A stretch of DNA of 64,000 bases from Streptomyces sp. NBC_00510 (GTDB lineage Bacteria; Actinomycetota; Actinomycetes; Streptomycetales; Streptomycetaceae), in assembly GCA_036013505.1 (NCBI GenBank), contig CP107851.1:930001-994000 (forward strand), given 5' to 3'. A program made the position numbers and the translations under genes. Positions 1-64,000 of this stretch are shown in pieces. The notes below the pieces were generated by a model. That model searched no databases, was not told the DNA's origin, and saw nothing but the letters and a program-made list of their open reading frames with translations. How positions within the stretch are numbered: position 1 is the stretch's first letter; the number at the start of each line of letters is the position of its first letter.

Positions 1-3000
1 AGCCGTCCCACAGGATCAGGTGGCGGCCGATGACGAGGCGGTCGCCCAGCTCCGCGCCGCGGCGTACGAGCAGCATGCGGAACAGTGGCGGCGCGGACAG
101 GTCGAAGCGGCGGGTGCGCTCCTCGTCCATCAGGACGCGCAGCCGCGCCTCCTGCTCGGCGGCGGGCAGCGCCGACAGGTCGACCGTCTCCAGCGGCACT
201 TCGGGCTCGGCGACGATGAACTGCACCGGCTGGCGCAGCCCGTCGCTGGTGAATCCGGCGCGCAGACCGGGGTTGCGGTCGAGCAGGGTGCGGGCGGCGG
301 CGCGCAGCCGGCCCTCGTCCAGGCGCTCGGCGAAGTCGAAGGTCTCGTGGACGGTGTAGACGTCCAGGGCTCCGTCGTCGTAGGCGGAGTGGAAGAACAG
401 GCCTTCCTGGAGCGGGGCGAGCGGCCAGATCTCGGCGACCGCTCCCCCGGCGGTGCGGTGGACGCGCTCGGTCTCCCCGGGGGTCAGCTCGGGGCGGACG
501 GGCCCGGTGCGCTCCGCGGCGGCGGCGGCGGCGCCGGTGCGGGCGGCCAGGGCGAGGGCGGCGGGGGTGCGGTGCTCGAAGACGTCGCGCGGGGTCAGTT
601 CGAGACCGGCGGCGCGGGCGCGGCTGGCGACGCCTATGGAGCTGATGCTGTCGCCGCCGAGGAGGAAGAAGTCGTCGTCGGGGCCGGCGTCCGGCAGGCC
701 GAGGACGGCCGCGAAGACCTCCGTCAGCGTCCGCTCGTGGTCGGTGCGCGGAGCGCGGGCGGGGGCGCGCTCGGCCTCGGGCGCGGGCAGCGCGGCCCGG
801 TCCAGCTTGCCGCTGGGGGTCAGCGGCAGCGCGTCCAGCACGACGAAGGCGTCCGGGACGAGCGGCGCGGGCAGCAGCTCGGCCACGGCGGCGCGCAGGG
901 CGGCGGTGTCCGGGCGGGAGTCGCGCGCCGGGACGACGTACGCCACGAGGCGCTGCTCGCGGACGGTCACCGCGGCCTGGGCGACCTCCGGGAGCCGTAC
1001 GAGGGCGGTCTCGGTCTCGCCGGGCTCGATGCGGTTGCCGCGCAGCTTGACCTGGCGGTCGGTGCGGCCCAGGTACTCCAGGACACCTCCCCCAGCCTCC
1101 GGCCGGGGGGACCCCCAACGCCGGCGCACGAGGTCGCCGGTGCGGTACATCCGCTCGCCGGGGGTGCCGTACGGGTCAGCCACGAAGCGCTCCGCCGTGA
1201 GCGCGGAGCGGCCGTGGTAGCCGCGGGCGAGCTGCACACCGGTCAGGTAGAGCTCGCCGGGCACGCCGTCCGGCACCGGGCGCAGGCAGGCGTCCAGCAC
1301 GCGCAGGCCCGTGTTCCACACCGGGCGGCCGATGGGCACGGTGGTGTCCTGGGCGCCGTCGAAGGCGTGGTGGGTGACGTCGACGGCGGCCTCGGTGGGC
1401 CCGTAGAGGTTGTGCAGCGGCACCCCGGTGAGCGCCTGCCAGCGCGCGGCGGCGGCGCCGGGCAGGGCCTCGCCGCTGCTGAGCACGCGGCGCAGGCTCG
1501 CCGCCCACGACGCTTCGGCGGTCACCTCGGGCGTGCTGAGGAACGCCTCCAGCATGGAGGGCACGAAGTGCAGGGTGGTGACGCGCTGTTCGCGGACGAG
1601 CCCGGCGAGGTAGGCCGGGTCGCGGTGCCCGTCCGGCCGGGCGAGGACGACGGCGGCGCCCTCGCACAGCGGCCAGAAGAACTCCCACACGCTGACGTCG
1701 AAGCTCGACGGGGTCTTCTGCAGGACGCGGTCGTCGGCCGTCAGGCCGTACTCGCCCTGCGTCCACGCGAGGCGGTTGACGACGGCGCGGTGGGTGACGA
1801 CGACGCCCTTGGGGCGGCCGGTGGAGCCGGAGGTGTAGATCAGGTACGCCGGGTCGTCGGGCCGGGCCGCCGCACCCGCAACCTTCCCCTGGACGTCTTC
1901 GGCGGGGGCGTCGACCAGCAACGGCGTCAGCCCCTCCACGGCGGGCAGCCGCGGGGCGTCGGCCGCCGTGGTGACGACGGTGGTGGCGCCCGAGTCGGCG
2001 AGCATGTACGAGACGCGCTCGGCCGGGTAGTCCAGGTCGACGGGCAGGTAGGCCGCGCCGGACTTGAGGACGCCGAGCAGCGCCACCATCAGTTCCGCCG
2101 AGCGCGGGACGGCGACGGCGACGAAGCCCTCGGGTCCGGCGCCGCGGGCGCGCAGCCGCGCGGCCAGCGCCTCGGCGCGCGCGTCGAGTTCGGCGTACGT
2201 CAGGGAGGTGTCGCCGTACACGACGGCGGTCGCACCGGGGGTACGGGCGGTCTGCGCGGCGATGGCGGCGGGCAGCGTCGTTGCCGGGACGTCGCGGACG
2301 GCGCCGTCGAGGTGGGCGGTGGCGTGCTCGTGCGGGGTGAGCAGGTCGACGGAGCCGGCCGGGCGGCCGGGGTCGTCGGCGATGGCCTCCAGCAGCAGCG
2401 TGAGCCGGTCGCCGAGGGCGCGGACGGCCGCGGCGTCGATCCGGCGCGCGTGGTGCTTGAGCCGCAGGTCCATGCGGCGGCCGGGCTTCACGATGAGCGC
2501 GAGCGGATAGTGCACGGTGTCGTGGAAGGCGTGGCCGCTGACGCGCACGGTGCCCGAGGGGTCGGCGAGGCCGGTCTCGGCGGGGTAGTTCTCGAAGACG
2601 ACGAGGGTGTCGAAGAGTTCGCCGCCGCCCGCGTGCCCGGCGGCCCGCTGGATCTCGGCGAGGCCGAGGTGCTGGTGGTCCAGCAGGCCGCTCTGCTCGT
2701 CCTGGAGGCGGCGCAGCAGCGTGCCGAGGCCGGTGGCCGGGTCCCAGGCGAGCCGGGTCGGCAGGGTGTTGATGAACAGGCCGACCATGGAGTCGATGCC
2801 GTCGACGGCGACGTCGCGGCCGGAGACGGTGGTGCCGAAGACGACGTCCTGCTGTCCGGTAAGCCGGCCCAGCAGCAGGCCCCAGGCGCCCTGCACGACG
2901 GTGCCGAGGGTGACGCCGAGCTCGCGGGCACGGGCCGCGAGGCGGGCCGTGACGCGCTCGGAGAGCTCCACGCGTGTCTGCGCGGGCTCGACCGGGCCGC

Positions 3001-6000
3001 CGTCCGCGGGCGCGTCCACCAGGCGCGTCGGGCCTTCGAGTCCGGCGAGCGCGGTACGCCAGGCGGTGCGGGCGACGTCCCGGTCGGCGGCGGCGATGCG
3101 CCGCAGGTAGCCGGCGTACGCGGGCACCGCCGGCAGCGGCGCCGGGTCGTCCGCGTACAGGGCCATCAGCTCGCGGTGGAGGACGGGCAGCGACCAGCCG
3201 TCCGCGACGATGTGGTGGAACGTCAGCAGCAGGCGGCTGCGGTCCGCGCCCAGGCGGACGAGCGCGCAGCGCAGCAGCGGCGGCCGGGCCAGGTCGAAGG
3301 GCCGGGACCGCTCGTCGGCGGCGACGGCGTCCGCGAGGCCGCGGCGCACGCCGTCCTCCTGCGCGGACAGGTCGACCTCGCGCCAGGGCAGCACGGCGCC
3401 ACTGGTGACGACCTGGACGGGCCGGCCGTCGGGGAGCTGGCGGAAGCAGGCGCGCAGCGGGGCGTGCCGCTCCAGGAGCCGTTCCATGGCGCGTCGCAGG
3501 GCGGCGCCGTCGACGGGGCCGGACAGCTCCACGGCCTGCTGCACGACGTAGGCGTCGTGGTCGGCGCCGTCGACGAGGGCGTGGAAGAAGAAGCCCTCCT
3601 GCAGCGGGCCGAGCGGCAGCACCTCGTCGACGGTGACCGGGAGGTCGCCGCGCAGGGCGGCCAGTTCGGAGTCCGTCGGGGACAGCAGGGGCGCGGCCTG
3701 CTCCTCCGCGGTGGCGTCGTCCGGGCCGCCCTCCTGGGCGACCTCGGCGAGCGCGGCGACGGTGCGGTGCCGGAAGACGTCGCGCGGGGTGAGGCGCAGG
3801 CCGGCGCGGCGGGCGAGGACAAGCAGCTGGATCGCCACGATGCTGTCGCCGCCGAGCGCGAAGAAGTCGTCGTCGATCGTGACGGTCCGCACACCGAGGG
3901 CCTGCGCGTACAGGGCGCACAGCAGCTCCTCGCGGGCGTCGCGCGGGGCGCGGCCCGAGCTGAGGGCGGCGTAGTCGGGGACGGGCAGGGCGGCGCCGTC
4001 GAGCTTGCCGCTGGGCGTCACCGGCAGCCGGTCCAGGGGCACGAGGGCCGCGGGGACCATGTACTCCGGCAGGAATTCGGCGGCGTGCGCGCGCAGGGTG
4101 CGCATCAGCGCGGTGACGTCGCGGAAGGGGGCGGGCCGGTTGGCGAGCGGGCGGCCGCCGCCGGGCCGGTACAGCGGGCCCGGGTCGGCGCCCTCGGCGG
4201 TGAAGACGGCGTCGACGCTGCCGTCGTCGGCGTCCCCGGTCCAGGTCAGGGCGGCGGACAGGCCGTGCCGCGCGGCGAGTTCGTGCAGCGCTTCAGGATC
4301 GACGGTGCCGGCGCCGTCAGCGCCGGGGCGGCTGCTGTCGTCGAGGACGGCGAGGGCGTCGAGGTCCTCGGTGAGGCGGGCGTTGGGCACGGCGGTGACG
4401 CGAAGCCGCTCCGGGCGCGCGGCGAGCCGGGCGTCCAGGGCGTCGAGACCGCCGAGGGCGGCCCACGCGATCTCGTCACCCGTGTCCGGCTCCGCCGAAG
4501 TGGGTGCCGGGCGCAGTTCGACGTCGTAGCGGTAGCGGGTCAGCTCGTTGTGGTGGACGCCGCGCTTGACGCGCACCTGGGCGGCGAAGCCGTCGAGGCC
4601 CGCGAACCAGTCCGGGTCGACGAGGAGTTCGCCCTCCCACGCCACCGAGCGGTCGACGGCGGCGCGCAACGCCTCCTTGTCGGCGGCGTCACCGGCGGCG
4701 CCCTCGTCGCCGGCACCGCGGCGGCTCTCCACGGCGGCGCGCAGGGCGCGCAGCAGCCGCAGGTTGCGCACGTCGCCGACGAAGATCGCACCGCCGGGGG
4801 CGAGCAGCGCGGCGGCCTTGCGCAGCACGTCCTGGAGGTAGTCGGCGCCCGGGAAGTACTGGGCGACGGAGTTGACGACGACGACGTCGAAGTGGCCCTC
4901 GGGCAGTCCGGTGGTGTCGTGCGCGGGGCGGGCCGACAGCTCGACGCGCCCGGCGAGTTCCGGTACGTCGCGGATCTGGGCGCGCAGCGCGGCGACGGCC
5001 TCCTCGGAGACGTCGGTGCCCCAGTACGCCTCGCAGCCGGGGGCCAGGCGGGACAGCAGCAGGCCGCTGCCGACGCCGATCTCCAGGACGCGGCGCGGCG
5101 CGAGCGCGGCGATGCGCTCGACGGTGGCCGTCCGCCACTCGCGCATGTCGGCGAGCGGGATGGGCAGCCCGTCGTACATGCTGTTCCAGCCGGCGAAGTT
5201 CTCCTGGAAGCCCTCGGAACCCGCGGCGGAGTACAGGAGTTCGTGCAGGTCCTTCCACTCGGCGACCTCGGCGTCGCCGTCGACCGACGGCACGACGTAG
5301 GCGGCCAGCCGCCGGTCGCCGGGCCGGTCCTCGCGGACGACGACGGCGGCCTGGGCGACGCCGGGGTGGGCGCGCAGCACGGACTCGATCTCGCCGGGCT
5401 CGATGCGGAAGCCGCGGATCTTGACCTGGCTGTCGACGCGGCCGAGGAACTCCATCCGCCCGTCGGACTTCCAGCGCACGAGGTCGCCGGTGCGGTAGAG
5501 CCGCTCCCCCGGCTCGCCGAAGGGGTCGGCGACGAAGCGCTCGGCCGTCAGGTCGGGCCGCCCGAGGTAGCCGCGGGCCAGCCCGGCGCCGCCGAGGTAG
5601 AGCTCTCCCGCGACACCGGCGGGGACCGGCCGCAGCCGGGCGTCGAGGACGTAGGCGCGGGTGCCGGGGTCGGGCACGCCGATGGGCACGATGGTGCCGG
5701 CCGGGGTGTCGGGATCGCACAGGCCGAGGGTGGAGTTGGTGGTCGCCTCGGTCGGGCCGTAGGCGTTGAACATCATGCGGCCGCGCGCGTAGCGGCCGAC
5801 GAGTTCGGGCGAGACGCGCTCGGTGCCGGCGAGCAGCGTCGCCTCCGCGGGCAGGTGCACGTCGTCGGGCATGGCGGCGAGCAGCGCGGGTGGCAGGATC
5901 ATGAAGGTGATGCCGTGGGCGTTCGCGTAGTCGGCGAGCGGCGGGCCGGGGACGCGTCGTTCGGAGGGTACGACGACGAGCCGTCCGCCGGAGAGCAGGC

Positions 6001-7297
6001 CGAGGCACAGGTCCCAGAAGGCGACGTCGAAGCTCGGGGAGGCGAACTGCAGCACCCGGCTGTGCGGGCCGATGCCGAAGCGCTCGCTCTGGGTGGCGAC
6101 GAGCTTGGCGACGCCGGCGTGGGAGAGGACGACGCCCTTGGGCCGGCCGGTGGAGCCGGAGGTGTAGATGACGTAGGCGGCGTTCGCGACCGTCAGCCGG
6201 CCGCCGGACTCGGGGTCGTGGGCCGGCAGCCCGGCGAGCTCGGCGACGGTGTCCGGGGCGTCCAGGAGCAGCGTGGGCACCTCGCCGGGCAGGTCGGCGG
6301 CGACCTCGGCGGTGGTGACGAGGCACACCGGCGTGGCGTCGGCGAGCATGTAGGCGACGCGGTCGGCGGGGTAGTCGGTGTCGACCGGCAGGTAGGCGGC
6401 GCCGGACTTGAGCACCGCGACCTCGGCGACGATCAGCTCGGCCGAGCGCGGCACGGCCAGCGCCACCACCGTCTCGGGCCCGGCGCCCCGGGCGACGAGG
6501 GCGTGGGCCAGCCGGTTGGCGCGGGCGTCGAGTTCGGCGTAGGTGAGGCGGACGTCCTCGAAGACCAGGGCGGTCTCGTCGGGCCGGGTGCGGACCTGCT
6601 CGGCGAACATGGCGGGCCAGGTGGCGAGCGGCACGTCGTGGTCGGTGTCGTTCCACTCGTGGAGGACGCGGTGCCGCTCCGGCCCGTCGAGAGTTGCGAG
6701 GTCGCCGACGGCACGGTCGGGGTGCGCGGTGGCGGCGGCCAGGAGGGTGGCGTAGTGGCCGAGGATCCGGTCGACGGTGGCGGCCTCGAAGAGGCCGGGG
6801 TGGTACGCGGCGTGGACCTCGCCGGACGCCACCCGCAGTTCGAGGTCGAGGGGGCCGCCGGCCCAGTCGCCGGCGGCGAAGCCCGTGTTGCAGAGCAGAC
6901 CGCCGCCGCGGGTCGCAGCGGCGCCCAAGGCGGCGGCGAGGACGGTGGCCGGGGCGCGGTGGGCGCGGGCCCGCTCCGCGACGGCCGCCACCTGCGCGGT
7001 GAGCCCGGCGAAGGTGGTGTCAGCGCTGAGGGCGACGCGCAGCGGCAGGCCGTCGTGGGCGAGGACGAGGTCGGTGGCCCCGCCGCCGTAGTGGTGGAGC
7101 AGGGCGACGTACGCCGCGAGGTGCCGTTCCTGACCCGCGGCCGTGCCGGGCAGGGCACGGAAGCGGACCGCGGCCGGTCCCGCGGGACGCTGCGGATAGG
7201 GGAAGTCGACGGGGAGAACGGTCTCCTGTGCGAGCGGAATCAGCCGCTCACGCCAGAAGTCCTTTGCCGCCATCGCCAGTTCTTCGTTACCCGACAC
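1..7297 (-). CDS. Siderophore nonribosomal peptide synthetase, 3' end outside window
   Basis: Cytoplasmic multimodular NRPS, about 2,430 residues visible. Order, numbered from ATG 7273: half condensation-like domain (1-200, begins [10 protein letters not shown]); A1 (about 215-1090) with [12 protein letters not shown] and a methyltransferase inserted after A8 (SAM motif LEIGVGSG near 735); PCP1 (LGGDSI near 1150); C (1215-1625, HHIVADGWS); A2 (about 1690-2160); PCP2 (LGGDSISS near 2207); start of another C domain cut by the window edge. My reading of the ten-residue code is DVWHLSLVDK for A2, the serine type, and DVWILGATNK for A1, which I cannot assign firmly but which fits a modified ornithine given the neighbouring monooxygenase and formyltransferase. 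Start: GTG 7297 has GGAAGG 11 nt upstream; ATG 7273 is the alternative. An iron box lies just upstream. No epimerase domain is visible. Confidence 0.93.
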
Positions 7298-7360
7298 CGG
7301 TGCCCGTGCCTTCCCTTATGTGCGGAATCGACTCGACCGAGCCGTGACCGCTCGCCATAT

Positions 7361-7379
7361 TAAGGTAAGCATTACCTAA
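7361..7379. promoter_or_regulatory. Iron box (IdeR/DmdR-type), NRPS promoter
   Basis: TAAGGTAAGCATTACCTAA is a near-perfect palindrome matching the actinobacterial iron-box pattern (TTAGGTTAGGCTnACCTAA). It lies about 65 bp upstream of the leftward NRPS start, so iron-loaded DtxR-family repressor would shut the gene off. Confidence 0.8.
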
Positions 7380-7431
7380 CTTGATAGACCTCCCCATCGG
7401 GGCATGACCGCACAGCTCACAGCGGTAGGGT

Positions 7432-7450
7432 TAAGGTGTGCCTAACCTAA
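7432..7450. promoter_or_regulatory. Iron box, permease operon promoter
   Basis: TAAGGTGTGCCTAACCTAA matches the same iron-box pattern. It ends 25 bp before the GTG start at 7476 and is 71 bp from the NRPS box, so the divergent region carries one box for each direction. Confidence 0.8.
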
Positions 7451-7475
7451 GCATGCTGGCCGTGGAGCCAGGCCG

Positions 7476-8501
7476 GTGACCGCGCGCGGAAACCTGCGCC
7501 CAGCCCTGCTCGTCGTGTTGCCGGTCGTCGCCCTGGCCGGACTGTGCGTGCTGTCGATCGGGCTGGGTGCCGTCGACATCCCCCCGGACCAGGTCGTCCG
7601 GGCGCTTTTCGGCCACCCCTCGAGCCATCTCGTGGACAACATCGTCTGGACCGTCCGGGTACCGCGCACCGTCCTCGGCCTCACCGCGGGCGCCGCCTTG
7701 GGGCTGTCCGGCGCGCTCATGCAGGCCCTGACCCGCAACCCGCTCGCCGACCCCGGCATCCTGGGCGTCAGCGCGGGCGCGTCCTTCGGGATCGTCGTCG
7801 CCATCGCCCTGTTCGGGCTCGGCTCGCTGTACGGCACGATCTGGTTCGCCTTCGCCGGCGCGCTCGGCACCAGCGTGGTGGTCTTCCTGCTCGGCCGGAC
7901 GGGCCGTTCGGGCGCGACGCCGGTGAAGCTGGCGCTGGCCGGAGTCGCCGTCACCTTCCTGCTGTTCTCGCTGACCAACGCGATCGTCCTCACCGATCCC
8001 GACGCCCTGGACCGCTACCGCTTCTGGTCCGCGGGCACCCTCGCCGACCAGGACGGCACCGTCGTCCGCAGCATCCTGCCGTTCCTGGCGGTCGGGGCGG
8101 TGCTCGCGCTCGCCGCCGCCCCCGCGCTCAACAGCCTGGCCCTGGGCGACGACGTGGCCGCCTCCCTGGGACGCCGGCTCGGCCTCGTACGCCTGCAGGG
8201 GGTCGTCGCGGTGATGCTTCTCACGGGCGCGTCGGTCGCCGTGATCGGCCCGGTGGTCTTCCTCGGCCTGGTGGTTCCGCACGTCGCCCGGGTGCTGACC
8301 CAGTACGCGGGCATCGGCCCCGACCACCGCTGGCTGCTGCCGCTTTCGGCGGTGCTCGCCCCGTGCCTGCTGCTCACCGCGGACATCCTCGGCCGGGTCG
8401 TCGCACGGCCCACCGAGGTCCAGGCCGGAGTGCTCGTCGCCTTCATCGGCGGCCCGTTCTTCGTCGCCCTGGTCCGCCGGCGCAAACTCGCGGAGGTCTG
8501 A
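7476..8501 (+). CDS. FecCD-family ferric-siderophore ABC permease, subunit 1
   Basis: 341-residue polytopic inner-membrane permease that forms half of a ferric-siderophore import channel. It shows the family hallmark RNPLADPGILGVSAG near residue 88, the LGDDVAASLG segment of the cytoplasmic ATPase-coupling helix, and the C-terminal GGPFFVALVRRRK end. The GTG start has GGAG 8 nt upstream and sits directly after an iron box. The stop is followed 2 nt later by the second permease. The order permease-permease-ATPase next to a hydroxamate NRPS resembles the cchCDE part of coelichelin clusters, but no binding-protein gene accompanies this set in the window. Confidence 0.93.
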   Translation: MTARGNLRPALLVVLPVVALAGLCVLSIGLGAVDIPPDQVVRALFGHPSSHLVDNIVWTVRVPRTVLGLTAGAALGLSGALMQALTRNPLADPGILGVSAGASFGIVVAIALFGLGSLYGTIWFAFAGALGTSVVVFLLGRTGRSGATPVKLALAGVAVTFLLFSLTNAIVLTDPDALDRYRFWSAGTLADQDGTVVRSILPFLAVGAVLALAAAPALNSLALGDDVAASLGRRLGLVRLQGVVAVMLLTGASVAVIGPVVFLGLVVPHVARVLTQYAGIGPDHRWLLPLSAVLAPCLLLTADILGRVVARPTEVQAGVLVAFIGGPFFVALVRRRKLAEV

Positions 8502-8503
8502 GC

Positions 8504-9565
8504 ATGACCGCCCTCGCCCCCCTCCGCGGCCGCCGGCCCTTCCGGCTGGCGGCCCCACCGGTCTCCGGAGTGCTCCGGCCGCGGCTGGTCGCCGTGTGCG
8601 CCGCCCTGGTCGTCGCGGTGTTCCTGCTCTTCTGCTGGGGCGTGACCCTCGGCGACTACCCCATCGGGTTCTCCGACGTGGTCAAGGCCCTCACCGGCGC
8701 CGGCGACCCCGGAACGGTGCTGGTCGTACGGGAGTTGCGGCTGCCGCGTGCGCTCGCGGGACTGCTCGTCGGCATCGCCTTCGGCATCTCCGGCGCGCTG
8801 TACCAGACCATGACCCGCAACCCGCTGGCCAGCCCCGACATGATCGGGCTGACCGAGGGCGCGGGGACCGCCGTGGTCGCGGGCATCGTGCTCGGCTGGG
8901 ACGGCGGGCTGGGCACCCAGGGCCTCGGCCTGCTGGGGGCGCTGGTCACGGCGCTCCTGGTGTACGCGCTGGCGTGGAAGGGCGGCGCCACCGGCTACCG
9001 CATCATCCTGGTCGGCATCGGCGTGTCCTGGATGTGCACCAGTGCCACGGACTACCTGGTCGCGCACGGCGAGCGGTTCGAGGCGCAGGCCGCCCTCGGC
9101 TGGCTGGTGGGCAACCTCAACGGCCGCACCTGGGACCAGGTCACGCAGCTCGCGGTCGCCATGGCCGTGCTCGTGCCGCTCGCCCTCGGCATGGGCCGCC
9201 GGCTGCGGACCCTGCAGCTCGGCGACGACGTGGCGGCCGGCCTCGGCACGCCGGTGCAACCGGTGCGGCTGGCCCTGCTGCTCATCGGCGTCGGGCTGAT
9301 CGCCTTCGGCACGGCCGCGGCCGGACCGGTCGCCTTCGTGGCGCTGGCCGCCCCGCAGATCGCCCAGCGGATGGCCGGCACGGCGTGGCCGCCGCTGGCC
9401 GCCTCGGGACTGACCGGCGCGCTGGTCGTCCTGGGATCCGACCTCATCGCGCGTGAAGCGATCCCCGGCACGGAACTCCCGGTCGGGATCGTCACCGGCG
9501 TCATCGGCGCGCCGGTCCTGCTCTGGCTGCTCATCCGCGCCAACCGCGCGGGCTCAGGAGGCTGA
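8504..9565 (+). CDS. FecCD-family ferric-siderophore ABC permease, subunit 2
   Basis: 353 residues with about ten membrane segments. The FecCD motif RNPLASPDMIGLTEGAG is near residue 104 and the coupling-helix sequence LGDDVAAGLG near residue 240. The ATG lies 2 nt after the upstream stop, so the two permeases are translationally coupled and probably form a heterodimer. It ends ELPVGIVTGVIGAPVLLWLL, the usual family C-terminus. The ATPase gene follows 4 nt downstream. Family and operon position are clear; which siderophore it carries is inferred from the neighbouring NRPS. Confidence 0.93.
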   Translation: MTALAPLRGRRPFRLAAPPVSGVLRPRLVAVCAALVVAVFLLFCWGVTLGDYPIGFSDVVKALTGAGDPGTVLVVRELRLPRALAGLLVGIAFGISGALYQTMTRNPLASPDMIGLTEGAGTAVVAGIVLGWDGGLGTQGLGLLGALVTALLVYALAWKGGATGYRIILVGIGVSWMCTSATDYLVAHGERFEAQAALGWLVGNLNGRTWDQVTQLAVAMAVLVPLALGMGRRLRTLQLGDDVAAGLGTPVQPVRLALLLIGVGLIAFGTAAAGPVAFVALAAPQIAQRMAGTAWPPLAASGLTGALVVLGSDLIAREAIPGTELPVGIVTGVIGAPVLLWLLIRANRAGSGG

Positions 9566-9569
9566 ACCC

Positions 9570-10415
9570 ATGGCGACCACCGACCCCGCCCCCACCGCCG
9601 CCGCCGGCCCCGACCTGCGGGCGCGCGGGCTGCACCTGGCGTACGACGACCGGCTGGTGGTCGAGGACCTCGACCTCGTCATACCCTCCGGCCGCATCAC
9701 CGCCATCGTCGGCGCCAACGCCTGCGGCAAGTCCACCCTCCTGCGCGCGCTGGCCCGGCTGCTCGCGCCCCGTCAGGGCGTCGTCGAACTCGACGGCCGC
9801 GCCCTGCGGTCGGTGCCGACCAGGGAACTCGCCCAGCGGCTGGGCATCCTGCCGCAGACCCCGGTGGCCCCGGAGGGGCTGACCGTCATCGACCTGGTCA
9901 GCCGCGGCCGTTCGCCGCACCAGACGTGGTGGCGGCAGTGGTCCAAGGCCGACGAGCTGGCGGTCCACGAGGCGCTGGCGGCGACCGACCTGACCGAGCT
10001 CGCGGACCGGGCCGTGGACGAGCTGTCCGGCGGCCAGCGCCAGCGGGCCTGGATCGCCATGGCCGTCGCCCAGGGCACCCCCGTCCTCCTGCTGGACGAG
10101 CCGACCACCTACCTGGACCTGGCCCACCAGATCGACGTCCTGGACCTCGTCACCGACCTCAACCGCCGCGAGCACCGCACGGTGGTGATGGTCCTGCACG
10201 ACCTCAACCAGGCCTGCCGCTACGCCGACCACGTCATCGCCATGAAGTCGGGCCGGATCGCCGCCGAGGGCACGCCGGCCGAGGTGATCACCGCCGAGAC
10301 CGTCGAGGACGTCTTCGACCTGCGCTGCCAGGTCACCACCGACCCGGTGAGCGGCACCCCTCTGGTGATCCCCATGGGCCGCCACCACGAGGCGGTCCCC
10401 GTCGCCGCCGAGTGA
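9570..10415 (+). CDS. Ferric-siderophore ABC transporter ATP-binding protein
   Basis: 281-residue ATPase of the FecE/FepC type, driving the two preceding permeases. Walker A is GANACGKST (residue 48), signature LSGGQRQRAW (151), Walker B VLLLDEPTTYLD (172) and the H-loop LHDLNQACRYADH. AGGAG lies 9 nt upstream of the ATG, inside the end of the preceding permease gene. It is the last gene of the iron-box-driven operon in this direction. The complete motif set argues for an active enzyme. Confidence 0.93.
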   Translation: MATTDPAPTAAAGPDLRARGLHLAYDDRLVVEDLDLVIPSGRITAIVGANACGKSTLLRALARLLAPRQGVVELDGRALRSVPTRELAQRLGILPQTPVAPEGLTVIDLVSRGRSPHQTWWRQWSKADELAVHEALAATDLTELADRAVDELSGGQRQRAWIAMAVAQGTPVLLLDEPTTYLDLAHQIDVLDLVTDLNRREHRTVVMVLHDLNQACRYADHVIAMKSGRIAAEGTPAEVITAETVEDVFDLRCQVTTDPVSGTPLVIPMGRHHEAVPVAAE

Positions 10416-10542
10416 CGCGGCGCGCGGCCCGACCGGTGGCGGGCCGGAGGCGATCCGGGAGCCGGACACCGTCGACCTGCGGCGCGTACGGCGGCGGCCT
10501 ACGGTGTTGGTACGGGGTCCGCACGGCTGATCGGAGCCGGCC

Positions 10543-10941
10543 ATGCCTGTCTACCATGTGGTCACCACGCAGAACACGGTCTCGGCGCAGCAGAAGGCCG
10601 AGTTGGCGGCGGAGATCACGCGTCTCCACGCGTCGATCACCGGGGCGCCCACCTCCTTCGTGCACGTGACGTTCGCCGAACTGCCGGAAGGCAGCGTCTT
10701 CACGGATGCGGCTCCCTCACATCCCCTGCTGATCGAGGCGACCACACGGGCGGGCCACGCGGACACGGAGAAGACACAGCTTGCCAAGGACATCTCGGCC
10801 GCCGGCAGCAGGGTGACCGGCGTGCCGGAGTCGCACATCCTCGTCATCATCAAGGACAGCCCGGCTCGGTTCGCCGCCGAGGGAGGCCGCATCCTGCCCG
10901 AGCCGGGAGACGAAGACGACTGGCCGGCAGGAACCGACTGA
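10543..10941 (+). CDS. Tautomerase (4-OT/cis-CaaD-like) family protein
   Basis: 132 residues beginning MPVYHVVTTQNTVS. The proline after the initiator Met is the catalytic base of the tautomerase superfamily, and the length matches the double-length cis-CaaD-like branch rather than the 60-residue 4-oxalocrotonate tautomerases. The second half (HADTEKTQLAKDI, VPESHILVIIKD) is the typical second beta-alpha-beta unit. It lies between the ATPase and the acetylglutamate-kinase paralogue, 127 nt from the former, with no iron box of its own. Substrate unknown; it may be a passenger rather than a siderophore gene. Confidence 0.72.
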   Translation: MPVYHVVTTQNTVSAQQKAELAAEITRLHASITGAPTSFVHVTFAELPEGSVFTDAAPSHPLLIEATTRAGHADTEKTQLAKDISAAGSRVTGVPESHILVIIKDSPARFAAEGGRILPEPGDEDDWPAGTD

Positions 10942-11017
10942 CCGGACGCCGGCTTCGGCCGCCGGGGCGGACAGGCGCGGGCGACCGCGGCCCGGCCACC
11001 CCGGCGCACCTCACGGC

Positions 11018-11878
11018 CTAGCCCGGCAGGACGGTCGTGCCGGCGCCGCCCGGCCCGACGGACAGCGCGCGCAGCAGGGCGTGCGGGGCGCGGCCGTCCA
11101 GCACGCGGGCCGTGCGGACGCCCGCCCGGACGGCCCGCAGGCAGCTCTCCATCTTGGGCACCATGCCGCCGCCCAGCGCCGGGAGCATCGCCTCCAGTTC
11201 GGCGGCGGTGAGCCGGTCCAGGACCCGTTCGCGGCGCGGCCAGTCGGCGTACAGCCCGGGCACGTCGGTGAGGACGACCAGCGCCTCGGCGTCGAGCGCG
11301 GCGGCCAGGGCCCCGGCCGCCGCGTCCGCGTTGACGTTGTAGATCTGGCCGTCCGTGCCCCGGCCGAGCGAGGAGACGACGGGGATGTGGCCGTGGTCCA
11401 GGAGCACGTCCACGGCCGCCGTGTTGACCTCCGTCACCTCGCCGACGAGGCCGATGTCGACGATCTCGCCGTCGACGTCGGCGTAGCGGCGCACCGCGGT
11501 CAGCGTGTGCGCGTCCTCGCCGGTGAGCCCCACGGCATACGGGCCGTGCTCGTTGAGGAGCCCCACCAGGTCCCGCTGGACCTTGCCGGCCAGCACCATC
11601 CGCGCGACGTCCAGGACCTCGGGGGTGGTGACCCGCAGCCCGCCGACGAAGCGGGCCTCGATGCCGATCAGGTCGAGCTGGGCGCTGATCTGCGGGCCGC
11701 CGCCGTGCACCACCACGACCCGCACCCCGGCCTCCCGGATGCGGACGACGTCCTGCGCGAAGGTGCGCAGCAGGGAGGCGTCGCCCATGGCGTTGCCGCC
11801 CACCTTCACGACGACGGTGCGGCCCCCGAGCGCGCGCAGGGCGGGAAGCGGCCCGGGGCCGGCCAGGGCCGTCGTCAC
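11018..11878 (-). CDS. argB: Acetylglutamate kinase paralogue in siderophore locus
   Basis: 286-residue amino-acid-kinase-fold protein. It shows the KVGGNAM phosphate loop near residue 26, the [11 protein letters not shown] substrate loop, the [15 protein letters not shown] segment and the [11 protein letters not shown]-terminal motif, all typical of N-acetylglutamate kinase, the committed step to ornithine. GTG 11878 overlaps the stop of the upstream formyltransferase in a GTGA arrangement, so the two are translationally coupled and under the same iron box. The context suggests a dedicated isozyme raising ornithine supply for hydroxamate synthesis when iron is low. That role is inference; kinase family membership is clear. 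Confidence 0.88.
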
Positions 11879-12822
11879 GGACGCGTGGTCAGGTAGCCGC
11901 CCATGGTGCGGAACCAGTCGCCGGCCGCGTACTCGGTGCCGTCGTCCGTGCGGACCGTGCGCACCAGCAGTCCCTTGCGGTGGCCGCCGCGGGCGTCCGC
12001 GCCGGCGACGATGACGACGCCGTCGCCCTCGCGGATGAAGATGCGGCCGGCCGTGCCGCCGTAGCGGGCCTGCGAGACGGCGGCGGAGACGATCCTGATG
12101 CGTTCGCCGCGGTGGTAGGTGAAGGCGTTGGGGTACGGGTCGGACTGCGCCCGCACCAGGCGTTCCAGGTCCTCGGCGGGCCAGTTCCAGTCGATGCGGC
12201 TGTCCTCGACGGAGCGCTTGTGGAAGAAGCTGGCGCGGGCGCGGTCCTGGGGCGTCCACTCGGCGCGGCCGGAGGCGATCAGGTCCAGGGACTCGCGCAC
12301 GAGGGGTGCGATCAGGTCGCAGGTGCGGTGGAAGAGGTCGGTCGCGGTGTCGTCCGGGCCGACGGGCTCCGAGCGCTGCAGCAGGATGTCGCCGGCGTCC
12401 AGTTCGCCGTCCATGCGGTGGGCGGTGACGCCGACGCGCTCCTCGCCGTTGATCAGCGCCCAGATGATCGGGGAGAAGCCCGCGTAGGCGGGGAGCAGGG
12501 AGTCGTGCACGTTGAGGGTGCCGTGCGGCGGGAGGTCGAAGATCTCCGGTGGCAGCCAGGTGCGCCAGTTGTTGGCGACGATGATGTCGGGTGCCGCGGC
12601 GCGGATGGCCTCCAGCAGTTCGGCGTCGTCGGGGCGGTTGCGCAGCAGCACGGGCACGCCGTGCTTCTCGGCGAGTTCCGCCACCGAATCGTCCCAGATC
12701 TTCTCGTACGCGTGCTCGCTCCTGGGGTGGGTCACGACGAGGACGACCTCGTGATCCGACTCCAGCAGGGCCTGCAGCGTCCGGTGTCCCCAGGTCTGAT
12801 AACCGAACATGACGACCCGCAT
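11875..12822 (-). CDS. N5-hydroxyornithine formyltransferase (CchA-like)
   Basis: 315 residues. The formyltransferase fold is identified by the N-H-S-L-L-P motif ([15 protein letters not shown] near residue 104), [13 protein letters not shown] with the catalytic Asp, and a C-terminal barrel ([14 protein letters not shown] onward). It is expected to move the formyl group of N10-formyltetrahydrofolate onto the N5-hydroxyl amine of ornithine, giving the formyl-hydroxamate iron ligand, as CchA does in coelichelin synthesis. It is divergent from the monooxygenase with an iron box between them, and overlaps the downstream kinase gene by 4 nt. Confidence 0.92.
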
Positions 12823-12850
12823 GGGCGGCCTCTCCTTCAGTGATTATTGC

Positions 12851-12867
12851 AAGGTTAGGCTTACCTT
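12851..12867. promoter_or_regulatory. Iron box between formyltransferase and monooxygenase
   Basis: AAGGTTAGGCTTACCTT is palindromic except at its centre. It lies in the 82-bp divergent gap, 28 bp from the formyltransferase start and 37 bp from the monooxygenase start, so one site can control both hydroxamate-tailoring genes. Confidence 0.8.
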
Positions 12868-12904
12868 ATCTAGTATGTGGCGCGCATAGGGAGGCGATGC
12901 AACG

Positions 12905-14257
12905 GTGACAGCACCGCTCAATGAGCCGGACACGATCCACGACATCCTGGGAATCGGTTTCGGTCCGTCAAATCTGGCTCTGGCGATAGCCCTCGAGGAG
13001 CACAACGCACAAGTCCCCGCCTCCCGGCGGATCAACGCCCGCTTCCTGGAGCGGCAGCCCCGTTTCGGGTGGCACCGCGGCATGCTGATCGACGACGCGA
13101 CGATGCAGGTCTCGTTCCTGAAGGACCTGGTCACCATGCGCAACCCGACCAGCGACTTCAGCTTCCTGTGCTACCTGCGCGAACAGGGCCGGCTGGTCGA
13201 CTTCCTCAACCAGAAGACGCTCTTCCCGCTCCGCGTGGAGTTCCACGACTACTTCGAGTGGGCCGCCGCCCGCGTCGCCCACGTCGTCGACTACTCCTGC
13301 GAAGTGCTGTCGGTCACACCGGTCCGCGACGCCGACGGCGAGGTCGACCACCTCGACGTGACGTGCCGGGACCCCGAGGACCCCGCGCGGACGGTCACCC
13401 ACCGGGCCCGCAACATCAGCGTGGCCGTCGGGCTCGAGCCGCACCTGCCGCCGGGCACCGAGCTGTCGGACCGCGTGTGGCACAACAGCCAACTGCTGCC
13501 CAGGGTCGCCGAGCTCACCGCGACGGGCACCCCGGTGCGCCGGGCCGTCGTCCTCGGCGCCGGGCAGAGCGCGGCCGAGGCGGTCGACTTCCTGCACCGC
13601 ACCTTCCCCGACGCGGAGATCTGCGCGGTGTTCGCCAAGTACGGCTACACGCCCGCCGACGACAGCCCCTTCGCCAACCGGATCTTCGACCCTGAGGCGG
13701 TGGACCTCTACTTCGGCTCCCCGTCCGAGGTGAAGCAGTCCCTCGTCGACTACCACCGCAGCACCAACTACTCGGTGGTCGACATGGACCTCATCGAGGC
13801 CCTGTACGCGACCTCCTACCGCGAGAAGGTGCAGGGCCGCGAACGGCTGCGCTTCCTCAACGTCTCCCGCATCCGCGACGTGAGCGCCGCGGACGACGGC
13901 CTCGACGTGACGGTGGAGTTCCTGCCGACCGGCGAGCGGCACGTCCTGGAGGCGGACGTCCTCGTGCACGCCACCGGGTACCGCTCGCAGGACGTCGGCA
14001 CGCTCCTCGGGGAGTCCGCCAAGATCTGCCTGCGCGACGACGGCGACGCGCTGCGCGTCGGCCGCGACCACCGCGTCGAGGTCGCCCCCGAGGTGCGGGC
14101 GGGCATCTACGTGCAGGGCGGCACCGAGCACACGCACGGGCTGACCTCCACCCTGCTGTCCACCACCGCGATCCGGGCCGGCGAGATCGTCGCCTCGCTC
14201 GTCGCCCGTCAGGACGAGCCGGCCGCGACGGCCGCGACGGCCGCGGCCCGCGCCTGA
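12905..14257 (+). CDS. L-ornithine N5-monooxygenase (CchB-like)
   Basis: 450-residue flavoprotein hydroxylase of the SidA/PvdA/CchB family, which turns L-ornithine, NADPH and O2 into N5-hydroxyornithine. The N-terminal FAD motif is GIGFGPSNLALAI (residue 17). The substrate region QVSFLKDLVTMRNPTSDFSF follows, the NADPH motif GAGQSAAE is near residue 219, and the ATGYRSQDV family motif lies towards the C-terminus. The GTG start at 12905 follows an iron box. A long perfect hairpin starts at the base after the stop. With the adjacent formyltransferase it supplies formyl-hydroxyornithine to the NRPS. Confidence 0.95.
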   Translation: MTAPLNEPDTIHDILGIGFGPSNLALAIALEEHNAQVPASRRINARFLERQPRFGWHRGMLIDDATMQVSFLKDLVTMRNPTSDFSFLCYLREQGRLVDFLNQKTLFPLRVEFHDYFEWAAARVAHVVDYSCEVLSVTPVRDADGEVDHLDVTCRDPEDPARTVTHRARNISVAVGLEPHLPPGTELSDRVWHNSQLLPRVAELTATGTPVRRAVVLGAGQSAAEAVDFLHRTFPDAEICAVFAKYGYTPADDSPFANRIFDPEAVDLYFGSPSEVKQSLVDYHRSTNYSVVDMDLIEALYATSYREKVQGRERLRFLNVSRIRDVSAADDGLDVTVEFLPTGERHVLEADVLVHATGYRSQDVGTLLGESAKICLRDDGDALRVGRDHRVEVAPEVRAGIYVQGGTEHTHGLTSTLLSTTAIRAGEIVASLVARQDEPAATAATAAARA

Positions 14258-14303
14258 GACGCCTCTGGGGGCCGCCGGACGACCGGCGGCCCCCAGAGGC
14301 GTC
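14258..14303. terminator. Perfect 21-bp hairpin terminator
   Basis: Arms 14258-14278 and 14283-14303 are exact reverse complements around the loop ACGA. It starts right after the monooxygenase stop and also faces the leftward pseudogene, so it may work in both directions. There is no U-tract, as is usual in Streptomyces. Confidence 0.85.
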
Positions 14304-14330
14304 CACCGAAGCCGCGGGCCCGGGTACTGC

Positions 14331-15082
14331 CCCTCCGGGTCCCAGGCCAGGAGCCGGTCGAAGAGCCGCCGGTCACCGCCGACCTCCAGGGAGTCCACCT
14401 GAACTCGGCCGTACAGGGCCAGAACCAGCTCACCCGCCGTGCCCCGCAGGGAGGCGTCGGCCGCGTCCGGGTGCTCCCCGGCGACGGTCCGCGCGCCGTC
14501 GGCGGAGAGCACGAGGCGCCAGGAACGGCCCTCGGTGGCGTGGTAGTCGACGGCGGCGGGCTTGTGCGGCCAGGCGCTCGTCGTCGCGCAACAGGTGGAC
14601 AGGAACTCGTCGACAACGTCGAGCGCCACCTCGGCTGGCAGCGGCTGCGGGGCGCCCGCGGCGATCCGGGCGTCGTAGGTGTGCACCGCGATCTACTGAA
14701 GCTGGTGCCGGGCGGCGGCTCCGGACGTCTGCGGCGACTGCGACGTACCCCACCAGCTCCAGCAGCCGCGCCCCGGGCCAAACTCGCGGAGCGCGTCCAG
14801 TAGTTGCCGCGCCGACGCGTCCCACCAGTCCAGCAGGGCCTCGCGCTCCCGAGGCACGGCCAGGGCAGCCCACTGGGACGTGTCCGGGGGAGCGTCGGCA
14901 GGCCCTGCGGCGACGATGACGGCCCACTTGCGGCGCCCCTCGCCCAGATGCCGCACCAGATCGGACAGCGTCCACTCCGGGCAGGTCGGTACCGGCACGT
15001 CGAGGCTGGGCGCCGAGGCGACCGCAGCGCGGAAGGCCTTCGACCGTTCGTCGATCAGCCGCAGTAGATCGGCGAGCGGCAC
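14331..15082 (-). pseudogene. Maleylpyruvate isomerase/DinB-like (mycothiol-type) protein, broken
   Basis: From GTG 15082 the frame reads PLADLLRLIDERSKAF, then VPTCPEWTLSDLVRHLG, GCWSWWGTSQSPQTSGAAARHQLQ and a TAG at 14693-14695. After that stop the same frame continues with IAVHTYDARIAAGAPQPLP and on to FDRLLAWDPE. The protein match therefore carries straight across the amber codon. Relatives, as I recall them, have Glu there, so a single GAG-to-TAG change explains it. The expected stop after LLAWDPE is also missing: the frame runs on through the terminator into the antisense of the monooxygenase. It begins 14 nt after the fused permease stop and was probably the last gene of that operon. 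Readthrough or a sequencing error remain possible. Confidence 0.8.
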
Positions 15083-15096
15083 GAACCGCCCCGGCG

Positions 15097-17163
15097 CTAG
15101 CGCCGGGTGCGCAGCAGCAGGTGCAGGAAGTACGGCGTGCCGATGACGGCCGTCATCAGGCCCGCGCCGAGTTGGGCCGGGGCGATCACCGTCCGCCCGA
15201 GGAGGTCCGCGGCGCAGACGAGCGAGGCGCCCAGGAGCACCGCGACCGGTACGACCCGTACGTGCCGGCGGCCCACCAGGGCCCGGGCGGCGTGCGGGGC
15301 GACCAGCCCGACGAAGCCGATGGTGCCGGCGGCGGCCACGGCGGTCGCGGTGAGCAGCACGCTCGTCACGAGGAACCCGAGCCGGACCGGGCCGCGGCGC
15401 AGCCCCAGCAGGGCCGGGGTGTCCTCGTCGACCGACAGCAGGTCGAGTTCGGTGCGCCGCGCCACCGCGACCGCCAGACCCAGCACGAGGGCCGCCGCCA
15501 CGGGCAGCGTGTCGGGCACGGTCCGCCCGTAGGTGGAGCCGGACAACCAGGTGAGCGCCTTCGTCGCGTTGAAGGGGTCGGTGAGCACGATCAGCAGGCT
15601 GATCAGGGCCGTCGCGGCCGCGGACACGCCGACGCCGACGAGGACCAGCCGGGTCTGCTGGAAGCCGCCCCGCGCCGCGAGCCCGAACACGAGGACCGCG
15701 CTCACCGCGGCCCCGGCGAACGCGGCTCCCGCCACGCTCCAGGCCCCGGCGACCGGGACCGTCGTGACGAACAGCACCGCGCCGAGCGCGGCGCCGCCCG
15801 AGACGCCGAGGATGCCGGGCTCCGCCAGCGGGTTGCGGGTGACGGCCTGCACCAGCGTGCCGGACAGGGCGAGCGCCGCCCCCGCCAGGAGTGCGGCGAG
15901 CACCCGCGGGACACGGGTGTCCAGGACGAAGGAGACCGCCTGACCGGCCCTGCCCTGCGCCCAGTTCGCCACATCGCCCAGGAGCAGCTTGGTGTCGCCC
16001 AGCAGCACTCCGGCGACGGCCACCCCCACGAGGAGGGCGACGAGGAGGGCCAGGGTCACCAGGAACGTCGCACGGCCGGGGATGCGCATCCGGTCCGGCG
16101 CGCCCACCCCTGCCGAGTCCCGGGCCCGCAGCGCCATGACGACCAGGAACACCGCGCCGACCAGGCTCGTGACGACGCCGGTGGGCACCGCCACGGCGGT
16201 CTGCGCCGGCACCACCGCGCGCAGCAGGACGTCCGCGCCGAGCACCAGGCCCGCGCCGACCAGGCCCATGACGGGCAGGCCGAGGCGCGTACGCACCAAC
16301 GGCCGGTGACGCCGGGCCAGCGGCCGTACGAGGGCCGGCGCGCACAGGCCGACGAAGCCGATGGGCCCGGCGAGGGTCACCGCCGCGGCGGACAGCAGCG
16401 ACGCGCACACCACGACGGTGATCCGCGTGCCGCGGACGGGGACGCCGAGGCCGCGGGCGGCGTCGTCGCCGAGCGCGAGGGCGTCGACGCGCCGGGCCAC
16501 CAGCAGCAGTCCGGCGACACCGGCCACGGCGACCGGGGCCATCTGCACCACGCCGTCGAAGCCGTTCTGGCTGATGCTGCCCTGGCTCCACTGGTAGAGG
16601 CCGTTGGTCTGCTGCGGGAAGAGCAGGATCAGCCCCTCGGTGACGGAGGTCAGGCCGAGGGTGAGCGCGCTGCCGGCCAGGACGAGGCGCACGGTCCCGG
16701 TGCCCAGCCCCGACAGCGACAGGACGACGGCGGCGGCCGCGAGCCCGCCGGCGAAGGCCACACCGGAGGAGGCCAGCAGCGGCAGGGACGTCCCGGTGAC
16801 CATGAGGACGCCGAGGGCCAGGTACGAACCGGCGTTCACGGCGAGGGTGTCGGGCGCGGCGAGCACGTTGCGGCTGACGGACTGGAGGGCCGCGCCGGCG
16901 GTCCCGAGGGCGGCGCCGACCAGCAGGCCGGCGGTCATGCGGGGCAGGCGCGAGGCGATCACGACGGACGCGTCGCCGGGACCGGCCCCGCCCGTCAGTG
17001 CCTTCCAGACCTCGGCAGGGCCGACGGCCGCGGTGCCCTGGGTGATGTCGACGACCGCGAGGACGGCGACCAGGAGCACGAGCGCGGCCGTCACCGCGGC
17101 CGCTCCCGTCCGGGAGCCGACCGCGTGCGGACGGGTGGCGGGGGTCGTTGCGGTGACGGCCAC
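15097..17163 (-). CDS. Fused double FecCD ferric-siderophore permease (FhuB-like)
   Basis: 688 residues, about twice the normal permease length. The first half has RNVLAAPDTLAVNAG near residue 100 and LGDDAARGLGVPV. A linker (MRIPGRATF) leads to a second half with RNPLAEPGILGVSGG near residue 441 and ends APAQLGAGLMTAVIGTPYFLHLLLRTRR. The two homologous halves give a single-chain channel as in FhuB. The GTG start lies 6 nt after the stop of the binding lipoprotein, so this is the third gene of the ATPase, lipoprotein, permease operon controlled by the iron box at 19022. Confidence 0.93.
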   Translation of the reverse strand: MAVTATTPATRPHAVGSRTGAAAVTAALVLLVAVLAVVDITQGTAAVGPAEVWKALTGGAGPGDASVVIASRLPRMTAGLLVGAALGTAGAALQSVSRNVLAAPDTLAVNAGSYLALGVLMVTGTSLPLLASSGVAFAGGLAAAAVVLSLSGLGTGTVRLVLAGSALTLGLTSVTEGLILLFPQQTNGLYQWSQGSISQNGFDGVVQMAPVAVAGVAGLLLVARRVDALALGDDAARGLGVPVRGTRITVVVCASLLSAAAVTLAGPIGFVGLCAPALVRPLARRHRPLVRTRLGLPVMGLVGAGLVLGADVLLRAVVPAQTAVAVPTGVVTSLVGAVFLVVMALRARDSAGVGAPDRMRIPGRATFLVTLALLVALLVGVAVAGVLLGDTKLLLGDVANWAQGRAGQAVSFVLDTRVPRVLAALLAGAALALSGTLVQAVTRNPLAEPGILGVSGGAALGAVLFVTTVPVAGAWSVAGAAFAGAAVSAVLVFGLAARGGFQQTRLVLVGVGVSAAATALISLLIVLTDPFNATKALTWLSGSTYGRTVPDTLPVAAALVLGLAVAVARRTELDLLSVDEDTPALLGLRRGPVRLGFLVTSVLLTATAVAAAGTIGFVGLVAPHAARALVGRRHVRVVPVAVLLGASLVCAADLLGRTVIAPAQLGAGLMTAVIGTPYFLHLLLRTRR

Positions 17164-17169
17164 GGCGCG

Positions 17170-18147
17170 CTACTTCGTCAGGGCGCCGACGACGGCGTCG
17201 ACGTACGACTCCATCGACTGCGGGCCGCCGAACATCCAGATGCCGTCGGGCAGCCGGTGCACCTCGCCCTTCTTCACGAACGGCAGGGACTTCCACACGG
17301 AGTTCTTGGCGAGGTCGTCGGCGAAGGGGTCGCTGCCCTCGCTGTCACTGCCGATGTAGGCGAACCGCACGTCGCCGAGGCCGGTGAGTCCCTCGACGTC
17401 GGTGGCGGCCAGGCCGTAGTCCTTGTCGCCCCCGATCTTCCAGGCGTTCTTCAGGCCGAGCGCCTCGTTGACGCCGCCGATGAGGGAGCCGCCGGTGTAG
17501 GGGCGGATGGAGACCTGGTTGGAGGCGACGTAGCCGTCGGCGAACGCGATCTTCGAGCCGGCGAGGCCCGCGTCGGCGAGGGCCTTCCTCCCCTCGGCGA
17601 CCTTGGCGTCGTAGGCCTTCTTCGCCTCGTCGGCCTTGGCGGTGGTGCCGGTCGCCTCGGCGATGAGGTCGAGGTTCTCCTTCATCCGCCCGACCGGGTC
17701 GGCGGCGTCGGCGGAACGCACCTCGAGGACCGGGGCGATCTTTTTCAGCTGCTTGACGGCGGCGTCCGGGAGGTCGGTGGTGGCGACGATCAGGTCCGGG
17801 GAGAGCGAGGCGATGGTGTCCATGCTGGGCTCGCCACGGGTGCCGATGTCCTTGGGCTGGTTCTTCAGCGGGACGACCGTGTCCCAGGTGCCGTAGCCCT
17901 TGACGTCGGCGACGCCGACCGGGTCCACCCCGAGCGTCACGAGGGACTCGACGACGTTCCACTCCGTGCCGACGACCTTCTTGGCGGGCCCGTCGAGGCT
18001 GACCTCGGCTCCGCTTGCGTCGGTGAGCGTGATGCCCTTGGTGTCGTCCTTGGCCGCGCCGTCCGCGGCCGGCTCGGTCGTGCCGCAGCCGGCGAGGGCG
18101 AGTGCGGCGGCAGCGGCGGTGGCGGCGATGACGATGGAGCGTCTCAT
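17170..18147 (-). CDS. Siderophore-binding lipoprotein (ABC importer, CchF-like)
   Basis: 325 residues. A lipoprotein signal ending LALAGC gives a lipid-modified Cys at residue 21 and anchors the protein outside the membrane. The mature part is a type III periplasmic-binding fold: a VVGTEWNVVESLVTLGVDPVG strand-helix, SLSPDLIVATTDLPD, and a C-terminal PFVKKGEVHRLPDGIW. It delivers ferric siderophore to the permease encoded 6 nt downstream. Its start overlaps the stop of the upstream ATPase gene (ATGA). The sequence resembles hydroxamate-binding lipoproteins; the exact ligand is inferred from context. Confidence 0.93.
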   Translation of the reverse strand: MRRSIVIAATAAAAALALAGCGTTEPAADGAAKDDTKGITLTDASGAEVSLDGPAKKVVGTEWNVVESLVTLGVDPVGVADVKGYGTWDTVVPLKNQPKDIGTRGEPSMDTIASLSPDLIVATTDLPDAAVKQLKKIAPVLEVRSADAADPVGRMKENLDLIAEATGTTAKADEAKKAYDAKVAEGRKALADAGLAGSKIAFADGYVASNQVSIRPYTGGSLIGGVNEALGLKNAWKIGGDKDYGLAATDVEGLTGLGDVRFAYIGSDSEGSDPFADDLAKNSVWKSLPFVKKGEVHRLPDGIWMFGGPQSMESYVDAVVGALTK

Positions 18148-19016
18148 GGGGTGGTGACGGGCCTTTCGTTGCGTGCGTGGTGGCGGCCGACGGCGCGGGT
18201 GCGCAGCAGGCCGGTGAGGGGATCGGTGTCGACCTCGACCCGTATCCCGTAGGCGTCGGTGAGGCGTTGCGGTGTCAGCACGTCCTCGGGGCGACCGTCG
18301 GCGACGATCCGGCCCGCCCGCAGCAGGGCGATCCGGTCGGCGACGGCGGCCGCCTGGTCCAGGTCGTGCAGGACGACGCCGACGGCGATGCCGTGGTCGT
18401 CGGCCAGGTCCCGGATCAGGTCCAGCAGTTCGACCTGGTAGCGCAGGTCGAGGTAGGTCGTGGGCTCGTCGAGGAGGAGCACACCGGTCTCCTGGGCGAG
18501 GCAGCTCGCGAGCCAGACGCGCTGGAGCTGGCCGCCGGAGAGGTGCTCGGCGCCCCGGGCGGCGAGGTCCGCGACACCGGTCAGCGCCAGCGCACGATCC
18601 ACCGCGGCCGGACCGTCCGGGTCGGGGCGGCCCCAGCGGCCCCGGTAGGGGTAGCGGCCGAACTCCACGACGTCCCGTACCGTCAGCCCGCTCGGCGTGG
18701 GGCGCCCCTGCGTCAGCAGGGCCACCCGGCGGGAGAACTCACGCGCCGTCAGGGCGAGCCCGTCGGCGGTGGTCCCGTCGTGCGCGTCGATGGTCAACGT
18801 GGCGCGGCGGGCCCGCTGCAGGCGTGCCACGGTGCGCAGGAGCGTCGACTTGCCGCTGCCGTTGGGGCCCACGAGGGCGGTCACCTCACCGGGCCGGAGG
18901 GTGATCGCCGCGTCATGGACGACGTCGACCCCGTCGTACGACACGGTCACGTCGTACGCCGCCAGCCGGTGACCGCGCAGGCCGCAGGCCGCGGCAGTCT
19001 CTTCCGTAGAACTCAC
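18144..19016 (-). CDS. Ferric-siderophore ABC transporter ATP-binding protein
   Basis: 290 residues and first gene of the second import operon. Walker A VGPNGSGKSTLL, signature LSGGQLQRVWLAS, Walker B VLLLDEPTTYLD and the VLHDLDQAA H-loop are complete. The GTG start at 19016 is 6 bp from an iron box, and the ORF overlaps the lipoprotein start by 4 nt. It energises the fused permease at 15097-17163. It is a distinct paralogue of the ATPase at 9570, not a copy: the N-terminal and C-terminal regions differ throughout. Confidence 0.93.
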   Translation of the reverse strand: MSSTEETAAACGLRGHRLAAYDVTVSYDGVDVVHDAAITLRPGEVTALVGPNGSGKSTLLRTVARLQRARRATLTIDAHDGTTADGLALTAREFSRRVALLTQGRPTPSGLTVRDVVEFGRYPYRGRWGRPDPDGPAAVDRALALTGVADLAARGAEHLSGGQLQRVWLASCLAQETGVLLLDEPTTYLDLRYQVELLDLIRDLADDHGIAVGVVLHDLDQAAAVADRIALLRAGRIVADGRPEDVLTPQRLTDAYGIRVEVDTDPLTGLLRTRAVGRHHARNERPVTTP

Positions 19017-19021
19017 GAACG

Positions 19022-19040
19022 AAGGTTAGCCTAACCTAAT
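19022..19040. promoter_or_regulatory. Iron box, second uptake operon
   Basis: AAGGTTAGCCTAACCTAAT contains the perfect palindrome AGGTTAGCCTAACCT. It starts 6 bp upstream of the leftward ATPase start, so bound repressor would cover the start region. Confidence 0.82.
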
Positions 19041-19072
19041 CTCCGCCCGGACCACCCCCCTCTCACTTCGGT

Positions 19073-19089
19073 AAACTTAGGCTAACCTT
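19073..19089. promoter_or_regulatory. Iron box, siderophore-interacting protein
   Basis: AAACTTAGGCTAACCTT matches the iron-box pattern with one weaker half. It ends 6 bp before the ATG at 19095 and forms a pair with the box at 19022 in the divergent gap. Confidence 0.78.
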
Positions 19090-19094
19090 CCTGC

Positions 19095-19916
19095 ATGGCG
19101 AAGACCCCGCGGCTCATGCCGCAGAACCCCAGGATGTTCCGCGCCGAGGTCGTCAGGACCGAGCGGGTCTCCCCCTCCCTGCACCGCGTGACCGTCAGGG
19201 GCGCGGACCTCGCCGACTTCCCGTGGATGGGCTACGACCACTGGTTCCGCCTCTTCATGCAACTCCCCCACCAGGACGCCCTGCGGCTGCCCGAGTTCTC
19301 CGGGGCACGCTGGTGGCGGCCCTACCTCGCCATCCCCACGGCCGAGCGTCCGCACTACTCGAACTACACCGTCGCCGCGTTCCGTCCCGAAGCGGCCGAA
19401 ATGGACATCGAGTTCGTCGTGCACCGCACCCCGGACGGCGAACTCGAGGGCCGTGCCGCGATATGGGCCTGCGGCGCCCGGCCCGGGGACGCGCTGGCAC
19501 TCCTCGACCAGGGCGTCATGTTCGACTGCCCCGAGGATGCCTCCGAGGTCCTCGTCGTGGCCGACGAGAGCGGCATGCCCGCCGCCACGGGCATCCTGCG
19601 CTCCCTCCCCCGCGGCACCGTGGGCCGCCTGATCCAGGAGATCCCCACCCCCGACGACCGGCGCGACCTTGACGCGCCCGCCGGGATCGCCGTCACCTGG
19701 GTCGTGCGCGACGACCCGCACGCGGTCCCCGGCTCCGTCGCACTCGCCGAACTGCGGGGGCACACCCCGGTGGACGCCACCGGATACGCCTTCGTCGTCG
19801 GCGAGCAGAGCCTCGCCACCAAGGGACGCCGGCACCTGCACCGCGCCGGTCTCCCCAAGGACCGCATCACCTTCTCCGGCTTCTGGCGGCACGAGGCACG
19901 CCACGAGGACGCCTGA
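19095..19916 (+). CDS. Siderophore-interacting protein (ferric reductase, SIP family)
   Basis: 273 residues. An FAD-binding barrel contains the Y-T-V flavin motif in HYSNYTVAAFRPE near residue 95, followed by an NAD(P)-type SIP domain (VLVVADESGMPAATGILRSLP) and a C-terminal GEQSLATKGRRHLHRAGLPKDRITFSGFWR, the SIP family end. Such proteins reduce imported Fe(III)-siderophore in the cytoplasm to release iron. It is divergent from the import operon, with its own iron box. No Shine-Dalgarno sequence is visible before ATG 19095, so the message may be leaderless, or translation may begin at ATG 19116. Confidence 0.9.
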   Translation: MAKTPRLMPQNPRMFRAEVVRTERVSPSLHRVTVRGADLADFPWMGYDHWFRLFMQLPHQDALRLPEFSGARWWRPYLAIPTAERPHYSNYTVAAFRPEAAEMDIEFVVHRTPDGELEGRAAIWACGARPGDALALLDQGVMFDCPEDASEVLVVADESGMPAATGILRSLPRGTVGRLIQEIPTPDDRRDLDAPAGIAVTWVVRDDPHAVPGSVALAELRGHTPVDATGYAFVVGEQSLATKGRRHLHRAGLPKDRITFSGFWRHEARHEDA

Positions 19917-19946
19917 CCCCCGCCGCGGGACGGAAGCGCCGCCTCG

Positions 19947-19964
19947 GCCCCGCGCACGCGGGGC
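19947..19964. terminator. Hairpin after siderophore-interacting protein
   Basis: Stem GCCCCGC / GCGGGGC around the loop GCAC, 30 bp after the stop of the reductase gene; a short but very GC-rich likely terminator. Confidence 0.5.
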
Positions 19965-20109
19965 ACTTCGCGCACGGAGGGCGCACAAAGGGAACAGTTG
20001 AGCCCTGTACGCGCTCCCTCGTGTACGGGGAGAATGCGTAGCGCAAGCGATCATGCGACCGGCACGCGCGCCGTCCGGTCGCCGACTCCCGGAAGGCGGG
20101 TCGACTGCC

Positions 20110-20829
20110 GTGCTGCTGCATCTGCCCACGTCCGTGCCCGAAGCACAGGAGTTCATGGCCCAGGGAGCGGTGCCCGTCGGCGGGGCGACGCTCGTGTGGG
20201 CGACCTGGCAGCGCGACGGCTTCCCCGAGCAGGCCATGTCGCTGCGCGACCTGCCGGAGGCCAACACGATCGGACGCGAGGCGCTGGGCGCGGCGGTGGT
20301 GCTGAACCGGATCGACGACCGGGTTCCGGAGGTACTGCGACGGGCGGCCGCCGGTGTGGGCACCGGCGCCGTGCGGCGGACGGCCACCGTCGGCGGCAAC
20401 CTCGTCGGCAGCACCCTGCGCTGCCTGCTGCCCGCCGCCCTCGTCCTCGGCGCCCGCGCGATCACGCTGGAGCCGGACCGGACCCACGAGACCGATCTCG
20501 CCGAGGCCGTGGCCAAGCAGCACCTCCTGCTCGGCATCCGCTGGCGGGAGCCGCTGGTGAGCACCTACGAGAAGCTGTCCGGCGAGGCGGGCGGGCCTCC
20601 GCCCCTCGTCGTCGCCGCCGCGGTGCACGCCGCCGACGAGGGACGCCTCCTGCGCGTCGCCGTCCGTGACGGCTACGAAGTGCTCGGCGCGAGTGTCCCG
20701 TTCGACGGCGGCACCGCAGCGGCCCTGCACGCGCTGGAGGAGACGGACCTCGCCGCGCTCCACCCCGCGGCGTGGGACGTGGTGCGTCGGCAGGTCACCG
20801 GACTCGCCGGACGGCTCCCCGGCTCCTGA
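20110..20829 (+). CDS. Orphan FAD-binding subunit of molybdopterin dehydrogenase type
   Basis: 239 residues from GTG 20110; an in-frame ATG at 20053 would add 19 residues. It begins LLHLPTSVPEAQEFM and carries GAVRRTATVGGNLVGSTLRCLLPAALVL, the second flavin-binding signature of the FAD_binding_5 domain of xanthine/CO dehydrogenase medium subunits. The usual C-terminal domain is shorter than in full-size subunits. No molybdenum-binding large subunit or 2Fe-2S small subunit lies nearby, so its partners are elsewhere or it acts alone. Substrate unknown. Confidence 0.7.
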   Translation: MLLHLPTSVPEAQEFMAQGAVPVGGATLVWATWQRDGFPEQAMSLRDLPEANTIGREALGAAVVLNRIDDRVPEVLRRAAAGVGTGAVRRTATVGGNLVGSTLRCLLPAALVLGARAITLEPDRTHETDLAEAVAKQHLLLGIRWREPLVSTYEKLSGEAGGPPPLVVAAAVHAADEGRLLRVAVRDGYEVLGASVPFDGGTAAALHALEETDLAALHPAAWDVVRRQVTGLAGRLPGS

Positions 20830-20971
20830 CCCCGCACGGGCCCCGCGATCTCGCCCGCCGCATCGGGTATGACCCGGCGCTCCCGGTTGTTGATGAGTGC
20901 GAGGGCCCGCGCCGCACCCCGGCGCGGGACCTCGCCCATCCCCCACCGGATCGGAAGAAGCGAGAGCAGAG

Positions 20972-21364
20972 ATGGCTGACACGCCGGAAGACCGAGAGCA
21001 CGGGGCCTCGTTCGGCATGGTCCGGAGCGGACCGGCCCCGGCGCGGATGTGCCTCATCACGCCCGGCGGCGTTTCCACGGTCGAGTTCGTCCTGGAGCCG
21101 TCGGTCGGCCTCCGGTGCGCCCGGATGGAAGGCGCCGCGGCACTGGCCCTGAACCGGTGGCTCCACGACGCGGACCCCTCCCGGTACTTCGAGCTGCGGA
21201 TCGCGTTCCTGCAGTTCGAGTACAACCCCGGTCACGAGTCCTTCGCCGCCGACGAGGTCCGTGCGCTGCGCGCCCTCCTGGACGAACAGCGGGGCACCGA
21301 GCGGTGGAACGACGCCCTGGCGAGCCTGCTCGCCAGGCTGGAGGCCTGCGAGGCGCAGCTGTGA
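20972..21364 (+). CDS. Hypothetical protein
   Basis: 130 residues from ATG 20972, preceded by a purine-rich stretch (GGAAGAAGCGAGAGCAGAG) that can serve as ribosome site; an in-frame start at 20897 would give 155 residues. I recognise no family. A central strand-rich part (STVEFVLEPSVGL) leads into helices (GAAALALNRWLHD, ADEVRALRALLDEQRG, ALASLLARLEACEAQL). No signal peptide or membrane segment. It is convergent with the TetR gene, 16 nt from its stop. Confidence 0.55.
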   Translation: MADTPEDREHGASFGMVRSGPAPARMCLITPGGVSTVEFVLEPSVGLRCARMEGAAALALNRWLHDADPSRYFELRIAFLQFEYNPGHESFAADEVRALRALLDEQRGTERWNDALASLLARLEACEAQL

Positions 21365-21380
21365 CCGCCGACGGGTGAGG

Positions 21381-21956
21381 TCAGCCGGCGGCGCGCGGCA
21401 GGAGGCGCCCGGTCATCGCGCCGACGGCCGCCACGACCGCCTCGCGGTGCCGGTCGCGCCGGGCCGTCTCTTCGCCGCCCCCCGGATTGCGGATGCTCGC
21501 GGGCGTGGCGACCCACGCCTGCGCGGCGGACAGCGCGACCATCAGCGCGTCCATGCCCGCTTCGAGGCCGACGCCGTGGGCGTCGGCGACCGCCTGCGCC
21601 TTGCCCAGGTGGTTGTCCCGCTCCATGGCCGAGGCCTCGGGACGCTCGAGGGCCTTCCACTGGGTCAGCTTGACGAGGTCCGGGTCGTCGCTGAAGACGT
21701 CGAAGAGCGCGCCCGCGTACCCGGCCAGGTCGTCCGGGGTGAACGGCACGACGTCGGCCAGCACGCGGAGCCGGGCTTCGAGAACGGCGTCGAAGAGCTC
21801 GTCCTTGGAACCGAAGTAGGCGTAGATGGCCTGCTTGTTGGCCGGTGCGGCCTTGGCGATCCGGTCGACCCGGGCCCCGGCGAGCCCGTGCGCGACGAAT
21901 TCGCCGTACGCGGCCTCGATGAGGCGCGCCCGCGTGGCGGCAGAGTCATAAGCCAT
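21381..21956 (-). CDS. TetR-family transcriptional regulator
   Basis: 191 residues. An N-terminal helix-turn-helix (TRARLIEAAYGEFVAHGLAGARVDRIAKAAPANKQAIYAYFGSKDELF, residues 8-55) is the TetR DNA-binding domain; the rest is a ligand/dimer domain. It is divergent from the SDR gene at 22171. The 214-bp gap holds two exact inverted copies of a 16-bp site, so it probably represses itself and the SDR gene until a small ligand binds. Confidence 0.9.
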   Translation of the reverse strand: MAYDSAATRARLIEAAYGEFVAHGLAGARVDRIAKAAPANKQAIYAYFGSKDELFDAVLEARLRVLADVVPFTPDDLAGYAGALFDVFSDDPDLVKLTQWKALERPEASAMERDNHLGKAQAVADAHGVGLEAGMDALMVALSAAQAWVATPASIRNPGGGEETARRDRHREAVVAAVGAMTGRLLPRAAG

Positions 21957-22038
21957 GGCGACAGCCTAAGAGATGCAGGTCGGGCCGGGCTGCGCGGTTC
22001 GCGGCACGGGCGACGGGCACCGTAGCGGTCACCAATGA

Positions 22039-22054
22039 AACCAACCGGATGGTT
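22039..22054. promoter_or_regulatory. TetR operator copy 1
   Basis: AACCAACCGGATGGTT, a near-palindrome around CCGG, 83 bp upstream of the TetR gene start. It is the exact reverse complement of the copy at 22084-22099. Confidence 0.7.
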
Positions 22055-22083
22055 GCATTCATGAACCTCGCGCTCTACATTTA

Positions 22084-22099
22084 AACCATCCGGTTGGTT
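22084..22099. promoter_or_regulatory. TetR operator copy 2
   Basis: AACCATCCGGTTGGTT, 72 bp upstream of the SDR start. Its centre is 45 bp from copy 1, so one copy probably overlaps each divergent promoter. Confidence 0.7.
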
Positions 22100-22170
22100 G
22101 CTTATCCGGCCGGCACCGTCACCCGGCGTGCCCGCACGCGCATGCCGGAAGCCGAAAGCAGGAAGAACCC

Positions 22171-23133
22171 ATGTCACTCGTCACCGGCATCCCCTTCGGG
22201 GCGCACTCCACCGCGGCGGACGTCGTACGCGACGTCGACCTCTCCGGCAAGCGCGCCGTCGTCACCGGCGGCGCTTCGGGCATCGGGCTGGAGACGGCCC
22301 TGGCCCTGGCCGGGGCGGGTGCCGAAGTGACCCTCGCCGTACGCGACCCGCACGCGGCCGCCCCCGCCGCCGACCGCATCCGCCGGGAGACCGGGCGCGA
22401 CGACGTCCACGTCGCCCGGGTCGACCTGGCCGACCTCGACAGCGTGCGCGCCTTCACGGAGGGCTGGACCGGGCCGCTGCACATCCTCGTCAACAACGCG
22501 GGCGTGATGGCCGTGCCGGAGCTCACCCTCACCCCGCAGGGGCGGGAGACGCAGTACGCCGTCAACTTCACCGGCCACGCCGCGCTCACGCTCGGCCTCC
22601 ACGCGGCGCTGCGCGCGGCCGGTGGCGCCCGGGTCGTCATGGTCGGCTCGTCCGCGCACCTGATGGCCCCGGTCGACTTCGACGACATCCACTTCGCCCA
22701 CCGCCCCTACGAGGCGTGGACGGCGTACGGCCAGTCGAAGTCGGCCGCGATCCTCTTCACCGTCGCGCTCGCCGGGCACTGGGCGGCCGACGGCATCACC
22801 GCCAACGCGCTCCACCCGGGCGGCATCATGACCAACCTGCAGCGCCACCTCAGCGACGAGCAACTGCGGTTCGTGGGCGCCACGGACGAGTCGGGCCGGA
22901 AGCTGGACGTCCCGCCGGGCTGGAAGACCCCGCAGCAGGGCGCGGCCACGCAGGTGCTCCTGGCCGCCTCACCCCTGGTCGACGGCGTGACCGGCCGCTA
23001 CTTCGAGGACTGCCGCCCGGCGGAACTCCAGCCCGAACCCACCGCGGGCGGAACCGGCGTCGCCGCCTGGGCGATCGACCAGGCGTCGGCAGAACGGCTC
23101 TGGGACGACACGATGAAGGAGCTCGGGTGCTGA
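22171..23133 (+). CDS. Short-chain dehydrogenase/reductase
   Basis: 320-residue Rossmann-fold oxidoreductase. It carries the cofactor loop TGGASGIG (residue 32), NNAGVMAVPEL, a catalytic Ser in VMVGSSAHL, and the catalytic YGQSK (residue 189). The extended C-terminus (WKTPQQGAATQVLLAASP, YFEDCRPAE) places it near the retinol-dehydrogenase/WW-domain-oxidoreductase-like SDRs. AGGAAG lies 6 nt upstream of the ATG. Controlled by the divergent TetR gene to judge from the shared operators. Substrate unknown. A strong hairpin follows. Confidence 0.9.
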   Translation: MSLVTGIPFGAHSTAADVVRDVDLSGKRAVVTGGASGIGLETALALAGAGAEVTLAVRDPHAAAPAADRIRRETGRDDVHVARVDLADLDSVRAFTEGWTGPLHILVNNAGVMAVPELTLTPQGRETQYAVNFTGHAALTLGLHAALRAAGGARVVMVGSSAHLMAPVDFDDIHFAHRPYEAWTAYGQSKSAAILFTVALAGHWAADGITANALHPGGIMTNLQRHLSDEQLRFVGATDESGRKLDVPPGWKTPQQGAATQVLLAASPLVDGVTGRYFEDCRPAELQPEPTAGGTGVAAWAIDQASAERLWDDTMKELGC

Positions 23134-23145
23134 CGCCGCTCCCCG

Positions 23146-23185
23146 GGGGTGCGGGACCCGGTCGTACACCCGGGTCCCGCACCCC
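23146..23185. terminator. 16-bp perfect hairpin terminator
   Basis: Arms 23146-23161 and 23170-23185 are exact reverse complements with an 8-nt loop, between the convergent SDR and GNAT genes. Confidence 0.8.
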
Positions 23186-23203
23186 GCCTTCCGGCGAGCG
23201 GGG

Positions 23204-24112
23204 TCAGGGCCAGATCAAGTCGATGCGTTCCTGAGCGATCGGGTAACCGGCCCTGGCGAAGTGGGCGGCCATCGGTGTGTTGGTCTGGTCCGTCCCGGCC
23301 ACGATGCGGTCCACGCCCTCGCCGGCGAGCTTGTGCGTGGCCTCGACGAGCAGGTCGTAGGCGTATCCGTGGCCGCGGTGCTCGGGCACGACACCGATGT
23401 AGCCGATGAGGGGGTCCCCGTAGTGGCGGCCGGGCACGCTCAGGCCGACGAGTTCCCCGGCGGAGTCGTAGGCCAGACGCCACCACTCGCGCGGGCTCGG
23501 CAGCCAGAGCAGGTAGTCCAGCTCTTCCCGGGCGGCCGCCTCGAGGCCGGATCTGGCGACGTTACGGCGCACATGGGCGTCGAGACTGCCCTGGTGGATA
23601 CGGCGGAAGACGTCGAGGACCGCGGCGTCGTCCGGCTCGGGACGGAATTCGAGGCGGCCTGGGCGCGCGGGCACGCCGCATTCCGGCGTCCAGCGGTAGC
23701 GGAAGCGCTCGACCAGCGGGGACAGCCCCGCGGCGACGGCCGCGTCGATCCGTGCCCGGGCCTGCTCCCGGACGGCGGGGAGGTCACGCCAGCCGGGCGG
23801 CAGCTTGAGGGAGTACTCGGCACGCAGCGGCGAGGTGCGGAGCAGTTCCACGGCCGCACCTGCGTCGGTGAAGTCGAACCAGTCCAAGGCGAGCGGTTTG
23901 TCGTCCTCCGGGCCGGCCCACCATGCGGCGCGCGCGACGACGACGCCGTCACGCAAGGCCACCCAGGTCCACTCGGGGCGGTACTCACCGGCGGCGGCCA
24001 TCCCACCGTAGGTGTCACCGAAGGCGGCGAAACCGACAAGGCCGGGATCGGGCAGGGATTCGAAAAGTGCTTCCTCGCCTGTGGCGAGGGGGCGGATGAC
24101 CAGATCGGTCAC
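23204..24112 (-). CDS. GNAT-family N-acetyltransferase
   Basis: 302 residues. The GNAT fold is in the C-terminal half: acetyl-CoA motif A reads IGVVPEHRGHGYAYDLLVEA near residue 238, then DQTNTPMAAHFARAGY. The N-terminal half (WTWVALRDGVVVARAAWW onward) looks like a second, degenerate GNAT-like unit, as in double-domain acetyltransferases. GTG start at 24112 with GGAAGGACC upstream. A short ORF with a consensus ribosome site lies just upstream in its leader. Confidence 0.82.
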   Translation of the reverse strand: MTDLVIRPLATGEEALFESLPDPGLVGFAAFGDTYGGMAAAGEYRPEWTWVALRDGVVVARAAWWAGPEDDKPLALDWFDFTDAGAAVELLRTSPLRAEYSLKLPPGWRDLPAVREQARARIDAAVAAGLSPLVERFRYRWTPECGVPARPGRLEFRPEPDDAAVLDVFRRIHQGSLDAHVRRNVARSGLEAAAREELDYLLWLPSPREWWRLAYDSAGELVGLSVPGRHYGDPLIGYIGVVPEHRGHGYAYDLLVEATHKLAGEGVDRIVAGTDQTNTPMAAHFARAGYPIAQERIDLIWP

Positions 24113-24145
24113 GCGAGGTCCTTCCGGGAAGCGACGCGCTCCCGT

Positions 24146-24202
24146 TCAGATCCTCGGCGCCCTCGGAACGGGGTGGGAGCACATGAGAGTCGGCTGGCTC
24201 AC
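24146..24202 (-). CDS. Possible 18-codon upstream leader ORF
   Basis: GTG 24202 is preceded by AAAGGAGGTGGGAACC, the strongest ribosome site in this region, and encodes VSQPTLMCSHPVPRAPRI before TGA at 24146. It ends 33 nt upstream of the GNAT start on the same strand. It could be a translated leader affecting the downstream gene, or a small protein of its own. No family recognised; supported only by the ribosome site and position. Confidence 0.4.
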   Translation of the reverse strand: MSQPTLMCSHPVPRAPRI

Positions 24203-24301
24203 GGTTCCCACCTCCTTTGGCGATCGAGGACGCGACCGCAGCGTAACAGTGTGATCGAATCGCCTGCAACGGTCCCCGACGGCCCGCCGCCGCCCGGCGG
24301 T

Positions 24302-24715
24302 TCAGCCGAAGGCCCGGCGCACGCGGTCGAGGCGCAGGCGGTTCGCCTCCAGCCAGTCCTCGGCGAGGCCGATCGGTACCCGCACGGCAACCTGGGTGGA
24401 CGGCGCATCGTGGACCGTCACCTCCATCGGGTCGTCCGGGACGATGTCCAGCCACGCCGTGCGTTCGTCCGGCGGCCACTCGACGCCGTCGCCACAAGCG
24501 AGGGCGTCGAGGCAGCGCCTCCACTCGTCCAGGTCTTCGAGCGAGAGGACCAGCCTCACCCGCCCGCTGACGAAGTCGCTCTCCACCACGATCTCGGCCC
24601 GGCGGTACCGGTTGTCGCCCATGACCGACGGCGGACCGCCTTCCATCCGGACGCTGACGCTCTGTCCTTCGTCGTCGAAACGGAAGAGCTCGAGTGGCTG
24701 TGCTTCGTCGGTCAT
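24302..24715 (-). CDS. Hypothetical actinobacterial protein (DUF5959-like)
   Basis: 137 residues beginning MTDEAQPLELFRFDDEGQS. Predicted beta-rich first half (VSVRMEGGP, YRRAEIVVESDFVSGRVRLVLS) followed by DLDEWRRCLDALACGDGVEWPP and a C-terminal helix. The L-F-R-F-D-x-E-G opening and overall layout resemble a Streptomyces family of unknown function that I recall as DUF5959; that assignment is from memory. The ribosome site GAGG lies 7 nt upstream. It follows the beta-propeller-like gene by 18 nt on the same strand, so they are probably co-transcribed. Confidence 0.62.
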   Translation of the reverse strand: MTDEAQPLELFRFDDEGQSVSVRMEGGPPSVMGDNRYRRAEIVVESDFVSGRVRLVLSLEDLDEWRRCLDALACGDGVEWPPDERTAWLDIVPDDPMEVTVHDAPSTQVAVRVPIGLAEDWLEANRLRLDRVRRAFG

Positions 24716-24733
24716 TCGTGCCTCGCGGATACG

Positions 24734-25600
24734 TCACCCCGGGTGGAGGGCGAGGGTCCAGGTGTGGACGGTGTACGTGGTGGGGTGGCCCGGGCGGGGT
24801 TCGGCGATGACCGCGGTGAGGCGGTCGCCGTCGCGGCGCAGCGAGCTGATGTGACCGGACGTCTTGTCGGGGGCGATCGGCAGCAGCTCGGCGAGGACGC
24901 CGCCGCCCAGGCGGCGGTCGACGGCACGCAGCACCCCTGCGTCGAGCACCAGGATCGTGCCGTCCTCCAGCACCAGCGGCCGCGGCGTCACCGGGTCGGT
25001 GAGCCGGGGACCGCGCTCGATCACGCCACCGGGCAGCAGCCGGACCACTCGGCTCCTGGTGGGGTGGCTCCGGTCGGCCTCGACGACCCGGATGCCGGTG
25101 CCGACGACGTAATGGCCGTAACTGCGCCAGGAGTCCACGGTGGCGCCGTCACGGTCGTGCTCCCAGGTGTCGAAGAAGTCGTAGCCCTCCAGGCCGAGCA
25201 AGAACCGTCCGCCGCGCAGCGCGGCACCGCGCTCCCCGCGCAGTTCGGCGACCAGGGTGCCGTCCGCCAGGTCGAGCAGCAGGGCAGGACCGAGGAACCC
25301 CCAGGGCGTGTACTCCAGGGAGTCCGTGGTGACCAGCACCCTGCCCCCGGCAATGTGCGCGGCGTTGGGACGGCCTGCGCACGCATGGGTCCAGCGCGTC
25401 CGTCCCGAGACGTCGACACAGCTGATCTCCCCGGTCGCCCCCTGGATCCGCAGGTCGTCCCGCCGCGCCAGCGGTCGCCCCTCGGGCAGCCGCGACGGGT
25501 ACGGCGGCCTGCCCACAGCGCTGTGACGGTCCACCACGGTGACACGCCACCGACCGGGGTCCGCCCCCACGGCGCGCCTGCTTTCCTCGGGTATCGGCAT
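24734..25600 (-). CDS. Hypothetical protein, PQQ-propeller-like repeats
   Basis: 288 residues, no signal peptide or membrane segment. Repeating strand blocks suggest a beta propeller: TGEISCVDVSGRTRWTHAC has the look of a PQQ-type blade, with HIAGGRVLVTTDSLEY, ALLLDLADGTLVAELRG, RPLVLEDGTILVLDAGVLRAVDRR and ISSLRRDGDRLTAVIAE following. No catalytic motif recognised. First gene of a leftward pair with 24302-24715, and divergent from the GNAT gene at 25654 across a 53-bp gap. Confidence 0.68.
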   Translation of the reverse strand: MPIPEESRRAVGADPGRWRVTVVDRHSAVGRPPYPSRLPEGRPLARRDDLRIQGATGEISCVDVSGRTRWTHACAGRPNAAHIAGGRVLVTTDSLEYTPWGFLGPALLLDLADGTLVAELRGERGAALRGGRFLLGLEGYDFFDTWEHDRDGATVDSWRSYGHYVVGTGIRVVEADRSHPTRSRVVRLLPGGVIERGPRLTDPVTPRPLVLEDGTILVLDAGVLRAVDRRLGGGVLAELLPIAPDKTSGHISSLRRDGDRLTAVIAEPRPGHPTTYTVHTWTLALHPG

Positions 25601-25653
25601 GGCCGCGATGCTAACCGCCGCGCGGGCCGCGGCGACACGGTTACCATGCGACC

Positions 25654-26187
25654 GTGATCACGGTGCGGGCCATGCGCATGGACGACGTCGACGCCGTCGC
25701 CACGATCCGGGTGAGGGGCTGGCAGGCGGCGTACGCCGGGATCGTGCCGCGGAGTTACCTGGACGCGATGAGCGTCGAGGAGGACGCGTTCCTGCGCAGG
25801 AAGTGGCTGACGACCGCCGGGAACCGCGTGGAGAACCTCGTCACCACCGAGGACGGCGTCGTGACCGGCTGGGCGGCCCTCGGGCCGCGCGCCGGGGAAC
25901 CCCGGGAGCCCGGCGGAGGCGTCGCCTGCGAGCTCTACGCCCTCTACGTGCGGCCGGACCGCATCGGCACCGGCACCGGGCGCCGGCTGATGTCGGCGGT
26001 GCGCTCGCGGGCGGCCGAACTCGGCCACCTGCGGCTGGAGTTCTGGGTGCTCGCCGACAACGCCCGCGCACGCCGCTTCTACACACGCGCCGGATTCTCG
26101 CCCGACGGCGCCGAGCAGGTCGAGGAGTACGACGGCGTTCCGCTCCGCGATCTGCGGTACGGGGGCGACACGAGCGCGCCCGCCTGA
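25654..26187 (+). CDS. GNAT-family N-acetyltransferase
   Basis: 177 residues beginning MITVRAMRMDDVDAVATIRVRGWQAAYAG, the N-terminal pattern of RimI-like GNAT enzymes. Acetyl-CoA-binding motif A is YALYVRPDRIGTGTGRRLMSA near residue 95, and motif B LRLEFWVLADNARARRFYTRAGF. GTG start. Acceptor substrate cannot be told from sequence. A hairpin at 26202 follows the gene. Confidence 0.85.
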   Translation: MITVRAMRMDDVDAVATIRVRGWQAAYAGIVPRSYLDAMSVEEDAFLRRKWLTTAGNRVENLVTTEDGVVTGWAALGPRAGEPREPGGGVACELYALYVRPDRIGTGTGRRLMSAVRSRAAELGHLRLEFWVLADNARARRFYTRAGFSPDGAEQVEEYDGVPLRDLRYGGDTSAPA

Positions 26188-26201
26188 GCCCTGCGACGTA
26201 C

Positions 26202-26242
26202 GTGTGGCGCCGCACCCGGTCCTGCCGGGCACGGCGCCACAC
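26202..26242. terminator. Hairpin between convergent genes
   Basis: Arms GTGTGGCGCCG (26202-26212) and CGGCGCCACAC (26232-26242) are exact reverse complements; 14 nt after the GNAT stop and 19 nt before the end of the leftward FG-GAP gene. Confidence 0.7.
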
Positions 26243-26260
26243 CCTGCCCCGTGCTTCCGC

Positions 26261-27763
26261 CTACTCGTCGATCGCCGCGCCGAACTGCGCGTTGGCCGAG
26301 GGAGCGCCCAGGGTCGCGCCGTCGTACGTCCACGTGCCCTGGGCGACCAGGCCGGACGACGACGCGGGGACGACCCAGACGAAGCCGTCGTTCGTGTTCT
26401 CGCCCGGGGCCGCCGCGAGGAGGCCGAAGCGGCCGTCCCTGTCGGCGTCGACCAGCCGGATCTGGCCGCCCCAGCGGTCGGAGGCCTCCGCGGCGCCCGG
26501 GATGCCCGCGGTGTTCTGGTCGAAGCTGCGCGCTCCCGTGGCGGTGAGCCCGCCCGGCGCGCCGCGCAGGGTCCAGACCGCGCCAGCGTCGGCGACGGAG
26601 CCGACGTCCTCACCGGGGGCGCCGATGGCCAGGTCGGGGAGACCGTCGCCGTTGGTGTCGCCGGCGGACAGTTCGGCGCCCCAGCGGTCGCCCGCTTCGG
26701 CGACGCCGGGAACGCCGGCCGAGTCCTGGGTCCATGTCTGCGCCGGGGTGGGGTCGAGGCCGGACAGGTCGCCCCTGCCCAGGTGGACGGTGACGGATCC
26801 GCCGAGCGCCGAGCCGGTGCCCGTGTCGCCGATGGCCAGGTCGTCCTGGCCGTCGTGGTTGAAGTCACCTGCGGCGACCGCGGGTCCGCCCGCGAAGGTG
26901 CCGCCGTCGCCGAGGTCCTCGACGCCGGGTGCGCCGTGCAGGACCTGGGTGACGCCGACCCCGGGCCGGTCGCCCGTGGTCACCCCGGAGATCGCCAGGT
27001 CGGCCCAGGAGTCCTCGTTGTAGTTGCCGTGGCTCAGGCTCCGCAGGGCGAGGCCGGTGTCCCGGGCCGTGCGCTCGAGGGCGCGGACTCCCCGGTCCGC
27101 CTGCCGCAGTCGCGGCGCGGCGGCCCCCGGCTGGGCGGTGAAGAACAGCAGGGAGTCGTTCTCCAGGACGGCGATGCTGTCGCGCAGGTTGGCGTCGGGG
27201 TCCGAGGGGTCCGGGGCGAAGTACCGGGCGGCTTCGACGGCCCGCCCGAAGTTCGCGCCGGCCCGCGGCTGGTCGGGGTCCTGCAGCCAGAAGCTGTCGC
27301 CGCCGTGCAGACCGGTCGGGGAGCCCCAGAAGACGACGGCACCGCCGGCGTCGGAGAGCGTGCCCAGGTCCTCGCCGGGGATGCCGACGATCGCGTCGTC
27401 GTAGCCGTCGTTGTCCAGGTCGCCGGTGGCCACGGCCCGTCCGAAGCCGTCGCCAGCCTCGGCGGCGCCCGCGACGCCCGAGGTGCTCTGGCTGAGGACG
27501 GATCTCTTGGTGGTGCTGAGGCCGCCCGACCCGCTGTACTGCACGGTGACGTACCCGGCGCCCTTGGCCCCGGACACGGTGGCGCCGGGGGCGCCGATCA
27601 GCACGTCGTCGTACCCGTTGCCGTCGAAGTCGCAGTTGCGCTGCTGCCACCCGATCGAGGGGAAGGGCACCGCCGCCTGTGCGGCGGGGGCCGTGAGGAG
27701 CGCGCCGCCGCACAGGGTGAGGAGTGCCGCGGCCGTGAGGGCCGCGCTCTTGATGTGACGCAC
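26261..27763 (-). CDS. Secreted FG-GAP (integrin-like propeller) repeat protein
   Basis: 500 residues from GTG 27763, with GGAGG 7 nt upstream. A Sec signal peptide ends TAPAAQAA (about residue 31). The mature protein is built of FG-GAP blades carrying Ca-binding D-x-D-G-x-x-D loops: DFDGNGYDDVLIGAPG, DLDNDGYDDAIVGIPGED, DFNHDGQDDLAIG, DTNGDGLPDLAIGAPGED and a weaker DADRDGRFGLLAAAPGEN. This predicts a secreted seven-blade calcium-binding beta propeller. Function in such streptomycete proteins is usually unknown; ligand or surface binding is inference. Confidence 0.88.
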   Translation of the reverse strand: MRHIKSAALTAAALLTLCGGALLTAPAAQAAVPFPSIGWQQRNCDFDGNGYDDVLIGAPGATVSGAKGAGYVTVQYSGSGGLSTTKRSVLSQSTSGVAGAAEAGDGFGRAVATGDLDNDGYDDAIVGIPGEDLGTLSDAGGAVVFWGSPTGLHGGDSFWLQDPDQPRAGANFGRAVEAARYFAPDPSDPDANLRDSIAVLENDSLLFFTAQPGAAAPRLRQADRGVRALERTARDTGLALRSLSHGNYNEDSWADLAISGVTTGDRPGVGVTQVLHGAPGVEDLGDGGTFAGGPAVAAGDFNHDGQDDLAIGDTGTGSALGGSVTVHLGRGDLSGLDPTPAQTWTQDSAGVPGVAEAGDRWGAELSAGDTNGDGLPDLAIGAPGEDVGSVADAGAVWTLRGAPGGLTATGARSFDQNTAGIPGAAEASDRWGGQIRLVDADRDGRFGLLAAAPGENTNDGFVWVVPASSSGLVAQGTWTYDGATLGAPSANAQFGAAIDE

Positions 27764-28039
27764 AGAAGAACCTCCATGGTCTCCCGGGTTGCCCTCGGCG
27801 TCCCCCGCACCTGTGTCGAATCGCCCGCGGTCGGGTGGTGTCCGGCCGGCAACGCCCGCTGTTCCGTCACCCGGAAGACACTTGACGTTCGCCGAGGGTT
27901 GTGGCGACCGGGCGGGCCGCCTTCCGGCGCAGGCGGTCGCGATGCGCCGCCGACGGTCGTCGTGGGCCGCCGCTGCCTGCGTCTTTGACCGCGATTTGCC
28001 GCCGGGGGCACTGGTGCGGGGCCGCCCCGGGGATTCAGG

Positions 28040-30085
28040 ATGATCCTCATGCCCGAATCCACTGCATTCCACGACCTGGCGGCGTTCCTCGCGCTGCCCC
28101 GCGTCTCCTCGCTCGCGCTGTCACCGGACGGGACCCGTCTGGTGACGTCGGTGCAGGAACTGTCCGCCGACCGTACCCGGTTCATCGGTGCCCTGTGGGA
28201 GGTGGACCCGGCCGGGGAGCGTCCGGCGCGGCGGCTCACCCGCTCGGGGCGCGGCGAGTCCGCCCCGGGGTTCCTGCCCGACGGCACCCTGCTCTTCCTG
28301 TCCTCGCGTCCGGTCGCCGACCCCGGCGACGGCGAGGACGACCGGCAGGAGGCGGCGCTGTGGAGCCTGCCGGCGGGCGGCGGCGAGGCGGCGCAACTGC
28401 TGGCCAGGCCCGGCGGGATCGGCGAGTACGCGACGGCCACCGGCGCCTCCCGGGTCGCCCTGGGGGCCTCCTTGCTGCCCGGCGCGGCCGACGCGGAGCA
28501 CGACGAGCGACTGCGCGAGGCCCGGCGGAAGGCCAAGGTCTCGGCGATCCTGCACGAGTCGGTGCCGGTGCGGTACTGGGACCACGACCTGGGTCCCGGC
28601 ATCCCGCACCTGTTCACCGTCGCGGACGCCGGCGCGGAGCAGCCCGCCCTCGTGGACTGCGGCGCGCGCCGGGCCGCCTTCGCCGAGGGTGTGGCGCTCT
28701 CCCCCGACGGCTCGCTGGTCGCGTACGCGACGGCCGTGGGCACCCTCCCCGACGAGGTCCGCTCCGTGGTCGTCGTCGCGGACGCCGAGACGGGCAAGCC
28801 GCTGCGGATGCTGGAGTCCCCCGACGCGGAGTTCGGCGCCCCGGCGTTCACCCCGGACGGCCGGGACCTGGTGTGCGCCCGACGGCGGCGTGTCACCTGG
28901 GAGGCCCCCGGTGACGTCACGCTGTGGCTGACGAGCGCCACGGACGACCAGGACCCCGGACGCGACCTGCTGCCTGATTTCGGCCAGTGGCCGGGTTCCC
29001 CGGTCGTCTCCCCGGTTCCCGGTCAGGACGGCGCCCCGGTGGTGTACTTCGCCGCCGACGAGGGCGGTCACGGCCCGGTCTTCCGGCTCTCCACCGGCAG
29101 CGGTGAACTGGTCGCGCTCACCGCGTCCGGTACGTACTCGGACGTGGTGGTCAGCCCCGACGGCGGCACCGTGTACGCGCTGCGCTCCGCGGTGGACAGC
29201 CCTCCGCTCCCGGTGCGGCTCGACGCCGCGACGGCCGGACAGCAGCCCGTGACGCTCCCCTGCCCCGGGCAGGACACCGTCCTGCCCGGCAGCCTCACCG
29301 AGGTGCACACCACCGCCGAGGACGGGACGGCCCTGCGGGCCTGGCTGGTGCTGCCGGACGGCGCGAGCGCCGACACCCCGGCGCCCCTGCTGCTGTGGGT
29401 GCACGGCGGCCCGCAGACCAGCTGGAACGCCTGGCACTGGCGCTGGAGCCCGTGGGTCGCGGCGGCCGCGGGCTACGCGGTGCTGCTGCCGGACCCGGCC
29501 CTGTCCACCGGCTACGGCCAGCAGATGCACGAGCGCGGCTGGGCGCACTGGGGCGGCGCCCCGTACGACGACGTGATGGCGCTGACCGACGCCGCGCTGC
29601 TGCGGGACGACCTGGACGGCGGGCGCACCGCGATGATGGGCGGCTCGTACGGAGGCTACATGGCGAACTGGATCGCCACGCGCACCGACCGCTTCAAGGC
29701 GATCGTCACCCACGCGAGCCTGTGGAACATGTACAGCTTCGCGCAGGTCACCGACTTCCCGGCGTACTGGATGCGGCGCCAGGGCGACCCGCTGGTCAGC
29801 ACCGAGCGGTACGAGCGCGAGTCCCCGCACCTGCGGGCCGCGCAGATCACCACGCCGATGCTGGTGATCCACGGCGACAAGGACTACCGGGTGCCGATCG
29901 GCGAGGGCCTGGCGCTCTGGAACGACCTGGTGCGGTTCGAGGTCCCGGCGAAGTTCCTGTACTTCCCCGACGAGGGCCACTGGATCCTCAAGCCCAACAA
30001 CGTCCGCCTGTGGTACGCGACGGTGCTCGGCTTCCTGGCCCACCATGTGCTGGGCGAGGAGTGGCAGCGCCCCGACCTGGTCTGA
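28040..30085 (+). CDS. S9 family (prolyl-oligopeptidase-like) serine peptidase
   Basis: 681 residues, cytoplasmic (no signal). The N-terminal two thirds is a beta-propeller gate (SLALSPDGTRLV, GVALSPDGSLVAYAT, VVVSPDGGTVYALRS blades). The C-terminal alpha/beta-hydrolase domain starts near PAPLLLWVHGGPQTSWNAW. Nucleophile Ser is in GGSYGGYM (residue 537), the acidic residue in IHGDKDYRVPIGEG, and the His in FPDEGHWILKPNN. The acylaminoacyl-peptidase/dipeptidyl-peptidase type is expected to cleave short peptides. ATG 28049 is an equally plausible start. Confidence 0.92.
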   Translation: MILMPESTAFHDLAAFLALPRVSSLALSPDGTRLVTSVQELSADRTRFIGALWEVDPAGERPARRLTRSGRGESAPGFLPDGTLLFLSSRPVADPGDGEDDRQEAALWSLPAGGGEAAQLLARPGGIGEYATATGASRVALGASLLPGAADAEHDERLREARRKAKVSAILHESVPVRYWDHDLGPGIPHLFTVADAGAEQPALVDCGARRAAFAEGVALSPDGSLVAYATAVGTLPDEVRSVVVVADAETGKPLRMLESPDAEFGAPAFTPDGRDLVCARRRRVTWEAPGDVTLWLTSATDDQDPGRDLLPDFGQWPGSPVVSPVPGQDGAPVVYFAADEGGHGPVFRLSTGSGELVALTASGTYSDVVVSPDGGTVYALRSAVDSPPLPVRLDAATAGQQPVTLPCPGQDTVLPGSLTEVHTTAEDGTALRAWLVLPDGASADTPAPLLLWVHGGPQTSWNAWHWRWSPWVAAAAGYAVLLPDPALSTGYGQQMHERGWAHWGGAPYDDVMALTDAALLRDDLDGGRTAMMGGSYGGYMANWIATRTDRFKAIVTHASLWNMYSFAQVTDFPAYWMRRQGDPLVSTERYERESPHLRAAQITTPMLVIHGDKDYRVPIGEGLALWNDLVRFEVPAKFLYFPDEGHWILKPNNVRLWYATVLGFLAHHVLGEEWQRPDLV

Positions 30086-30096
30086 CGGCCCGCCGT

Positions 30097-30128
30097 CGCC
30101 GGGGCCCGGTCCGCACCGGGCCCCGGCG
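30097..30128. terminator. 14-bp hairpin after S9 peptidase
   Basis: Exact arms 30097-30110 and 30115-30128 around CCGC, 11 nt after the peptidase stop. The rest of the 306-bp gap to the mannosidase gene (30129-30391) holds only the operator and promoter region described next. Confidence 0.78.
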
Positions 30129-30353
30129 GCCTCCCCTCTCCCGGAGCCGGTGGGGACCGCCGACTCGGCCGCCCTGCCCGCACGCGTCCGGCCCCTGACG
30201 TGACGGCATCTCCGCCGCAGGTTTGACGCCGCTTCACACCCGCCGCGCCGGGCCGCGGCGGGTGTCCGCGACCCCCGCCGGTCCGAAAGTCACACCAACA
30301 CCCTTGACACCACCGGTGCCTTGACCCCCTACTAGCCCTTGCACAGCGAACTT

Positions 30354-30365
30354 GACAACGTTGTC
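30354..30365. promoter_or_regulatory. LacI-family-type operator upstream of GH92 gene
   Basis: Perfect 12-bp palindrome GACAACGTTGTC with central CG, 26 bp before the ATG of the mannosidase. This is the form of LacI-family operators found before many Streptomyces sugar-use genes. The cognate regulator is not in the window. TTGACA at 30304 could be a -35 element; no clear -10 partner. Confidence 0.6.
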
Positions 30366-30391
30366 TAGGCGCAGAAAGGGTGCTCGCGCAT

Positions 30392-33300
30392 ATGCAGCAG
30401 AGAGCTGCCCGGCACAGATGGAGTTCCTCGGCGGTCGTGTTGGTGACCGCCCTCGCTCTGGCCGCGGCCACGCAGCAAGCGGCGGTCGCCGTGCCCGAAC
30501 CGGGGCCGCACGTCGACACCTTCGCGTCGTCGTTCGAGTCGGGCGATCCGGCGCCCGACTGGCGCAACACGGTGGACACCGCGGCGGACGGGTCCAAGCG
30601 GGCCTCGGGTGTGGACGGTGGCTACAGCACCGGCATCCCCGGCAACCTCAACGACCACGTCACCGACATCCGCGCCAACGGCGAGTACACGGACTCGGGC
30701 GAGGTGAAGGAGAACCTCGTCGACGCCGAGCCGGGGACCAAGTGGCTGGTCTTCCAGCCCACCGGCTGGGTGGAGTTCGACCTCGACGGCCCCGCGAAGG
30801 TCGTCACCTACGCCTTGACCTCCGCCAACGACGCCGCGGAACGCGACCCGCGCGACTGGACCCTGCAGGGCTCCACCGACGGCAAGGACTGGAAGACCCT
30901 GGACACCCGCTCCGGCGAGTCCTTCCCCGAGCGGTTCCAGACGAAGTCGTACGACCTCGTGGAGCCCGCCGAGTACCAGCACTTCCGGATCGACATATCC
31001 AGGAACAACGGCGCGTCGGGCATCACGCAGCTCGCCGACCTGCAGCTGTCCACGGGCACCACCGGTGACCCGGTGCCGCAGGACATGCTCTCGCTCGTCG
31101 ACCGCGGCCCGAGCGGCTCGCCGACGGCGAAGTCGGGCGCCGGCTTCACCGGTACGCGGGCGCTGCGCTACGCGGGCCGGCACACCGGCGACGGCAGGGC
31201 GTACTCGTACAACAAGGTCTTCGACGTCGACGTCCCCGTCCGCCGGGACACCGCGCTGTCGTACCGGATCTACCCGTCGATGGCGGACGGCGACCGCGAC
31301 TACGACGCCACCAACGTCTCGGTGGACCTGATCTTCACCGACGGCACCCACCTCAGCCGTCTGGGCGCCACCGACGAGCACGGCTTCGCGCTCACCCCGC
31401 AGGGGCAGGGCGCGGCCAAGGTGCTCTACGTCAACCAGTGGAACGACGTCGTCTCGCGGATCGGGTCGGTCGCCGCGGGCAAGACCGTCGACCGCATCCT
31501 GGTGGCGTACGACTCCCCCAAGGGCCCGGCGAAGTTCCGCGGCTGGCTGGACGACGTGACGCTGAAGCCGCTCGCGCAGGAGAAGCGGAAGGCGCACCTG
31601 TCGGACTACGCGCTGACGACCCGCGGGACCAACTCCAGCGGCAGCTTCTCGCGCGGCAACAACTTCCCGGCGACGGCCGTGCCGCACGGCTTCAACTTCT
31701 GGACGCCGGTGACCAACGCGGGCACCCTCAACTGGCTGTACGACTACGCCAAGGCGAACAACTCCGACAACCTGCCCACGATCCAGGCGTTCAGCGCCAG
31801 CCACGAGCCCAGCCCCTGGATGGGCGACCGGCAGACCTTCCAGGTGATGCCGTCGGCCGCCTCCGGCACCCCGGACACGGCGCGCGGCGCACGGGCCCTG
31901 GCCTTCCGGCACGAGAACGAGATGGCGCGCCCCTACTACTACGGCGTGACGTTCGAGAACGGCCTGAAGACGGAGATGGCCCCGACCGACCACGCGGCCG
32001 TGCTCCGGTTCACCTACCCCGGTGACGACGCGAGCGTGCTCTTCGACAACGTCACCGAGCAGGCGGGCCTGACGCTCGACAAGGAGACCGGCACCTTCAC
32101 CGGCTACTCCGACGTGAAGTCCGGGCTGTCCACCGGCGCCACCCGGCTGTTCCTGTACGGCGAGTTCGACGCGCCCGTCAGCGAGGGCACGTCGAGCGGC
32201 GTCAAGGGCTACCTGCGCTTCGACGCCGGCGAGGACCGCACCGTGTCGCTGCGGCTGGCCACTTCGCTGATCAGCATCGACCAGGCGAAGGACAACCTGC
32301 GCCAGGAAATCCCGGGCGGCACCTCCTTCGAGACGGTGAAGAAGCGCGCGCAGAAGCAGTGGGACAAGCTGCTGGGCCGCGTCGAGGTCGAGGGTGCCAC
32401 CCCGGACCAGCTGACGACGCTCTACTCCAGCCTGTACCGGCTGTACCTGTACCCCAACTCCGGCTTCGAGAAGGTGGGTTCCAAGTACCAGTACGCGTCC
32501 CCCTTCTCCGCGATGCCCGGTCCCGACACCCCGACCCACACCGGCGCGAAGATCGTGGACGGCAAGGTCTACGTCAACAACGGCTTCTGGGACACCTACC
32601 GGACGACGTGGCCGGCGTACTCCTTCCTGACGCCCGGTCAGGCCGGTGAGATGGTCGACGGGTTCGTGCAGCAGTACAAGGACGGCGGCTGGACCTCGCG
32701 CTGGTCGTCCCCCGGCTACGCGGACCTGATGACGGGCACGTCCTCGGACGTGGCCTTCGCCGACGCCTACGTCAAGGGCGTGAACTTCGACGCCGAGGCG
32801 GCGTACGACGCGGCCGTGAAGAACGCGACGGTCGTCCCGCCGCAGTCGGGCGTGGGCCGCAAGGGGATGACGACCTCCCCCTTCCTCGGCTACACGAGCA
32901 CCGACACCCACGAGGGCCTGTCGTGGGCGCTGGAGGGCTACCTCAACGACTACGGCATCGCCGAGATGGGCAAGGCCCTTTACGAGAAGACCGGCAAGAA
33001 GCGCTACAAGGAGGAGTCCGCGTACTTCCTCAACCGCGCCCAGGACTACGTCAACCTCTTCGACCCGCAGGCGGGCTTCTTCCAGGGGCGTGACGCCAAG
33101 GGCGACTGGCGGGTGGACTCCGCGAAGTACGACCCGCGGGTGTGGGGTTACGACTACACCGAGACGAACGGCTGGGGCTACGCCTTCACCGCCCCGCAGG
33201 ACAGCCGGGGCCTGGCCAACCTGTACGGCGGCCGCGACGGTCTCGCGGAGAAGCTCGACGAGTACTTCTCCACCCCGGAGACCGCCTCGCCCGAGTTCGT

Positions 33301-34198
33301 CGGCTCCTACGGCGGCGTCATCCACGAGATGACGGAGGCCCGGGACGTGCGGATGGGCATGTACGGGCACTCCAACCAGGTGGCCCACCACGTCACGTAC
33401 ATGTACGACGCGGCCGGCCGGCCCTGGGAGACGCAGAAGAACGTCCGCGAGGTGCTCTCCCGCCTCTACACCGGCAGCGCCATCGGGCAGGGCTACCACG
33501 GCGACGAGGACAACGGCGAGCAGTCGGCCTGGTTCCTCTTCTCCGCGCTCGGCTTCTACCCCCTGGTGATGGGCAGCGGCGAGTACGCCGTCGGCTCCCC
33601 GCTGTTCACCAAGGCGACCGTCCACCTGGAGAACGGCAAGGACCTGGTCGTCAAGGCGCCCAAGAACAGCACGCGCAACGTGTACGTGCAGGGGCTCAAG
33701 GTCAACGGCCGCTCCTGGACGTCGACCTCGCTGCCGCACTCGCTCCTCGCCAAGGGCGGTGTGCTGGAGTTCGCCATGGGCCCGAAGCCCTCGTCGTGGG
33801 GCACCGGCAAGAACGCCGCGCCGGTGTCGATCACCCAGGACGACAAGGTGCCCGCGCCCCGCGCGGACGCCCTCAAGGGCGACGGCGCCCTGTTCGACAA
33901 CACCTCGGCGACGGACGCGGCGGTCACCACCGTCGACCTTCCGGTGGACGGACGCACCAAGGCCGTCCAGTACACGCTGACCTCGTCGTCGGACCGTACC
34001 AAGGCCCCCACCGGCTGGACCCTCCAGGGCTCCTCGGACGGCACGCACTGGAAGACCCTCGACAAGCGCTCCGGTGAGCCCTTCACCTGGGACCGCCAGA
34101 CGCGGGCCTTCTCGGTCGCCTCTCCGGGCGGTTACACCCAGTACCGCCTGGTCCTGGACACCGAGTCGACCCTGGCGGAGGTGGAACTGCTCGCCTGA
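30392..34198 (+). CDS. Secreted GH92 alpha-mannosidase with discoidin-like modules at both ends
   Basis: 1,268 residues from ATG 30392 with AAAGGG upstream; an in-frame GTG at 30380 has no usable ribosome site. A signal peptide (SSSAVVLVTALALAAATQQAAVAV) directs export. An N-terminal F5/8-type-C module (about 80-215) is followed by a lectin-like region, then the calcium-dependent GH92 barrel (about 400-1120). Family motifs include TSRWSSPGYADLMTG, MYGHSNQVAHHVTYMYD and GYHGDEDNGEQSAW with the catalytic acidic residues. A second discoidin-like module closes the protein, repeating the WTLQGSxDGxxWKTLDxRSGE pattern of the first. It should trim alpha-1,2-mannose from glycans. Confidence 0.93.
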   Translation: MQQRAARHRWSSSAVVLVTALALAAATQQAAVAVPEPGPHVDTFASSFESGDPAPDWRNTVDTAADGSKRASGVDGGYSTGIPGNLNDHVTDIRANGEYTDSGEVKENLVDAEPGTKWLVFQPTGWVEFDLDGPAKVVTYALTSANDAAERDPRDWTLQGSTDGKDWKTLDTRSGESFPERFQTKSYDLVEPAEYQHFRIDISRNNGASGITQLADLQLSTGTTGDPVPQDMLSLVDRGPSGSPTAKSGAGFTGTRALRYAGRHTGDGRAYSYNKVFDVDVPVRRDTALSYRIYPSMADGDRDYDATNVSVDLIFTDGTHLSRLGATDEHGFALTPQGQGAAKVLYVNQWNDVVSRIGSVAAGKTVDRILVAYDSPKGPAKFRGWLDDVTLKPLAQEKRKAHLSDYALTTRGTNSSGSFSRGNNFPATAVPHGFNFWTPVTNAGTLNWLYDYAKANNSDNLPTIQAFSASHEPSPWMGDRQTFQVMPSAASGTPDTARGARALAFRHENEMARPYYYGVTFENGLKTEMAPTDHAAVLRFTYPGDDASVLFDNVTEQAGLTLDKETGTFTGYSDVKSGLSTGATRLFLYGEFDAPVSEGTSSGVKGYLRFDAGEDRTVSLRLATSLISIDQAKDNLRQEIPGGTSFETVKKRAQKQWDKLLGRVEVEGATPDQLTTLYSSLYRLYLYPNSGFEKVGSKYQYASPFSAMPGPDTPTHTGAKIVDGKVYVNNGFWDTYRTTWPAYSFLTPGQAGEMVDGFVQQYKDGGWTSRWSSPGYADLMTGTSSDVAFADAYVKGVNFDAEAAYDAAVKNATVVPPQSGVGRKGMTTSPFLGYTSTDTHEGLSWALEGYLNDYGIAEMGKALYEKTGKKRYKEESAYFLNRAQDYVNLFDPQAGFFQGRDAKGDWRVDSAKYDPRVWGYDYTETNGWGYAFTAPQDSRGLANLYGGRDGLAEKLDEYFSTPETASPEFVGSYGGVIHEMTEARDVRMGMYGHSNQVAHHVTYMYDAAGRPWETQKNVREVLSRLYTGSAIGQGYHGDEDNGEQSAWFLFSALGFYPLVMGSGEYAVGSPLFTKATVHLENGKDLVVKAPKNSTRNVYVQGLKVNGRSWTSTSLPHSLLAKGGVLEFAMGPKPSSWGTGKNAAPVSITQDDKVPAPRADALKGDGALFDNTSATDAAVTTVDLPVDGRTKAVQYTLTSSSDRTKAPTGWTLQGSSDGTHWKTLDKRSGEPFTWDRQTRAFSVASPGGYTQYRLVLDTESTLAEVELLA

Positions 34199-34215
34199 TC
34201 CGCTCACGGCGACGG

Positions 34216-34247
34216 GGGCGGGCGCGGAGTGGACTCCGCGCCCGCCC
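34216..34247. terminator. 14-bp hairpin between convergent genes
   Basis: Exact arms 34216-34229 and 34234-34247 around TGGA, between the mannosidase and the leftward metallophosphoesterase; likely bidirectional. Confidence 0.8.
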
Positions 34248-34255
34248 TCGTGGTG

Positions 34256-36478
34256 TCAGGGGGCCAGCAGGTTCAGCCAGGTCCCGGTCCGGACGGTGCC
34301 GTCCGCGGGCAGGCCGCGGGAGGACTGGAAGGAACGCACCGCGGTGTCCGTCGCCGGGCCGAAAGCGCCGTCGACGGTCAGTCCCGCCCCGCGGGTGTTC
34401 AGCAGGTACTGCACGGCGGAGACCGCGGGTCCTACGTCGCCCTGCTTGAGCGTCGCGACGACGAGCGGCTGCCAGGTCGCGGGGCCGACGACGCCGTTCG
34501 AGGGCAGACCGCGCGAGGTCTGGAAGGAACGGACACCGGCGGCGGTCGTGATGCCGAAGACGCCGTCCACGGCGAGTCCCACCCCGCGGGCGTTCAGCAG
34601 GTACTGCAGCGCCCTGACCCGGGTGCCGCTCTGGCCCTGCTGCAGCAGGGGCCAGTCGGGCGCGGGCGTGCCGGCGCCTGAGGGCAGCGCGAAGGGCAGC
34701 GGGAGCAGCAGCTGGGTGTTGCGGGCCGTCGGCGCACCCCGCCGCAGGTCGATGCCGCGGGCGACGGACTGGATGTCGTTGGCGGCCAGTTCGCGCGCCA
34801 GTGAGGCGAGCGCGGCGGGGGTGCCGGTGTCCCCGCCGTACGACAGCGGGGCGTCCGCGTCGACCATGGTGGTGAAGATCGACAGGTGACCGCCGCCCTC
34901 GGCGATCTCGACGATCCGGGACTGCACGGGCCAGTCGATGTGCGAGGCGGTGTTCACCTCCCAGAATCCGGCGCTGAGCGCGGAGGTCCAGGCGGGCTTG
35001 TGCGCGGTGATGTTGTTGGTGTGCGTATGGCCGTCCACCATCAGGACGACGTTCGGGAAGCGCAGCAGCTTGTCGCGCAGGTCGGCGCCGCTGTAGGGCG
35101 CGTCGTCGTCCGTGTTGTCCATCGAGTCGAGCGTGTGGTGGCAGCAGACGACGATCAGCTTGTCCTTGACCCCGGGCTGGGTGACGACGGTGCCGGGACC
35201 CGTGCCGTTGGCGCGGTCCGTCTCGTAGCGGGAGCTGTTCGCCTTCAGCTGCGCGTCCAGCCACTCCCACTGCGCCTGGTCGAGGGCGCCGTCCGCGCCG
35301 CCGCCCGGGTTGGTGGTGTCGAGCACGAGGACCTGGACGAGGTCGGAGGGGCCGGAGGGTATGGCGTAGTACGCCCGGTCGCTGCCGGAGGTGAAGCCGT
35401 GTCCGGCGGGGGTGCCGGTGGTGCGGAAGTGCTCGGCGACGAACTCGCGCCGCTCCAGCAGACGTCGTGCCGGGTCGGCGGTGACCTTCTCGGTGTCGAG
35501 GGTGAAGTCGCCGGTGATGATGTCCGTCAGCAGCTCGAGGTAGTAGGCGGGCCCGTTGTCGAAGACGTCGGGGACGCCCTCGATCTGGGTGATCTTCGTC
35601 GAGCCGGTGGCGATGCTCTTGAGCGGGTCGAACGGCAGGACGCCCGGCGCCACGTTGCCCTGCACGAGGCCGTCGTGGTTGCCGTAGGCGGCGTACCAGG
35701 GCATGCGCAGGCCGCCCGCGGTGAAGGGCCTGCGGGCGGCGGCGAGCAGACCGGTCACCAGGGGGAAGCCGGCCACCTCGTTGTTGTCGGCGGGGCTCTG
35801 CCGGGCCTGCGGGTGCCAGTAGTGGACATCGGTGCCGAACCGCCCGCTGCTCACGCTCTCGTCGAGGGCGAGGTTGCCGGAGTCGGGGGTGACGGTGTTG
35901 CCGTCCAGCAGGTCGATGTACCAACGGGTCTCGTTGTACTGGCAGTTGTCGACCGCGTCGCCGGTGACGACGGTGAAGGCCAGCGGTGCGCCGGTCCGCG
36001 GCCCGCGTCCGACCTGCCGGACGGCGCGGCACATCGCGTCGGTCGTCTGGGTCGACAGGAACTCGTGCGCGCGGTACGCGGACTCGGTGGGATACGAGTT
36101 GTAGTGCGGCGGGCCGTAGTCGGCGAGCCGGTCCAGGCACTCGACGCGCAGCGGTGACTGGTCGTCGACGATGTGCAGGTCGGACATCTGGGCGAAGGCG
36201 ATCAGCGACCGGGTCACCGTGGGTGCGGTGACGTTGGCCAGGTCCTTGCGGACGAGGTGGGGTTCGCCGGGCCCCGCGACGATCCCGCGGTAGCCGGACC
36301 CGAGGTCCGGGCCGCGCAGGAGCGTACGGTCCAGGGTCGACAGGCCCGGTGCGGAACCGTCGTCGGCGGTGGTCCGGGGGGCGGCGGCCGCGAGGCCGGC
36401 GAGGCCGCCCGGGGCGACGGTGGCGGTCACCACGCTCGCGGCGGTCGCCATCAGCATTCTTCGGCGCGTCAGAGACAT
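34256..36478 (-). CDS. Secreted metallophosphoesterase with two peptidoglycan-binding repeats
   Basis: 740 residues from ATG 36478 ([16 protein letters not shown]), a twin-arginine-like signal. The calcineurin-type phosphoesterase motifs are all present: MSDLHI (DxH), VVTGDAVDN (GD), YGNHDGL (GNHD), CCHHTLDS and VDGHTHTN (GHTH). At the C-terminus two PG_binding_1 repeats follow each other: [19 protein letters not shown]... and [19 protein letters not shown]..., each with the VDGxFGxxT core. The architecture predicts a cell-wall-held phosphoesterase acting outside the membrane. Ribosome-site candidate AGGA lies 7 nt upstream. Confidence 0.9.
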
Positions 36479-36678
36479 TCCGCATCCTGTTCGGTCGTCA
36501 GCCGCCGTACGCGGGCAGCACGGCATGGCGGTGGGGGACGAGGGAGGCGCGCGAACCACCCGGTCGTGGAGCGGAGGACCGGGCCCGCCAAGAGTGGCAA
36601 AGGGAGGGCCCGATCGCAAGGAGTGGTACAGCCACTCATCCACTTTGTGACCGACTCACTTCTCGGTGACGGCATGAC

Positions 36679-36760
36679 GCGACCCCGCACGGACCTTCGG
36701 GCACGGCCGTACGGGGTCGCCGGGGAGGCGGAAGGGGCCGGACCGGACCGGGCCGGCCCC
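36679..36760. terminator. Two GC hairpins downstream of SGNH esterase
   Basis: GCGACCCCG (36679-36687) pairs with CGGGGTCGC (36712-36720), and GGGGCCGG (36734-36741) with CCGGCCCC (36753-36760). Both lie in the 303-bp gap 36479-36781, downstream of the leftward esterase. The part nearest 36479 should hold the phosphoesterase promoter, but I see no clear promoter motif. Confidence 0.5.
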
Positions 36761-36781
36761 CGGGTGCGGGAAGGTGGGTGG

Positions 36782-37576
36782 TCAGCTGTTGGCGTTCAGC
36801 ACGGGGTAGTAGCCGCTCGAGTGGCCCTTGGCGGTGGGGTGGTAGGACTCCCAGCTCGGCGAGACCACCAGGGAGTGCAACCAGTCGTCGCCGGAGCACA
36901 GTTCATGGCCGTTGAAGGTCCCCCGGACGTCGCCGAAGACGAAGCCGTGGGCGGCGGCCCGGGCGGCGATGACGCCGTCGAGGACGTCCGCGGCCTCGTC
37001 GATCTTGCGGTGCTTGGTGTCGGACAGACCGACGCACAGCACGTTCAGGGTGTACACGCGGGGATAGCCGAGGACGACGACCTTGGCGTTGGGGGCCTTG
37101 CCGCGGATCGCGTTGTAGGTGGCGTCCAGGCGGGCGGGCAGGGTGTTTCGGGCGTAGTTCTCCGCCTGGGTGACCCGGTTGACGCAGTCGGTGTCGGAGC
37201 CGATCACACAGGTCGTCATGACGTCCGAGAAGCCCGCGTCGTTGCCGCCGATGGTGAGGGAGACCAGACCGGTGGAGGCGTTCAGCGGGCCGAGCTGGTT
37301 GTTGGTCACGTCCGTGGTCACCGCACCCGAGCAGGAGGTGTCGGCGAAGGAGGAGGGGGCGTGGGCGTTCTTCCAGAGGTACGGGTACGCGCTGAAACTC
37401 CGGTGGCAACTGCCGCTGGCGCTGTCGTAGTTGCCCGCTCCGTTGCCGGCGGAGTACGAGTCCCCCAGCGCGACGTAGGCGGGCCCGGCGGCGTGTGCCG
37501 GGGTGGACCACAGCAGGCCGAAGGCCAGGGTGACGATCAGGGTGGCCAGGGCCGACAACGACGTGGTGCGTCTCAC
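36782..37576 (-). CDS. Secreted SGNH/GDSL esterase-lipase
   Basis: 264 residues from GTG 37576 with AGGGAGG 5 nt upstream. A signal peptide ends TPAHAAG. Block I GDSYSAGNGAG holds the nucleophile Ser, block II the conserved Gly region (DTSCSGAVTTDV), block III GGNDAGF the oxyanion Asn, and block V YHPTAKGH the catalytic His. Six Cys residues suit three disulfides, as in extracellular Streptomyces lipases of this family. It should hydrolyse acyl esters outside the cell. Confidence 0.92.
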   Translation of the reverse strand: MRRTTSLSALATLIVTLAFGLLWSTPAHAAGPAYVALGDSYSAGNGAGNYDSASGSCHRSFSAYPYLWKNAHAPSSFADTSCSGAVTTDVTNNQLGPLNASTGLVSLTIGGNDAGFSDVMTTCVIGSDTDCVNRVTQAENYARNTLPARLDATYNAIRGKAPNAKVVVLGYPRVYTLNVLCVGLSDTKHRKIDEAADVLDGVIAARAAAHGFVFGDVRGTFNGHELCSGDDWLHSLVVSPSWESYHPTAKGHSSGYYPVLNANS

Positions 37577-37733
37577 GGAACCTCCCTGGGCGGAGAGTTG
37601 ACTACCACTTGGTAACCCCGGACCCGGCCCGTTGGGAAGTGTCCATGACAATGGAATGTTAAAATTTCTTCGCGCGTAGATCCCGTGTTCGGCTCACAGC
37701 CGCTTCCGGGCCGGGGAGGCACCGGGCGGCCGG

Positions 37734-37749
37734 TGGCAGGATGCTTGCG
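37734..37749 (+). promoter_or_regulatory. AraC-type site upstream of the AraC gene
   Basis: TGGCAGGATGCTTGCG, sharing 14 of 16 positions with each of two copies upstream of the GAPDH gene (38758 and 38791). It is 46 bp before the TTG start of the AraC/DJ-1 regulator, a position suited to autoregulation. Its first ten bases resemble the AdpA consensus TGGCSNGWWY. Confidence 0.65.
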
Positions 37750-37794
37750 GTGGTGGCCGGCCACGCCACCGGGCGGAGAGCCGGAGGAGGCCCG

Positions 37795-38745
37795 TTGAGC
37801 CGCAGGAAGAACCATCACGTCGTCGTGCTCGTGCTGGAGGGTGCCAAGCCGCTGGACGTCGGGATCCCGGCGCAGGTGTTCTCGAACCGGCCGAGCATGC
37901 CCTACGACGTGCGGGTGTGCGGCGCCGCGCCCGGGCTGGTGACCGGCGGCGACGGGCTGTCGTACCACGTGGCGGAGGGTCTGGAGGCCTTCGAGGACGC
38001 CGACACCGTCTTCATCCCCGGTTACCGGGAGCCGGCCGGCGCCGAGCCGCCCGCGGCGGTCGTCGGAGCGCTGATGGCGGCGCACGAGCGCGGGACCCGG
38101 CTCGCGGCCATCTCGACCGGGGCGTTCGCGCTGGCGGCGACGGGCCTGCTCAACGGCAAGCGGGCCACGACCCATTGGCACTACACCAAGGCCCTCGCCG
38201 AGCGGCACCCCCTGGTGAAGGTGGACGAGAACGTGCTGTTCGTGGACGAGGGCGACGTGCTCACCTCGGCCGGAGCGGCGTCCGGCATCGACCTGTGCCT
38301 GCACCTGGTGCGGCGGGACCACGGCGTCGCGCTCTCCAACCACGTGGCGCGGCGGCTGGTGGCGGCGCCGTACCGCAGCGGGGGCCAGGCCCAGTACGTC
38401 CCCCGGAGCGTGCCCGAGCCGCTCGGCGACCTCTTCGCGGGCACCCGCGAGTGGGCCCTGGCGCACCTGGCCGAACCGCTGACGCTGGAGACGCTCGCCC
38501 GCAACGCGCGGGTCTCGGCGCGCACCTTCTCACGGCGGTTCGTGGAGGACACCGGCTACACGCCGATGCAGTGGGTGCTGCGCGCCCGGGTCGACCTGGC
38601 GCGCGAACTGCTGGAACGTACCGACCTGGGCGTGGAGCAGATCGCCGACCGCGTCGGCCTCGGCACCGGCGCGAACCTGCGGCTGCACTTCCACCGCATC
38701 CTCGGGACCTCCCCCACGGAGTACCGGAACACCTTCTCGGCCTGA
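37795..38745 (+). CDS. AraC-family regulator with DJ-1/PfpI domain (AdpA/FtrA type)
   Basis: 316 residues. The TTG start at 37795 has GGAGGAGG 6 nt upstream; a longer in-frame start exists at 37741. The N-terminal half is a class I glutamine-amidotransferase-like/DJ-1 domain (VVLVLEGAKPLDVGIPAQVF, ISTGAFALAATGLLNGKRATTHW). The nucleophile-elbow Cys is replaced: the sequence reads ISTGAFAL, so it is a sensor rather than an enzyme. The C-terminal half has two AraC helix-turn-helices (LTLETLARNARVSARTFSRRF; LGVEQIADRVGLGTGANLRLHF). It lies 136 bp upstream of the GAPDH gene and has a matching site in its own promoter. Confidence 0.9.
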   Translation: MSRRKNHHVVVLVLEGAKPLDVGIPAQVFSNRPSMPYDVRVCGAAPGLVTGGDGLSYHVAEGLEAFEDADTVFIPGYREPAGAEPPAAVVGALMAAHERGTRLAAISTGAFALAATGLLNGKRATTHWHYTKALAERHPLVKVDENVLFVDEGDVLTSAGAASGIDLCLHLVRRDHGVALSNHVARRLVAAPYRSGGQAQYVPRSVPEPLGDLFAGTREWALAHLAEPLTLETLARNARVSARTFSRRFVEDTGYTPMQWVLRARVDLARELLERTDLGVEQIADRVGLGTGANLRLHFHRILGTSPTEYRNTFSA

Positions 38746-38757
38746 GCGGCGGGGCAG

Positions 38758-38773
38758 TGGCGGGATCCTTGCG
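38758..38773 (+). promoter_or_regulatory. AraC-type site, GAPDH promoter, copy 1
   Basis: TGGCGGGATCCTTGCG; the first ten bases fit the AdpA consensus TGGCSNGWWY exactly. It lies 33 bp, about three helical turns, from copy 2. Confidence 0.65.
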
Positions 38774-38790
38774 ATCGTTGGCGAAAGGTA

Positions 38791-38806
38791 TGGCGGGATA
38801 CTTGCG
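38791..38806 (+). promoter_or_regulatory. AraC-type site, GAPDH promoter, copy 2
   Basis: TGGCGGGATACTTGCG, differing from copy 1 at one base and in the same orientation, 76 bp before the GAPDH start. Confidence 0.65.
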
Positions 38807-38881
38807 CATGCTGTCGTTCAGGCCACTGCCGCGGGAGCCCCCGCATGCCGAACATGGAGGCGGCAACGAAAGGAACCCGCC

Positions 38882-39880
38882 ATGACCCGCATCGCCGTCA
38901 ACGGATTCGGCCGCATCGGACGCAACACCCTCCGCGCCCTCGTCGAACGCGGCAGCGACCTCGAGGTGGTCGCCGTCAACGACCTCACGGCACCCGAGTC
39001 CCTCGCGCACCTGCTCAAGTTCGACAGCGCGCTCGGCCGGCTCGGCCGCACCGTCGAGGTGGACGGCTCCGAGCTGGTGGTCGACGGCCGCCGGATCAAG
39101 GTGCTCGCCGAGCGCGAGCCGGCCAAGCTGCCGTGGGCCGAGCTGGGCGTCGACGTCGTGCTGGAGTCCACCGGCCGCTTCACCTCGGCGGAGGCCGCCC
39201 GCGGGCACCTGGACGCCGGCGCCAAGCGGGTCCTGGTCAGCGCCCCCTCCGACGGCGCCGACGTCACCCTCGCGTACGGCGTCAACACCGAGGAGTACGA
39301 CCCTGCCCGGCACGTCATCGTGTCGAACGCCTCGTGCACCACGAACGCCCTGGCCCCGCTCGCGTCCGTGCTGGACGACCTGGCCGGCATCGAGCACGGC
39401 TTCATGACCACGGTGCACGCCTACACCCAGGAGCAGAACCTCCAGGACGGCCCGCACCGCGACATGCGCCGCGCCCGCGCCGCCGGTGTGAACATCGTGC
39501 CCACCACCACCGGGGCCGCCAAGGCCATCGGCAAGGTGCTGCCGAAGCTCGACGGCAAGCTCTCGGGCGACTCCATCCGCGTGCCCGTGCCGGTGGGCTC
39601 GATCGTGGAGCTCAACACCACGGTCTCCCGCGAGGTCACCCGCGAGCAGGTGCTGGACGCCTACCGCGCCGCCGCCGACGGCAAGCTGAAGGGCATCCTC
39701 GACTACGCCACCGAGCCGCTGGTCTCCAGCGACATCACCGGCCACCCGGCCTCGTCCATCTTCGACGCCGCCCTCACCCGTGTCGACGGCCGCCACGTCA
39801 AGGTGGTGGCCTGGTACGACAACGAGTGGGGCTTCTCCAACCGGGTCGTCGACACCCTCGAACTCCTCGCCCGCGCCTGA
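38882..39880 (+). CDS. gap: Glyceraldehyde-3-phosphate dehydrogenase, type I
   Basis: 332 residues, standard length. NAD-binding GFGRIGRNTLRAL at residue 7, catalytic Cys in SNASCTTNALAPL (residue 147), catalytic His in TTVHAYTQEQN and the C-terminal WYDNEWGFSNRVVDTLELL. It catalyses the oxidative phosphorylation of glyceraldehyde-3-phosphate to 1,3-bisphosphoglycerate in the cytoplasm. AAAGGA lies 8 nt upstream of the ATG. It stands alone, not with pgk and tpi, beside an AraC regulator with matched sites. It is therefore probably a second, conditionally expressed GAPDH rather than the main glycolytic one; that is inference. Confidence 0.95.
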   Translation: MTRIAVNGFGRIGRNTLRALVERGSDLEVVAVNDLTAPESLAHLLKFDSALGRLGRTVEVDGSELVVDGRRIKVLAEREPAKLPWAELGVDVVLESTGRFTSAEAARGHLDAGAKRVLVSAPSDGADVTLAYGVNTEEYDPARHVIVSNASCTTNALAPLASVLDDLAGIEHGFMTTVHAYTQEQNLQDGPHRDMRRARAAGVNIVPTTTGAAKAIGKVLPKLDGKLSGDSIRVPVPVGSIVELNTTVSREVTREQVLDAYRAAADGKLKGILDYATEPLVSSDITGHPASSIFDAALTRVDGRHVKVVAWYDNEWGFSNRVVDTLELLARA

Positions 39881-39889
39881 CCGTCGGCC

Positions 39890-39916
39890 GGGGGCCGGCA
39901 GCACACGCCGGCCCCC
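39890..39916. terminator. Hairpin between GAPDH and YcxB-like gene
   Basis: GGGGGCCGGC (39890-39899) pairs exactly with GCCGGCCCCC (39907-39916) around AGCACAC, in the 49-bp convergent gap. Confidence 0.75.
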
Positions 39917-39929
39917 CGACCGCGCCCCG

Positions 39930-40394
39930 TCAGGAGAACGGCCGGTACCAGGGCCGCTTCACCGGGGGCAGCCGCCGGGCGAAGAAGGCGGCGACGACGG
40001 CCTGCTGGGTCTCGTCGAAGGCCCGCTTGGGGAAGAACCCGTAGGCCCCGCTGACCTGGCGCAGGTACCAGAACCCCGCACGCTCCCGGGCGTCGCGGTA
40101 GGCGTCCCAGCCGACCTCCGCCTGCGAGACGGTCGTGCGCAGCGTGTAGGTCTCCTCCGTCAGCCGGACGGTCCACGGTTCGGTGAACTGGCGCGCGATC
40201 CTGCGGACGGCGAGACGGACGGCGACGACCTCGAGGAAGAACGGCATGCCGATCCCGTAGAAGAGGAGCCACTTCTTCGGCTCGTCCGAGAACAGGGACA
40301 GCGCACCCAGCAGGGCCAGGAGAAGGCCGAGGACGGTGACCCCACGGATGGCGGGCGAACTGCGGATCGCTCTACGGTACTCCCGTCCCGTCAT
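39930..40394 (-). CDS. YcxB-like membrane protein
   Basis: 154 residues. Two hydrophobic segments near the N-terminus (IRGVTVLGLLLALLGALSLF and WLLFYGIGMPFFLEVVAVRL) are followed by a soluble C-terminal domain (WTVRLTEETYTLRTTVSQAEVGWDAY, YLRQVSGAYGFFPKRAFDE) of the YcxB-like type, whose function is unknown. The R-x-F-x-E-T-Q region is typical of the family. It runs convergent to GAPDH. Confidence 0.7.
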   Translation of the reverse strand: MTGREYRRAIRSSPAIRGVTVLGLLLALLGALSLFSDEPKKWLLFYGIGMPFFLEVVAVRLAVRRIARQFTEPWTVRLTEETYTLRTTVSQAEVGWDAYRDARERAGFWYLRQVSGAYGFFPKRAFDETQQAVVAAFFARRLPPVKRPWYRPFS

Positions 40395-40525
40395 CTAGAA
40401 CGTCGCAGTCAGGTCCACGGCCGGGTACCGCCTTCGTCGAGGGTGACGGGCTCCACGGGCCCGAACGCCGAGAGGTTACCGGGCGCCCTGAACGCGCCCG
40501 TCCCTGGGGGATAGGATCGCGCGCC

Positions 40526-40864
40526 GTGGCGACCCCGAGTTTCATCGACTGCTGCGCCGGGCCCGAACTCGCCTGGGTGCGGACGCTGTACGAGTCCCAC
40601 CACGACCAGGAGTCCCTGCTGTGCTGCACGGGCTGCCGGACCTTCTGGTTCCACCGCTTCCACGAGTACCCCGACTGGTCCGGCGGCGGCGACGACCTGA
40701 CGACCTGGTACACCCGCCTCACCCCCGCGGAGGGCGAACGTCTTCGCGACGCGGCCGACCCGTCCGCCGAGGACCTCTCCTTCCTCCGGACGCGCCCGGG
40801 CTGGATGGACGACGCCCGCGGCTCCCGCCGGGTCGACGGCGCGCCGGACCACCCGCACGGCTGA
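40526..40864 (+). CDS. Small cysteine-rich hypothetical protein
   Basis: 112 residues; GTG start at 40526. The first half is rich in Cys and aromatic residues: DCCAGPELAW, then SLLCCTGCRTFWFHRFHEY. The CC-x-x-C group plus nearby His residues could bind a metal. The second half (TRLTPAEGERLRDAADPSAEDLSFLRTRPGWMDD) is helical and acidic. No family recognised. It stands between two leftward genes and convergent with the acetyltransferase gene, 13 nt from its stop. Confidence 0.6.
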   Translation: MATPSFIDCCAGPELAWVRTLYESHHDQESLLCCTGCRTFWFHRFHEYPDWSGGGDDLTTWYTRLTPAEGERLRDAADPSAEDLSFLRTRPGWMDDARGSRRVDGAPDHPHG

Positions 40865-40877
40865 CCGGCCTCCCCGG

Positions 40878-41732
40878 CTACTGCCCGCGGGCCGGCTGAC
40901 CGGAGATGAGCAGGGTGGTGCCGGCCGGACGGAAGCCCAGGCGGGCGTAGATGCGGGCGACGGCCCGGTGCGCGTAGGCCAGGAAGACGGTGCGCACGCC
41001 GTGATCGCGGGCGTGGGCGGCGAGGGCGGCCGTCACGGCGGCGCCGAGGCCCTGGCGACGGGCGGTGGGGAGGGTACCGACGCCGCCGATCTCCGTGGTG
41101 CCGTCGGCAGGATGGTGGTGGCCCGCGGCGAGCGGGGTGCCGTCGGGGGCGAAGGCGGCGATGAGCGTCTTGTGGCCGGCGCGGAGCGAGGGTGCGGTCG
41201 TCGCGACCGTGGTGTCCGCCCGCAGTGCCTCTGCGGCCGCCGCCAGTTCGACGCGGCCCGCCGGGCCGGTCGCGGTGCCCTCGTCGGCGAACGCCAACCC
41301 GGGGAGGGCGAGTACGGCGGGGAGGGCGGGATCGTCGGCGTGCACCTCCCGGATCGTGACCTCGTCGGGGAGGGGCTGCCGCGGCAGCGGACGGCGGGGG
41401 TCGAGGACCATCAAGGGGCGTTCCGCCACCGGGAGACCGGCTGCCTCGATGCGCCCGCGCAGTGACGGCGTGACCTCCGCGAGCCATTCGAAGGCCTGCG
41501 GCACGCCGAGTTCGCGCTGCCGGGCACGGACCCGGGCGATGTCGTCCGCGGAGGGCGCCCCGCGGCCGCCCACCGCATCGGGGCGGGCGTGGTTCGGCCC
41601 GCCGTAGTAGGGGGTGCCGGGCTCCTTGCGGACGAACAGGCACAGGGAGCCGAACCTCTCGGCTTCGGCGAACAGCAGCGGCACCGTGGCGTAGTAGCGC
41701 TCGATGCGGTCACGCGGGGACGGCTCGGTCAT
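40878..41732 (-). CDS. GNAT-family N-acetyltransferase
   Basis: 284 residues from ATG 41732. The C-terminal GNAT domain has IGGVGTLPTARRQGLGAAVTAAL (acetyl-CoA loop R-R-Q-G-L-G) near residue 225 and FLAYAHRAVARIYARLGFRPAG. The N-terminal 110 residues (YYATVPLLFAEAERFGSLCLFVRKEPGTPYYGG) form a separate region seen in a subset of actinobacterial acetyltransferases. Acceptor unknown. It lies downstream of the alpha/beta-hydrolase gene on the same strand, with a hairpin between them. Confidence 0.82.
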   Translation of the reverse strand: MTEPSPRDRIERYYATVPLLFAEAERFGSLCLFVRKEPGTPYYGGPNHARPDAVGGRGAPSADDIARVRARQRELGVPQAFEWLAEVTPSLRGRIEAAGLPVAERPLMVLDPRRPLPRQPLPDEVTIREVHADDPALPAVLALPGLAFADEGTATGPAGRVELAAAAEALRADTTVATTAPSLRAGHKTLIAAFAPDGTPLAAGHHHPADGTTEIGGVGTLPTARRQGLGAAVTAALAAHARDHGVRTVFLAYAHRAVARIYARLGFRPAGTTLLISGQPARGQ

Positions 41733-41764
41733 GGGGTGCAGGGGATCACAGGCCGCCGGGGCGC

Positions 41765-41786
41765 CGCATCCGGATTGACGGATGCG
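41765..41786. terminator. Hairpin after alpha/beta hydrolase
   Basis: CGCATCCG (41765-41772) pairs with CGGATGCG (41779-41786); 42 nt downstream of the leftward hydrolase stop. Confidence 0.55.
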
Positions 41787-41827
41787 ACGCTCCCGGCGGC
41801 CCGGCGCCCCCGCGGCCCGCGCGGCCG

Positions 41828-43261
41828 TCAGCGCCCGAGCAGGAAGTCGTGGACCGCCTGGCGGCCCTCGTCGCTCGCCGCCCGGCTCTGCACGGAGTGG
41901 GCGGCACCGTGGACCACCACGACCTGGGCCCGCGGGGTCAGCTTCTTCTGGTCGTACAGCCATTCCAGGGGCGTCGACAGGTCCCGGTCGCCGCCGAGGA
42001 GGAGCACCGGGACGCCGGGGAGGCGGCGGTGGGCGGCGGGCAGCGGCGGGGCCGGGGTGCGGGGCCAGTCGAGGCAGCTGAGCATGGAGCCGAGGCCCGT
42101 CGCCGTGACGGCGTCGAAGGGGCCGTGGTCGGCCGGGGTCAGTTCGGCACCCGCCTTCTCCAGCGCGTCCCGGCGGCCGGCGACCGGGGCGTCCGACCTG
42201 CCCCAGGGGTAGCGTCCGTCGAGGCACAGCGTCGAGGCGTGGAGCCCCTGGCTGAGTTCCTCCGCCGTCGCCGCGCTGCCCTGCCGTACGCCCTGGATCA
42301 GGCCGTTCAGCAGTCCCGGGTCGCCCTCGGCGGCCTGGTGGAGGGCGTCGATCATGTCCGCGTAGTCCGGGTCGACGAACTCCCAGGTGGTGAGCGCGTC
42401 CAGCACGTCGACGCCGTTGCCGTAGGTGTCCACGACCTCGGCCAGGTCCGCCGCCGGGTCCGTGGCGCAGCCGATGCTCTCGCACGCCGCCGTCAGCACG
42501 CGCGGCGCGGCCCGCATGGCGGCCAGGTCCATCGGGTCGTAACCGGTCTGGGGCACCACCGAGTCCAGCACCATCCGGGCCACGTGCCCGGGGTGGGCGA
42601 GGGCGTACCGCTCGGCGGTGTACGTGCCGTAGGAGACACCGTCGAGGGTCATCTTCCGCACGCCCAGCGCGCGGCGGAGCAGTTCGAGGTCGGCGACCGT
42701 GTCGCCGGTGGCGTAGAAGCGGCGGTCGCGACCGATGGCCGCGGCGCAGTCCCGCACCGCGCCCGCGGTGGGCGGTGTGAGGTCCGACGACCCCATCTGC
42801 GCCTGCAGTTCTGGGCACTGCAGGGCGTTGCCGCCGGTGCCGCGCTGGTCGATCATCACGAGGCGGTAGTCCTTGAGCACCGGCTCCATGGCCTTGGCGA
42901 TCCGTTCCACGAAGGGGACGCCCGGCTGCCCGGGACCGCCCGTGAGGAACAGCAGGACGCCCTTGGGGGCGTCCGCGTTGTCCCCCATGGCGACCTTCAG
43001 GCCCAGCCGGCCCCGCACCGCGCCGCTGTGGTCGAGCGGAACCGTCAGCGTGGCGCAGCTGAAGCCCTCCAGGCCGGGGCAGGCCGCGGTGCCGGAGAGC
43101 CCCCCGCTCCCCCCGGCCGGCCCCGCGGTGCCCCGGTCCTGGGCCGACGACGTGCAGGTGCCCGCCACCATCAGCAGGCCGACGGCGGCCAGCGCCACCG
43201 CCGCCCGTGCTCCGGACCTCCGCGTCCCCCGTGCCTTTCCGGCCCCGCGCATCGCCCGCAT
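41828..43261 (-). CDS. Secreted alpha/beta hydrolase (tripeptidyl-aminopeptidase-like)
   Basis: 477 residues from ATG 43261 with GGGGGTG upstream. A signal peptide (AAVALAAVGLLMVAGTCTSSA) leads to an alpha/beta hydrolase: LLFLTGGPGQPG oxyanion region, MIDQRGTGGNALQCPEL, nucleophile Ser in LDGVSYGTYTAERYA, then a TAP-like C-terminal domain with the acidic residue in LLLGGDRDLSTPLEW and His in VVHGAAHSVQS. This layout is the Streptomyces tripeptidyl aminopeptidase (SlpD/Tap) family, which removes N-terminal peptides outside the cell. Divergent from the ArsR-like gene. Confidence 0.9.
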   Translation of the reverse strand: MRAMRGAGKARGTRRSGARAAVALAAVGLLMVAGTCTSSAQDRGTAGPAGGSGGLSGTAACPGLEGFSCATLTVPLDHSGAVRGRLGLKVAMGDNADAPKGVLLFLTGGPGQPGVPFVERIAKAMEPVLKDYRLVMIDQRGTGGNALQCPELQAQMGSSDLTPPTAGAVRDCAAAIGRDRRFYATGDTVADLELLRRALGVRKMTLDGVSYGTYTAERYALAHPGHVARMVLDSVVPQTGYDPMDLAAMRAAPRVLTAACESIGCATDPAADLAEVVDTYGNGVDVLDALTTWEFVDPDYADMIDALHQAAEGDPGLLNGLIQGVRQGSAATAEELSQGLHASTLCLDGRYPWGRSDAPVAGRRDALEKAGAELTPADHGPFDAVTATGLGSMLSCLDWPRTPAPPLPAAHRRLPGVPVLLLGGDRDLSTPLEWLYDQKKLTPRAQVVVVHGAAHSVQSRAASDEGRQAVHDFLLGR

Positions 43262-43333
43262 CACGCACACCCCCGCTTTCCGGTGTCCTCCGTGCCCCTG
43301 CCGTCCGTCGGCCATCAGACTGCGCCAAGGGGG

Positions 43334-43377
43334 CTCGCCACGGCGAGGTTCCGTGCCACGATTCGAGCACGTTCGAA
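43334..43377. promoter_or_regulatory. Two palindromes between hydrolase and ArsR-like gene
   Basis: CTCGCCacGGCGAG at 43334-43347 and TTCGAgcacgtTCGAA at 43362-43377 lie in the 147-bp divergent gap. The second, 31 bp before the regulator start, has the size of an ArsR-family operator. Assignment is by position only. Confidence 0.4.
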
Positions 43378-43408
43378 GGAATCAGGGTGAGGGGCGGCAG
43401 GGGCAGCG

Positions 43409-44395
43409 ATGATCGAACTCACCGTGGACGCCGCCGGGTTGGCCCGGTCCCACTTCGCGGTCTCGCCGCTGCACGAGGTCTCGGCGACGCTGCTGCCGTG
43501 GGGCCTGCGCCCCGGACCGGAAGCCGATCCGTGGGTGAGCCGCGCCCGTCGTGTGCTGCGCCGTGCGCGGCTGCCGTTGCTGTCGGAGCTGGCGCTCGAC
43601 GGGGGCGGCTACGTACCGGACTTCCTCAGCCCGCATCCGTCCGGTCCCTCGCCAACCGTCGAGGAGGAGCTGGAGCGGGTGCGGGCCACGCCGCCCGACC
43701 GTGTCCTCGGCGAACTGGAGGCGTTGCGCGAAGGCCGCCCCTGCAACGGGCTGGCCGGAGCGGAGCTGCCGCCCGGGGTGCGGCGCGCGATGGGGCGGGG
43801 CGGCGGGCACGTCGCCCGGCAGGTCGCGGAGGAACTGCGGCGCTACTGGGAGCTCGCCTTCGCCCCGCACTGGCCCGACGCGAGGGCCGCGCTCGACGCG
43901 GAGGTCGACCGGTGCGCGGGCGTACTGGCCCGGCAGGGCGCCGCGGGGCTGTTCAACTCGCTGCACCCCGGGATCCGGTGGGACGGCGGCACGCTGCGCG
44001 TCGAGAGCCGCTTCTCGGTGGGCCTCGCCGTTCCCCTGGTGGTCGTGGTGCCGTCGCTGGTGTCGGGGGCGCCGGGGGTGGTCGTGGATCCGGTGCGCGG
44101 CGGGCGGCGGCCGCCGATGGTGGCCTTTCCCGTGCGGGACCGGCCCGCCGCGCCGGTGCCCCCGTCCGCCGAACTGGCCAGGCTGCTCGGCCCCACCCGG
44201 GCGGGGCTGCTCGGGGCGCTGGCGCGGCCGGCGTCCACCACGCAGCTCGCGGCGCGTCACTTCCTGAGCGCCGCCACGGTCTCGTACCACCTGGGGGTGC
44301 TGCACCAGGCCGGTCTCGTCACCCGTTCCCGGTCGGGTCGGACGGTGCTGTACCGGCGCACGCCCGCCGGGTCGCGGCTGACGGGGCGGGGCTGA
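43409..44395 (+). CDS. ArsR-family winged-helix regulator
   Basis: 328 residues. The DNA-binding winged helix is at the C-terminus ([59 protein letters not shown], residues 255-315). The long N-terminal region (WELAFAPHWPDARAALDAEVDRC and following) is typical of large streptomycete ArsR-like proteins and lacks the CxC metal site of classical ArsR. Ligand unknown. Likely controls itself and perhaps the divergent secreted hydrolase. Confidence 0.85.
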   Translation: MIELTVDAAGLARSHFAVSPLHEVSATLLPWGLRPGPEADPWVSRARRVLRRARLPLLSELALDGGGYVPDFLSPHPSGPSPTVEEELERVRATPPDRVLGELEALREGRPCNGLAGAELPPGVRRAMGRGGGHVARQVAEELRRYWELAFAPHWPDARAALDAEVDRCAGVLARQGAAGLFNSLHPGIRWDGGTLRVESRFSVGLAVPLVVVVPSLVSGAPGVVVDPVRGGRRPPMVAFPVRDRPAAPVPPSAELARLLGPTRAGLLGALARPASTTQLAARHFLSAATVSYHLGVLHQAGLVTRSRSGRTVLYRRTPAGSRLTGRG

Positions 44396-44411
44396 CCCCC
44401 GGTGGCCCGGC

Positions 44412-44445
44412 CCACCGGGGCCACCGGGGCCACCGGGGCCACCGG
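44412..44445. repeat. Short 9-bp tandem repeat
   Basis: CCACCGGGG repeated almost four times, directly after the stop of the leftward MFS gene and 16 nt from the ArsR gene end. Probably simple-sequence slippage in GC-rich DNA. Confidence 0.7.
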
Positions 44446-46179
44446 TCAGGCCGTGACGGTCTCGCCGGGCAGCGCCAGGTCGAGGTCGACCAGGCGCTCG
44501 TCGCCCGCGTGCGTGGCCGCCGAGGCGAGGGGGCCGTGCCCCGCCGCCCGCGCGGCGAGCACGTACGGGCCCCCGGCCGGGACCGCGAGCGCGTACCTGC
44601 CGTCCTCCGCGGAGAGCGTCGCGCCGGCCTGCCGGCCGCGGCGGTCGATCAGGGTGACCTTGGCACGGGCGACCGGAGCGCCCCCGGCGCCCACGACCCG
44701 GCCCCGGAAACCGCGCAGGACCTCCTCCGCACGCGCCAGGCCGGCCTCCTCCTCGCTGCTGGCGCGCAACTGCAGGCCGGTCCGCCGTCCGGGCAGGCCG
44801 AGGGCGAGCAGCAGGCCGAGGAGGACGGCGCCCGTGGCGATGAGGAACGAGACGCGGAAGCCGTGCATGGTCGGGATGGCGACCCCGTTGACGTGCTGGG
44901 CGGTGTTGGCCAGCACCATGCCGATCACGGCGCTGGAAACCGAGGTGCCGACGGACCGCATCAGGGTGTTCAGGCCGTTGGCCGCGCCGGTCTCGGAGGC
45001 CGGCACCGCGCCGACGATGAGCGCGGGCAGCGAGGAGTAGGCCAGGCCGATGCCCGCGCCCAGGATCACCGAGGTGAGGACGGTCTGCCAGACGGCGTCC
45101 ATCAGGCCGAGGCCGCCACCGTAGCCGGCACCGATCACCAGCAGGCCCATGATCAGCGTGGTCTTCGGGCCGAAGCGGGCGGACAGGCGGGCGTAGACGG
45201 GGGCGGTGAACATCATCGTCAGGCCGAGCGGGGCCACGGCCAGACCCGCGACGACCATGGACTGGCCCAGGCCGTAACCGGTGGCGGCGGGGAGCTGGAG
45301 GAGCTGGGGCAGGACGAGCGAGACGACGTAGAAGCTGACCCCGACCATGATCGAGGCGAGGTTGGTGAGCAGCACCTCGCGGCGGGCGGTGGTGCGCAGG
45401 TCGACCAGCGGGGCCTTCACCCGCAGTTCCATCACGCCCCACAGCAGCAGGACGACGGCTGCGGCGGCGAACAGCCCGAGGGTGGTACCGGACGACCAGC
45501 CCCAGTCGCTGCCCTTGGTGATCGGCAGCAGGAACAGGACCAGGCCGGTGGACAGGCCGAGCGCGCCGGGCAGGTCGAAGGTGCCCTTCGCGCGCGTCGG
45601 GGACTCCGGCACGACGGCCAGGGCGAGGACGATGGCGAGGACGCCGAGACCGGCCGCGGCGTAGAAGAGCGCGTGCCAGTTCGTGTGCTGGGCGATCAGG
45701 GCCGCGCCGGGCAGCGCGAGGCCGCCGCCGACGCCGATGGAGGAGCTCATGAGGGCCATCGCCGAGCCGAGCCGCTCCCGCGGCAGCATGTCGCGCATCA
45801 GCCCGATGCCGAGCGGGATGGCGCCCATGGCGAAGCCCTGGAGCGTACGGCCCACGATCATGGTGAGCAGCTGGCTGGTGACGGCGCTGACCACGGCGCC
45901 GACCACCATGACCGCGAGGCTGGTGATCAGCATGCGGCGCTTGCCGTAGAGGTCGCCGAGGCGGCCCATGATCGGGGTGGCCACCGCGCCGGAGAGCAGG
46001 GTGGAGGTCAGCACCCAGGTCGCGTTGCTCGGCGCCGTGTGCAGCAGCTGCGGCAGGTCCTTGATGACCGGCACGAGCAGGGTCTGCATGACCGCGACAA
46101 CGATGCCCGCGAAGGCGAGTACCGGGACGACCGCCCCGCTGGTTCTCCGGGCGGGCAGGTCGGTCGTCGTGAGCGTCAT
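44446..46179 (-). CDS. MFS (DHA2-type, 14-TM) transporter with carboxypeptidase-regulatory-like tail
   Basis: 577 residues from ATG 46179, with GGAGG 11 nt upstream. The membrane part (1-490) shows MGRLGDLYGKRRML (motif A), IVGRTLQGFAMGAIPLGIGLMRD (motif B), the GGGLALPGAALI region of motif C and about 14 helices, as in DHA2 multidrug exporters. After the last helix the chain continues for about 85 residues with GFRGRVVGAGGAPVARAKVTLIDRRGRQ...YALAVPAGGPYVLAARAAGH, a carboxypeptidase-regulatory-like beta-sandwich rarely attached to a pump. Substrate unknown. Confidence 0.88.
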   Translation of the reverse strand: MTLTTTDLPARRTSGAVVPVLAFAGIVVAVMQTLLVPVIKDLPQLLHTAPSNATWVLTSTLLSGAVATPIMGRLGDLYGKRRMLITSLAVMVVGAVVSAVTSQLLTMIVGRTLQGFAMGAIPLGIGLMRDMLPRERLGSAMALMSSSIGVGGGLALPGAALIAQHTNWHALFYAAAGLGVLAIVLALAVVPESPTRAKGTFDLPGALGLSTGLVLFLLPITKGSDWGWSSGTTLGLFAAAAVVLLLWGVMELRVKAPLVDLRTTARREVLLTNLASIMVGVSFYVVSLVLPQLLQLPAATGYGLGQSMVVAGLAVAPLGLTMMFTAPVYARLSARFGPKTTLIMGLLVIGAGYGGGLGLMDAVWQTVLTSVILGAGIGLAYSSLPALIVGAVPASETGAANGLNTLMRSVGTSVSSAVIGMVLANTAQHVNGVAIPTMHGFRVSFLIATGAVLLGLLLALGLPGRRTGLQLRASSEEEAGLARAEEVLRGFRGRVVGAGGAPVARAKVTLIDRRGRQAGATLSAEDGRYALAVPAGGPYVLAARAAGHGPLASAATHAGDERLVDLDLALPGETVTA

Positions 46180-46291
46180 GGGGTGAGGCCTCCGGGCAGA
46201 GGTAGGACCGTGGTGGTGGTCGTGCGGGTCGCGTACGAGGGATGCAACCCCGTATGCCGAGGCAACTATTCCGGCACCCGGATTCCGTAAA

Positions 46292-46381
46292 ACATGCATG
46301 TGTCCGGCTTATTTGGCTTTGGTCTCGACGTACGCGGATCCCGGGGGGGCGAGCGGCCCGATCTGTGATCTCTCTGTGATC
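46292..46381. promoter_or_regulatory. Palindrome and direct repeats in divergent promoter
   Basis: ACATGCATGT (46292-46301) is a perfect 10-bp palindrome; CTGTGATC occurs twice in the same direction at 46363-46370 and 46374-46381, 11 bp apart. They lie between the MFS gene and the LAFTG protein gene. No regulator is assigned. Confidence 0.35.
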
Positions 46382-46487
46382 TTCCTGTACGCAACGGTGC
46401 GGGTGCCCGGGAGGTCTGAAGGACGTGCGCCCAGAGCGGCGCACCCCCTTCAGACTCCGACATCCGACATCCGACAAGGAAACGTTG

Positions 46488-48143
46488 ATGAGACGTCCCG
46501 TCCGCAGATCCGTCTCCCGGGCAGCGATCGGTCTCGTTGCGGCCGCCGCTCTGGCCGCCGGGTTCGGCTCCGCCGCACCCGCCCTCGCCGACGACGGCGC
46601 CCCGCTGCCGGTCGGGATCACCGGCGCGAGCCACGTGGATCTGTCGCTCCAGGGCGACGACGACGACCCGAGCCAGCCCCAGGTCACGCTGCGGCTCGCC
46701 GCGCCCGGCAGCGACGAGCCGGACGACGACGGGGTGGTCCCCGTCGTCCACCAGGGCCCGTACACGATCAAGATCGACGCCAGCGGCCTCGAGGGCGTCG
46801 CCGCCGTGAAGCTGCCCTGCGACGCGACCGGACTGACCGCCGTCTGCGAGCGCGACGACATCAACGCCGGGGAGGCGTACAACCGCATCGGCGGCATCCG
46901 CCTCGACGTCGACGCCGACAGCGCGGCCGGGGACTTCGGCACCATCAAGGTGACCGGCGAGGGCGAGGGCGTCGAGTTCGCCCCGCTCACCATCGACGTG
47001 CTGGTCGGCGGTCCGGAACTGCTGGGCCGCAAGCTCTCCGAGCCCAAGGGCCTCGCCGCCGGCGACACCTACCAGGCGCCGGTCGGGTTCCGCAACGTCG
47101 GCGGCATGGCGGCCGAGGGCGCCGTCCTCCACTTCCACGGCTCGCGCGGGCTGAGCTTCCCCGACGGCTACGGCAACTGCGCCTACAAGCACACCACCGA
47201 GGGGTCGCTGCTCTACCAGGGCACCGACGCGATCTGCACCTTCCCCGGCACCTACAAGACGGGCACGGCCTACACCCTGGCCGAACCGCTGAAGGTCAAG
47301 ACGGCCGCGTTCGCCCTCAGGGACGGCTTCAGCTACGGGTTCTCCGCGGTCGGCGCGAAGAAGGCCGAGGCGCTGCTGGAGAACGACGGCTACACGCCGG
47401 GTACCGGCGCGCCGCTGACCCTCGAGGAACTCCCCGGCGCCCCCGCGGGTGACTACACGCGCTACGCCGATCTCGACCTGCCGAGCGGCAACACCTACGA
47501 CCTGGTCCTGACCGGTGCCTCCGCCCGGGGCGACGCCGGCGACACGGTGAAGGCGGACATCGGCTTCCGCAACGACGGTCCGGCCTGGATCAGCGCTCTG
47601 CGCAGCGGCGGGGAACCGATCATCTTCTCCGTCGCCGTGCCCGAGGGCGCGAAGGTGACCAAGAGCCCCAAGGGCTGCAACTTCACCACCATCGACGAGG
47701 GCGTCAAGGGTTACCTGTGCTGGGTCGACACCCCGCTGCTGGAGGACGCGAAGCTGAGCTTCCCGTTCGAGCTGCGCATCGACAAGGTCGTGAAGAACGC
47801 CAAGGGCAAGGTCTCCCTGCCCAGGTGGAACGACCCGGCCGAGCCCGAGCACTCCAACAACACCGCGTGGATCGTCCTCAACGCCACCGGCGACGGCGAC
47901 GGCTCGCAGGGCTCCTCCGGCGGCCCGTCGGCCACCCCGGAGCCCACCGCCTCCGGCGACGACACGTCGGGCTCCTCCGGCACGTCCGGCAGCGGCGGCT
48001 CCTCGTCCTCCGGCGGTGACTCCGGCGGCGGCCTCGCCTTCACCGGCGCCGGCGGCGCGCTGCTCCTCGGCGGCTCCGCGCTCCTGGCCCTCGGACTGGG
48101 CGCCGTGATCATCGTCGTCGTACGGCGCAGGAGCGCCGCCTGA
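46488..48143 (+). CDS. Surface protein with class E sortase signal (LAFTG)
   Basis: 551 residues; AAGGA 9 nt before the ATG. A signal peptide ends SAAPALAD. The mature part is a set of beta-sandwich domains, partly repeated (FRNVGGMAAEGAVLHFHG; FRNDGPAWISALRSGG), with paired Cys. A Ser/Gly/Thr-rich spacer (about 475-515) leads to LAFTG, a hydrophobic helix and RRRSAA, the C-terminal sorting signal. LAxTG is the recognition form of the Streptomyces class E sortases, so the protein should be covalently fixed to the cell wall. Ligand unknown. Confidence 0.9.
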   Translation: MRRPVRRSVSRAAIGLVAAAALAAGFGSAAPALADDGAPLPVGITGASHVDLSLQGDDDDPSQPQVTLRLAAPGSDEPDDDGVVPVVHQGPYTIKIDASGLEGVAAVKLPCDATGLTAVCERDDINAGEAYNRIGGIRLDVDADSAAGDFGTIKVTGEGEGVEFAPLTIDVLVGGPELLGRKLSEPKGLAAGDTYQAPVGFRNVGGMAAEGAVLHFHGSRGLSFPDGYGNCAYKHTTEGSLLYQGTDAICTFPGTYKTGTAYTLAEPLKVKTAAFALRDGFSYGFSAVGAKKAEALLENDGYTPGTGAPLTLEELPGAPAGDYTRYADLDLPSGNTYDLVLTGASARGDAGDTVKADIGFRNDGPAWISALRSGGEPIIFSVAVPEGAKVTKSPKGCNFTTIDEGVKGYLCWVDTPLLEDAKLSFPFELRIDKVVKNAKGKVSLPRWNDPAEPEHSNNTAWIVLNATGDGDGSQGSSGGPSATPEPTASGDDTSGSSGTSGSGGSSSSGGDSGGGLAFTGAGGALLLGGSALLALGLGAVIIVVVRRRSAA

Positions 48144-48166
48144 CGCCGCACCGCCACCACGCACGC

Positions 48167-48202
48167 GACGGCCGCCACGCCCCTCGGGGCGCGGCGGCCG
48201 TC
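48167..48202. terminator. Hairpin between convergent genes
   Basis: GACGGCCGCC (48167-48176) pairs with GGCGGCCGTC (48193-48202); the stem continues inward with CGCCCC/GGGGCG after one mismatch. Between the LAFTG gene and the leftward lipoprotein-like gene. Confidence 0.72.
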
Positions 48203-48237
48203 GTCATACGGGGTGATGGGGAGGGTCTGGCAGAGAT

Positions 48238-49089
48238 CTACCGCCTGCCGAGCGCCACGGGCCCGCCGGTGAAGGCGTCCAGCAGGATCCGCCCGCCGAG
48301 CGGCCGGTCCAGGCGGACCGTCACCGGATCGACGAGCAGTTGCGCGGTGCACGGGCCGTCGTCCGCACCGCGGACCATGCCGCGGAGCACCACGCTGTCG
48401 CGGGTCTCCAGCACGTCCACGGCCGGACCGTCGTCACAGGCGCCGTGCCCCGCCAGGACGGTGACGCTCCGGCCGTCCCCGGCGACCTTCCGCAGCCCCT
48501 CCAGCGGCATCCCGGGATCGGTGGCCTGGGAGAGGGCGGCGATCGGCGCGCGCGGCAGCCGCGCGGGGCTGATCGCGGCACGCACCAGCGGGGTGTCGTA
48601 GCCGTCGAGCGTGAAGTGCCAGGCGGGGACGCGGGCCTCGCCACGGCTGGTGAGCAGGGTCATCTCGCCGAAGGTGGCCTTGGTGACGGTCAGCGGGTCC
48701 GCGCGGCCCTCCGGCCCCTCGTCCAGCCCGTCGTAGGCCTCCCGTGCCGTCATCGGCGTGACGGGCGTCGACGTCCCGTCCGCCCAGCGGATGCGGCCCT
48801 CCCGCTCGGTGCGGGGCAGCGCCCCACGGTGCTCGAAGTTCCGCGTCAGGTAGGCCTGCTTGTCGGCGTCCGTACGGAAGGCGTTGTCCGGGAGCCGCAC
48901 CACGTCCTCCAGCGGGTAGAAGCCCTCCCGCCACGATCGTGCGGCCTCCGAGCCCTCCCAGGCCTCGGCGACCTCCCGCATGCGGGAGGTCGCCGCACCG
49001 TCGTCGTCCGTCGCGGACACCGTCCGCGCTCCGCATCCGGCGGATCCCAAGAGCAGACAGACGGCACCCACCAGCACGAGCGATCTCAT
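48238..49089 (-). CDS. Putative lipoprotein, function unknown
   Basis: 283 residues. The N-terminus MRSLVLVGAVCLLLGSAGCGAR resembles a lipoprotein signal with Cys at residue 19, although -3 is Ser rather than the usual Leu. The mature part contains REGFYPLEDVVRLPDNAF, REARVPAWHFTLDGYDTPLVRAA and a C-terminal strand-rich portion (VTVLAGHGACDDGPAVDVLETRDSVVL with paired Cys). I recognise no enzyme motif. Probably exported and membrane-held. Confidence 0.72.
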   Translation of the reverse strand: MRSLVLVGAVCLLLGSAGCGARTVSATDDDGAATSRMREVAEAWEGSEAARSWREGFYPLEDVVRLPDNAFRTDADKQAYLTRNFEHRGALPRTEREGRIRWADGTSTPVTPMTAREAYDGLDEGPEGRADPLTVTKATFGEMTLLTSRGEARVPAWHFTLDGYDTPLVRAAISPARLPRAPIAALSQATDPGMPLEGLRKVAGDGRSVTVLAGHGACDDGPAVDVLETRDSVVLRGMVRGADDGPCTAQLLVDPVTVRLDRPLGGRILLDAFTGGPVALGRR

Positions 49090-49168
49090 GACGCCTCCCC
49101 AAGGCAGTGGGCCCCCCTCGGACCCCGCCGATGTGACGTACCGCCCCGGCAGCGGGTTCCGCCCCGTG

Positions 49169-49600
49169 TCACCCGCCGGCCGCGGCGGCCGGCGCGGGCG
49201 GGTTCCTCCGGTTGCCCACCCAGGTGAACAGCGCCGCGGCGGGCGGGAATCCCAGCACGATGCCGACGTGCAGACCGAGGTCCGTGGCGGAGGGCGCCAC
49301 CAGCCGGGCCACTGTCAAGCCGAGCGTTCCCGTCACCGCCAGGACGCAGGTGCCGGCCGCGGCGGCCAGCCCCCGGCGGCGAGGACGCTCGCGGTCGGAG
49401 CCGACGACACCGCCACCGGCGATCAGGGCGGTCCCGACCGACAGCAGGCTCACGTCGGGCAGCAGGCCGAACGGCCAGAGCAGCAGGGCGAGGGCGCCCA
49501 TCGGCACCAGCGCCATCACCACCAGCCACGCGGTGAGCGCGGCGGCCTGACCCGGCCGGCGCCGGCCGGGACCAGCGGCGTCGTGACGATCGCTCTTCAT
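49169..49600 (-). CDS. Small integral membrane protein
   Basis: 143 residues from ATG 49600. Four hydrophobic stretches are visible: AALTAWLVVMALVPMGALAL, LLSVGTALIAGGGVV, LAAAAGTCVLAVTGTLGLTV and HVGIVLGFPPAAALFTWVG, with a basic N-terminus and a basic loop (SDRERPRRRG). No family recognised. It lies 79 nt downstream of nothing related; the lipoprotein gene on the same strand starts at 49089. Confidence 0.6.
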   Translation of the reverse strand: MKSDRHDAAGPGRRRPGQAAALTAWLVVMALVPMGALALLLWPFGLLPDVSLLSVGTALIAGGGVVGSDRERPRRRGLAAAAGTCVLAVTGTLGLTVARLVAPSATDLGLHVGIVLGFPPAAALFTWVGNRRNPPAPAAAAGG

Positions 49601-49756
49601 GCTGGGAGCGTAGCCGGGCTCTCGCCCGGTCAGGGACCCACGGAACGGGCCGCGAAATGCCGTGCCTGCTTCGCGGAACACGCCGGGCCGGCCGGGTAGC
49701 GTCGCCGTCACCAGCGGCCCCAAGGGGCCGTCCCTCCTGCGACCTGGAGCACCGGT

Positions 49757-50059
49757 ATGCCCGCGTACGGATTCTTCGTGGAGTTCGAGGCCCGGCCGGG
49801 CCGGGAGGACGACGTCGTCCGCTTCCTCGTCGACGCCAAGGCGCTGGTCGACGCCGAACCGGGGACGTTGGCGTGGTTCGCCTTCCGCCCTGGGCCGTCC
49901 TCCTTCCGCATCTTCGACGCCTTCGAGACCGAGGAGGACCGCGAGACGCACCTGCGGGGCAAGGTGCGGCAGCGCATCGAGGCGCTCGGTGACGAACTGT
50001 TCGCCGTACCGCCCGTCATCACCCCGGTCGACGTCCTCGCGGCGAAGCTGCCCGGCTGA
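49757..50059 (+). CDS. Antibiotic-biosynthesis-monooxygenase (ABM) fold protein
   Basis: 100 residues, the normal single-domain length. The ferredoxin-like dimeric alpha-beta-barrel pattern is clear: YGFFVEFEARPGREDDVVRFL, then EPGTLAWFAFRPGPSSFRIFDAFETEEDRETHL and a final helix. Family members include quinone-forming monooxygenases, haem-degrading enzymes and detoxifiers; no haem-binding His or other residue decides between them here. Confidence 0.8.
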   Translation: MPAYGFFVEFEARPGREDDVVRFLVDAKALVDAEPGTLAWFAFRPGPSSFRIFDAFETEEDRETHLRGKVRQRIEALGDELFAVPPVITPVDVLAAKLPG

Positions 50060-50139
50060 CGGGGCGCAGGGTACGGCAGCCACCAGGCTCAAGGGGCACC
50101 ACCCCCCGCCGCGGACGGCCCCACCGGTCGGCGCAGACT

Positions 50140-50156
50140 GTGAACGGAATGTTCAC
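50140..50156. promoter_or_regulatory. Palindrome upstream of Usp gene
   Basis: GTGAACggaatGTTCAC, 6-bp perfect arms with a 5-bp spacer, 91 bp before the universal stress protein start. Likely operator; no regulator assigned. Confidence 0.5.
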
Positions 50157-50247
50157 GCCGTACGACACCGCTGGTCAGGGGAACTCCACCACCGCGGGCC
50201 TCTACTGAGTCCGCAAACCCCTGCTCAGCCCTGGAAGAAGAGAAAAG

Positions 50248-50706
50248 ATGTCCATGTACCAGCGCATCATGGTTGCCGTCGACTCGAGCCCCTCCCGCCA
50301 GTCCGCCCTGCGCACGGCCGGGGACATGGCCCGGCTGACCGGCGCCGCGGTGCACGTTGTGCACGTGCTCGCCTCGACGGTCGCGTTCGACACCGTCATG
50401 ACCCTGGAAGAGGACTCCGACGCCGGCGCCGTCGTCGACGAGGCCGTCGCCACGCTCCACGACATGGGTGTGGCGGAGGCCGACGGTGAGCTCGTCCGCG
50501 ACGTAACCACGCAGGAGGTCGCCGGCGCGATCTCCGCGGCGGCGGAGCAGTTCAAGGCGGACCTCCTGGTCGTCAGCCCCCACCACCGCGGCTCGGTCGC
50601 GGCCTTCTTCAACCCCCGCGTCAGCGACGCCATCGCCCACACCAGCCGCATCGCGGTGCTGCTCGTCCCCGAGGAGCGGGCCGAGGGCGACGCCTCCGCC
50701 GCCTGA
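50248..50706 (+). CDS. Universal stress protein (UspA family)
   Basis: 152 residues. YQRIMVAVDSSPSRQSALRTA opens the Usp fold. The C-terminal segment LLVVSPHHRGSVAAFFNPRVSDAIAHTSRIAVLLVPEE is in the place of the G-x-x-G-x9-G-S/T nucleotide loop, but keeps only RGS and lacks the final G-S/T, so ATP binding is doubtful. Domains of this type act in stress, dormancy or signalling; a specific role cannot be read here. Confidence 0.85.
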   Translation: MSMYQRIMVAVDSSPSRQSALRTAGDMARLTGAAVHVVHVLASTVAFDTVMTLEEDSDAGAVVDEAVATLHDMGVAEADGELVRDVTTQEVAGAISAAAEQFKADLLVVSPHHRGSVAAFFNPRVSDAIAHTSRIAVLLVPEERAEGDASAA

Positions 50707-50772
50707 CCGGGCCGGATCGGATCGGCCCGTCCGGCTCCGGCGAGCCGGTCGGGCCGCGCCGGTGCGCCCCGG

Positions 50773-51762
50773 TCACGGCGTGGGCACATGCTCCGGGAGC
50801 AGCCCGGCGTGCTTGACGGCGTGCCAGAACTCCTCCGGCACCGGGTGGTCGAAGAACGCCACGCTCTGGGCGACCTCTTCCGCGGAACGGGCACCGACGA
50901 CCACGCTCGCGACCGCCGGGTGCCCCAGCGGGAAGCGCACGGCCGCCGCGAGCAGCGGCACGCCGAAGGTCCGGCACACCTCCCGCCACGCCGCCACCCG
51001 GCCGGCCAGCGCGGCGGGCACGGTGACGTACCCGTGGGGCGCACCGGGACGCGGGTCCGCGAGCAGCCCCGACTGGTAGACACCGGCGGCCATGACGGCG
51101 ATGCCGCGCTCGGCGCACAGCGGCAGCAGTTCGTCCAGGCCCGACTGGTCGAGGAGGTTGTAACGCCCGGCCAGCAGCACGCAGTCCGGTCCCGGATCGG
51201 CCGCCCGGCGCAGGAAGTCGACGGCGACGGGGGCGTGGTTGACCCCGATCGACACCGCTCCCACGGCGCCGGCCTCCCGCAGTTCGGCCAGCGCGCGGTA
51301 GGCGTCGCCCACGGCGGCGGTGAAGTCCTCGTCGGGATCGTGCACATGGAGCACGTCGACGCGGTCGAGCCCGAGCCGGGCCAGGCTCTCCTCGACGCTG
51401 CGCAGCACTCCCGCGTACGAGTAGTCCAGCCGCGGCCCCACGCCCGGCGGGGGATCCGCCCAGATCGGCTGGGTGTCGGGGCCTCCCGGTTCGATCAGCC
51501 GCCCCACCTTGGTGCACAGCACGAACGCGTCGCGCGGCCGGGCCGCGAGCGCAGCGCCGGTGCGGGTCTCGGAGCGCCCGTAGCCGTAGACGGGGGCGGT
51601 GTCGTAGAGCCGGATGCCGAGGTCCCAGGCCCGGTCCAGGACGGCCGCGGCCTGCGCGGCCGGTACGGGTGAGAAGAGTCCGCCGAGCGAGGCCAGGCCC
51701 AGCCCGAGCCTGCTGACCCGCAGCGGTGTGCGTCCGAGCTGCACGAGATCGCCGGCCCGCAT
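50773..51762 (-). CDS. Aldo/keto reductase
   Basis: 329-residue TIM-barrel oxidoreductase of the D-threo-aldose/galactose dehydrogenase-like group. Catalytic Asp-Tyr is in RLYDTAPVYGYGRSETRTG (residue 50), Lys in VLCTKVGRL and the His-containing strand in VDVLHVHDPD. The C-terminal NADP-binding VASVVVGARSAEEV is intact. Substrate unknown. Confidence 0.88.
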   Translation of the reverse strand: MRAGDLVQLGRTPLRVSRLGLGLASLGGLFSPVPAAQAAAVLDRAWDLGIRLYDTAPVYGYGRSETRTGAALAARPRDAFVLCTKVGRLIEPGGPDTQPIWADPPPGVGPRLDYSYAGVLRSVEESLARLGLDRVDVLHVHDPDEDFTAAVGDAYRALAELREAGAVGAVSIGVNHAPVAVDFLRRAADPGPDCVLLAGRYNLLDQSGLDELLPLCAERGIAVMAAGVYQSGLLADPRPGAPHGYVTVPAALAGRVAAWREVCRTFGVPLLAAAVRFPLGHPAVASVVVGARSAEEVAQSVAFFDHPVPEEFWHAVKHAGLLPEHVPTP

Positions 51763-51856
51763 GTCGCCCCCTCCTGCCGAACGGTGTCGTCCCTACGGCA
51801 GCCAGGGGACCACGCCCCCGTCCGGCGCACCAGGCCCGCCGCGGCGCGGGCCCCGG

Positions 51857-53455
51857 TCAGCGGCGCCCGGGCCGTCGTGCGCCGCGGATGAGCTGCTGCG
51901 CGGCGAGGTGGCCCGAGCCGCCGCCGAGGCCGGGGCCGGGGTGGGTGGAGGCGCCGATGTGCCACAGCCCGGGGACGGGTGTGGCGTGCCGGGGCGCGCC
52001 GGGCAGCGGTCGCCACAGGAGGCTCTGGTCGAGTTCGGCCGAGCCTCCGTAGGGGTCGCCGGCCACGGCGTTGGGGTTGTGCCCGGACAGGTCGGCCGGG
52101 GTGACGGCGTCCCAGGCGAGCACCTTGCCGGGCAGGTCGGGGGCGTGGCGGGCCACCCGGGCCAGGACCCGGTCGACGTAGCCCTCGGTCAGTGCCTTCG
52201 TCCAGCCGCCGCCGACGTCCAGTTCGCCGGCGGCGTCGCCGACGGGCGCGAAGGGCAGTTCCTGGAGCTGGATCCACAGGGACGCGGCGCCTTCCGGCAC
52301 GCGGGACGGGTCGAGGACGTGCTGCTGGCCGACGACCACCGTGGGCCGGCGCGGCAGCAGGCCCGCCTCGGCCTCCGCGCAGGCGATCCCGGTGCTCGCC
52401 GATCCGTCGCTCAGGTGGAACAGCGGGATGCCGGCGAGCCGGTCGTCGTTCCAGCCGGGCGGGGCGGAGAGGGCGACGTGGAGCTGCATCGCGGCGCGGC
52501 CGTAGCGGTAGCGCCGGGCCTGGTCGCGGACCGCGGCGGGCACCGGGGCGTCCTGCGGCAGCAGTTCCCCGTACAGCGCGGTCGGGGTCACCGAGGCGAG
52601 GACGGCACGGCGCGCGTGGATGTGCTCACCGCCGCCGGCCACCCCGGTGACCCTGCCGTCGGTGAGGAGCAGCCGCTCCACCGGGTACCCGGTGCGGACG
52701 TCCACGTGGAGTTCCCCGAGGAGCGTCTCGAAGGCCCGGACGAAGTTGCCGGCGCCGCCCGCCACGACGGGCACTCCGTAGCCGTGGAGCGAGGCCGCGA
52801 GCACGGGCAGCAGCAGGCCGCCCCCTGCGTGGTCCGGGGACAGCCCCGCGTGCAGCAGCCAGGGCACCCACAGCAGGTCGGCCTCGTCGCCCCGGAACGC
52901 GCCGCGGCAGTAGGAGCGTCCGCTGGTGACGGCCGACCGGAGCCAGGCCTCGGTGCCGGTGAACCGTTCGCGGCGCACCAGCTTCGCGATGTGCCGCAGC
53001 GTCCGCGGGGAGCGGGGCTCGCCGCTCAGCATGCCGCCGATGGCGTCGGCGTTGTCGAGGAAGCGCCCCAGCATGGCCAGGTAGGCGGCCCTGTCCTCGG
53101 CCCGGCCGAACGCCTCCGCCGTGGTGGCCGCGTCGCGGTGCACGAGGAGCACGCGGCCGTCGTCGGTGACGGTCCCGGTGACGAAGCCGTCGCCGTTGCG
53201 GTACTCCAGGCCGTGGCGGTGCAGGTCCTCGCCGAGGACGGCGTACGCCCCTCCGGACACGAACAGCGGGTGCCAGGAGGAGTAGGTGTCGTGCAGGTAG
53301 CCGGGCAGGGTCCGTTCCTCGGTGGCGATGAAGCCGCCAAGCCGGTCGCCCTGTTCCAGGAGGGCCACCGACCAGCCGTCCTTGGCCAGTTCGGTGGCGG
53401 CGACCAGGCCGTTCACACCGGAACCGACGACGACGGCGTCGACCGTGCGTGCCAT
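51857..53455 (-). CDS. Phytoene-desaturase-like FAD-dependent oxidoreductase
   Basis: 532 residues from ATG 53455, GAGGAG 6 nt upstream. VVVGSGVNGLVAATELAKDGWSVALLEQ is the dinucleotide-binding motif, followed by DRLGGFIATEE, and the C-terminal PGLWHIGASTHPGPGLGGGSGHLAAQQL completes the flavin site as in CrtI/amine-oxidase relatives. No other carotenoid gene is close, so it belongs to the broad NAD(P)/FAD desaturase-like group with unknown substrate. Confidence 0.87.
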   Translation of the reverse strand: MARTVDAVVVGSGVNGLVAATELAKDGWSVALLEQGDRLGGFIATEERTLPGYLHDTYSSWHPLFVSGGAYAVLGEDLHRHGLEYRNGDGFVTGTVTDDGRVLLVHRDAATTAEAFGRAEDRAAYLAMLGRFLDNADAIGGMLSGEPRSPRTLRHIAKLVRRERFTGTEAWLRSAVTSGRSYCRGAFRGDEADLLWVPWLLHAGLSPDHAGGGLLLPVLAASLHGYGVPVVAGGAGNFVRAFETLLGELHVDVRTGYPVERLLLTDGRVTGVAGGGEHIHARRAVLASVTPTALYGELLPQDAPVPAAVRDQARRYRYGRAAMQLHVALSAPPGWNDDRLAGIPLFHLSDGSASTGIACAEAEAGLLPRRPTVVVGQQHVLDPSRVPEGAASLWIQLQELPFAPVGDAAGELDVGGGWTKALTEGYVDRVLARVARHAPDLPGKVLAWDAVTPADLSGHNPNAVAGDPYGGSAELDQSLLWRPLPGAPRHATPVPGLWHIGASTHPGPGLGGGSGHLAAQQLIRGARRPGRR

Positions 53456-53860
53456 CAGTGCTCCTCGGGTTCGTCGCTCCGGAAGGCCGCTCCACGGGAA
53501 CCGGCCGGGGCGACGTCCCCGTGCGTCCATGGTCCAGCGTGCGCGCGGGGCGGGGCACCCGCACGTCGGGCCGGCCACGCCCGGCCGCCACCGGTCCGGT
53601 CCCGACGCCGGTGGCCGCCCCAGGGGCGCCGCTTCGTGGGGCGCGACCGCGTGCTCGGTCGACGTGTCGCACTGACGCACCCAGGCCGTCCACGCCCTTG
53701 CTGTCGACGGCCGGCGTGCCCGATGCTCATATCCCCAGAGCCACATCGGTCGCCCCAGGCAGCCGTGGCCCGGTCCCGCGAACCCGCCCCCTCCGGTGGC
53801 GGGCATCGGCGCGACCCGCCACCGCGTGCCGGGGTGGGCCGGTCGTCAAGGGGGGGTTCG

Positions 53861-55435
53861 ATGCGGACTGAGCGGGTGATCCCGGTGTTCCAGCCGTTGG
53901 CGCCCGGTGATCCGGCCACCGTCGCGGGGTACCGGATCGCCGCCCGCCTCGGTGAGGGGGGCATGGGGACGGTGTACCTGTCGTACACACCCGGCGGGCG
54001 CCCGGTCGCCATCAAGGTGATCCGGCCGGAACTGGCCGCGGACCACGAGTTCCGCCGCAGGTTCCAGCTGGAGGTCCAAGCCGCCCAGCAGGTGCAGGGC
54101 CTGTACACCGCGCCGGTCATCGACAGCGACACCGATGGGGAGCGCCCCTGGCTCGCCACGGCGTATGTGGCGGGGCCCTCCCTGCAGGCGGCTGTCGGCC
54201 GGCACGGGCCGTTCCCGGTGCCTGCCGTGGCGCTCACCGTCGCCGGGATCGCCGAGGCCCTGCAGGCCATCCACAGCGTCGGCATCGTGCACCGCGACCT
54301 CAAACCGTCCAACGTGCTGCTGGCCGCCGACGGGCCGCGGGTCATCGACTTCGGGATCGCCCGGGCCGCCGACGCGACCTCGCTGACCCGCAGCGGCGTC
54401 ATCATCGGCACCCCCGCCTTCATGACCCCCGAGCAGGCCTCCGGCGCCCCGTGCCTGCCCCCCACCGACGTCTTCGCCCTCGGCCAGGTCGCCGTCTACG
54501 CCGCCACCGGCCGGCCCGCCTTCGGCGAGGGCACCCCGCACGCCGCCCTGTACCGCATCGTCCACGCGGAGCCCGAGCTGTCCGGCGTGCCCGATGAGCT
54601 CGCCGAACTGGCCCGGCTGTGCCTGAAGAAAGATCCGGCCGCCCGCCCCACCCCCGCCGAGGTCATCGACATCTGCCGTCGGATCTCACCGCGGACGGAA
54701 TTGCGCCGCCCCGAGGGCTGGCTCCCGCCGGCCGTCGCCGCCGACATCGGCCGCCACACCACCATGCCCGCCCCACCGCGCTCGCCCGTTCCGCGCCCGG
54801 GGCCCAGGCCGGGCGTCGTCGTGGCCGTCATCGCCGGCCTGGCGGCGGCGTGCGTCGCCGCGCTCCTCGTGTACGGCAGAACCGTGGACCGGTCGGACGG
54901 ACCGAGCGGGGCCGGATCGCCGGACCGCGGCTCCTCGACGTCGACCGCCCCGAGCGGCAGCGGCACCGGTGACGGCAGTGGAGGCGACAGCGGCGAGAAG
55001 GCCGCACCGGCGGCGGACCCGCCGTCCACGTCCTACAAGGGCGTCGACCTGGCCGACGGCTACACCATCTCCCTCTCGGAGCTGCCGCCCAAGCCGTACC
55101 ACCCGAAGACCGGCCCGCACTACGAAGGGGACTTCGGCTACTTCACCGACTGGGTCACGCAGAGCTGGGGCTTCGCCACGCCCGACGGCAACACCCTGGC
55201 GCTGCTCACCAACCGTCAGACCGGGTCGCTGGCCACGTGCCGCTCCGCGACCCGGTACTCCCAGCAGATCTCACGGGAGAACGCGGTCAAGGGCAGCCGG
55301 ATCTGCGTGGTCACCGCCGCCGGGCACATCGCACTCGTCACGGTACGGGGCTACTCCCCCGAGGGTGCGGACAACTACTACGCCACGGTCGACCTGACGG
55401 TCTGGCAGAACGCGGAGCAGCCCGGCGAGGATTGA
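53861..55435 (+). CDS. Receptor-type Ser/Thr protein kinase
   Basis: 524 residues; AAGGGGGG before ATG 53861. Kinase domain (about 20-275): LGEGGMGTVYLSY glycine loop, VAIKVIRPE lysine, HRDLKPSN catalytic loop (144), DFGIA (164) and GTPAFMTPEQASG activation loop. A Pro-rich juxtamembrane stretch precedes one membrane helix (VVVAVIAGLAAACVAALLVYG, about 320-340). The outer part has a Ser/Gly/Thr linker and then a compact domain (YEGDFGYFTDWVTQSWGFATPDGN, with two Cys) that does not look like PASTA. It could be a sensor for an unknown external signal. Confidence 0.92.
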   Translation: MRTERVIPVFQPLAPGDPATVAGYRIAARLGEGGMGTVYLSYTPGGRPVAIKVIRPELAADHEFRRRFQLEVQAAQQVQGLYTAPVIDSDTDGERPWLATAYVAGPSLQAAVGRHGPFPVPAVALTVAGIAEALQAIHSVGIVHRDLKPSNVLLAADGPRVIDFGIARAADATSLTRSGVIIGTPAFMTPEQASGAPCLPPTDVFALGQVAVYAATGRPAFGEGTPHAALYRIVHAEPELSGVPDELAELARLCLKKDPAARPTPAEVIDICRRISPRTELRRPEGWLPPAVAADIGRHTTMPAPPRSPVPRPGPRPGVVVAVIAGLAAACVAALLVYGRTVDRSDGPSGAGSPDRGSSTSTAPSGSGTGDGSGGDSGEKAAPAADPPSTSYKGVDLADGYTISLSELPPKPYHPKTGPHYEGDFGYFTDWVTQSWGFATPDGNTLALLTNRQTGSLATCRSATRYSQQISRENAVKGSRICVVTAAGHIALVTVRGYSPEGADNYYATVDLTVWQNAEQPGED

Positions 55436-55466
55436 CCCACGGCACGTACGGGGTCCGCGACGGTGC

Positions 55467-55679
55467 TCAGGCCGGCACGGGCAGCGGTCCCCCGGCGCGG
55501 CGCCTGCGGGCCCGGCCGGGGACCGTCCGCTCGTACACCGGCCCCACGACCAGCCAGGCGACCGTCCAGGGCGCGCGCACGCAGGCCAGGAGCCCGCGCG
55601 GCCACGGGCGCCGGGGAGGGTGGGCGCTCCGGTCCTTGCGGTGTGCGCCGTGGAGCCGTGCCGGATTGTCCGTGCTCAT
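55467..55679 (-). CDS. Small hypothetical protein
   Basis: 70 residues from ATG 55679, preceded by GAGGTGAT with good spacing. MSTDNPARLHGAHRKDRSAHPPRRPWPRG, a hydrophobic middle (ACVRAPWTVAWLVVGPVYE) and a basic tail. No family recognised. An 11-bp inverted repeat at 55711-55741 lies in its leader. Convergent with the kinase. Confidence 0.5.
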   Translation of the reverse strand: MSTDNPARLHGAHRKDRSAHPPRRPWPRGLLACVRAPWTVAWLVVGPVYERTVPGRARRRRAGGPLPVPA

Positions 55680-55710
55680 GGGGATCACCTCGTCGTGGCG
55701 GGGCCGTCGT

Positions 55711-55741
55711 CCTGTCTGCTGTCTCGCCACCAGCAGACAGG
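55711..55741. repeat. 11-bp inverted repeat
   Basis: CCTGTCTGCTG (55711-55721) and CAGCAGACAGG (55731-55741) are exact reverse complements with a 9-nt spacer. Together with the palindrome at 55867 it occupies the 312-bp gap 55680-55991, which has no gene. Confidence 0.75.
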
Positions 55742-55866
55742 TGACGGAAGGCGCTGTCATGCCCCGAGATCGCGGGGCTTGAACGGCCGCCGGGGATGTG
55801 CAGGGCACCGGCCCGGCCGGTGGCACGCGGGGCGCCGGCGTTTGCGTCTCCCGAAGGCGCGATGAT

Positions 55867-55890
55867 CTACTTGCTTGGCGCAGCAAGTAG
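55867..55890. promoter_or_regulatory. Palindrome resembling a MarR/HxlR operator
   Basis: CTACTTGCT (55867-55875) and AGCAAGTAG (55882-55890), exact arms around TGGCGC, in a locally AT-richer stretch 102 bp before the SGNH esterase start. No regulator of that class is nearby. Confidence 0.55.
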
Positions 55891-55991
55891 CTTGTGCACG
55901 CGGCGTGATGCCGCCGCAGGAACCGCTGCGCAGCCGGGGGCCACCTCGTCCGGCGGCCCGGACGGCCAGGAACCACGACGAACGGACACAG

Positions 55992-56900
55992 ATGAAGAGA
56001 ACACTGACCCGGCCCGGCACCCGTCGCGGGGTCGCACTCGGTGCTGCCGCCCTGACGGGCATGGTGACGCTGCTGGGCTTCGGAGCAGGGACCGCCGGCG
56101 CGTCGCCGGCCGGTCACGGGGGCGGTGGACGGGACTACGTCGCGCTCGGCGACTCCTACGCGTCCGGCCCGCTGATCCCCGACCAGGTGGACCCGACGTG
56201 CCTGCGGTCGAGCCACAACTACCCCTCGCTCGTCGCGGCACGTGAGAACGCCCGCCTCACCGACGTCAGCTGCTCGGGGGCGACCACCGCGGAGATGACC
56301 GCGCCCCAGGGCGCCGCACCGGCGCAGCTCGCCGCCCTCAAGCGCAGCACGGACCTGGTCACGCTCAGCATCGGCGGCAACGACATCGGCTTCAGCAGCG
56401 TCATCGCCACCTGCGCCGGCGTGACGTCCTCCGACCCCACCGGGGCCCCCTGCCGCGCCCACTTCACCGCGGGCGGCCACGACCAGCTCGCGGAGCGCGT
56501 CGCGCAGACCGCGCCCAAGGTCGCCACCGTCATCCGCGGCATCCACCGGCGCGCGCCCCACGCCCGCGTCGTGGTGGTCGGGTACCCGGACCTGTTCCCT
56601 GACGACGGATCGGCCTGCACCAGCGCCACGGTGCCCTTCGCGGCCGGCGACTTCTCCTACCTGCGCGACACGGAAAAGGCGCTCAACGCCATGCTGGCCA
56701 CCCAGGCCCGCAAGGCGGGCGCGCGCTACGCCGACACCTACACCCCGACCATCGGGCACGACATGTGCGCGCCGACGGGCACGCGCTGGATCGAGTCCCT
56801 CGCCCCCGCGACCCCGGCGGCACCGGCGCATCCCAACGCCCAGGGCGAGGCGGCCATGGCCGGCGCCGTGCACCAGGTCGTCACCCGTCACCACCGCTGA
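55992..56900 (+). CDS. Secreted SGNH/GDSL esterase-lipase
   Basis: 302 residues from ATG 55992. A signal peptide ends GTAGASPAG. Block I GDSYASGPLIPDQ carries the nucleophile Ser, block III GGNDIGF the oxyanion Asn and block V AHPNAQGEAAMAG the catalytic His; ETACTS-type paired Cys residues (SACTSATV, HDMCAPTG) suit disulfides. It is paralogous to the esterase at 36782 but clearly diverged. Likely an extracellular acyl-ester hydrolase. A hairpin terminator follows. Confidence 0.92.
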   Translation: MKRTLTRPGTRRGVALGAAALTGMVTLLGFGAGTAGASPAGHGGGGRDYVALGDSYASGPLIPDQVDPTCLRSSHNYPSLVAARENARLTDVSCSGATTAEMTAPQGAAPAQLAALKRSTDLVTLSIGGNDIGFSSVIATCAGVTSSDPTGAPCRAHFTAGGHDQLAERVAQTAPKVATVIRGIHRRAPHARVVVVGYPDLFPDDGSACTSATVPFAAGDFSYLRDTEKALNAMLATQARKAGARYADTYTPTIGHDMCAPTGTRWIESLAPATPAAPAHPNAQGEAAMAGAVHQVVTRHHR

Positions 56901-56930
56901 CCCCGGTCGGCGCTGAACCCGTACGGTGAC

Positions 56931-56966
56931 CGAGGACCCGCCTCCCCTCGGGAAGGCGGGTCCTCG
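56931..56966. terminator. 13-bp hairpin between convergent genes
   Basis: Exact arms 56931-56943 and 56954-56966, between the SGNH esterase and the leftward flavin reductase. Confidence 0.78.
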
Positions 56967-56981
56967 CCGCATGACGTGCCG

Positions 56982-58439
56982 TCAGGCTGCCCGCATGTCC
57001 CGGTAGGTCTCCAGGACGCGCAGCCAGACCTCGCTGATCGTCGGGAAGGCGGGGACGGCGTGCCACAGCCGGTCCACCGGGATCTCACCGGCGACGGCGA
57101 CGGTCGCCGAGTAAAGCAGCTCCTGCACTCCCGGGCCCACGAAGGTGACGCCGACGACCGTGCCGCGGTCCGGGTCGATCAGGACGCGGGCCTTGCCCCG
57201 GTAGTCCTCGGCGTACTGCACGGCCCCGGCGAGACGCCCGATGTCGTAGTCCACGACGTCCACCCGGCGACCCGCGGCCTCCGCCTCACGGGTCGTCAGT
57301 CCGACGGAGGCGACCTCCGGGTCGGTGAACACCACCTGCGGCACGGCGTGGTTGTCGGCGGTCGCGACGTGCGCGCCCCACCTGCGGTCGTCCACGGGCT
57401 CGCCCTTGGCCCGTGCTCCGATCACCGCTCCCGCGATACGGGCCTGGTACTTCCCCTGGTGCGTCATCAGGGCGCGGTGGTTGACGTCGCCCGCCGCGTA
57501 CAGCCAGCCGTCGGCGACGGCCGTCACCCGGAACGTGTCGTCCACGGGCAGCCAGTCGCCGGGGGCCAGGCCGACCGTCTCCAGGCCGATGTCCGCGGTG
57601 CGGGGGGCGCGTCCGGTCGCGAAGAGGATCTCGTCGGCGACCAGCGTCCCGCCGTCCGCCAGCGTGACGCGTACGGGACCGTCCGGGCCGTCCTCTCGCG
57701 CCACGGCGGTCACAGAGACGCCGAACCGTACGTCCACACCGGCCTCGCGCAGGGCCTCGGCGACCATCTCCCCGGCGAACGGCTCCATGCGGGCGAGCAG
57801 TCCGCTGTTCCCCCGGACCAGCACGGTCACCTCGGAACCGAGCGCCCGCCACGCGGTGGCCATCTCGACGGCGACGACGCCGCCCCCGACCACCACCAGA
57901 CGGCCCGGTACCTCGTGGGCGCTCGTCGCCTCGCGGTTGGTCCAGGGACGCACCTCGGCGAGCCCCGGCAGATCCGGGAGCAGCGTCGTGGTCCCGGTGG
58001 CGACGACGACGGCGTGCCGCGCGGTCAGGCGGACCGTCCCGCCGTCCGGCGTGTCCACCTCGACCTGCCGCGGCCCGTCCAGGCGGCCGTGGCCGCGCAC
58101 CAGGTCGACGGAGACGGAGTCCAGCCACTCGACCTGGTCGTCGTCCTTCCAGTGGGCGGAGAGCCGGTCGCGGTGGGCGAGGACCGCGGCCACGTCCAGC
58201 GGTGCCTCGACCGCGCCCCTCAGGCCGGGTATGCGGCGGGCGTCGGCCCGTGCCACCACGGGCCGCAGCAGCGCCTTGCTCGGTTCGCACGCCCAATACG
58301 AGCACTCGCCGCCGAGCAGTTCGCCCTCCACCAGCACGGTGGCCAGTCCGGCGGCGCTCGTCCGGTCGGCGACGTTCTCGCCGACCGGTCCGCCACCGAT
58401 GACGACGACGTCGTATTCCCGGGTTTCGTCGGTCTTCAT
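56982..58439 (-). CDS. FAD-dependent pyridine nucleotide-disulfide oxidoreductase
   Basis: 485 residues from ATG 58439. FAD motif VVVIGGGPVGENVADRTSAAG, redox-active disulfide in GGECSYWACEPSK (C-x4-C, as in lipoamide and mercuric reductases), NAD(P) motif VVVGGGVVAVEMATAW, second FAD motif YAAGDVNHRALMTHQGKYQ and a C-terminal dimer domain ending HAVPAFPTISEVWLRVLETY. It should use NAD(P)H to reduce a disulfide or similar substrate; the exact one is unknown. Confidence 0.88.
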   Translation of the reverse strand: MKTDETREYDVVVIGGGPVGENVADRTSAAGLATVLVEGELLGGECSYWACEPSKALLRPVVARADARRIPGLRGAVEAPLDVAAVLAHRDRLSAHWKDDDQVEWLDSVSVDLVRGHGRLDGPRQVEVDTPDGGTVRLTARHAVVVATGTTTLLPDLPGLAEVRPWTNREATSAHEVPGRLVVVGGGVVAVEMATAWRALGSEVTVLVRGNSGLLARMEPFAGEMVAEALREAGVDVRFGVSVTAVAREDGPDGPVRVTLADGGTLVADEILFATGRAPRTADIGLETVGLAPGDWLPVDDTFRVTAVADGWLYAAGDVNHRALMTHQGKYQARIAGAVIGARAKGEPVDDRRWGAHVATADNHAVPQVVFTDPEVASVGLTTREAEAAGRRVDVVDYDIGRLAGAVQYAEDYRGKARVLIDPDRGTVVGVTFVGPGVQELLYSATVAVAGEIPVDRLWHAVPAFPTISEVWLRVLETYRDMRAA

Positions 58440-58480
58440 AACTCGCTTCCAAAGGGGGCCAGAGGGGACCCGGTCACGGG

Positions 58481-58519
58481 CCCGCGGTGCCGCGGAGGGG
58501 GGATCCGCGGCACCGCGGG
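58481..58519. terminator. 16-bp hairpin after VOC gene
   Basis: Exact arms 58481-58496 and 58504-58519 with a 7-nt loop, downstream of the leftward VOC gene and upstream of the flavin reductase. Confidence 0.75.
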
Positions 58520-58578
58520 GGTTCAGGGGGTCGGGTGGTCGGGGAAGGTCGGGAGGTCGTCGAGGAGGGAGGGCGGGG

Positions 58579-59022
58579 TCAGCGCCCCGGCAGGCGCTCG
58601 GTGACCTCCTGGAGCGCCCAGCCGTTGCCGTCCGGGTCCGCGAAGGTCGCGAAGGAGCCGTAGCTGGCGCGCGCAGGGTGCGGGCCCGCGACCCGGCCGG
58701 TCTCGCCGGCGTGGTGGAAGACGCCGCCCGCGTCGTGGAACACCTCGCTGATGTCGACACCACGTGCCGCCAGTTCGGCGCGGGCCGCCACGATGTCCTC
58801 GACGATCAGGTGGAGGCCCTGCACGGTGCCCGGCGCGGCCGTGGTGACACCGTCGCCGAAGAGGATCGAGGCCCCGGATCCCTCCGGGGTGAAGTGGACG
58901 ACGCGGAATCCGTCGTCGCCGACGTAATCGACGTCCAGCCGGAAGCCCAGCGCCGCGTAGAAGTCCTTGGCCCGGTCCACATCGGACACGGGCAGCACCA
59001 CAACCTCGAGCTTCAGGTCCAT
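58579..59022 (-). CDS. VOC/glyoxalase-family protein
   Basis: 147 residues. Two beta-alpha-beta-beta-beta units: LEVVVLPVSDVDRAKDFYAALGF and VQGLHLIVEDIVAARAELAARG, closing with FADPDGNGWALQEV. The family metal ligands (His/Glu at strand ends) are partly present (HLIVED, LQEV). Members include glyoxalases, ring-cleavage dioxygenases and antibiotic-binding proteins; no safe substrate. Divergent from the broken MFS gene. Confidence 0.85.
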   Translation of the reverse strand: MDLKLEVVVLPVSDVDRAKDFYAALGFRLDVDYVGDDGFRVVHFTPEGSGASILFGDGVTTAAPGTVQGLHLIVEDIVAARAELAARGVDISEVFHDAGGVFHHAGETGRVAGPHPARASYGSFATFADPDGNGWALQEVTERLPGR

Positions 59023-59153
59023 CGGGTTCTCCCAGTTCTGAAATCGTCACCGCTTTGACTGGTGACGAGCATGGCCCAGCATTTCGTAACCTGTCAAGAC
59101 GGTGACGTCGGCACGTCCGCCACGAACGCCGGCCCGGCACCCCCAGGATATAT

Positions 59154-59165
59154 TTGACCCGTCAA
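59154..59165. promoter_or_regulatory. TTGAC/GTCAA palindrome in divergent gap
   Basis: TTGACCCGTCAA is a perfect-arm 12-bp palindrome. Related half-sites occur as TTTGAC at 59054 and TGTCAA at 59092, all between the VOC gene and the MFS remnant. Candidate operator for a regulator not in the window. Confidence 0.45.
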
Positions 59166-59227
59166 GCACTTGGCAGTCTGCCCGTGCCGCGTCCGCGCCC
59201 TCGTCGACATCCGTGAGGAAGACCGAG

Positions 59228-59580
59228 ATGACCACACCGGCTGTGACAACCCCGCGGCAGGAACCCCCGGCGGAGCGCGACGCCCGGCGGTGGTGGGCCC
59301 TGGGAGTGATCGCGCCGGCGCAGCTCATGGTCGTCCTCGACGCCACGATCGTGAGCATCGCCCTGCCGTCGGCCCAGCGCGACCTCGGGCTCACCGACGG
59401 CAGCCGGCAGTGGGTCGGACCGCCTGCACGCTCACCTTCGGCGGACCGCTGCTCCTCGACGGACGCATCGGGGACCTCGTGGACCGCAAGCGCGCCCTCG
59501 TCGCCGCCCTCCTCGCGAACGTCCCCTCACCGCGCCGCCGCGGGGGCGTGCTCGCGTCCGAGGTTCGGGCGGCGGCGTAG
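59228..59580 (+). pseudogene. MFS transporter remnant, frameshifted and truncated
   Basis: ATG 59228 opens a normal DHA2-type start: WWALGVIAPAQLMVVLDATIVSIALPSAQRDLGL, then SRQWV. At about 59417 the protein match moves to the next frame: TACTLTFGGPLLLDGRIGDLVDRKRALVAALL. One missing base in GTCGnGACC explains the shift (expected W-V-V-T-A-Y-T-L). The match ends after helix 2-3, and the frame closes at 59580. The remaining 400-odd residues are absent; an acetyltransferase gene follows at 59612. Confidence 0.85.
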
Positions 59581-59611
59581 CCGTACGGGCGGGCCGGGTA
59601 TCCTCCGCGGC

Positions 59612-60382
59612 GTGACCGAGATGATCAGCAATGCCGCGGTGGACGCCCTGCACGGGGCCATGGAGCGGCTGACGGACCTCCTGCCCGGCGCCTTCACGCG
59701 GCGCGGCCCGAAGGGCGGGCGGCTGGTGTGCACCGGCCTGCCGGTCGCCCTCCTCAACACGGTGTCCACGGGTCACGAACGGGATCTGCGGGAGACGGAG
59801 GCCCTCGCCGAGGAGCTGTCGGCGACGGGCCTGCCCTGGAGCATCCAGGTCCGCGGCGAGGCCGATCCGGAACTGACGGCGCTGGCGGCCCGGTTCGGCC
59901 GTACGGCCGGCACCACGCTCCCCCTGCTGGCGTGGGACGCCGCGTCGCTCGCCGATCTGCCCGCCGCGCCGCCCGGGGGCGGCACGGTGCGCACGCTCAC
60001 TGGTGCCGAGGCCGGGCGGTACTCCGCCGCGCTCGCGGCGGGGTTCGGCATGCCCGGGGAGGTCGCGGACGCGTTCGCCCTCCCGGCGCTGCTCGACGCC
60101 CCCGGCATGACCGCGTTCACCCTCGACGTGGACGGCGAGGCCGTCGCGACCGGGTTCAACGTCCTGGTCGGCGACCACGTGGGGATGTTCAACGGTTCGG
60201 TACCGCCGCGGCACCGGGGCAACGGCCACTACCGCACGCTGGTGACGGCCCGACTCCGCGACGCCGTCGCGTCGGGGGCCCGCCACGCGTTCACGCAGAA
60301 CTCCCCCATGTCCCGCCCCCTGTACGAGTCCCTGGGCTTCCGGCTCGTGGAGACCTGGACGTACCTCACCCCCGCGGGCTGA
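59612..60382 (+). CDS. GNAT-family acetyltransferase
   Basis: 256 residues from GTG 59612 (ATG 59621 is possible). The N-terminal half (LLPGAFTRRGPKGGRLVCTGLPVALLNTV) is a separate region; the C-terminal half has the GNAT signature VPPRHRGNGHYRTLVTARLRDA near residue 195 and FTQNSPMSRPLYESLGFRLVETW. Acceptor unknown. It lies immediately after the broken MFS gene. Confidence 0.82.
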   Translation: MTEMISNAAVDALHGAMERLTDLLPGAFTRRGPKGGRLVCTGLPVALLNTVSTGHERDLRETEALAEELSATGLPWSIQVRGEADPELTALAARFGRTAGTTLPLLAWDAASLADLPAAPPGGGTVRTLTGAEAGRYSAALAAGFGMPGEVADAFALPALLDAPGMTAFTLDVDGEAVATGFNVLVGDHVGMFNGSVPPRHRGNGHYRTLVTARLRDAVASGARHAFTQNSPMSRPLYESLGFRLVETWTYLTPAG

Positions 60383-60439
60383 CCCCTGGGCCGGCACCCA
60401 AGGGCGTCGCCGCTGCTCACAGGGCCGGCGGTGACGGAT

Positions 60440-60472
60440 GTTCACCTTGCACATTCCGGATGACCACCCGTT
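60440..60472. promoter_or_regulatory. Possible PHO box
   Basis: Three 11-nt units starting GTTCACC (60440), ACATTCC (60451) and GACCACC (60462) resemble the direct repeats bound by PhoP in Streptomyces, about 75 bp before a secreted phosphoesterase gene. Only the first unit is a full match. Confidence 0.35.
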
Positions 60473-60545
60473 TATCGGCGCTGCGACACCGACGGCACAT
60501 CAACTGAACGGCGACCACCACCCCAACAGGGAAAGAAGTCAGCAA

Positions 60546-63500
60546 GTGCCGTTCCCCCTCCAGCCCGCCGTCCCGAGCCCGCGTTCCGCGGCACGACGTG
60601 GTGCCGCCGTGCTCGCCCTGGCCACCGCGCTCAGCATCGGCGCCGGGATGATGACGACCGCCCAGGCGTTCGCGCCCGAACAGCTCGTGTCGGCACCCGC
60701 GGGCGTGACGAAGCCGGGCAGCTCCGGCCACGGACTCATCCCGAGCACCCCCGGCGAGTCGATCGTCACCCGTGAGACCCGCACTCCGATCGCGCCCGGG
60801 CTGAACCTGACCCGCTTCGACCGTTTCGAGGCCGACGGCTGGGTCCGGGGGCAGGTGCTCGTCGCGGACCTCGCCGAGGACCGGCTCAGCGTGGACCACA
60901 TATCCTCCGGCACGGTCACCGGGAAGTCCCGGGTGACCGAGCAGGCCCGGCGCACCGGCGCCGTCGCCGCCGTCAACGGCGACTACTTCGACATGAACGA
61001 CACCGAGGCCCCGGTCGGCGCGGCGGTGTCGCGCGAGGACGGCCTGGTCAACTCGCCCACCGAGGGCCGCAACCAGACCGTCGCCATCGGCGCGGACGGT
61101 CTCGGCCGGCTCGCCCAGGTGTTCCTGGAGGGCGACGTCACCGTCGGCGGGACGGAGCACCTGAAGCTGTCCGGGGTCAACACCCCCGTCCTGGCGGCCG
61201 GCGGGATCGGGCTCTTCACCGACCAGTGGGGGGTCTCCCCGCGCACCAAGCCGGTCAGCGGTGCGGACCGGGTCACCGAGGTCCGGCTGCGCGACGGCAA
61301 GGTCACCGAGGTGCACACGTCCGTCAGCAGCGGCCCGATCCCCGCGGGCACCAGCGTGCTGCTCGGCCGGGAGGCGGGCGCCGACGCGCTCGCCGGGCTC
61401 GCGCCGGGCGACGCCGTCACCGTCGCCTACAAGCCGCGCGCCGACTTCGGCGACGTGGCGGTCGCGGTGGGCGGCGGCCAGGTCCTCGTCGCGGACGGCA
61501 CGGTCAAGCACTACACGGACGGCGACACCGTCACCGCCACCTCCCGCACCAGCGTCGGCTTCTCCGCCGACGGCCGCACCATGTACCTGGTCGCCGTCGA
61601 CGGCAAGCAGACCGACAGCCGCGGCATGGACCTCAACGAGCTCGGCGCCTTCATGAAGGGCCTCGGCGCCCGGAACGCCCTGAACATGGACGGCGGCGGT
61701 TCCACCACCATGGCCGCCCGGCTGCCGGGCGAGAGCACGACGGGCCTGGTCAACAGCCCGTCGGACGGTTCGGAGCGGCAGGTCGCCAACGGCCTCGGCC
61801 TGTTCGCCGCACCCGGCTCGGGCGCGGTCCGCGGCTTCCGCGTGCAGCCCGCGCTCACCGCGGACGGCTCGGAGAAGGTCTTCCCCGGGCTGCACCGCGC
61901 CGTGCGGGCGCTCGCCCACGACGAGACGTACGCGCCGGTGCCGGCCGGCCGGGTGCGGTGGCGGGGCGACGGCAGGGTGACCGTCCGCTCCGGGCACGAC
62001 GGATCCGCCGTCGTCACCGGCAAGCGCCCGGGCACCGCCAGGGTGGAGGCCTCCTCCGGTCACCGCGCCACGGGTTCGGCGGAGCTGACCGTGCTCGCCC
62101 CCGCGGTGCGGATCGCGCCGGGCAGCAGCCTGGTGGCCCTCGACGGCCTGGACGACACCGCCCGGCTGACCGTCACCGGTTACGACGCGCTCGGCGACTC
62201 CGCCCCGATCGACGCGTCCGACGTCAAGGTCACCGGCGGCGACGGGGTCGTCTCGGTGTCGCCCGCGGACGACGCGACCTTCACCGTGCGCGGCCTGGCT
62301 GACGGCGCGTCCACCACCTTGCACCTGACGGTCGGGAAGCTGACCACCGACGTCGCCGTCACCGTGGGCCTGGCCGAGAAGTCGTTCGCGGACCTGTCGG
62401 ACGCGGCCTCCTGGACCTCCGCGAACGACCGGGCGCCCGGCGGCTCCGTCACCCCGGCCGGGGGCCACGACGGCGCCCCCGGCCTGAAGCTGACGTACGA
62501 CTTCACCCGGTCGACGGCCACCCGCGGCCAGTACGCCGTGCCGCCGCAGCAGATCCAGCTGCCCGGCCAGCCGCAGGCCGTCACCATGTGGATCAACGGC
62601 GACGGCAACGGCGAGTGGCCACGCCTGCAGTACCGCACGGCCGCCGGTGTGACCGCCAACCTGGACGGCCCCACCATCACCTGGACCGGCTGGCGCAAGG
62701 TCGAGTTCCCCGTGCCCGTGGGCACCCCCTACCCGCTGACGTTCCAGCGGGTCCGGCTGCTGGAGACCAGCGCCGCCCGCTCCTACACCGGCGAGGTCAC
62801 CATCAGCGACCTGCGGGTCAAGGTCGCCCCCGACGTGGACCTGCCGGTGCGGCCGAAGGTCGAGGACCCGGTGGTCGTGACCAACGGCACCGTCGACGGC
62901 CGTCCCCTGCGCGTGGCCGTCATGTCCGACGCCCAGTTCGTCGCCCGTGACCCCGGCAGCCCGCTGGTCGCCGCGGCCCGCCGGACCCTGGAGGAGATCG
63001 CCGCGGCCAAGCCCGATCTGCTGGTCGTCAACGGCGACCTCGTCGACGAGGGCTCCCCGGCCGACTTCGCGCTCGCCCGCACGCTGCTCGACGAGTTCGA
63101 AGCCCGCACCAAGGGCACCGTCCCGTGGCACTACGTGCCGGGCAACCACGAGGTGATGGGCCCCGGGAACACCTCCAACTTCACGGCGGCCTTCGGTGAC
63201 ACGACGTCGGTCTTCGACGTCGAGGGCACCCGCTTCATCACCCTGGACTCCTCCAGCGGCACCCTGCGCGGCGGCGGCTTCGCCCAGCTCCAGATGCTGC
63301 ACGACCAGCTCCGCGACGCGGCCGCCGACCGTTCCGTCAGCGGTGTCGTGGTGTTCGAGCACCACCCGACCGAGGACCCGCTGCCGGACAGGGCCAGCCA
63401 GCTCGGCGACCGCAAGGAGGCCGCCCTGGTCGAGCAGTGGCTCGCCGACTTCCGGGCCGAGGGCCACAAGTCCGCCGCGTTCGTCGCCGGCCACGTCGGC

Positions 63501-64000
63501 GCCTTCTCCGCGACGCGGATCGACGGCGTCCCGTACCTGGTGAACGGCAACTCCGGCAAGAATCCGGCGAGCACGCCCGACAACGGCGGCTTCACCGGCT
63601 GGACGATGCTGGGCATCGACCCGCGCCACGGCCGGGTCACCGACCCCTTCGACGTCCCCTCCGGTGACTCCGCGATCTGGCTGCGCGCCGAGGTGCACGC
63701 CCGCACCGACGCGGTGGACATGGTCGCCCCGGCCACGCTCACCGTCGGCGGCGTGGGCCACGCCTCGGCGACCGTCACCCAGGACGGCACCCGTACCGTC
63801 CCGGTGGCCTGGCCGGTCGGCGCCGCATGGTCCGGCAGCCGCGTCGACGTGGCGGGCGCCGACGGCGACGGGCACGGGCACCACGACGGGGCGCCCGTCA
63901 TCGCCTACGACCCGGCCACCTCGACGGTCAAGGGCCTGCGCACCGGCACCGCGGTGCTCCGCGTGACCGTCAACGGCGTGACGACCGAGCGGACGATCAC
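60546..64000 (+). CDS. Secreted NAGPA-domain/metallophosphoesterase fusion, 3' end outside window
   Basis: 1,151 residues visible, start GTG 60546. A signal peptide (AAVLALATALSIGAGMMTTAQAF) is followed by a phosphodiester-glycosidase (NAGPA-type) domain: AVAAVNGDYFDMND near residue 140, LNMDGGGSTTMAAR near 380 and NGLGLFA. A bacterial Ig-like/Big_2 region (about 430-620) and a strand-rich domain follow. Then comes a calcineurin-type phosphoesterase: VMSDAQF (792), NGDLVDEG, PGNHEVMG (866), FEHHPTED and AGHVGAF, where the usual GHxH is changed. It likely works outside the cell on phosphate-containing glycans or esters. The frame is open to the end of the window. Confidence 0.88.
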   Translation, partial: MPFPLQPAVPSPRSAARRGAAVLALATALSIGAGMMTTAQAFAPEQLVSAPAGVTKPGSSGHGLIPSTPGESIVTRETRTPIAPGLNLTRFDRFEADGWVRGQVLVADLAEDRLSVDHISSGTVTGKSRVTEQARRTGAVAAVNGDYFDMNDTEAPVGAAVSREDGLVNSPTEGRNQTVAIGADGLGRLAQVFLEGDVTVGGTEHLKLSGVNTPVLAAGGIGLFTDQWGVSPRTKPVSGADRVTEVRLRDGKVTEVHTSVSSGPIPAGTSVLLGREAGADALAGLAPGDAVTVAYKPRADFGDVAVAVGGGQVLVADGTVKHYTDGDTVTATSRTSVGFSADGRTMYLVAVDGKQTDSRGMDLNELGAFMKGLGARNALNMDGGGSTTMAARLPGESTTGLVNSPSDGSERQVANGLGLFAAPGSGAVRGFRVQPALTADGSEKVFPGLHRAVRALAHDETYAPVPAGRVRWRGDGRVTVRSGHDGSAVVTGKRPGTARVEASSGHRATGSAELTVLAPAVRIAPGSSLVALDGLDDTARLTVTGYDALGDSAPIDASDVKVTGGDGVVSVSPADDATFTVRGLADGASTTLHLTVGKLTTDVAVTVGLAEKSFADLSDAASWTSANDRAPGGSVTPAGGHDGAPGLKLTYDFTRSTATRGQYAVPPQQIQLPGQPQAVTMWINGDGNGEWPRLQYRTAAGVTANLDGPTITWTGWRKVEFPVPVGTPYPLTFQRVRLLETSAARSYTGEVTISDLRVKVAPDVDLPVRPKVEDPVVVTNGTVDGRPLRVAVMSDAQFVARDPGSPLVAAARRTLEEIAAAKPDLLVVNGDLVDEGSPADFALARTLLDEFEARTKGTVPWHYVPGNHEVMGPGNTSNFTAAFGDTTSVFDVEGTRFITLDSSSGTLRGGGFAQLQMLHDQLRDAAADRSVSGVVVFEHHPTEDPLPDRASQLGDRKEAALVEQWLADFRAEGHKSAAFVAGHVGAFSATRIDGVPYLVNGNSGKNPASTPDNGGFTGWTMLGIDPRHGRVTDPFDVPSGDSAIWLRAEVHARTDAVDMVAPATLTVGGVGHASATVTQDGTRTVPVAWPVGAAWSGSRVDVAGADGDGHGHHDGAPVIAYDPATSTVKGLRTGTAVLRVTVNGVTTERTI

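What the first reader, a model, noticed from the sequence alone, without database searches (positions are those of the whole stretch)
1..14303. N-methylated, serine-containing formyl-hydroxamate siderophore cluster
The first module's A domain contains an inserted methyltransferase and the second carries the serine code DVWHLSLVDK (my reading). Ornithine N5-hydroxylation and formylation genes are alongside. Coelichelin synthetase has no methyltransferase and uses Thr in module 2, so this is not the coelichelin system. It is closer in logic to scabichelin/albachelin-like peptides, but could be a new variant.
Basis: partly seen in the sequence, partly recalled or inferred. Interest (0 to 1): 0.7.

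Follow-up and report, generated by a model that had tools for sequence, protein, structure and literature searches.

The report
Six-module scabichelin-type siderophore assembly line
This actinomycete carries one giant six-module enzyme, a relative of the one that makes the iron-scavenger scabichelin with one extra serine module, that is predicted to build a six-residue iron-binding peptide; the layout is common and already in print, but one of its joining domains carries an odd active-site motif that likely marks where an unusual iron-binding bond is formed.

Summary
The window shows 2432 residues of a 7309-residue NRPS (genome 915368-937297, minus strand) beside ornithine hydroxylase, formyltransferase, MbtH and iron-siderophore transport genes. 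The whole synthetase has six modules: A1[MT], A2 (Ser), A3[MT] (hydroxyornithine), A4 (ornithine-type), A5 (Ser), A6 (hydroxyornithine), then a terminal epimerase; no thioesterase. It groups with scabichelin (five modules in S. scabiei), differing by one block, A5-T5-C6, and is not coelichelin. The same layout was published for Herbidospora in 2015 ("albachelin-like"), and the 120 best-listed database proteins are of its size: a new member of a known kind. Predicted product: NMe-fhOrn-Ser-NMe-hOrn-Orn-Ser-cyclo-hOrn (M 734.392), untested.

Two extras. (1) The condensation domain before NMe-hOrn has a lengthened motif (RHxxxWDG). In 338 homologues, 205 of 207 internal hydroxyornithine modules follow a lengthened or degenerate motif; 63 of 65 that follow the ordinary motif are last in the protein. 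I infer that it marks acylation of the side-chain N-OH. (2) A cluster-borne acetylglutamate kinase lacks the arginine-feedback helix of its housekeeping paralogue, so it likely escapes feedback. Iron boxes lie before the NRPS and a second transporter set.

The parts
1..7297 (-). N-terminal part (2432 whole codons) of the 7309-residue six-module NRPS (complete gene genome C1:915368-937297; continues left of the window in L009)
5342..6544 (-). A1 adenylation core (residues 252-652), code DVWIL(A/G)ATNK; predicted fhOrn loading, by identity with the scabichelin synthetase
4763..5125 (-). methyltransferase inserted in A1 (residues 725-845)
2324..3625 (-). C2 condensation domain (residues 1225-1658), motif HHIVADGW; the carrier before it has LGGDS
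806..2257 (-). A2 adenylation domain with AMP-binding_C (residues 1681-2164), serine code DVWHLSLVDK
1..526 (-). start of the C3 condensation domain (about residue 2258 on); its lengthened active-site motif RHLILWDGW begins at residue 2425 (window 25) and runs across the window's left edge
7432..7450 (-). iron box (IdeR/DmdR-like palindrome, 3 mismatches to a recalled consensus) between the NRPS and permease starts; a second, weaker palindrome by eye at 7360-7379
7476..8501 (+). FecCD-type siderophore permease 1 (family named by eye; no Pfam call made)
   Evidence: homologue in 78 of 80 named loci, 71-96%
8504..9565 (+). FecCD-type siderophore permease 2 (start and family by eye)
9570..10415 (+). 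FecE-type ATPase (start and family by eye)
   Evidence: homologue in 77 of 80 named loci
10543..10941 (+). tautomerase-family protein, role unknown; no homologue at E 1e-8 in the fetched part of 80 named loci
11018..11878 (-). acetylglutamate kinase (AA_kinase); its GTG start overlaps the formyltransferase stop; predicted arginine-insensitive
11875..12822 (-). N5-hydroxyornithine formyltransferase (predicted)
   Evidence: homologue in 72 of 80 named loci
12850..12868 (+). iron-box-like palindrome (4 mismatches, counted by eye) between the formyltransferase and hydroxylase starts
12905..14257 (+). ornithine N5-monooxygenase (predicted)
   Evidence: homologue in 72 of 80 named loci
15097..17163 (-). 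fused double FecCD-type permease (family by eye), second transporter set
17170..18147 (-). iron-siderophore binding lipoprotein (by eye) of the second set
18144..19016 (-). FecE-type ATPase (by eye) of the second set
19021..19039 (-). iron box (2 mismatches to a recalled consensus) just upstream of the second transporter set
   Evidence: 0 matches expected in 100 shuffles

Best explanation
A single 7309-residue, six-module NRPS with two built-in methyltransferases, encoded beside predicted ornithine hydroxylase and formyltransferase genes and downstream of an iron-box-like site, is predicted to make a six-residue tris-hydroxamate siderophore, likely NMe-fhOrn-Ser-NMe-hOrn-Orn-Ser-cyclo-hOrn (scabichelin plus one serine). 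Shown by sequence: module order, two A-MT didomains, serine-type codes at 2 and 5, hydroxyornithine-type codes at 3 and 6, terminal E, no thioesterase hit, tailoring, MbtH and transport genes, iron-box matches. Inferred: ornithine is N5-hydroxylated and, for residue 1, formylated; residues 1 and 3 are N-alpha-methylated; because residue 3's alpha-amine is methylated, Ser2 would be joined to its side-chain N-OH by the unusual C3 domain, giving the middle hydroxamate; the last hydroxyornithine would cyclise to release the chain; LGGDS carriers followed by PLxPLQ-type C domains at modules 1, 2 and 5, and the terminal E, would make residues 1, 2, 5 and 6 D. A cluster acetylglutamate kinase without the feedback helix would keep ornithine supplied; the FecCD/FecE-type systems would bring the ferric complex back. 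Residue 4 is the least certain (code DAWDTGLVDK; diaminobutyrate possible).
For: Full ORF and six A domains. A-domain identity to the S. scabiei synthetase 87, 81, 87, 66 and 68% for own A1, A2, A3, A4 and A6; the A6 code equals that of scabichelin's last module, stated to load hOrn (PMC7692728, passages). The residues NMe-fhOrn+Ser+NMe-hOrn+Orn+cyclo-hOrn sum to 647.3602, equal to the scabichelin mass 647.36 printed in PMC7692728, which fits Orn at position 4 of scabichelin; own A4 falls in the same clade as the S. scabiei A4 (support 100, 11 rows). Pfam hits for hydroxylase, formyltransferase and MbtH; formyltransferase and hydroxylase homologues lie beside the NRPS in 72 of 80 named loci each, MbtH in 20 of 20 completed loci. 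Iron-box matches, 0 expected by chance.
Against: No chemistry for this strain. The A4 code is a rare form (5 of 113 six-module homologues) and only 66% identical to the S. scabiei A4. PMC8914351 (passages) reports that S. scabiei makes turgichelin as well as scabichelin from the same cluster, so position-4 loading may be relaxed and the code a weak guide. No thioesterase, so release is assumed. D/L assignments rest on motifs. A1 is assigned by homology only. In three named loci with full flanks (L015, L048, L062) formyltransferase and hydroxylase are not beside the NRPS. Colinearity can fail: coelichelin is a tetrapeptide from three modules (PMC9854754, passages).
Confidence: 0.73

Rival explanations
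1. The product is an already isolated hexapeptide siderophore (for instance one of the tsukubachelins), so nothing about the compound is new.
For: Tsukubachelin is named as an NRPS-dependent siderophore, with papers on Streptomyces strains (PMC6011815, passages); I recall, without a call, that these are N-methylated hydroxyornithine hexapeptides. Six-module relatives with Ser codes at 4 and 5 are common.
Against: The held library gave no tsukubachelin structure or cluster (listing, passages); residue 4 here is not of the Ser type.
Confidence: 0.35
2. Residue 4 is not ornithine but diaminobutyrate, hydroxyornithine or a mixture.
For: Own A4 code (DAWDTGLVDK) differs from the S. scabiei DGWDAGLVDK at two of nine read positions; identity only 66%; two products are reported from the S. 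scabiei cluster (PMC8914351).
Against: Same supported clade as the S. scabiei A4.
Confidence: 0.27
3. Module 5 is skipped and the line makes scabichelin itself.
For: The five-module and six-module enzymes differ by the block A5-T5-C6.
Against: A5 keeps a serine code in 113 of 113 homologues parsed as six-module.
Confidence: 0.06
4. It is a coelichelin cluster.
For: Shares the kind of tailoring (hydroxylase, formylating enzyme) and iron control described for cch (PMC9854754).
Against: Six modules, two MT, Ser instead of Thr, no internal E domains (coelichelin layout from PMC5932044).
Confidence: 0.01

Closest known systems
Herbidospora nrps-1 ('albachelin-like siderophore', PMC4599437 Table 2; passages read)
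   Same: Domain order A/MT/T-C/Aser/T-C/Aorn/MT/T-C/A/T-C/Aser/T-C/A/T/E is identical to the one parsed here.
   Different: The A4 code is DGWDSGLVDK in the six Herbidospora loci where it could be read, here DAWDTGLVDK; the product is unknown there too.
Scabichelin synthetase, S. scabiei 87.22 (SCAB_85471; compared as L045+L093)
   Same: Modules 1-4 and the last module, codes 1-3 and last, hydroxylase, formyltransferase, FecCD/FecCD/FecE order.
   Different: Five modules, 6376 residues; lacks the block A5-T5-C6; A4 code DGWDAGLVDK; no acetylglutamate kinase in the fetched flank.
S. turgidiscabies Car8 synthetase (L026+L094); turgichelin is named in PMC8914351 (passages)
   Same: As S. scabiei.
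   Different: Five modules, serine code at position 4; the link of this locus to turgichelin is recalled, and PMC8914351 reports turgichelin from S. scabiei too.
Albachelin NRPS (Amycolatopsis alba; layout quoted in PMC4599437, composition in PMC6151521; sequence not compared)
   Same: Six modules, MT in module 3, Ser at 2 and 5, terminal E.
   Different: Full C and no MT in module 1, E in module 2, Ser at 4.
Phytohabitans nrps-3 (PMC7692728, passages)
   Same: Scabichelin-like, two MT, fifth-module code DAWEGGLVDK or DAWEVGLVDK, terminal E.
   Different: Five modules, four in P. rumicis.
Coelichelin CchH (layout from PMC5932044, passages)
   Same: Ornithine-derived hydroxamate peptide, iron-regulated.
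   Different: Three modules, Thr, internal E domains, no MT.

Membership tests
scabichelin synthetase (five-module) | A1 with inserted MT and the code DVWIL(A/G)ATNK | tested here: met
scabichelin synthetase (five-module) | Ser code in module 2, hOrn code plus MT in module 3 | tested here: met
scabichelin synthetase (five-module) | last module DAWEGGLVDK-T-E, no thioesterase | tested here: met
scabichelin synthetase (five-module) | five modules | tested here: not met
   six A domains and six carriers; hence filed beside scabichelin, not as it
scabichelin synthetase (five-module) | product of mass 647.36 | not testable with these tools
   needs culture and MS
Herbidospora nrps-1 type (six-module, 'albachelin-like') | domain order A/MT/T-C/Aser/T-C/Aorn/MT/T-C/A/T-C/Aser/T-C/A/T/E | tested here: met
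   own parse against PMC4599437
albachelin synthetase | no MT in module 1, E in module 2, Ser at 4 | tested here: not met
   own parse against the layout quoted in PMC4599437
coelichelin synthetase | three modules A/T/E-C/A(thr)/T/E-C/A/T | tested here: not met
   against PMC5932044
arginine-inhibitable acetylglutamate kinase | N-terminal helical extension | tested here: not met
   the motif of the helix is absent in 12 of 12 cluster copies and present in 18 of 18 readable other copies; models H12-16 against H11-24; defining feature from PMC3329491 (abstract and passages). Against: by alignment the window's copy starts only about two residues short of T. maritima NAGK
arginine-inhibitable acetylglutamate kinase | inhibition by arginine | not testable with these tools
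   enzyme assay needed

The most novel reading that the evidence does not exclude
C3 belongs to a distinct class of condensation domain that forms hydroxamate bonds: it acylates the side-chain N-OH of hydroxyornithine, not the alpha-amine, and its signature is an active-site motif lengthened by one residue, mostly tryptophan ([R/H/N]HxxxWDG), which lets one read from sequence alone where a siderophore's internal hydroxamate lies.
Probability: 0.5. Interest if true: 0.6.

Novelty: new member of a known kind. Interest (0 to 1): 0.42.

Why it matters
The comparison shows how this siderophore family varies: the codes of modules 1, 3 and the last are nearly frozen, while position 4 switches between ornithine-type and serine-type A domains and one serine module is present or absent. 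If the lengthened C-domain motif does mark acylation of the side-chain N-OH, the position of internal hydroxamates could be predicted for many uncharacterised siderophore clusters. The kinase would be a simple example of a cluster that frees its precursor supply from arginine feedback.

Tried and rejected
Rejected: coelichelin (module count, MT, Ser); albachelin proper (layout differs); the large plus-strand ORF over the NRPS. The idea that five-module enzymes derive from a six-module ancestor was tested and left open: C5 of the nine five-module enzymes falls inside the six-module C5 rows (only 2% of 200 bootstrap trees hold the latter together), but an AU test does not reject holding them together (p 0.148), and five-module enzymes are reported outside Streptomyces (PMC7692728). 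PMC7601586 (passages) counts five C-A-T units in the Streptacidiphilus jeojiense enzyme, where I parse six A domains (L091) and no MT in module 3; the count may differ because module 1 has no full C.

Lengthened motif: the sign test on a tree of 125 hydroxyornithine A domains (24 independent pairs: 22 with position, 0 against, 2 undecided, p 4.8e-7) overstates independence, because A domains within one synthetase look homogenised while C domains may be inherited with their position. I count it as a strong association, not proof. Coelichelin's own third C domain, a good test, was not reached: a 3667-residue candidate (L177) had other codes. The search for code strings in papers asked for at least two of five terms and found none. 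Paper searches on the C-domain idea listed two and three papers, one in both; I read passages of PMC12026967 and PMC10212144, the rest as listings only, and saw no such claim. Searches for an acetylglutamate kinase in siderophore clusters were read as listings, with passages of one paper (PMC9866976), which places such a kinase in an antibiotic cluster. The library lacks most subscription journals; the scabichelin paper is not held, and the albachelin and tsukubachelin papers were not in the listing.
Full report
WHAT IS THERE. The window is bases 930001-994000 of a single 10.1-Mb contig. The NRPS at its left edge is on the minus strand; with stretches taken from the left the complete gene is 915368-937297, 7309 residues, GTG start. 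Pfam finds two AMP-binding, two Condensation, two carrier and one methyltransferase region in the window's part, and four AMP-binding, five Condensation-type, four carriers and one methyltransferase region in the rest; the last Condensation-type region is taken as the epimerase from its place after the last carrier and its HHLVVDGV motif. The motif scan gives six A domains and six carriers. No thioesterase family was listed for either part at E 1e-3. MbtH follows the NRPS (L009 5165-5371; PF03621).

CODES. Aligned codes are A1 DVWIL(A/G)ATNK, A2 DVWHLSLVDK (Ser), A3 DM(E/W)NLGLINK, A4 DAWDTGLVDK, A5 DVWHISLVDK (Ser), A6 DAWEGGLVDK (letters marked or at the third position depend on the alignment). 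That DVWH..LVDK means Ser and DMENLGLINK hydroxyornithine is recalled; it agrees with the published labels Aser and Aorn for the same modules of Herbidospora (PMC4599437, passages). DAWEGGLVDK is given for the scabichelin hOrn module in PMC7692728 (passages).

RELATIVES. One scan of named genomes returned 95 relatives, of which the best 80 loci were kept: nearest Actinacidiphila glaucinigra (93% in the best segment), with S. scabiei 87.22 (68%) and S. turgidiscabies (71%) among them. I completed 20 of these 80 synthetases: 9 have five modules, 10 have six, and one (L016) could not be parsed past module 4 and was left out of the domain trees. In them codes 1, 3 and the last are the same, code 2 is serine-type, and position 4 is ornithine-type or serine-type. 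In the 80 loci as fetched, position 4 could be read in 52: 20 ornithine-type (12 DGWDAG, 7 DGWDSG, 1 DAWDTG) and 32 serine-type; 28 end before it or were not parsed there. In 394 genomes of the same family, a terminal E-domain query (cut-off 1e-120) splits in two: 16 genomes at 69% identity or more (one of them a partial match), with open frames of 7295-7545 apart from 6780 and 2397 in one each; and 12 at 61-65% with frames of 6238-6627; the remaining matches are at 51-57%. Of 797 scored database proteins the best 120 listed are 6765-7921 residues long; 113 of them parse as six A domains (5 as five, 2 as four), with A3 and A6 codes invariant in 113 of 113, position 4 serine-type in 62 and ornithine-type in 49 with two not listed; five share the window's DAxDTG form. 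So the six-module form is common.

SCABICHELIN LINK. The residues NMe-fhOrn, Ser, NMe-hOrn, Orn and cyclised hOrn add up to 647.3602, the scabichelin mass in PMC7692728. The scabichelin paper is not held, so its structure is taken from this sum, the paper's title (tris-hydroxamate) and recall. Against a strict reading of position 4, PMC8914351 (passages) assigns both scabichelin and turgichelin to the one S. scabiei cluster. The window's A4 lies in the clade of the S. scabiei A4. Trees of C and A domains show that the five-module enzyme corresponds to the six-module one without A5-T5-C6; the direction is unsettled. Serine-type A4 domains group with A5, in two synthetases (L040, L091) as nearest neighbours, as expected if A5 was copied onto A4.

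PREDICTED PRODUCT. NMe-fhOrn-Ser-NMe-hOrn-Orn-Ser-cyclo-hOrn, C29H54N10O12, M 734.3923; [M+H]+ 735.3995; Fe(III) complex 788.3110. N-methylation, formylation, cyclisation and stereochemistry are inferred. PMC6024995 (two of three parts read) says that scabichelin and turgichelin, unlike albisporachelin, are not all-L, although the S. scabiei synthetase shows only a terminal E in my parse; hence C domains after LGGDS carriers likely epimerise.

IRON CONTROL AND SUPPLY. Two iron-box matches lie at 7432-7450 and 19021-19039, with none expected in 100 shuffles of the window; L009 has none. Formyltransferase and hydroxylase homologues were found in 72 of 80 named loci each; five or so of the misses are short loci, but L015, L048 and L062 have full flanks without them. 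The acetylglutamate kinase is present in 11 of the 80 (some loci are cut short). The window's genome has further copies at 3361168 (83%) and 7510415 (64%), and a weak fourth match (28%). All 12 cluster copies and both second copies (window genome and A. glaucinigra) lack the motif RKHxALPKA...ALPWL that 18 of 18 readable other copies have (one, L134, was not read; one hit had no locus), and where the C-terminal end is printed the loop EIFTxxGIGT of the other copies is changed in them. AlphaFold models show helix 11-24 in the housekeeping copy and only 12-16 in the cluster copy, whose residues 1-9 have pLDDT under 50. PMC3329491 (abstract and passages) states that an N-terminal extension is found in all arginine-inhibitable kinases and that arginine binds between it, helix H and the loop after it (described there for the yeast enzyme). 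Against: the extension of the window's copy is nearly as long as that of T. maritima, so what is lost is the helix-forming sequence, not all residues. Cluster-borne kinases are known from the lunaemycin and stenothricin clusters (PMC9866976, passages).

THE ODD C DOMAIN. C3 reads RHLILWDGW where C domains read HHxxxDG. All 20 aligned family members (L016 left out) and 120 of 120 listed proteins have RH(L)xxWDGW. Ten less related C domains (54-64%; L162-L171) have the same length, nine as HHxxxWDG and one as VHxxxWDG; in the three synthetases read further the codes are DVWI(I/V)GAVNK, then Ser or another, DMENLGLINK, DVFILGAVNK, which by recall resemble erythrochelin/foroxymithine lines. All 25 (L147-L171) precede DMENLGLINK; of five ordinary relatives (L172-L176) two, L172 and L175, also do, and I did not check whether those modules are last in their proteins. 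In 338 proteins (three searches, best 120 each, 22 repeated) I found 285 hydroxyornithine-coded modules. Internal: 192 after the extra-W motif, 13 after another lengthened or degenerate motif, 2 after the ordinary one (P0124, P0167). Last in the protein: 63 after the ordinary motif, 13 after extra-W, 2 degenerate. Of the 63, 33 end with a thioesterase-sized tail, 21 just after the carrier, 8 with an E/C-sized tail, 1 lacks a carrier. Of the 13, seven are labelled partial and one (P0244) is on a 22-kb contig; five (P0240, P0248, P0262, P0265, P0309) lie on longer contigs, three of them ending without a carrier, and are unexplained. An earlier count with a narrower search window gave 203 extra-W and 51 ordinary. 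One extra-W motif precedes an incompletely read code (P0301) and none another code. In P0278 both kinds occur in one protein, extra-W before the internal and ordinary before the last hydroxyornithine. Since an N-methylated alpha-amine leaves the side-chain N-OH as acceptor, and a last hydroxyornithine can use its own N-OH to cyclise, I infer that the lengthened motif marks N-OH acylation; the limits of the test are in Tried and rejected.

VERDICT.

Noticed in passing
window 14209-15090 (-): A maleylpyruvate-isomerase-like gene (family by eye) beside the hydroxylase is interrupted by an in-frame stop near 14693; both halves are otherwise open.
   Followed up: partly
genome C1:3361168-3362019 (L113, L116): A second acetylglutamate kinase, 83% identical to the cluster copy and also without the N-terminal helix motif, sits apart from any siderophore gene seen, among housekeeping-type genes (thyX- and dap-like by eye).
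   Followed up: partly
window 10543-10941 (+): A tautomerase-family gene inside the siderophore cluster with no homologue at E 1e-8 in the fetched part of 80 named loci.
   Followed up: no
C domains upstream of hydroxyornithine modules in P0256, P0257, P0261, P0270, P0275-P0277, P0295, P0306: These C domains lack the active-site histidine (TSELILLDGW, TSQVALLDGW and the like) yet keep the lengthened spacing.
   Followed up: partly
L091 and L040 synthetases: A4 and A5 serine-type domains are nearest neighbours within the same protein, as if A5 had been copied onto A4.
   Followed up: partly
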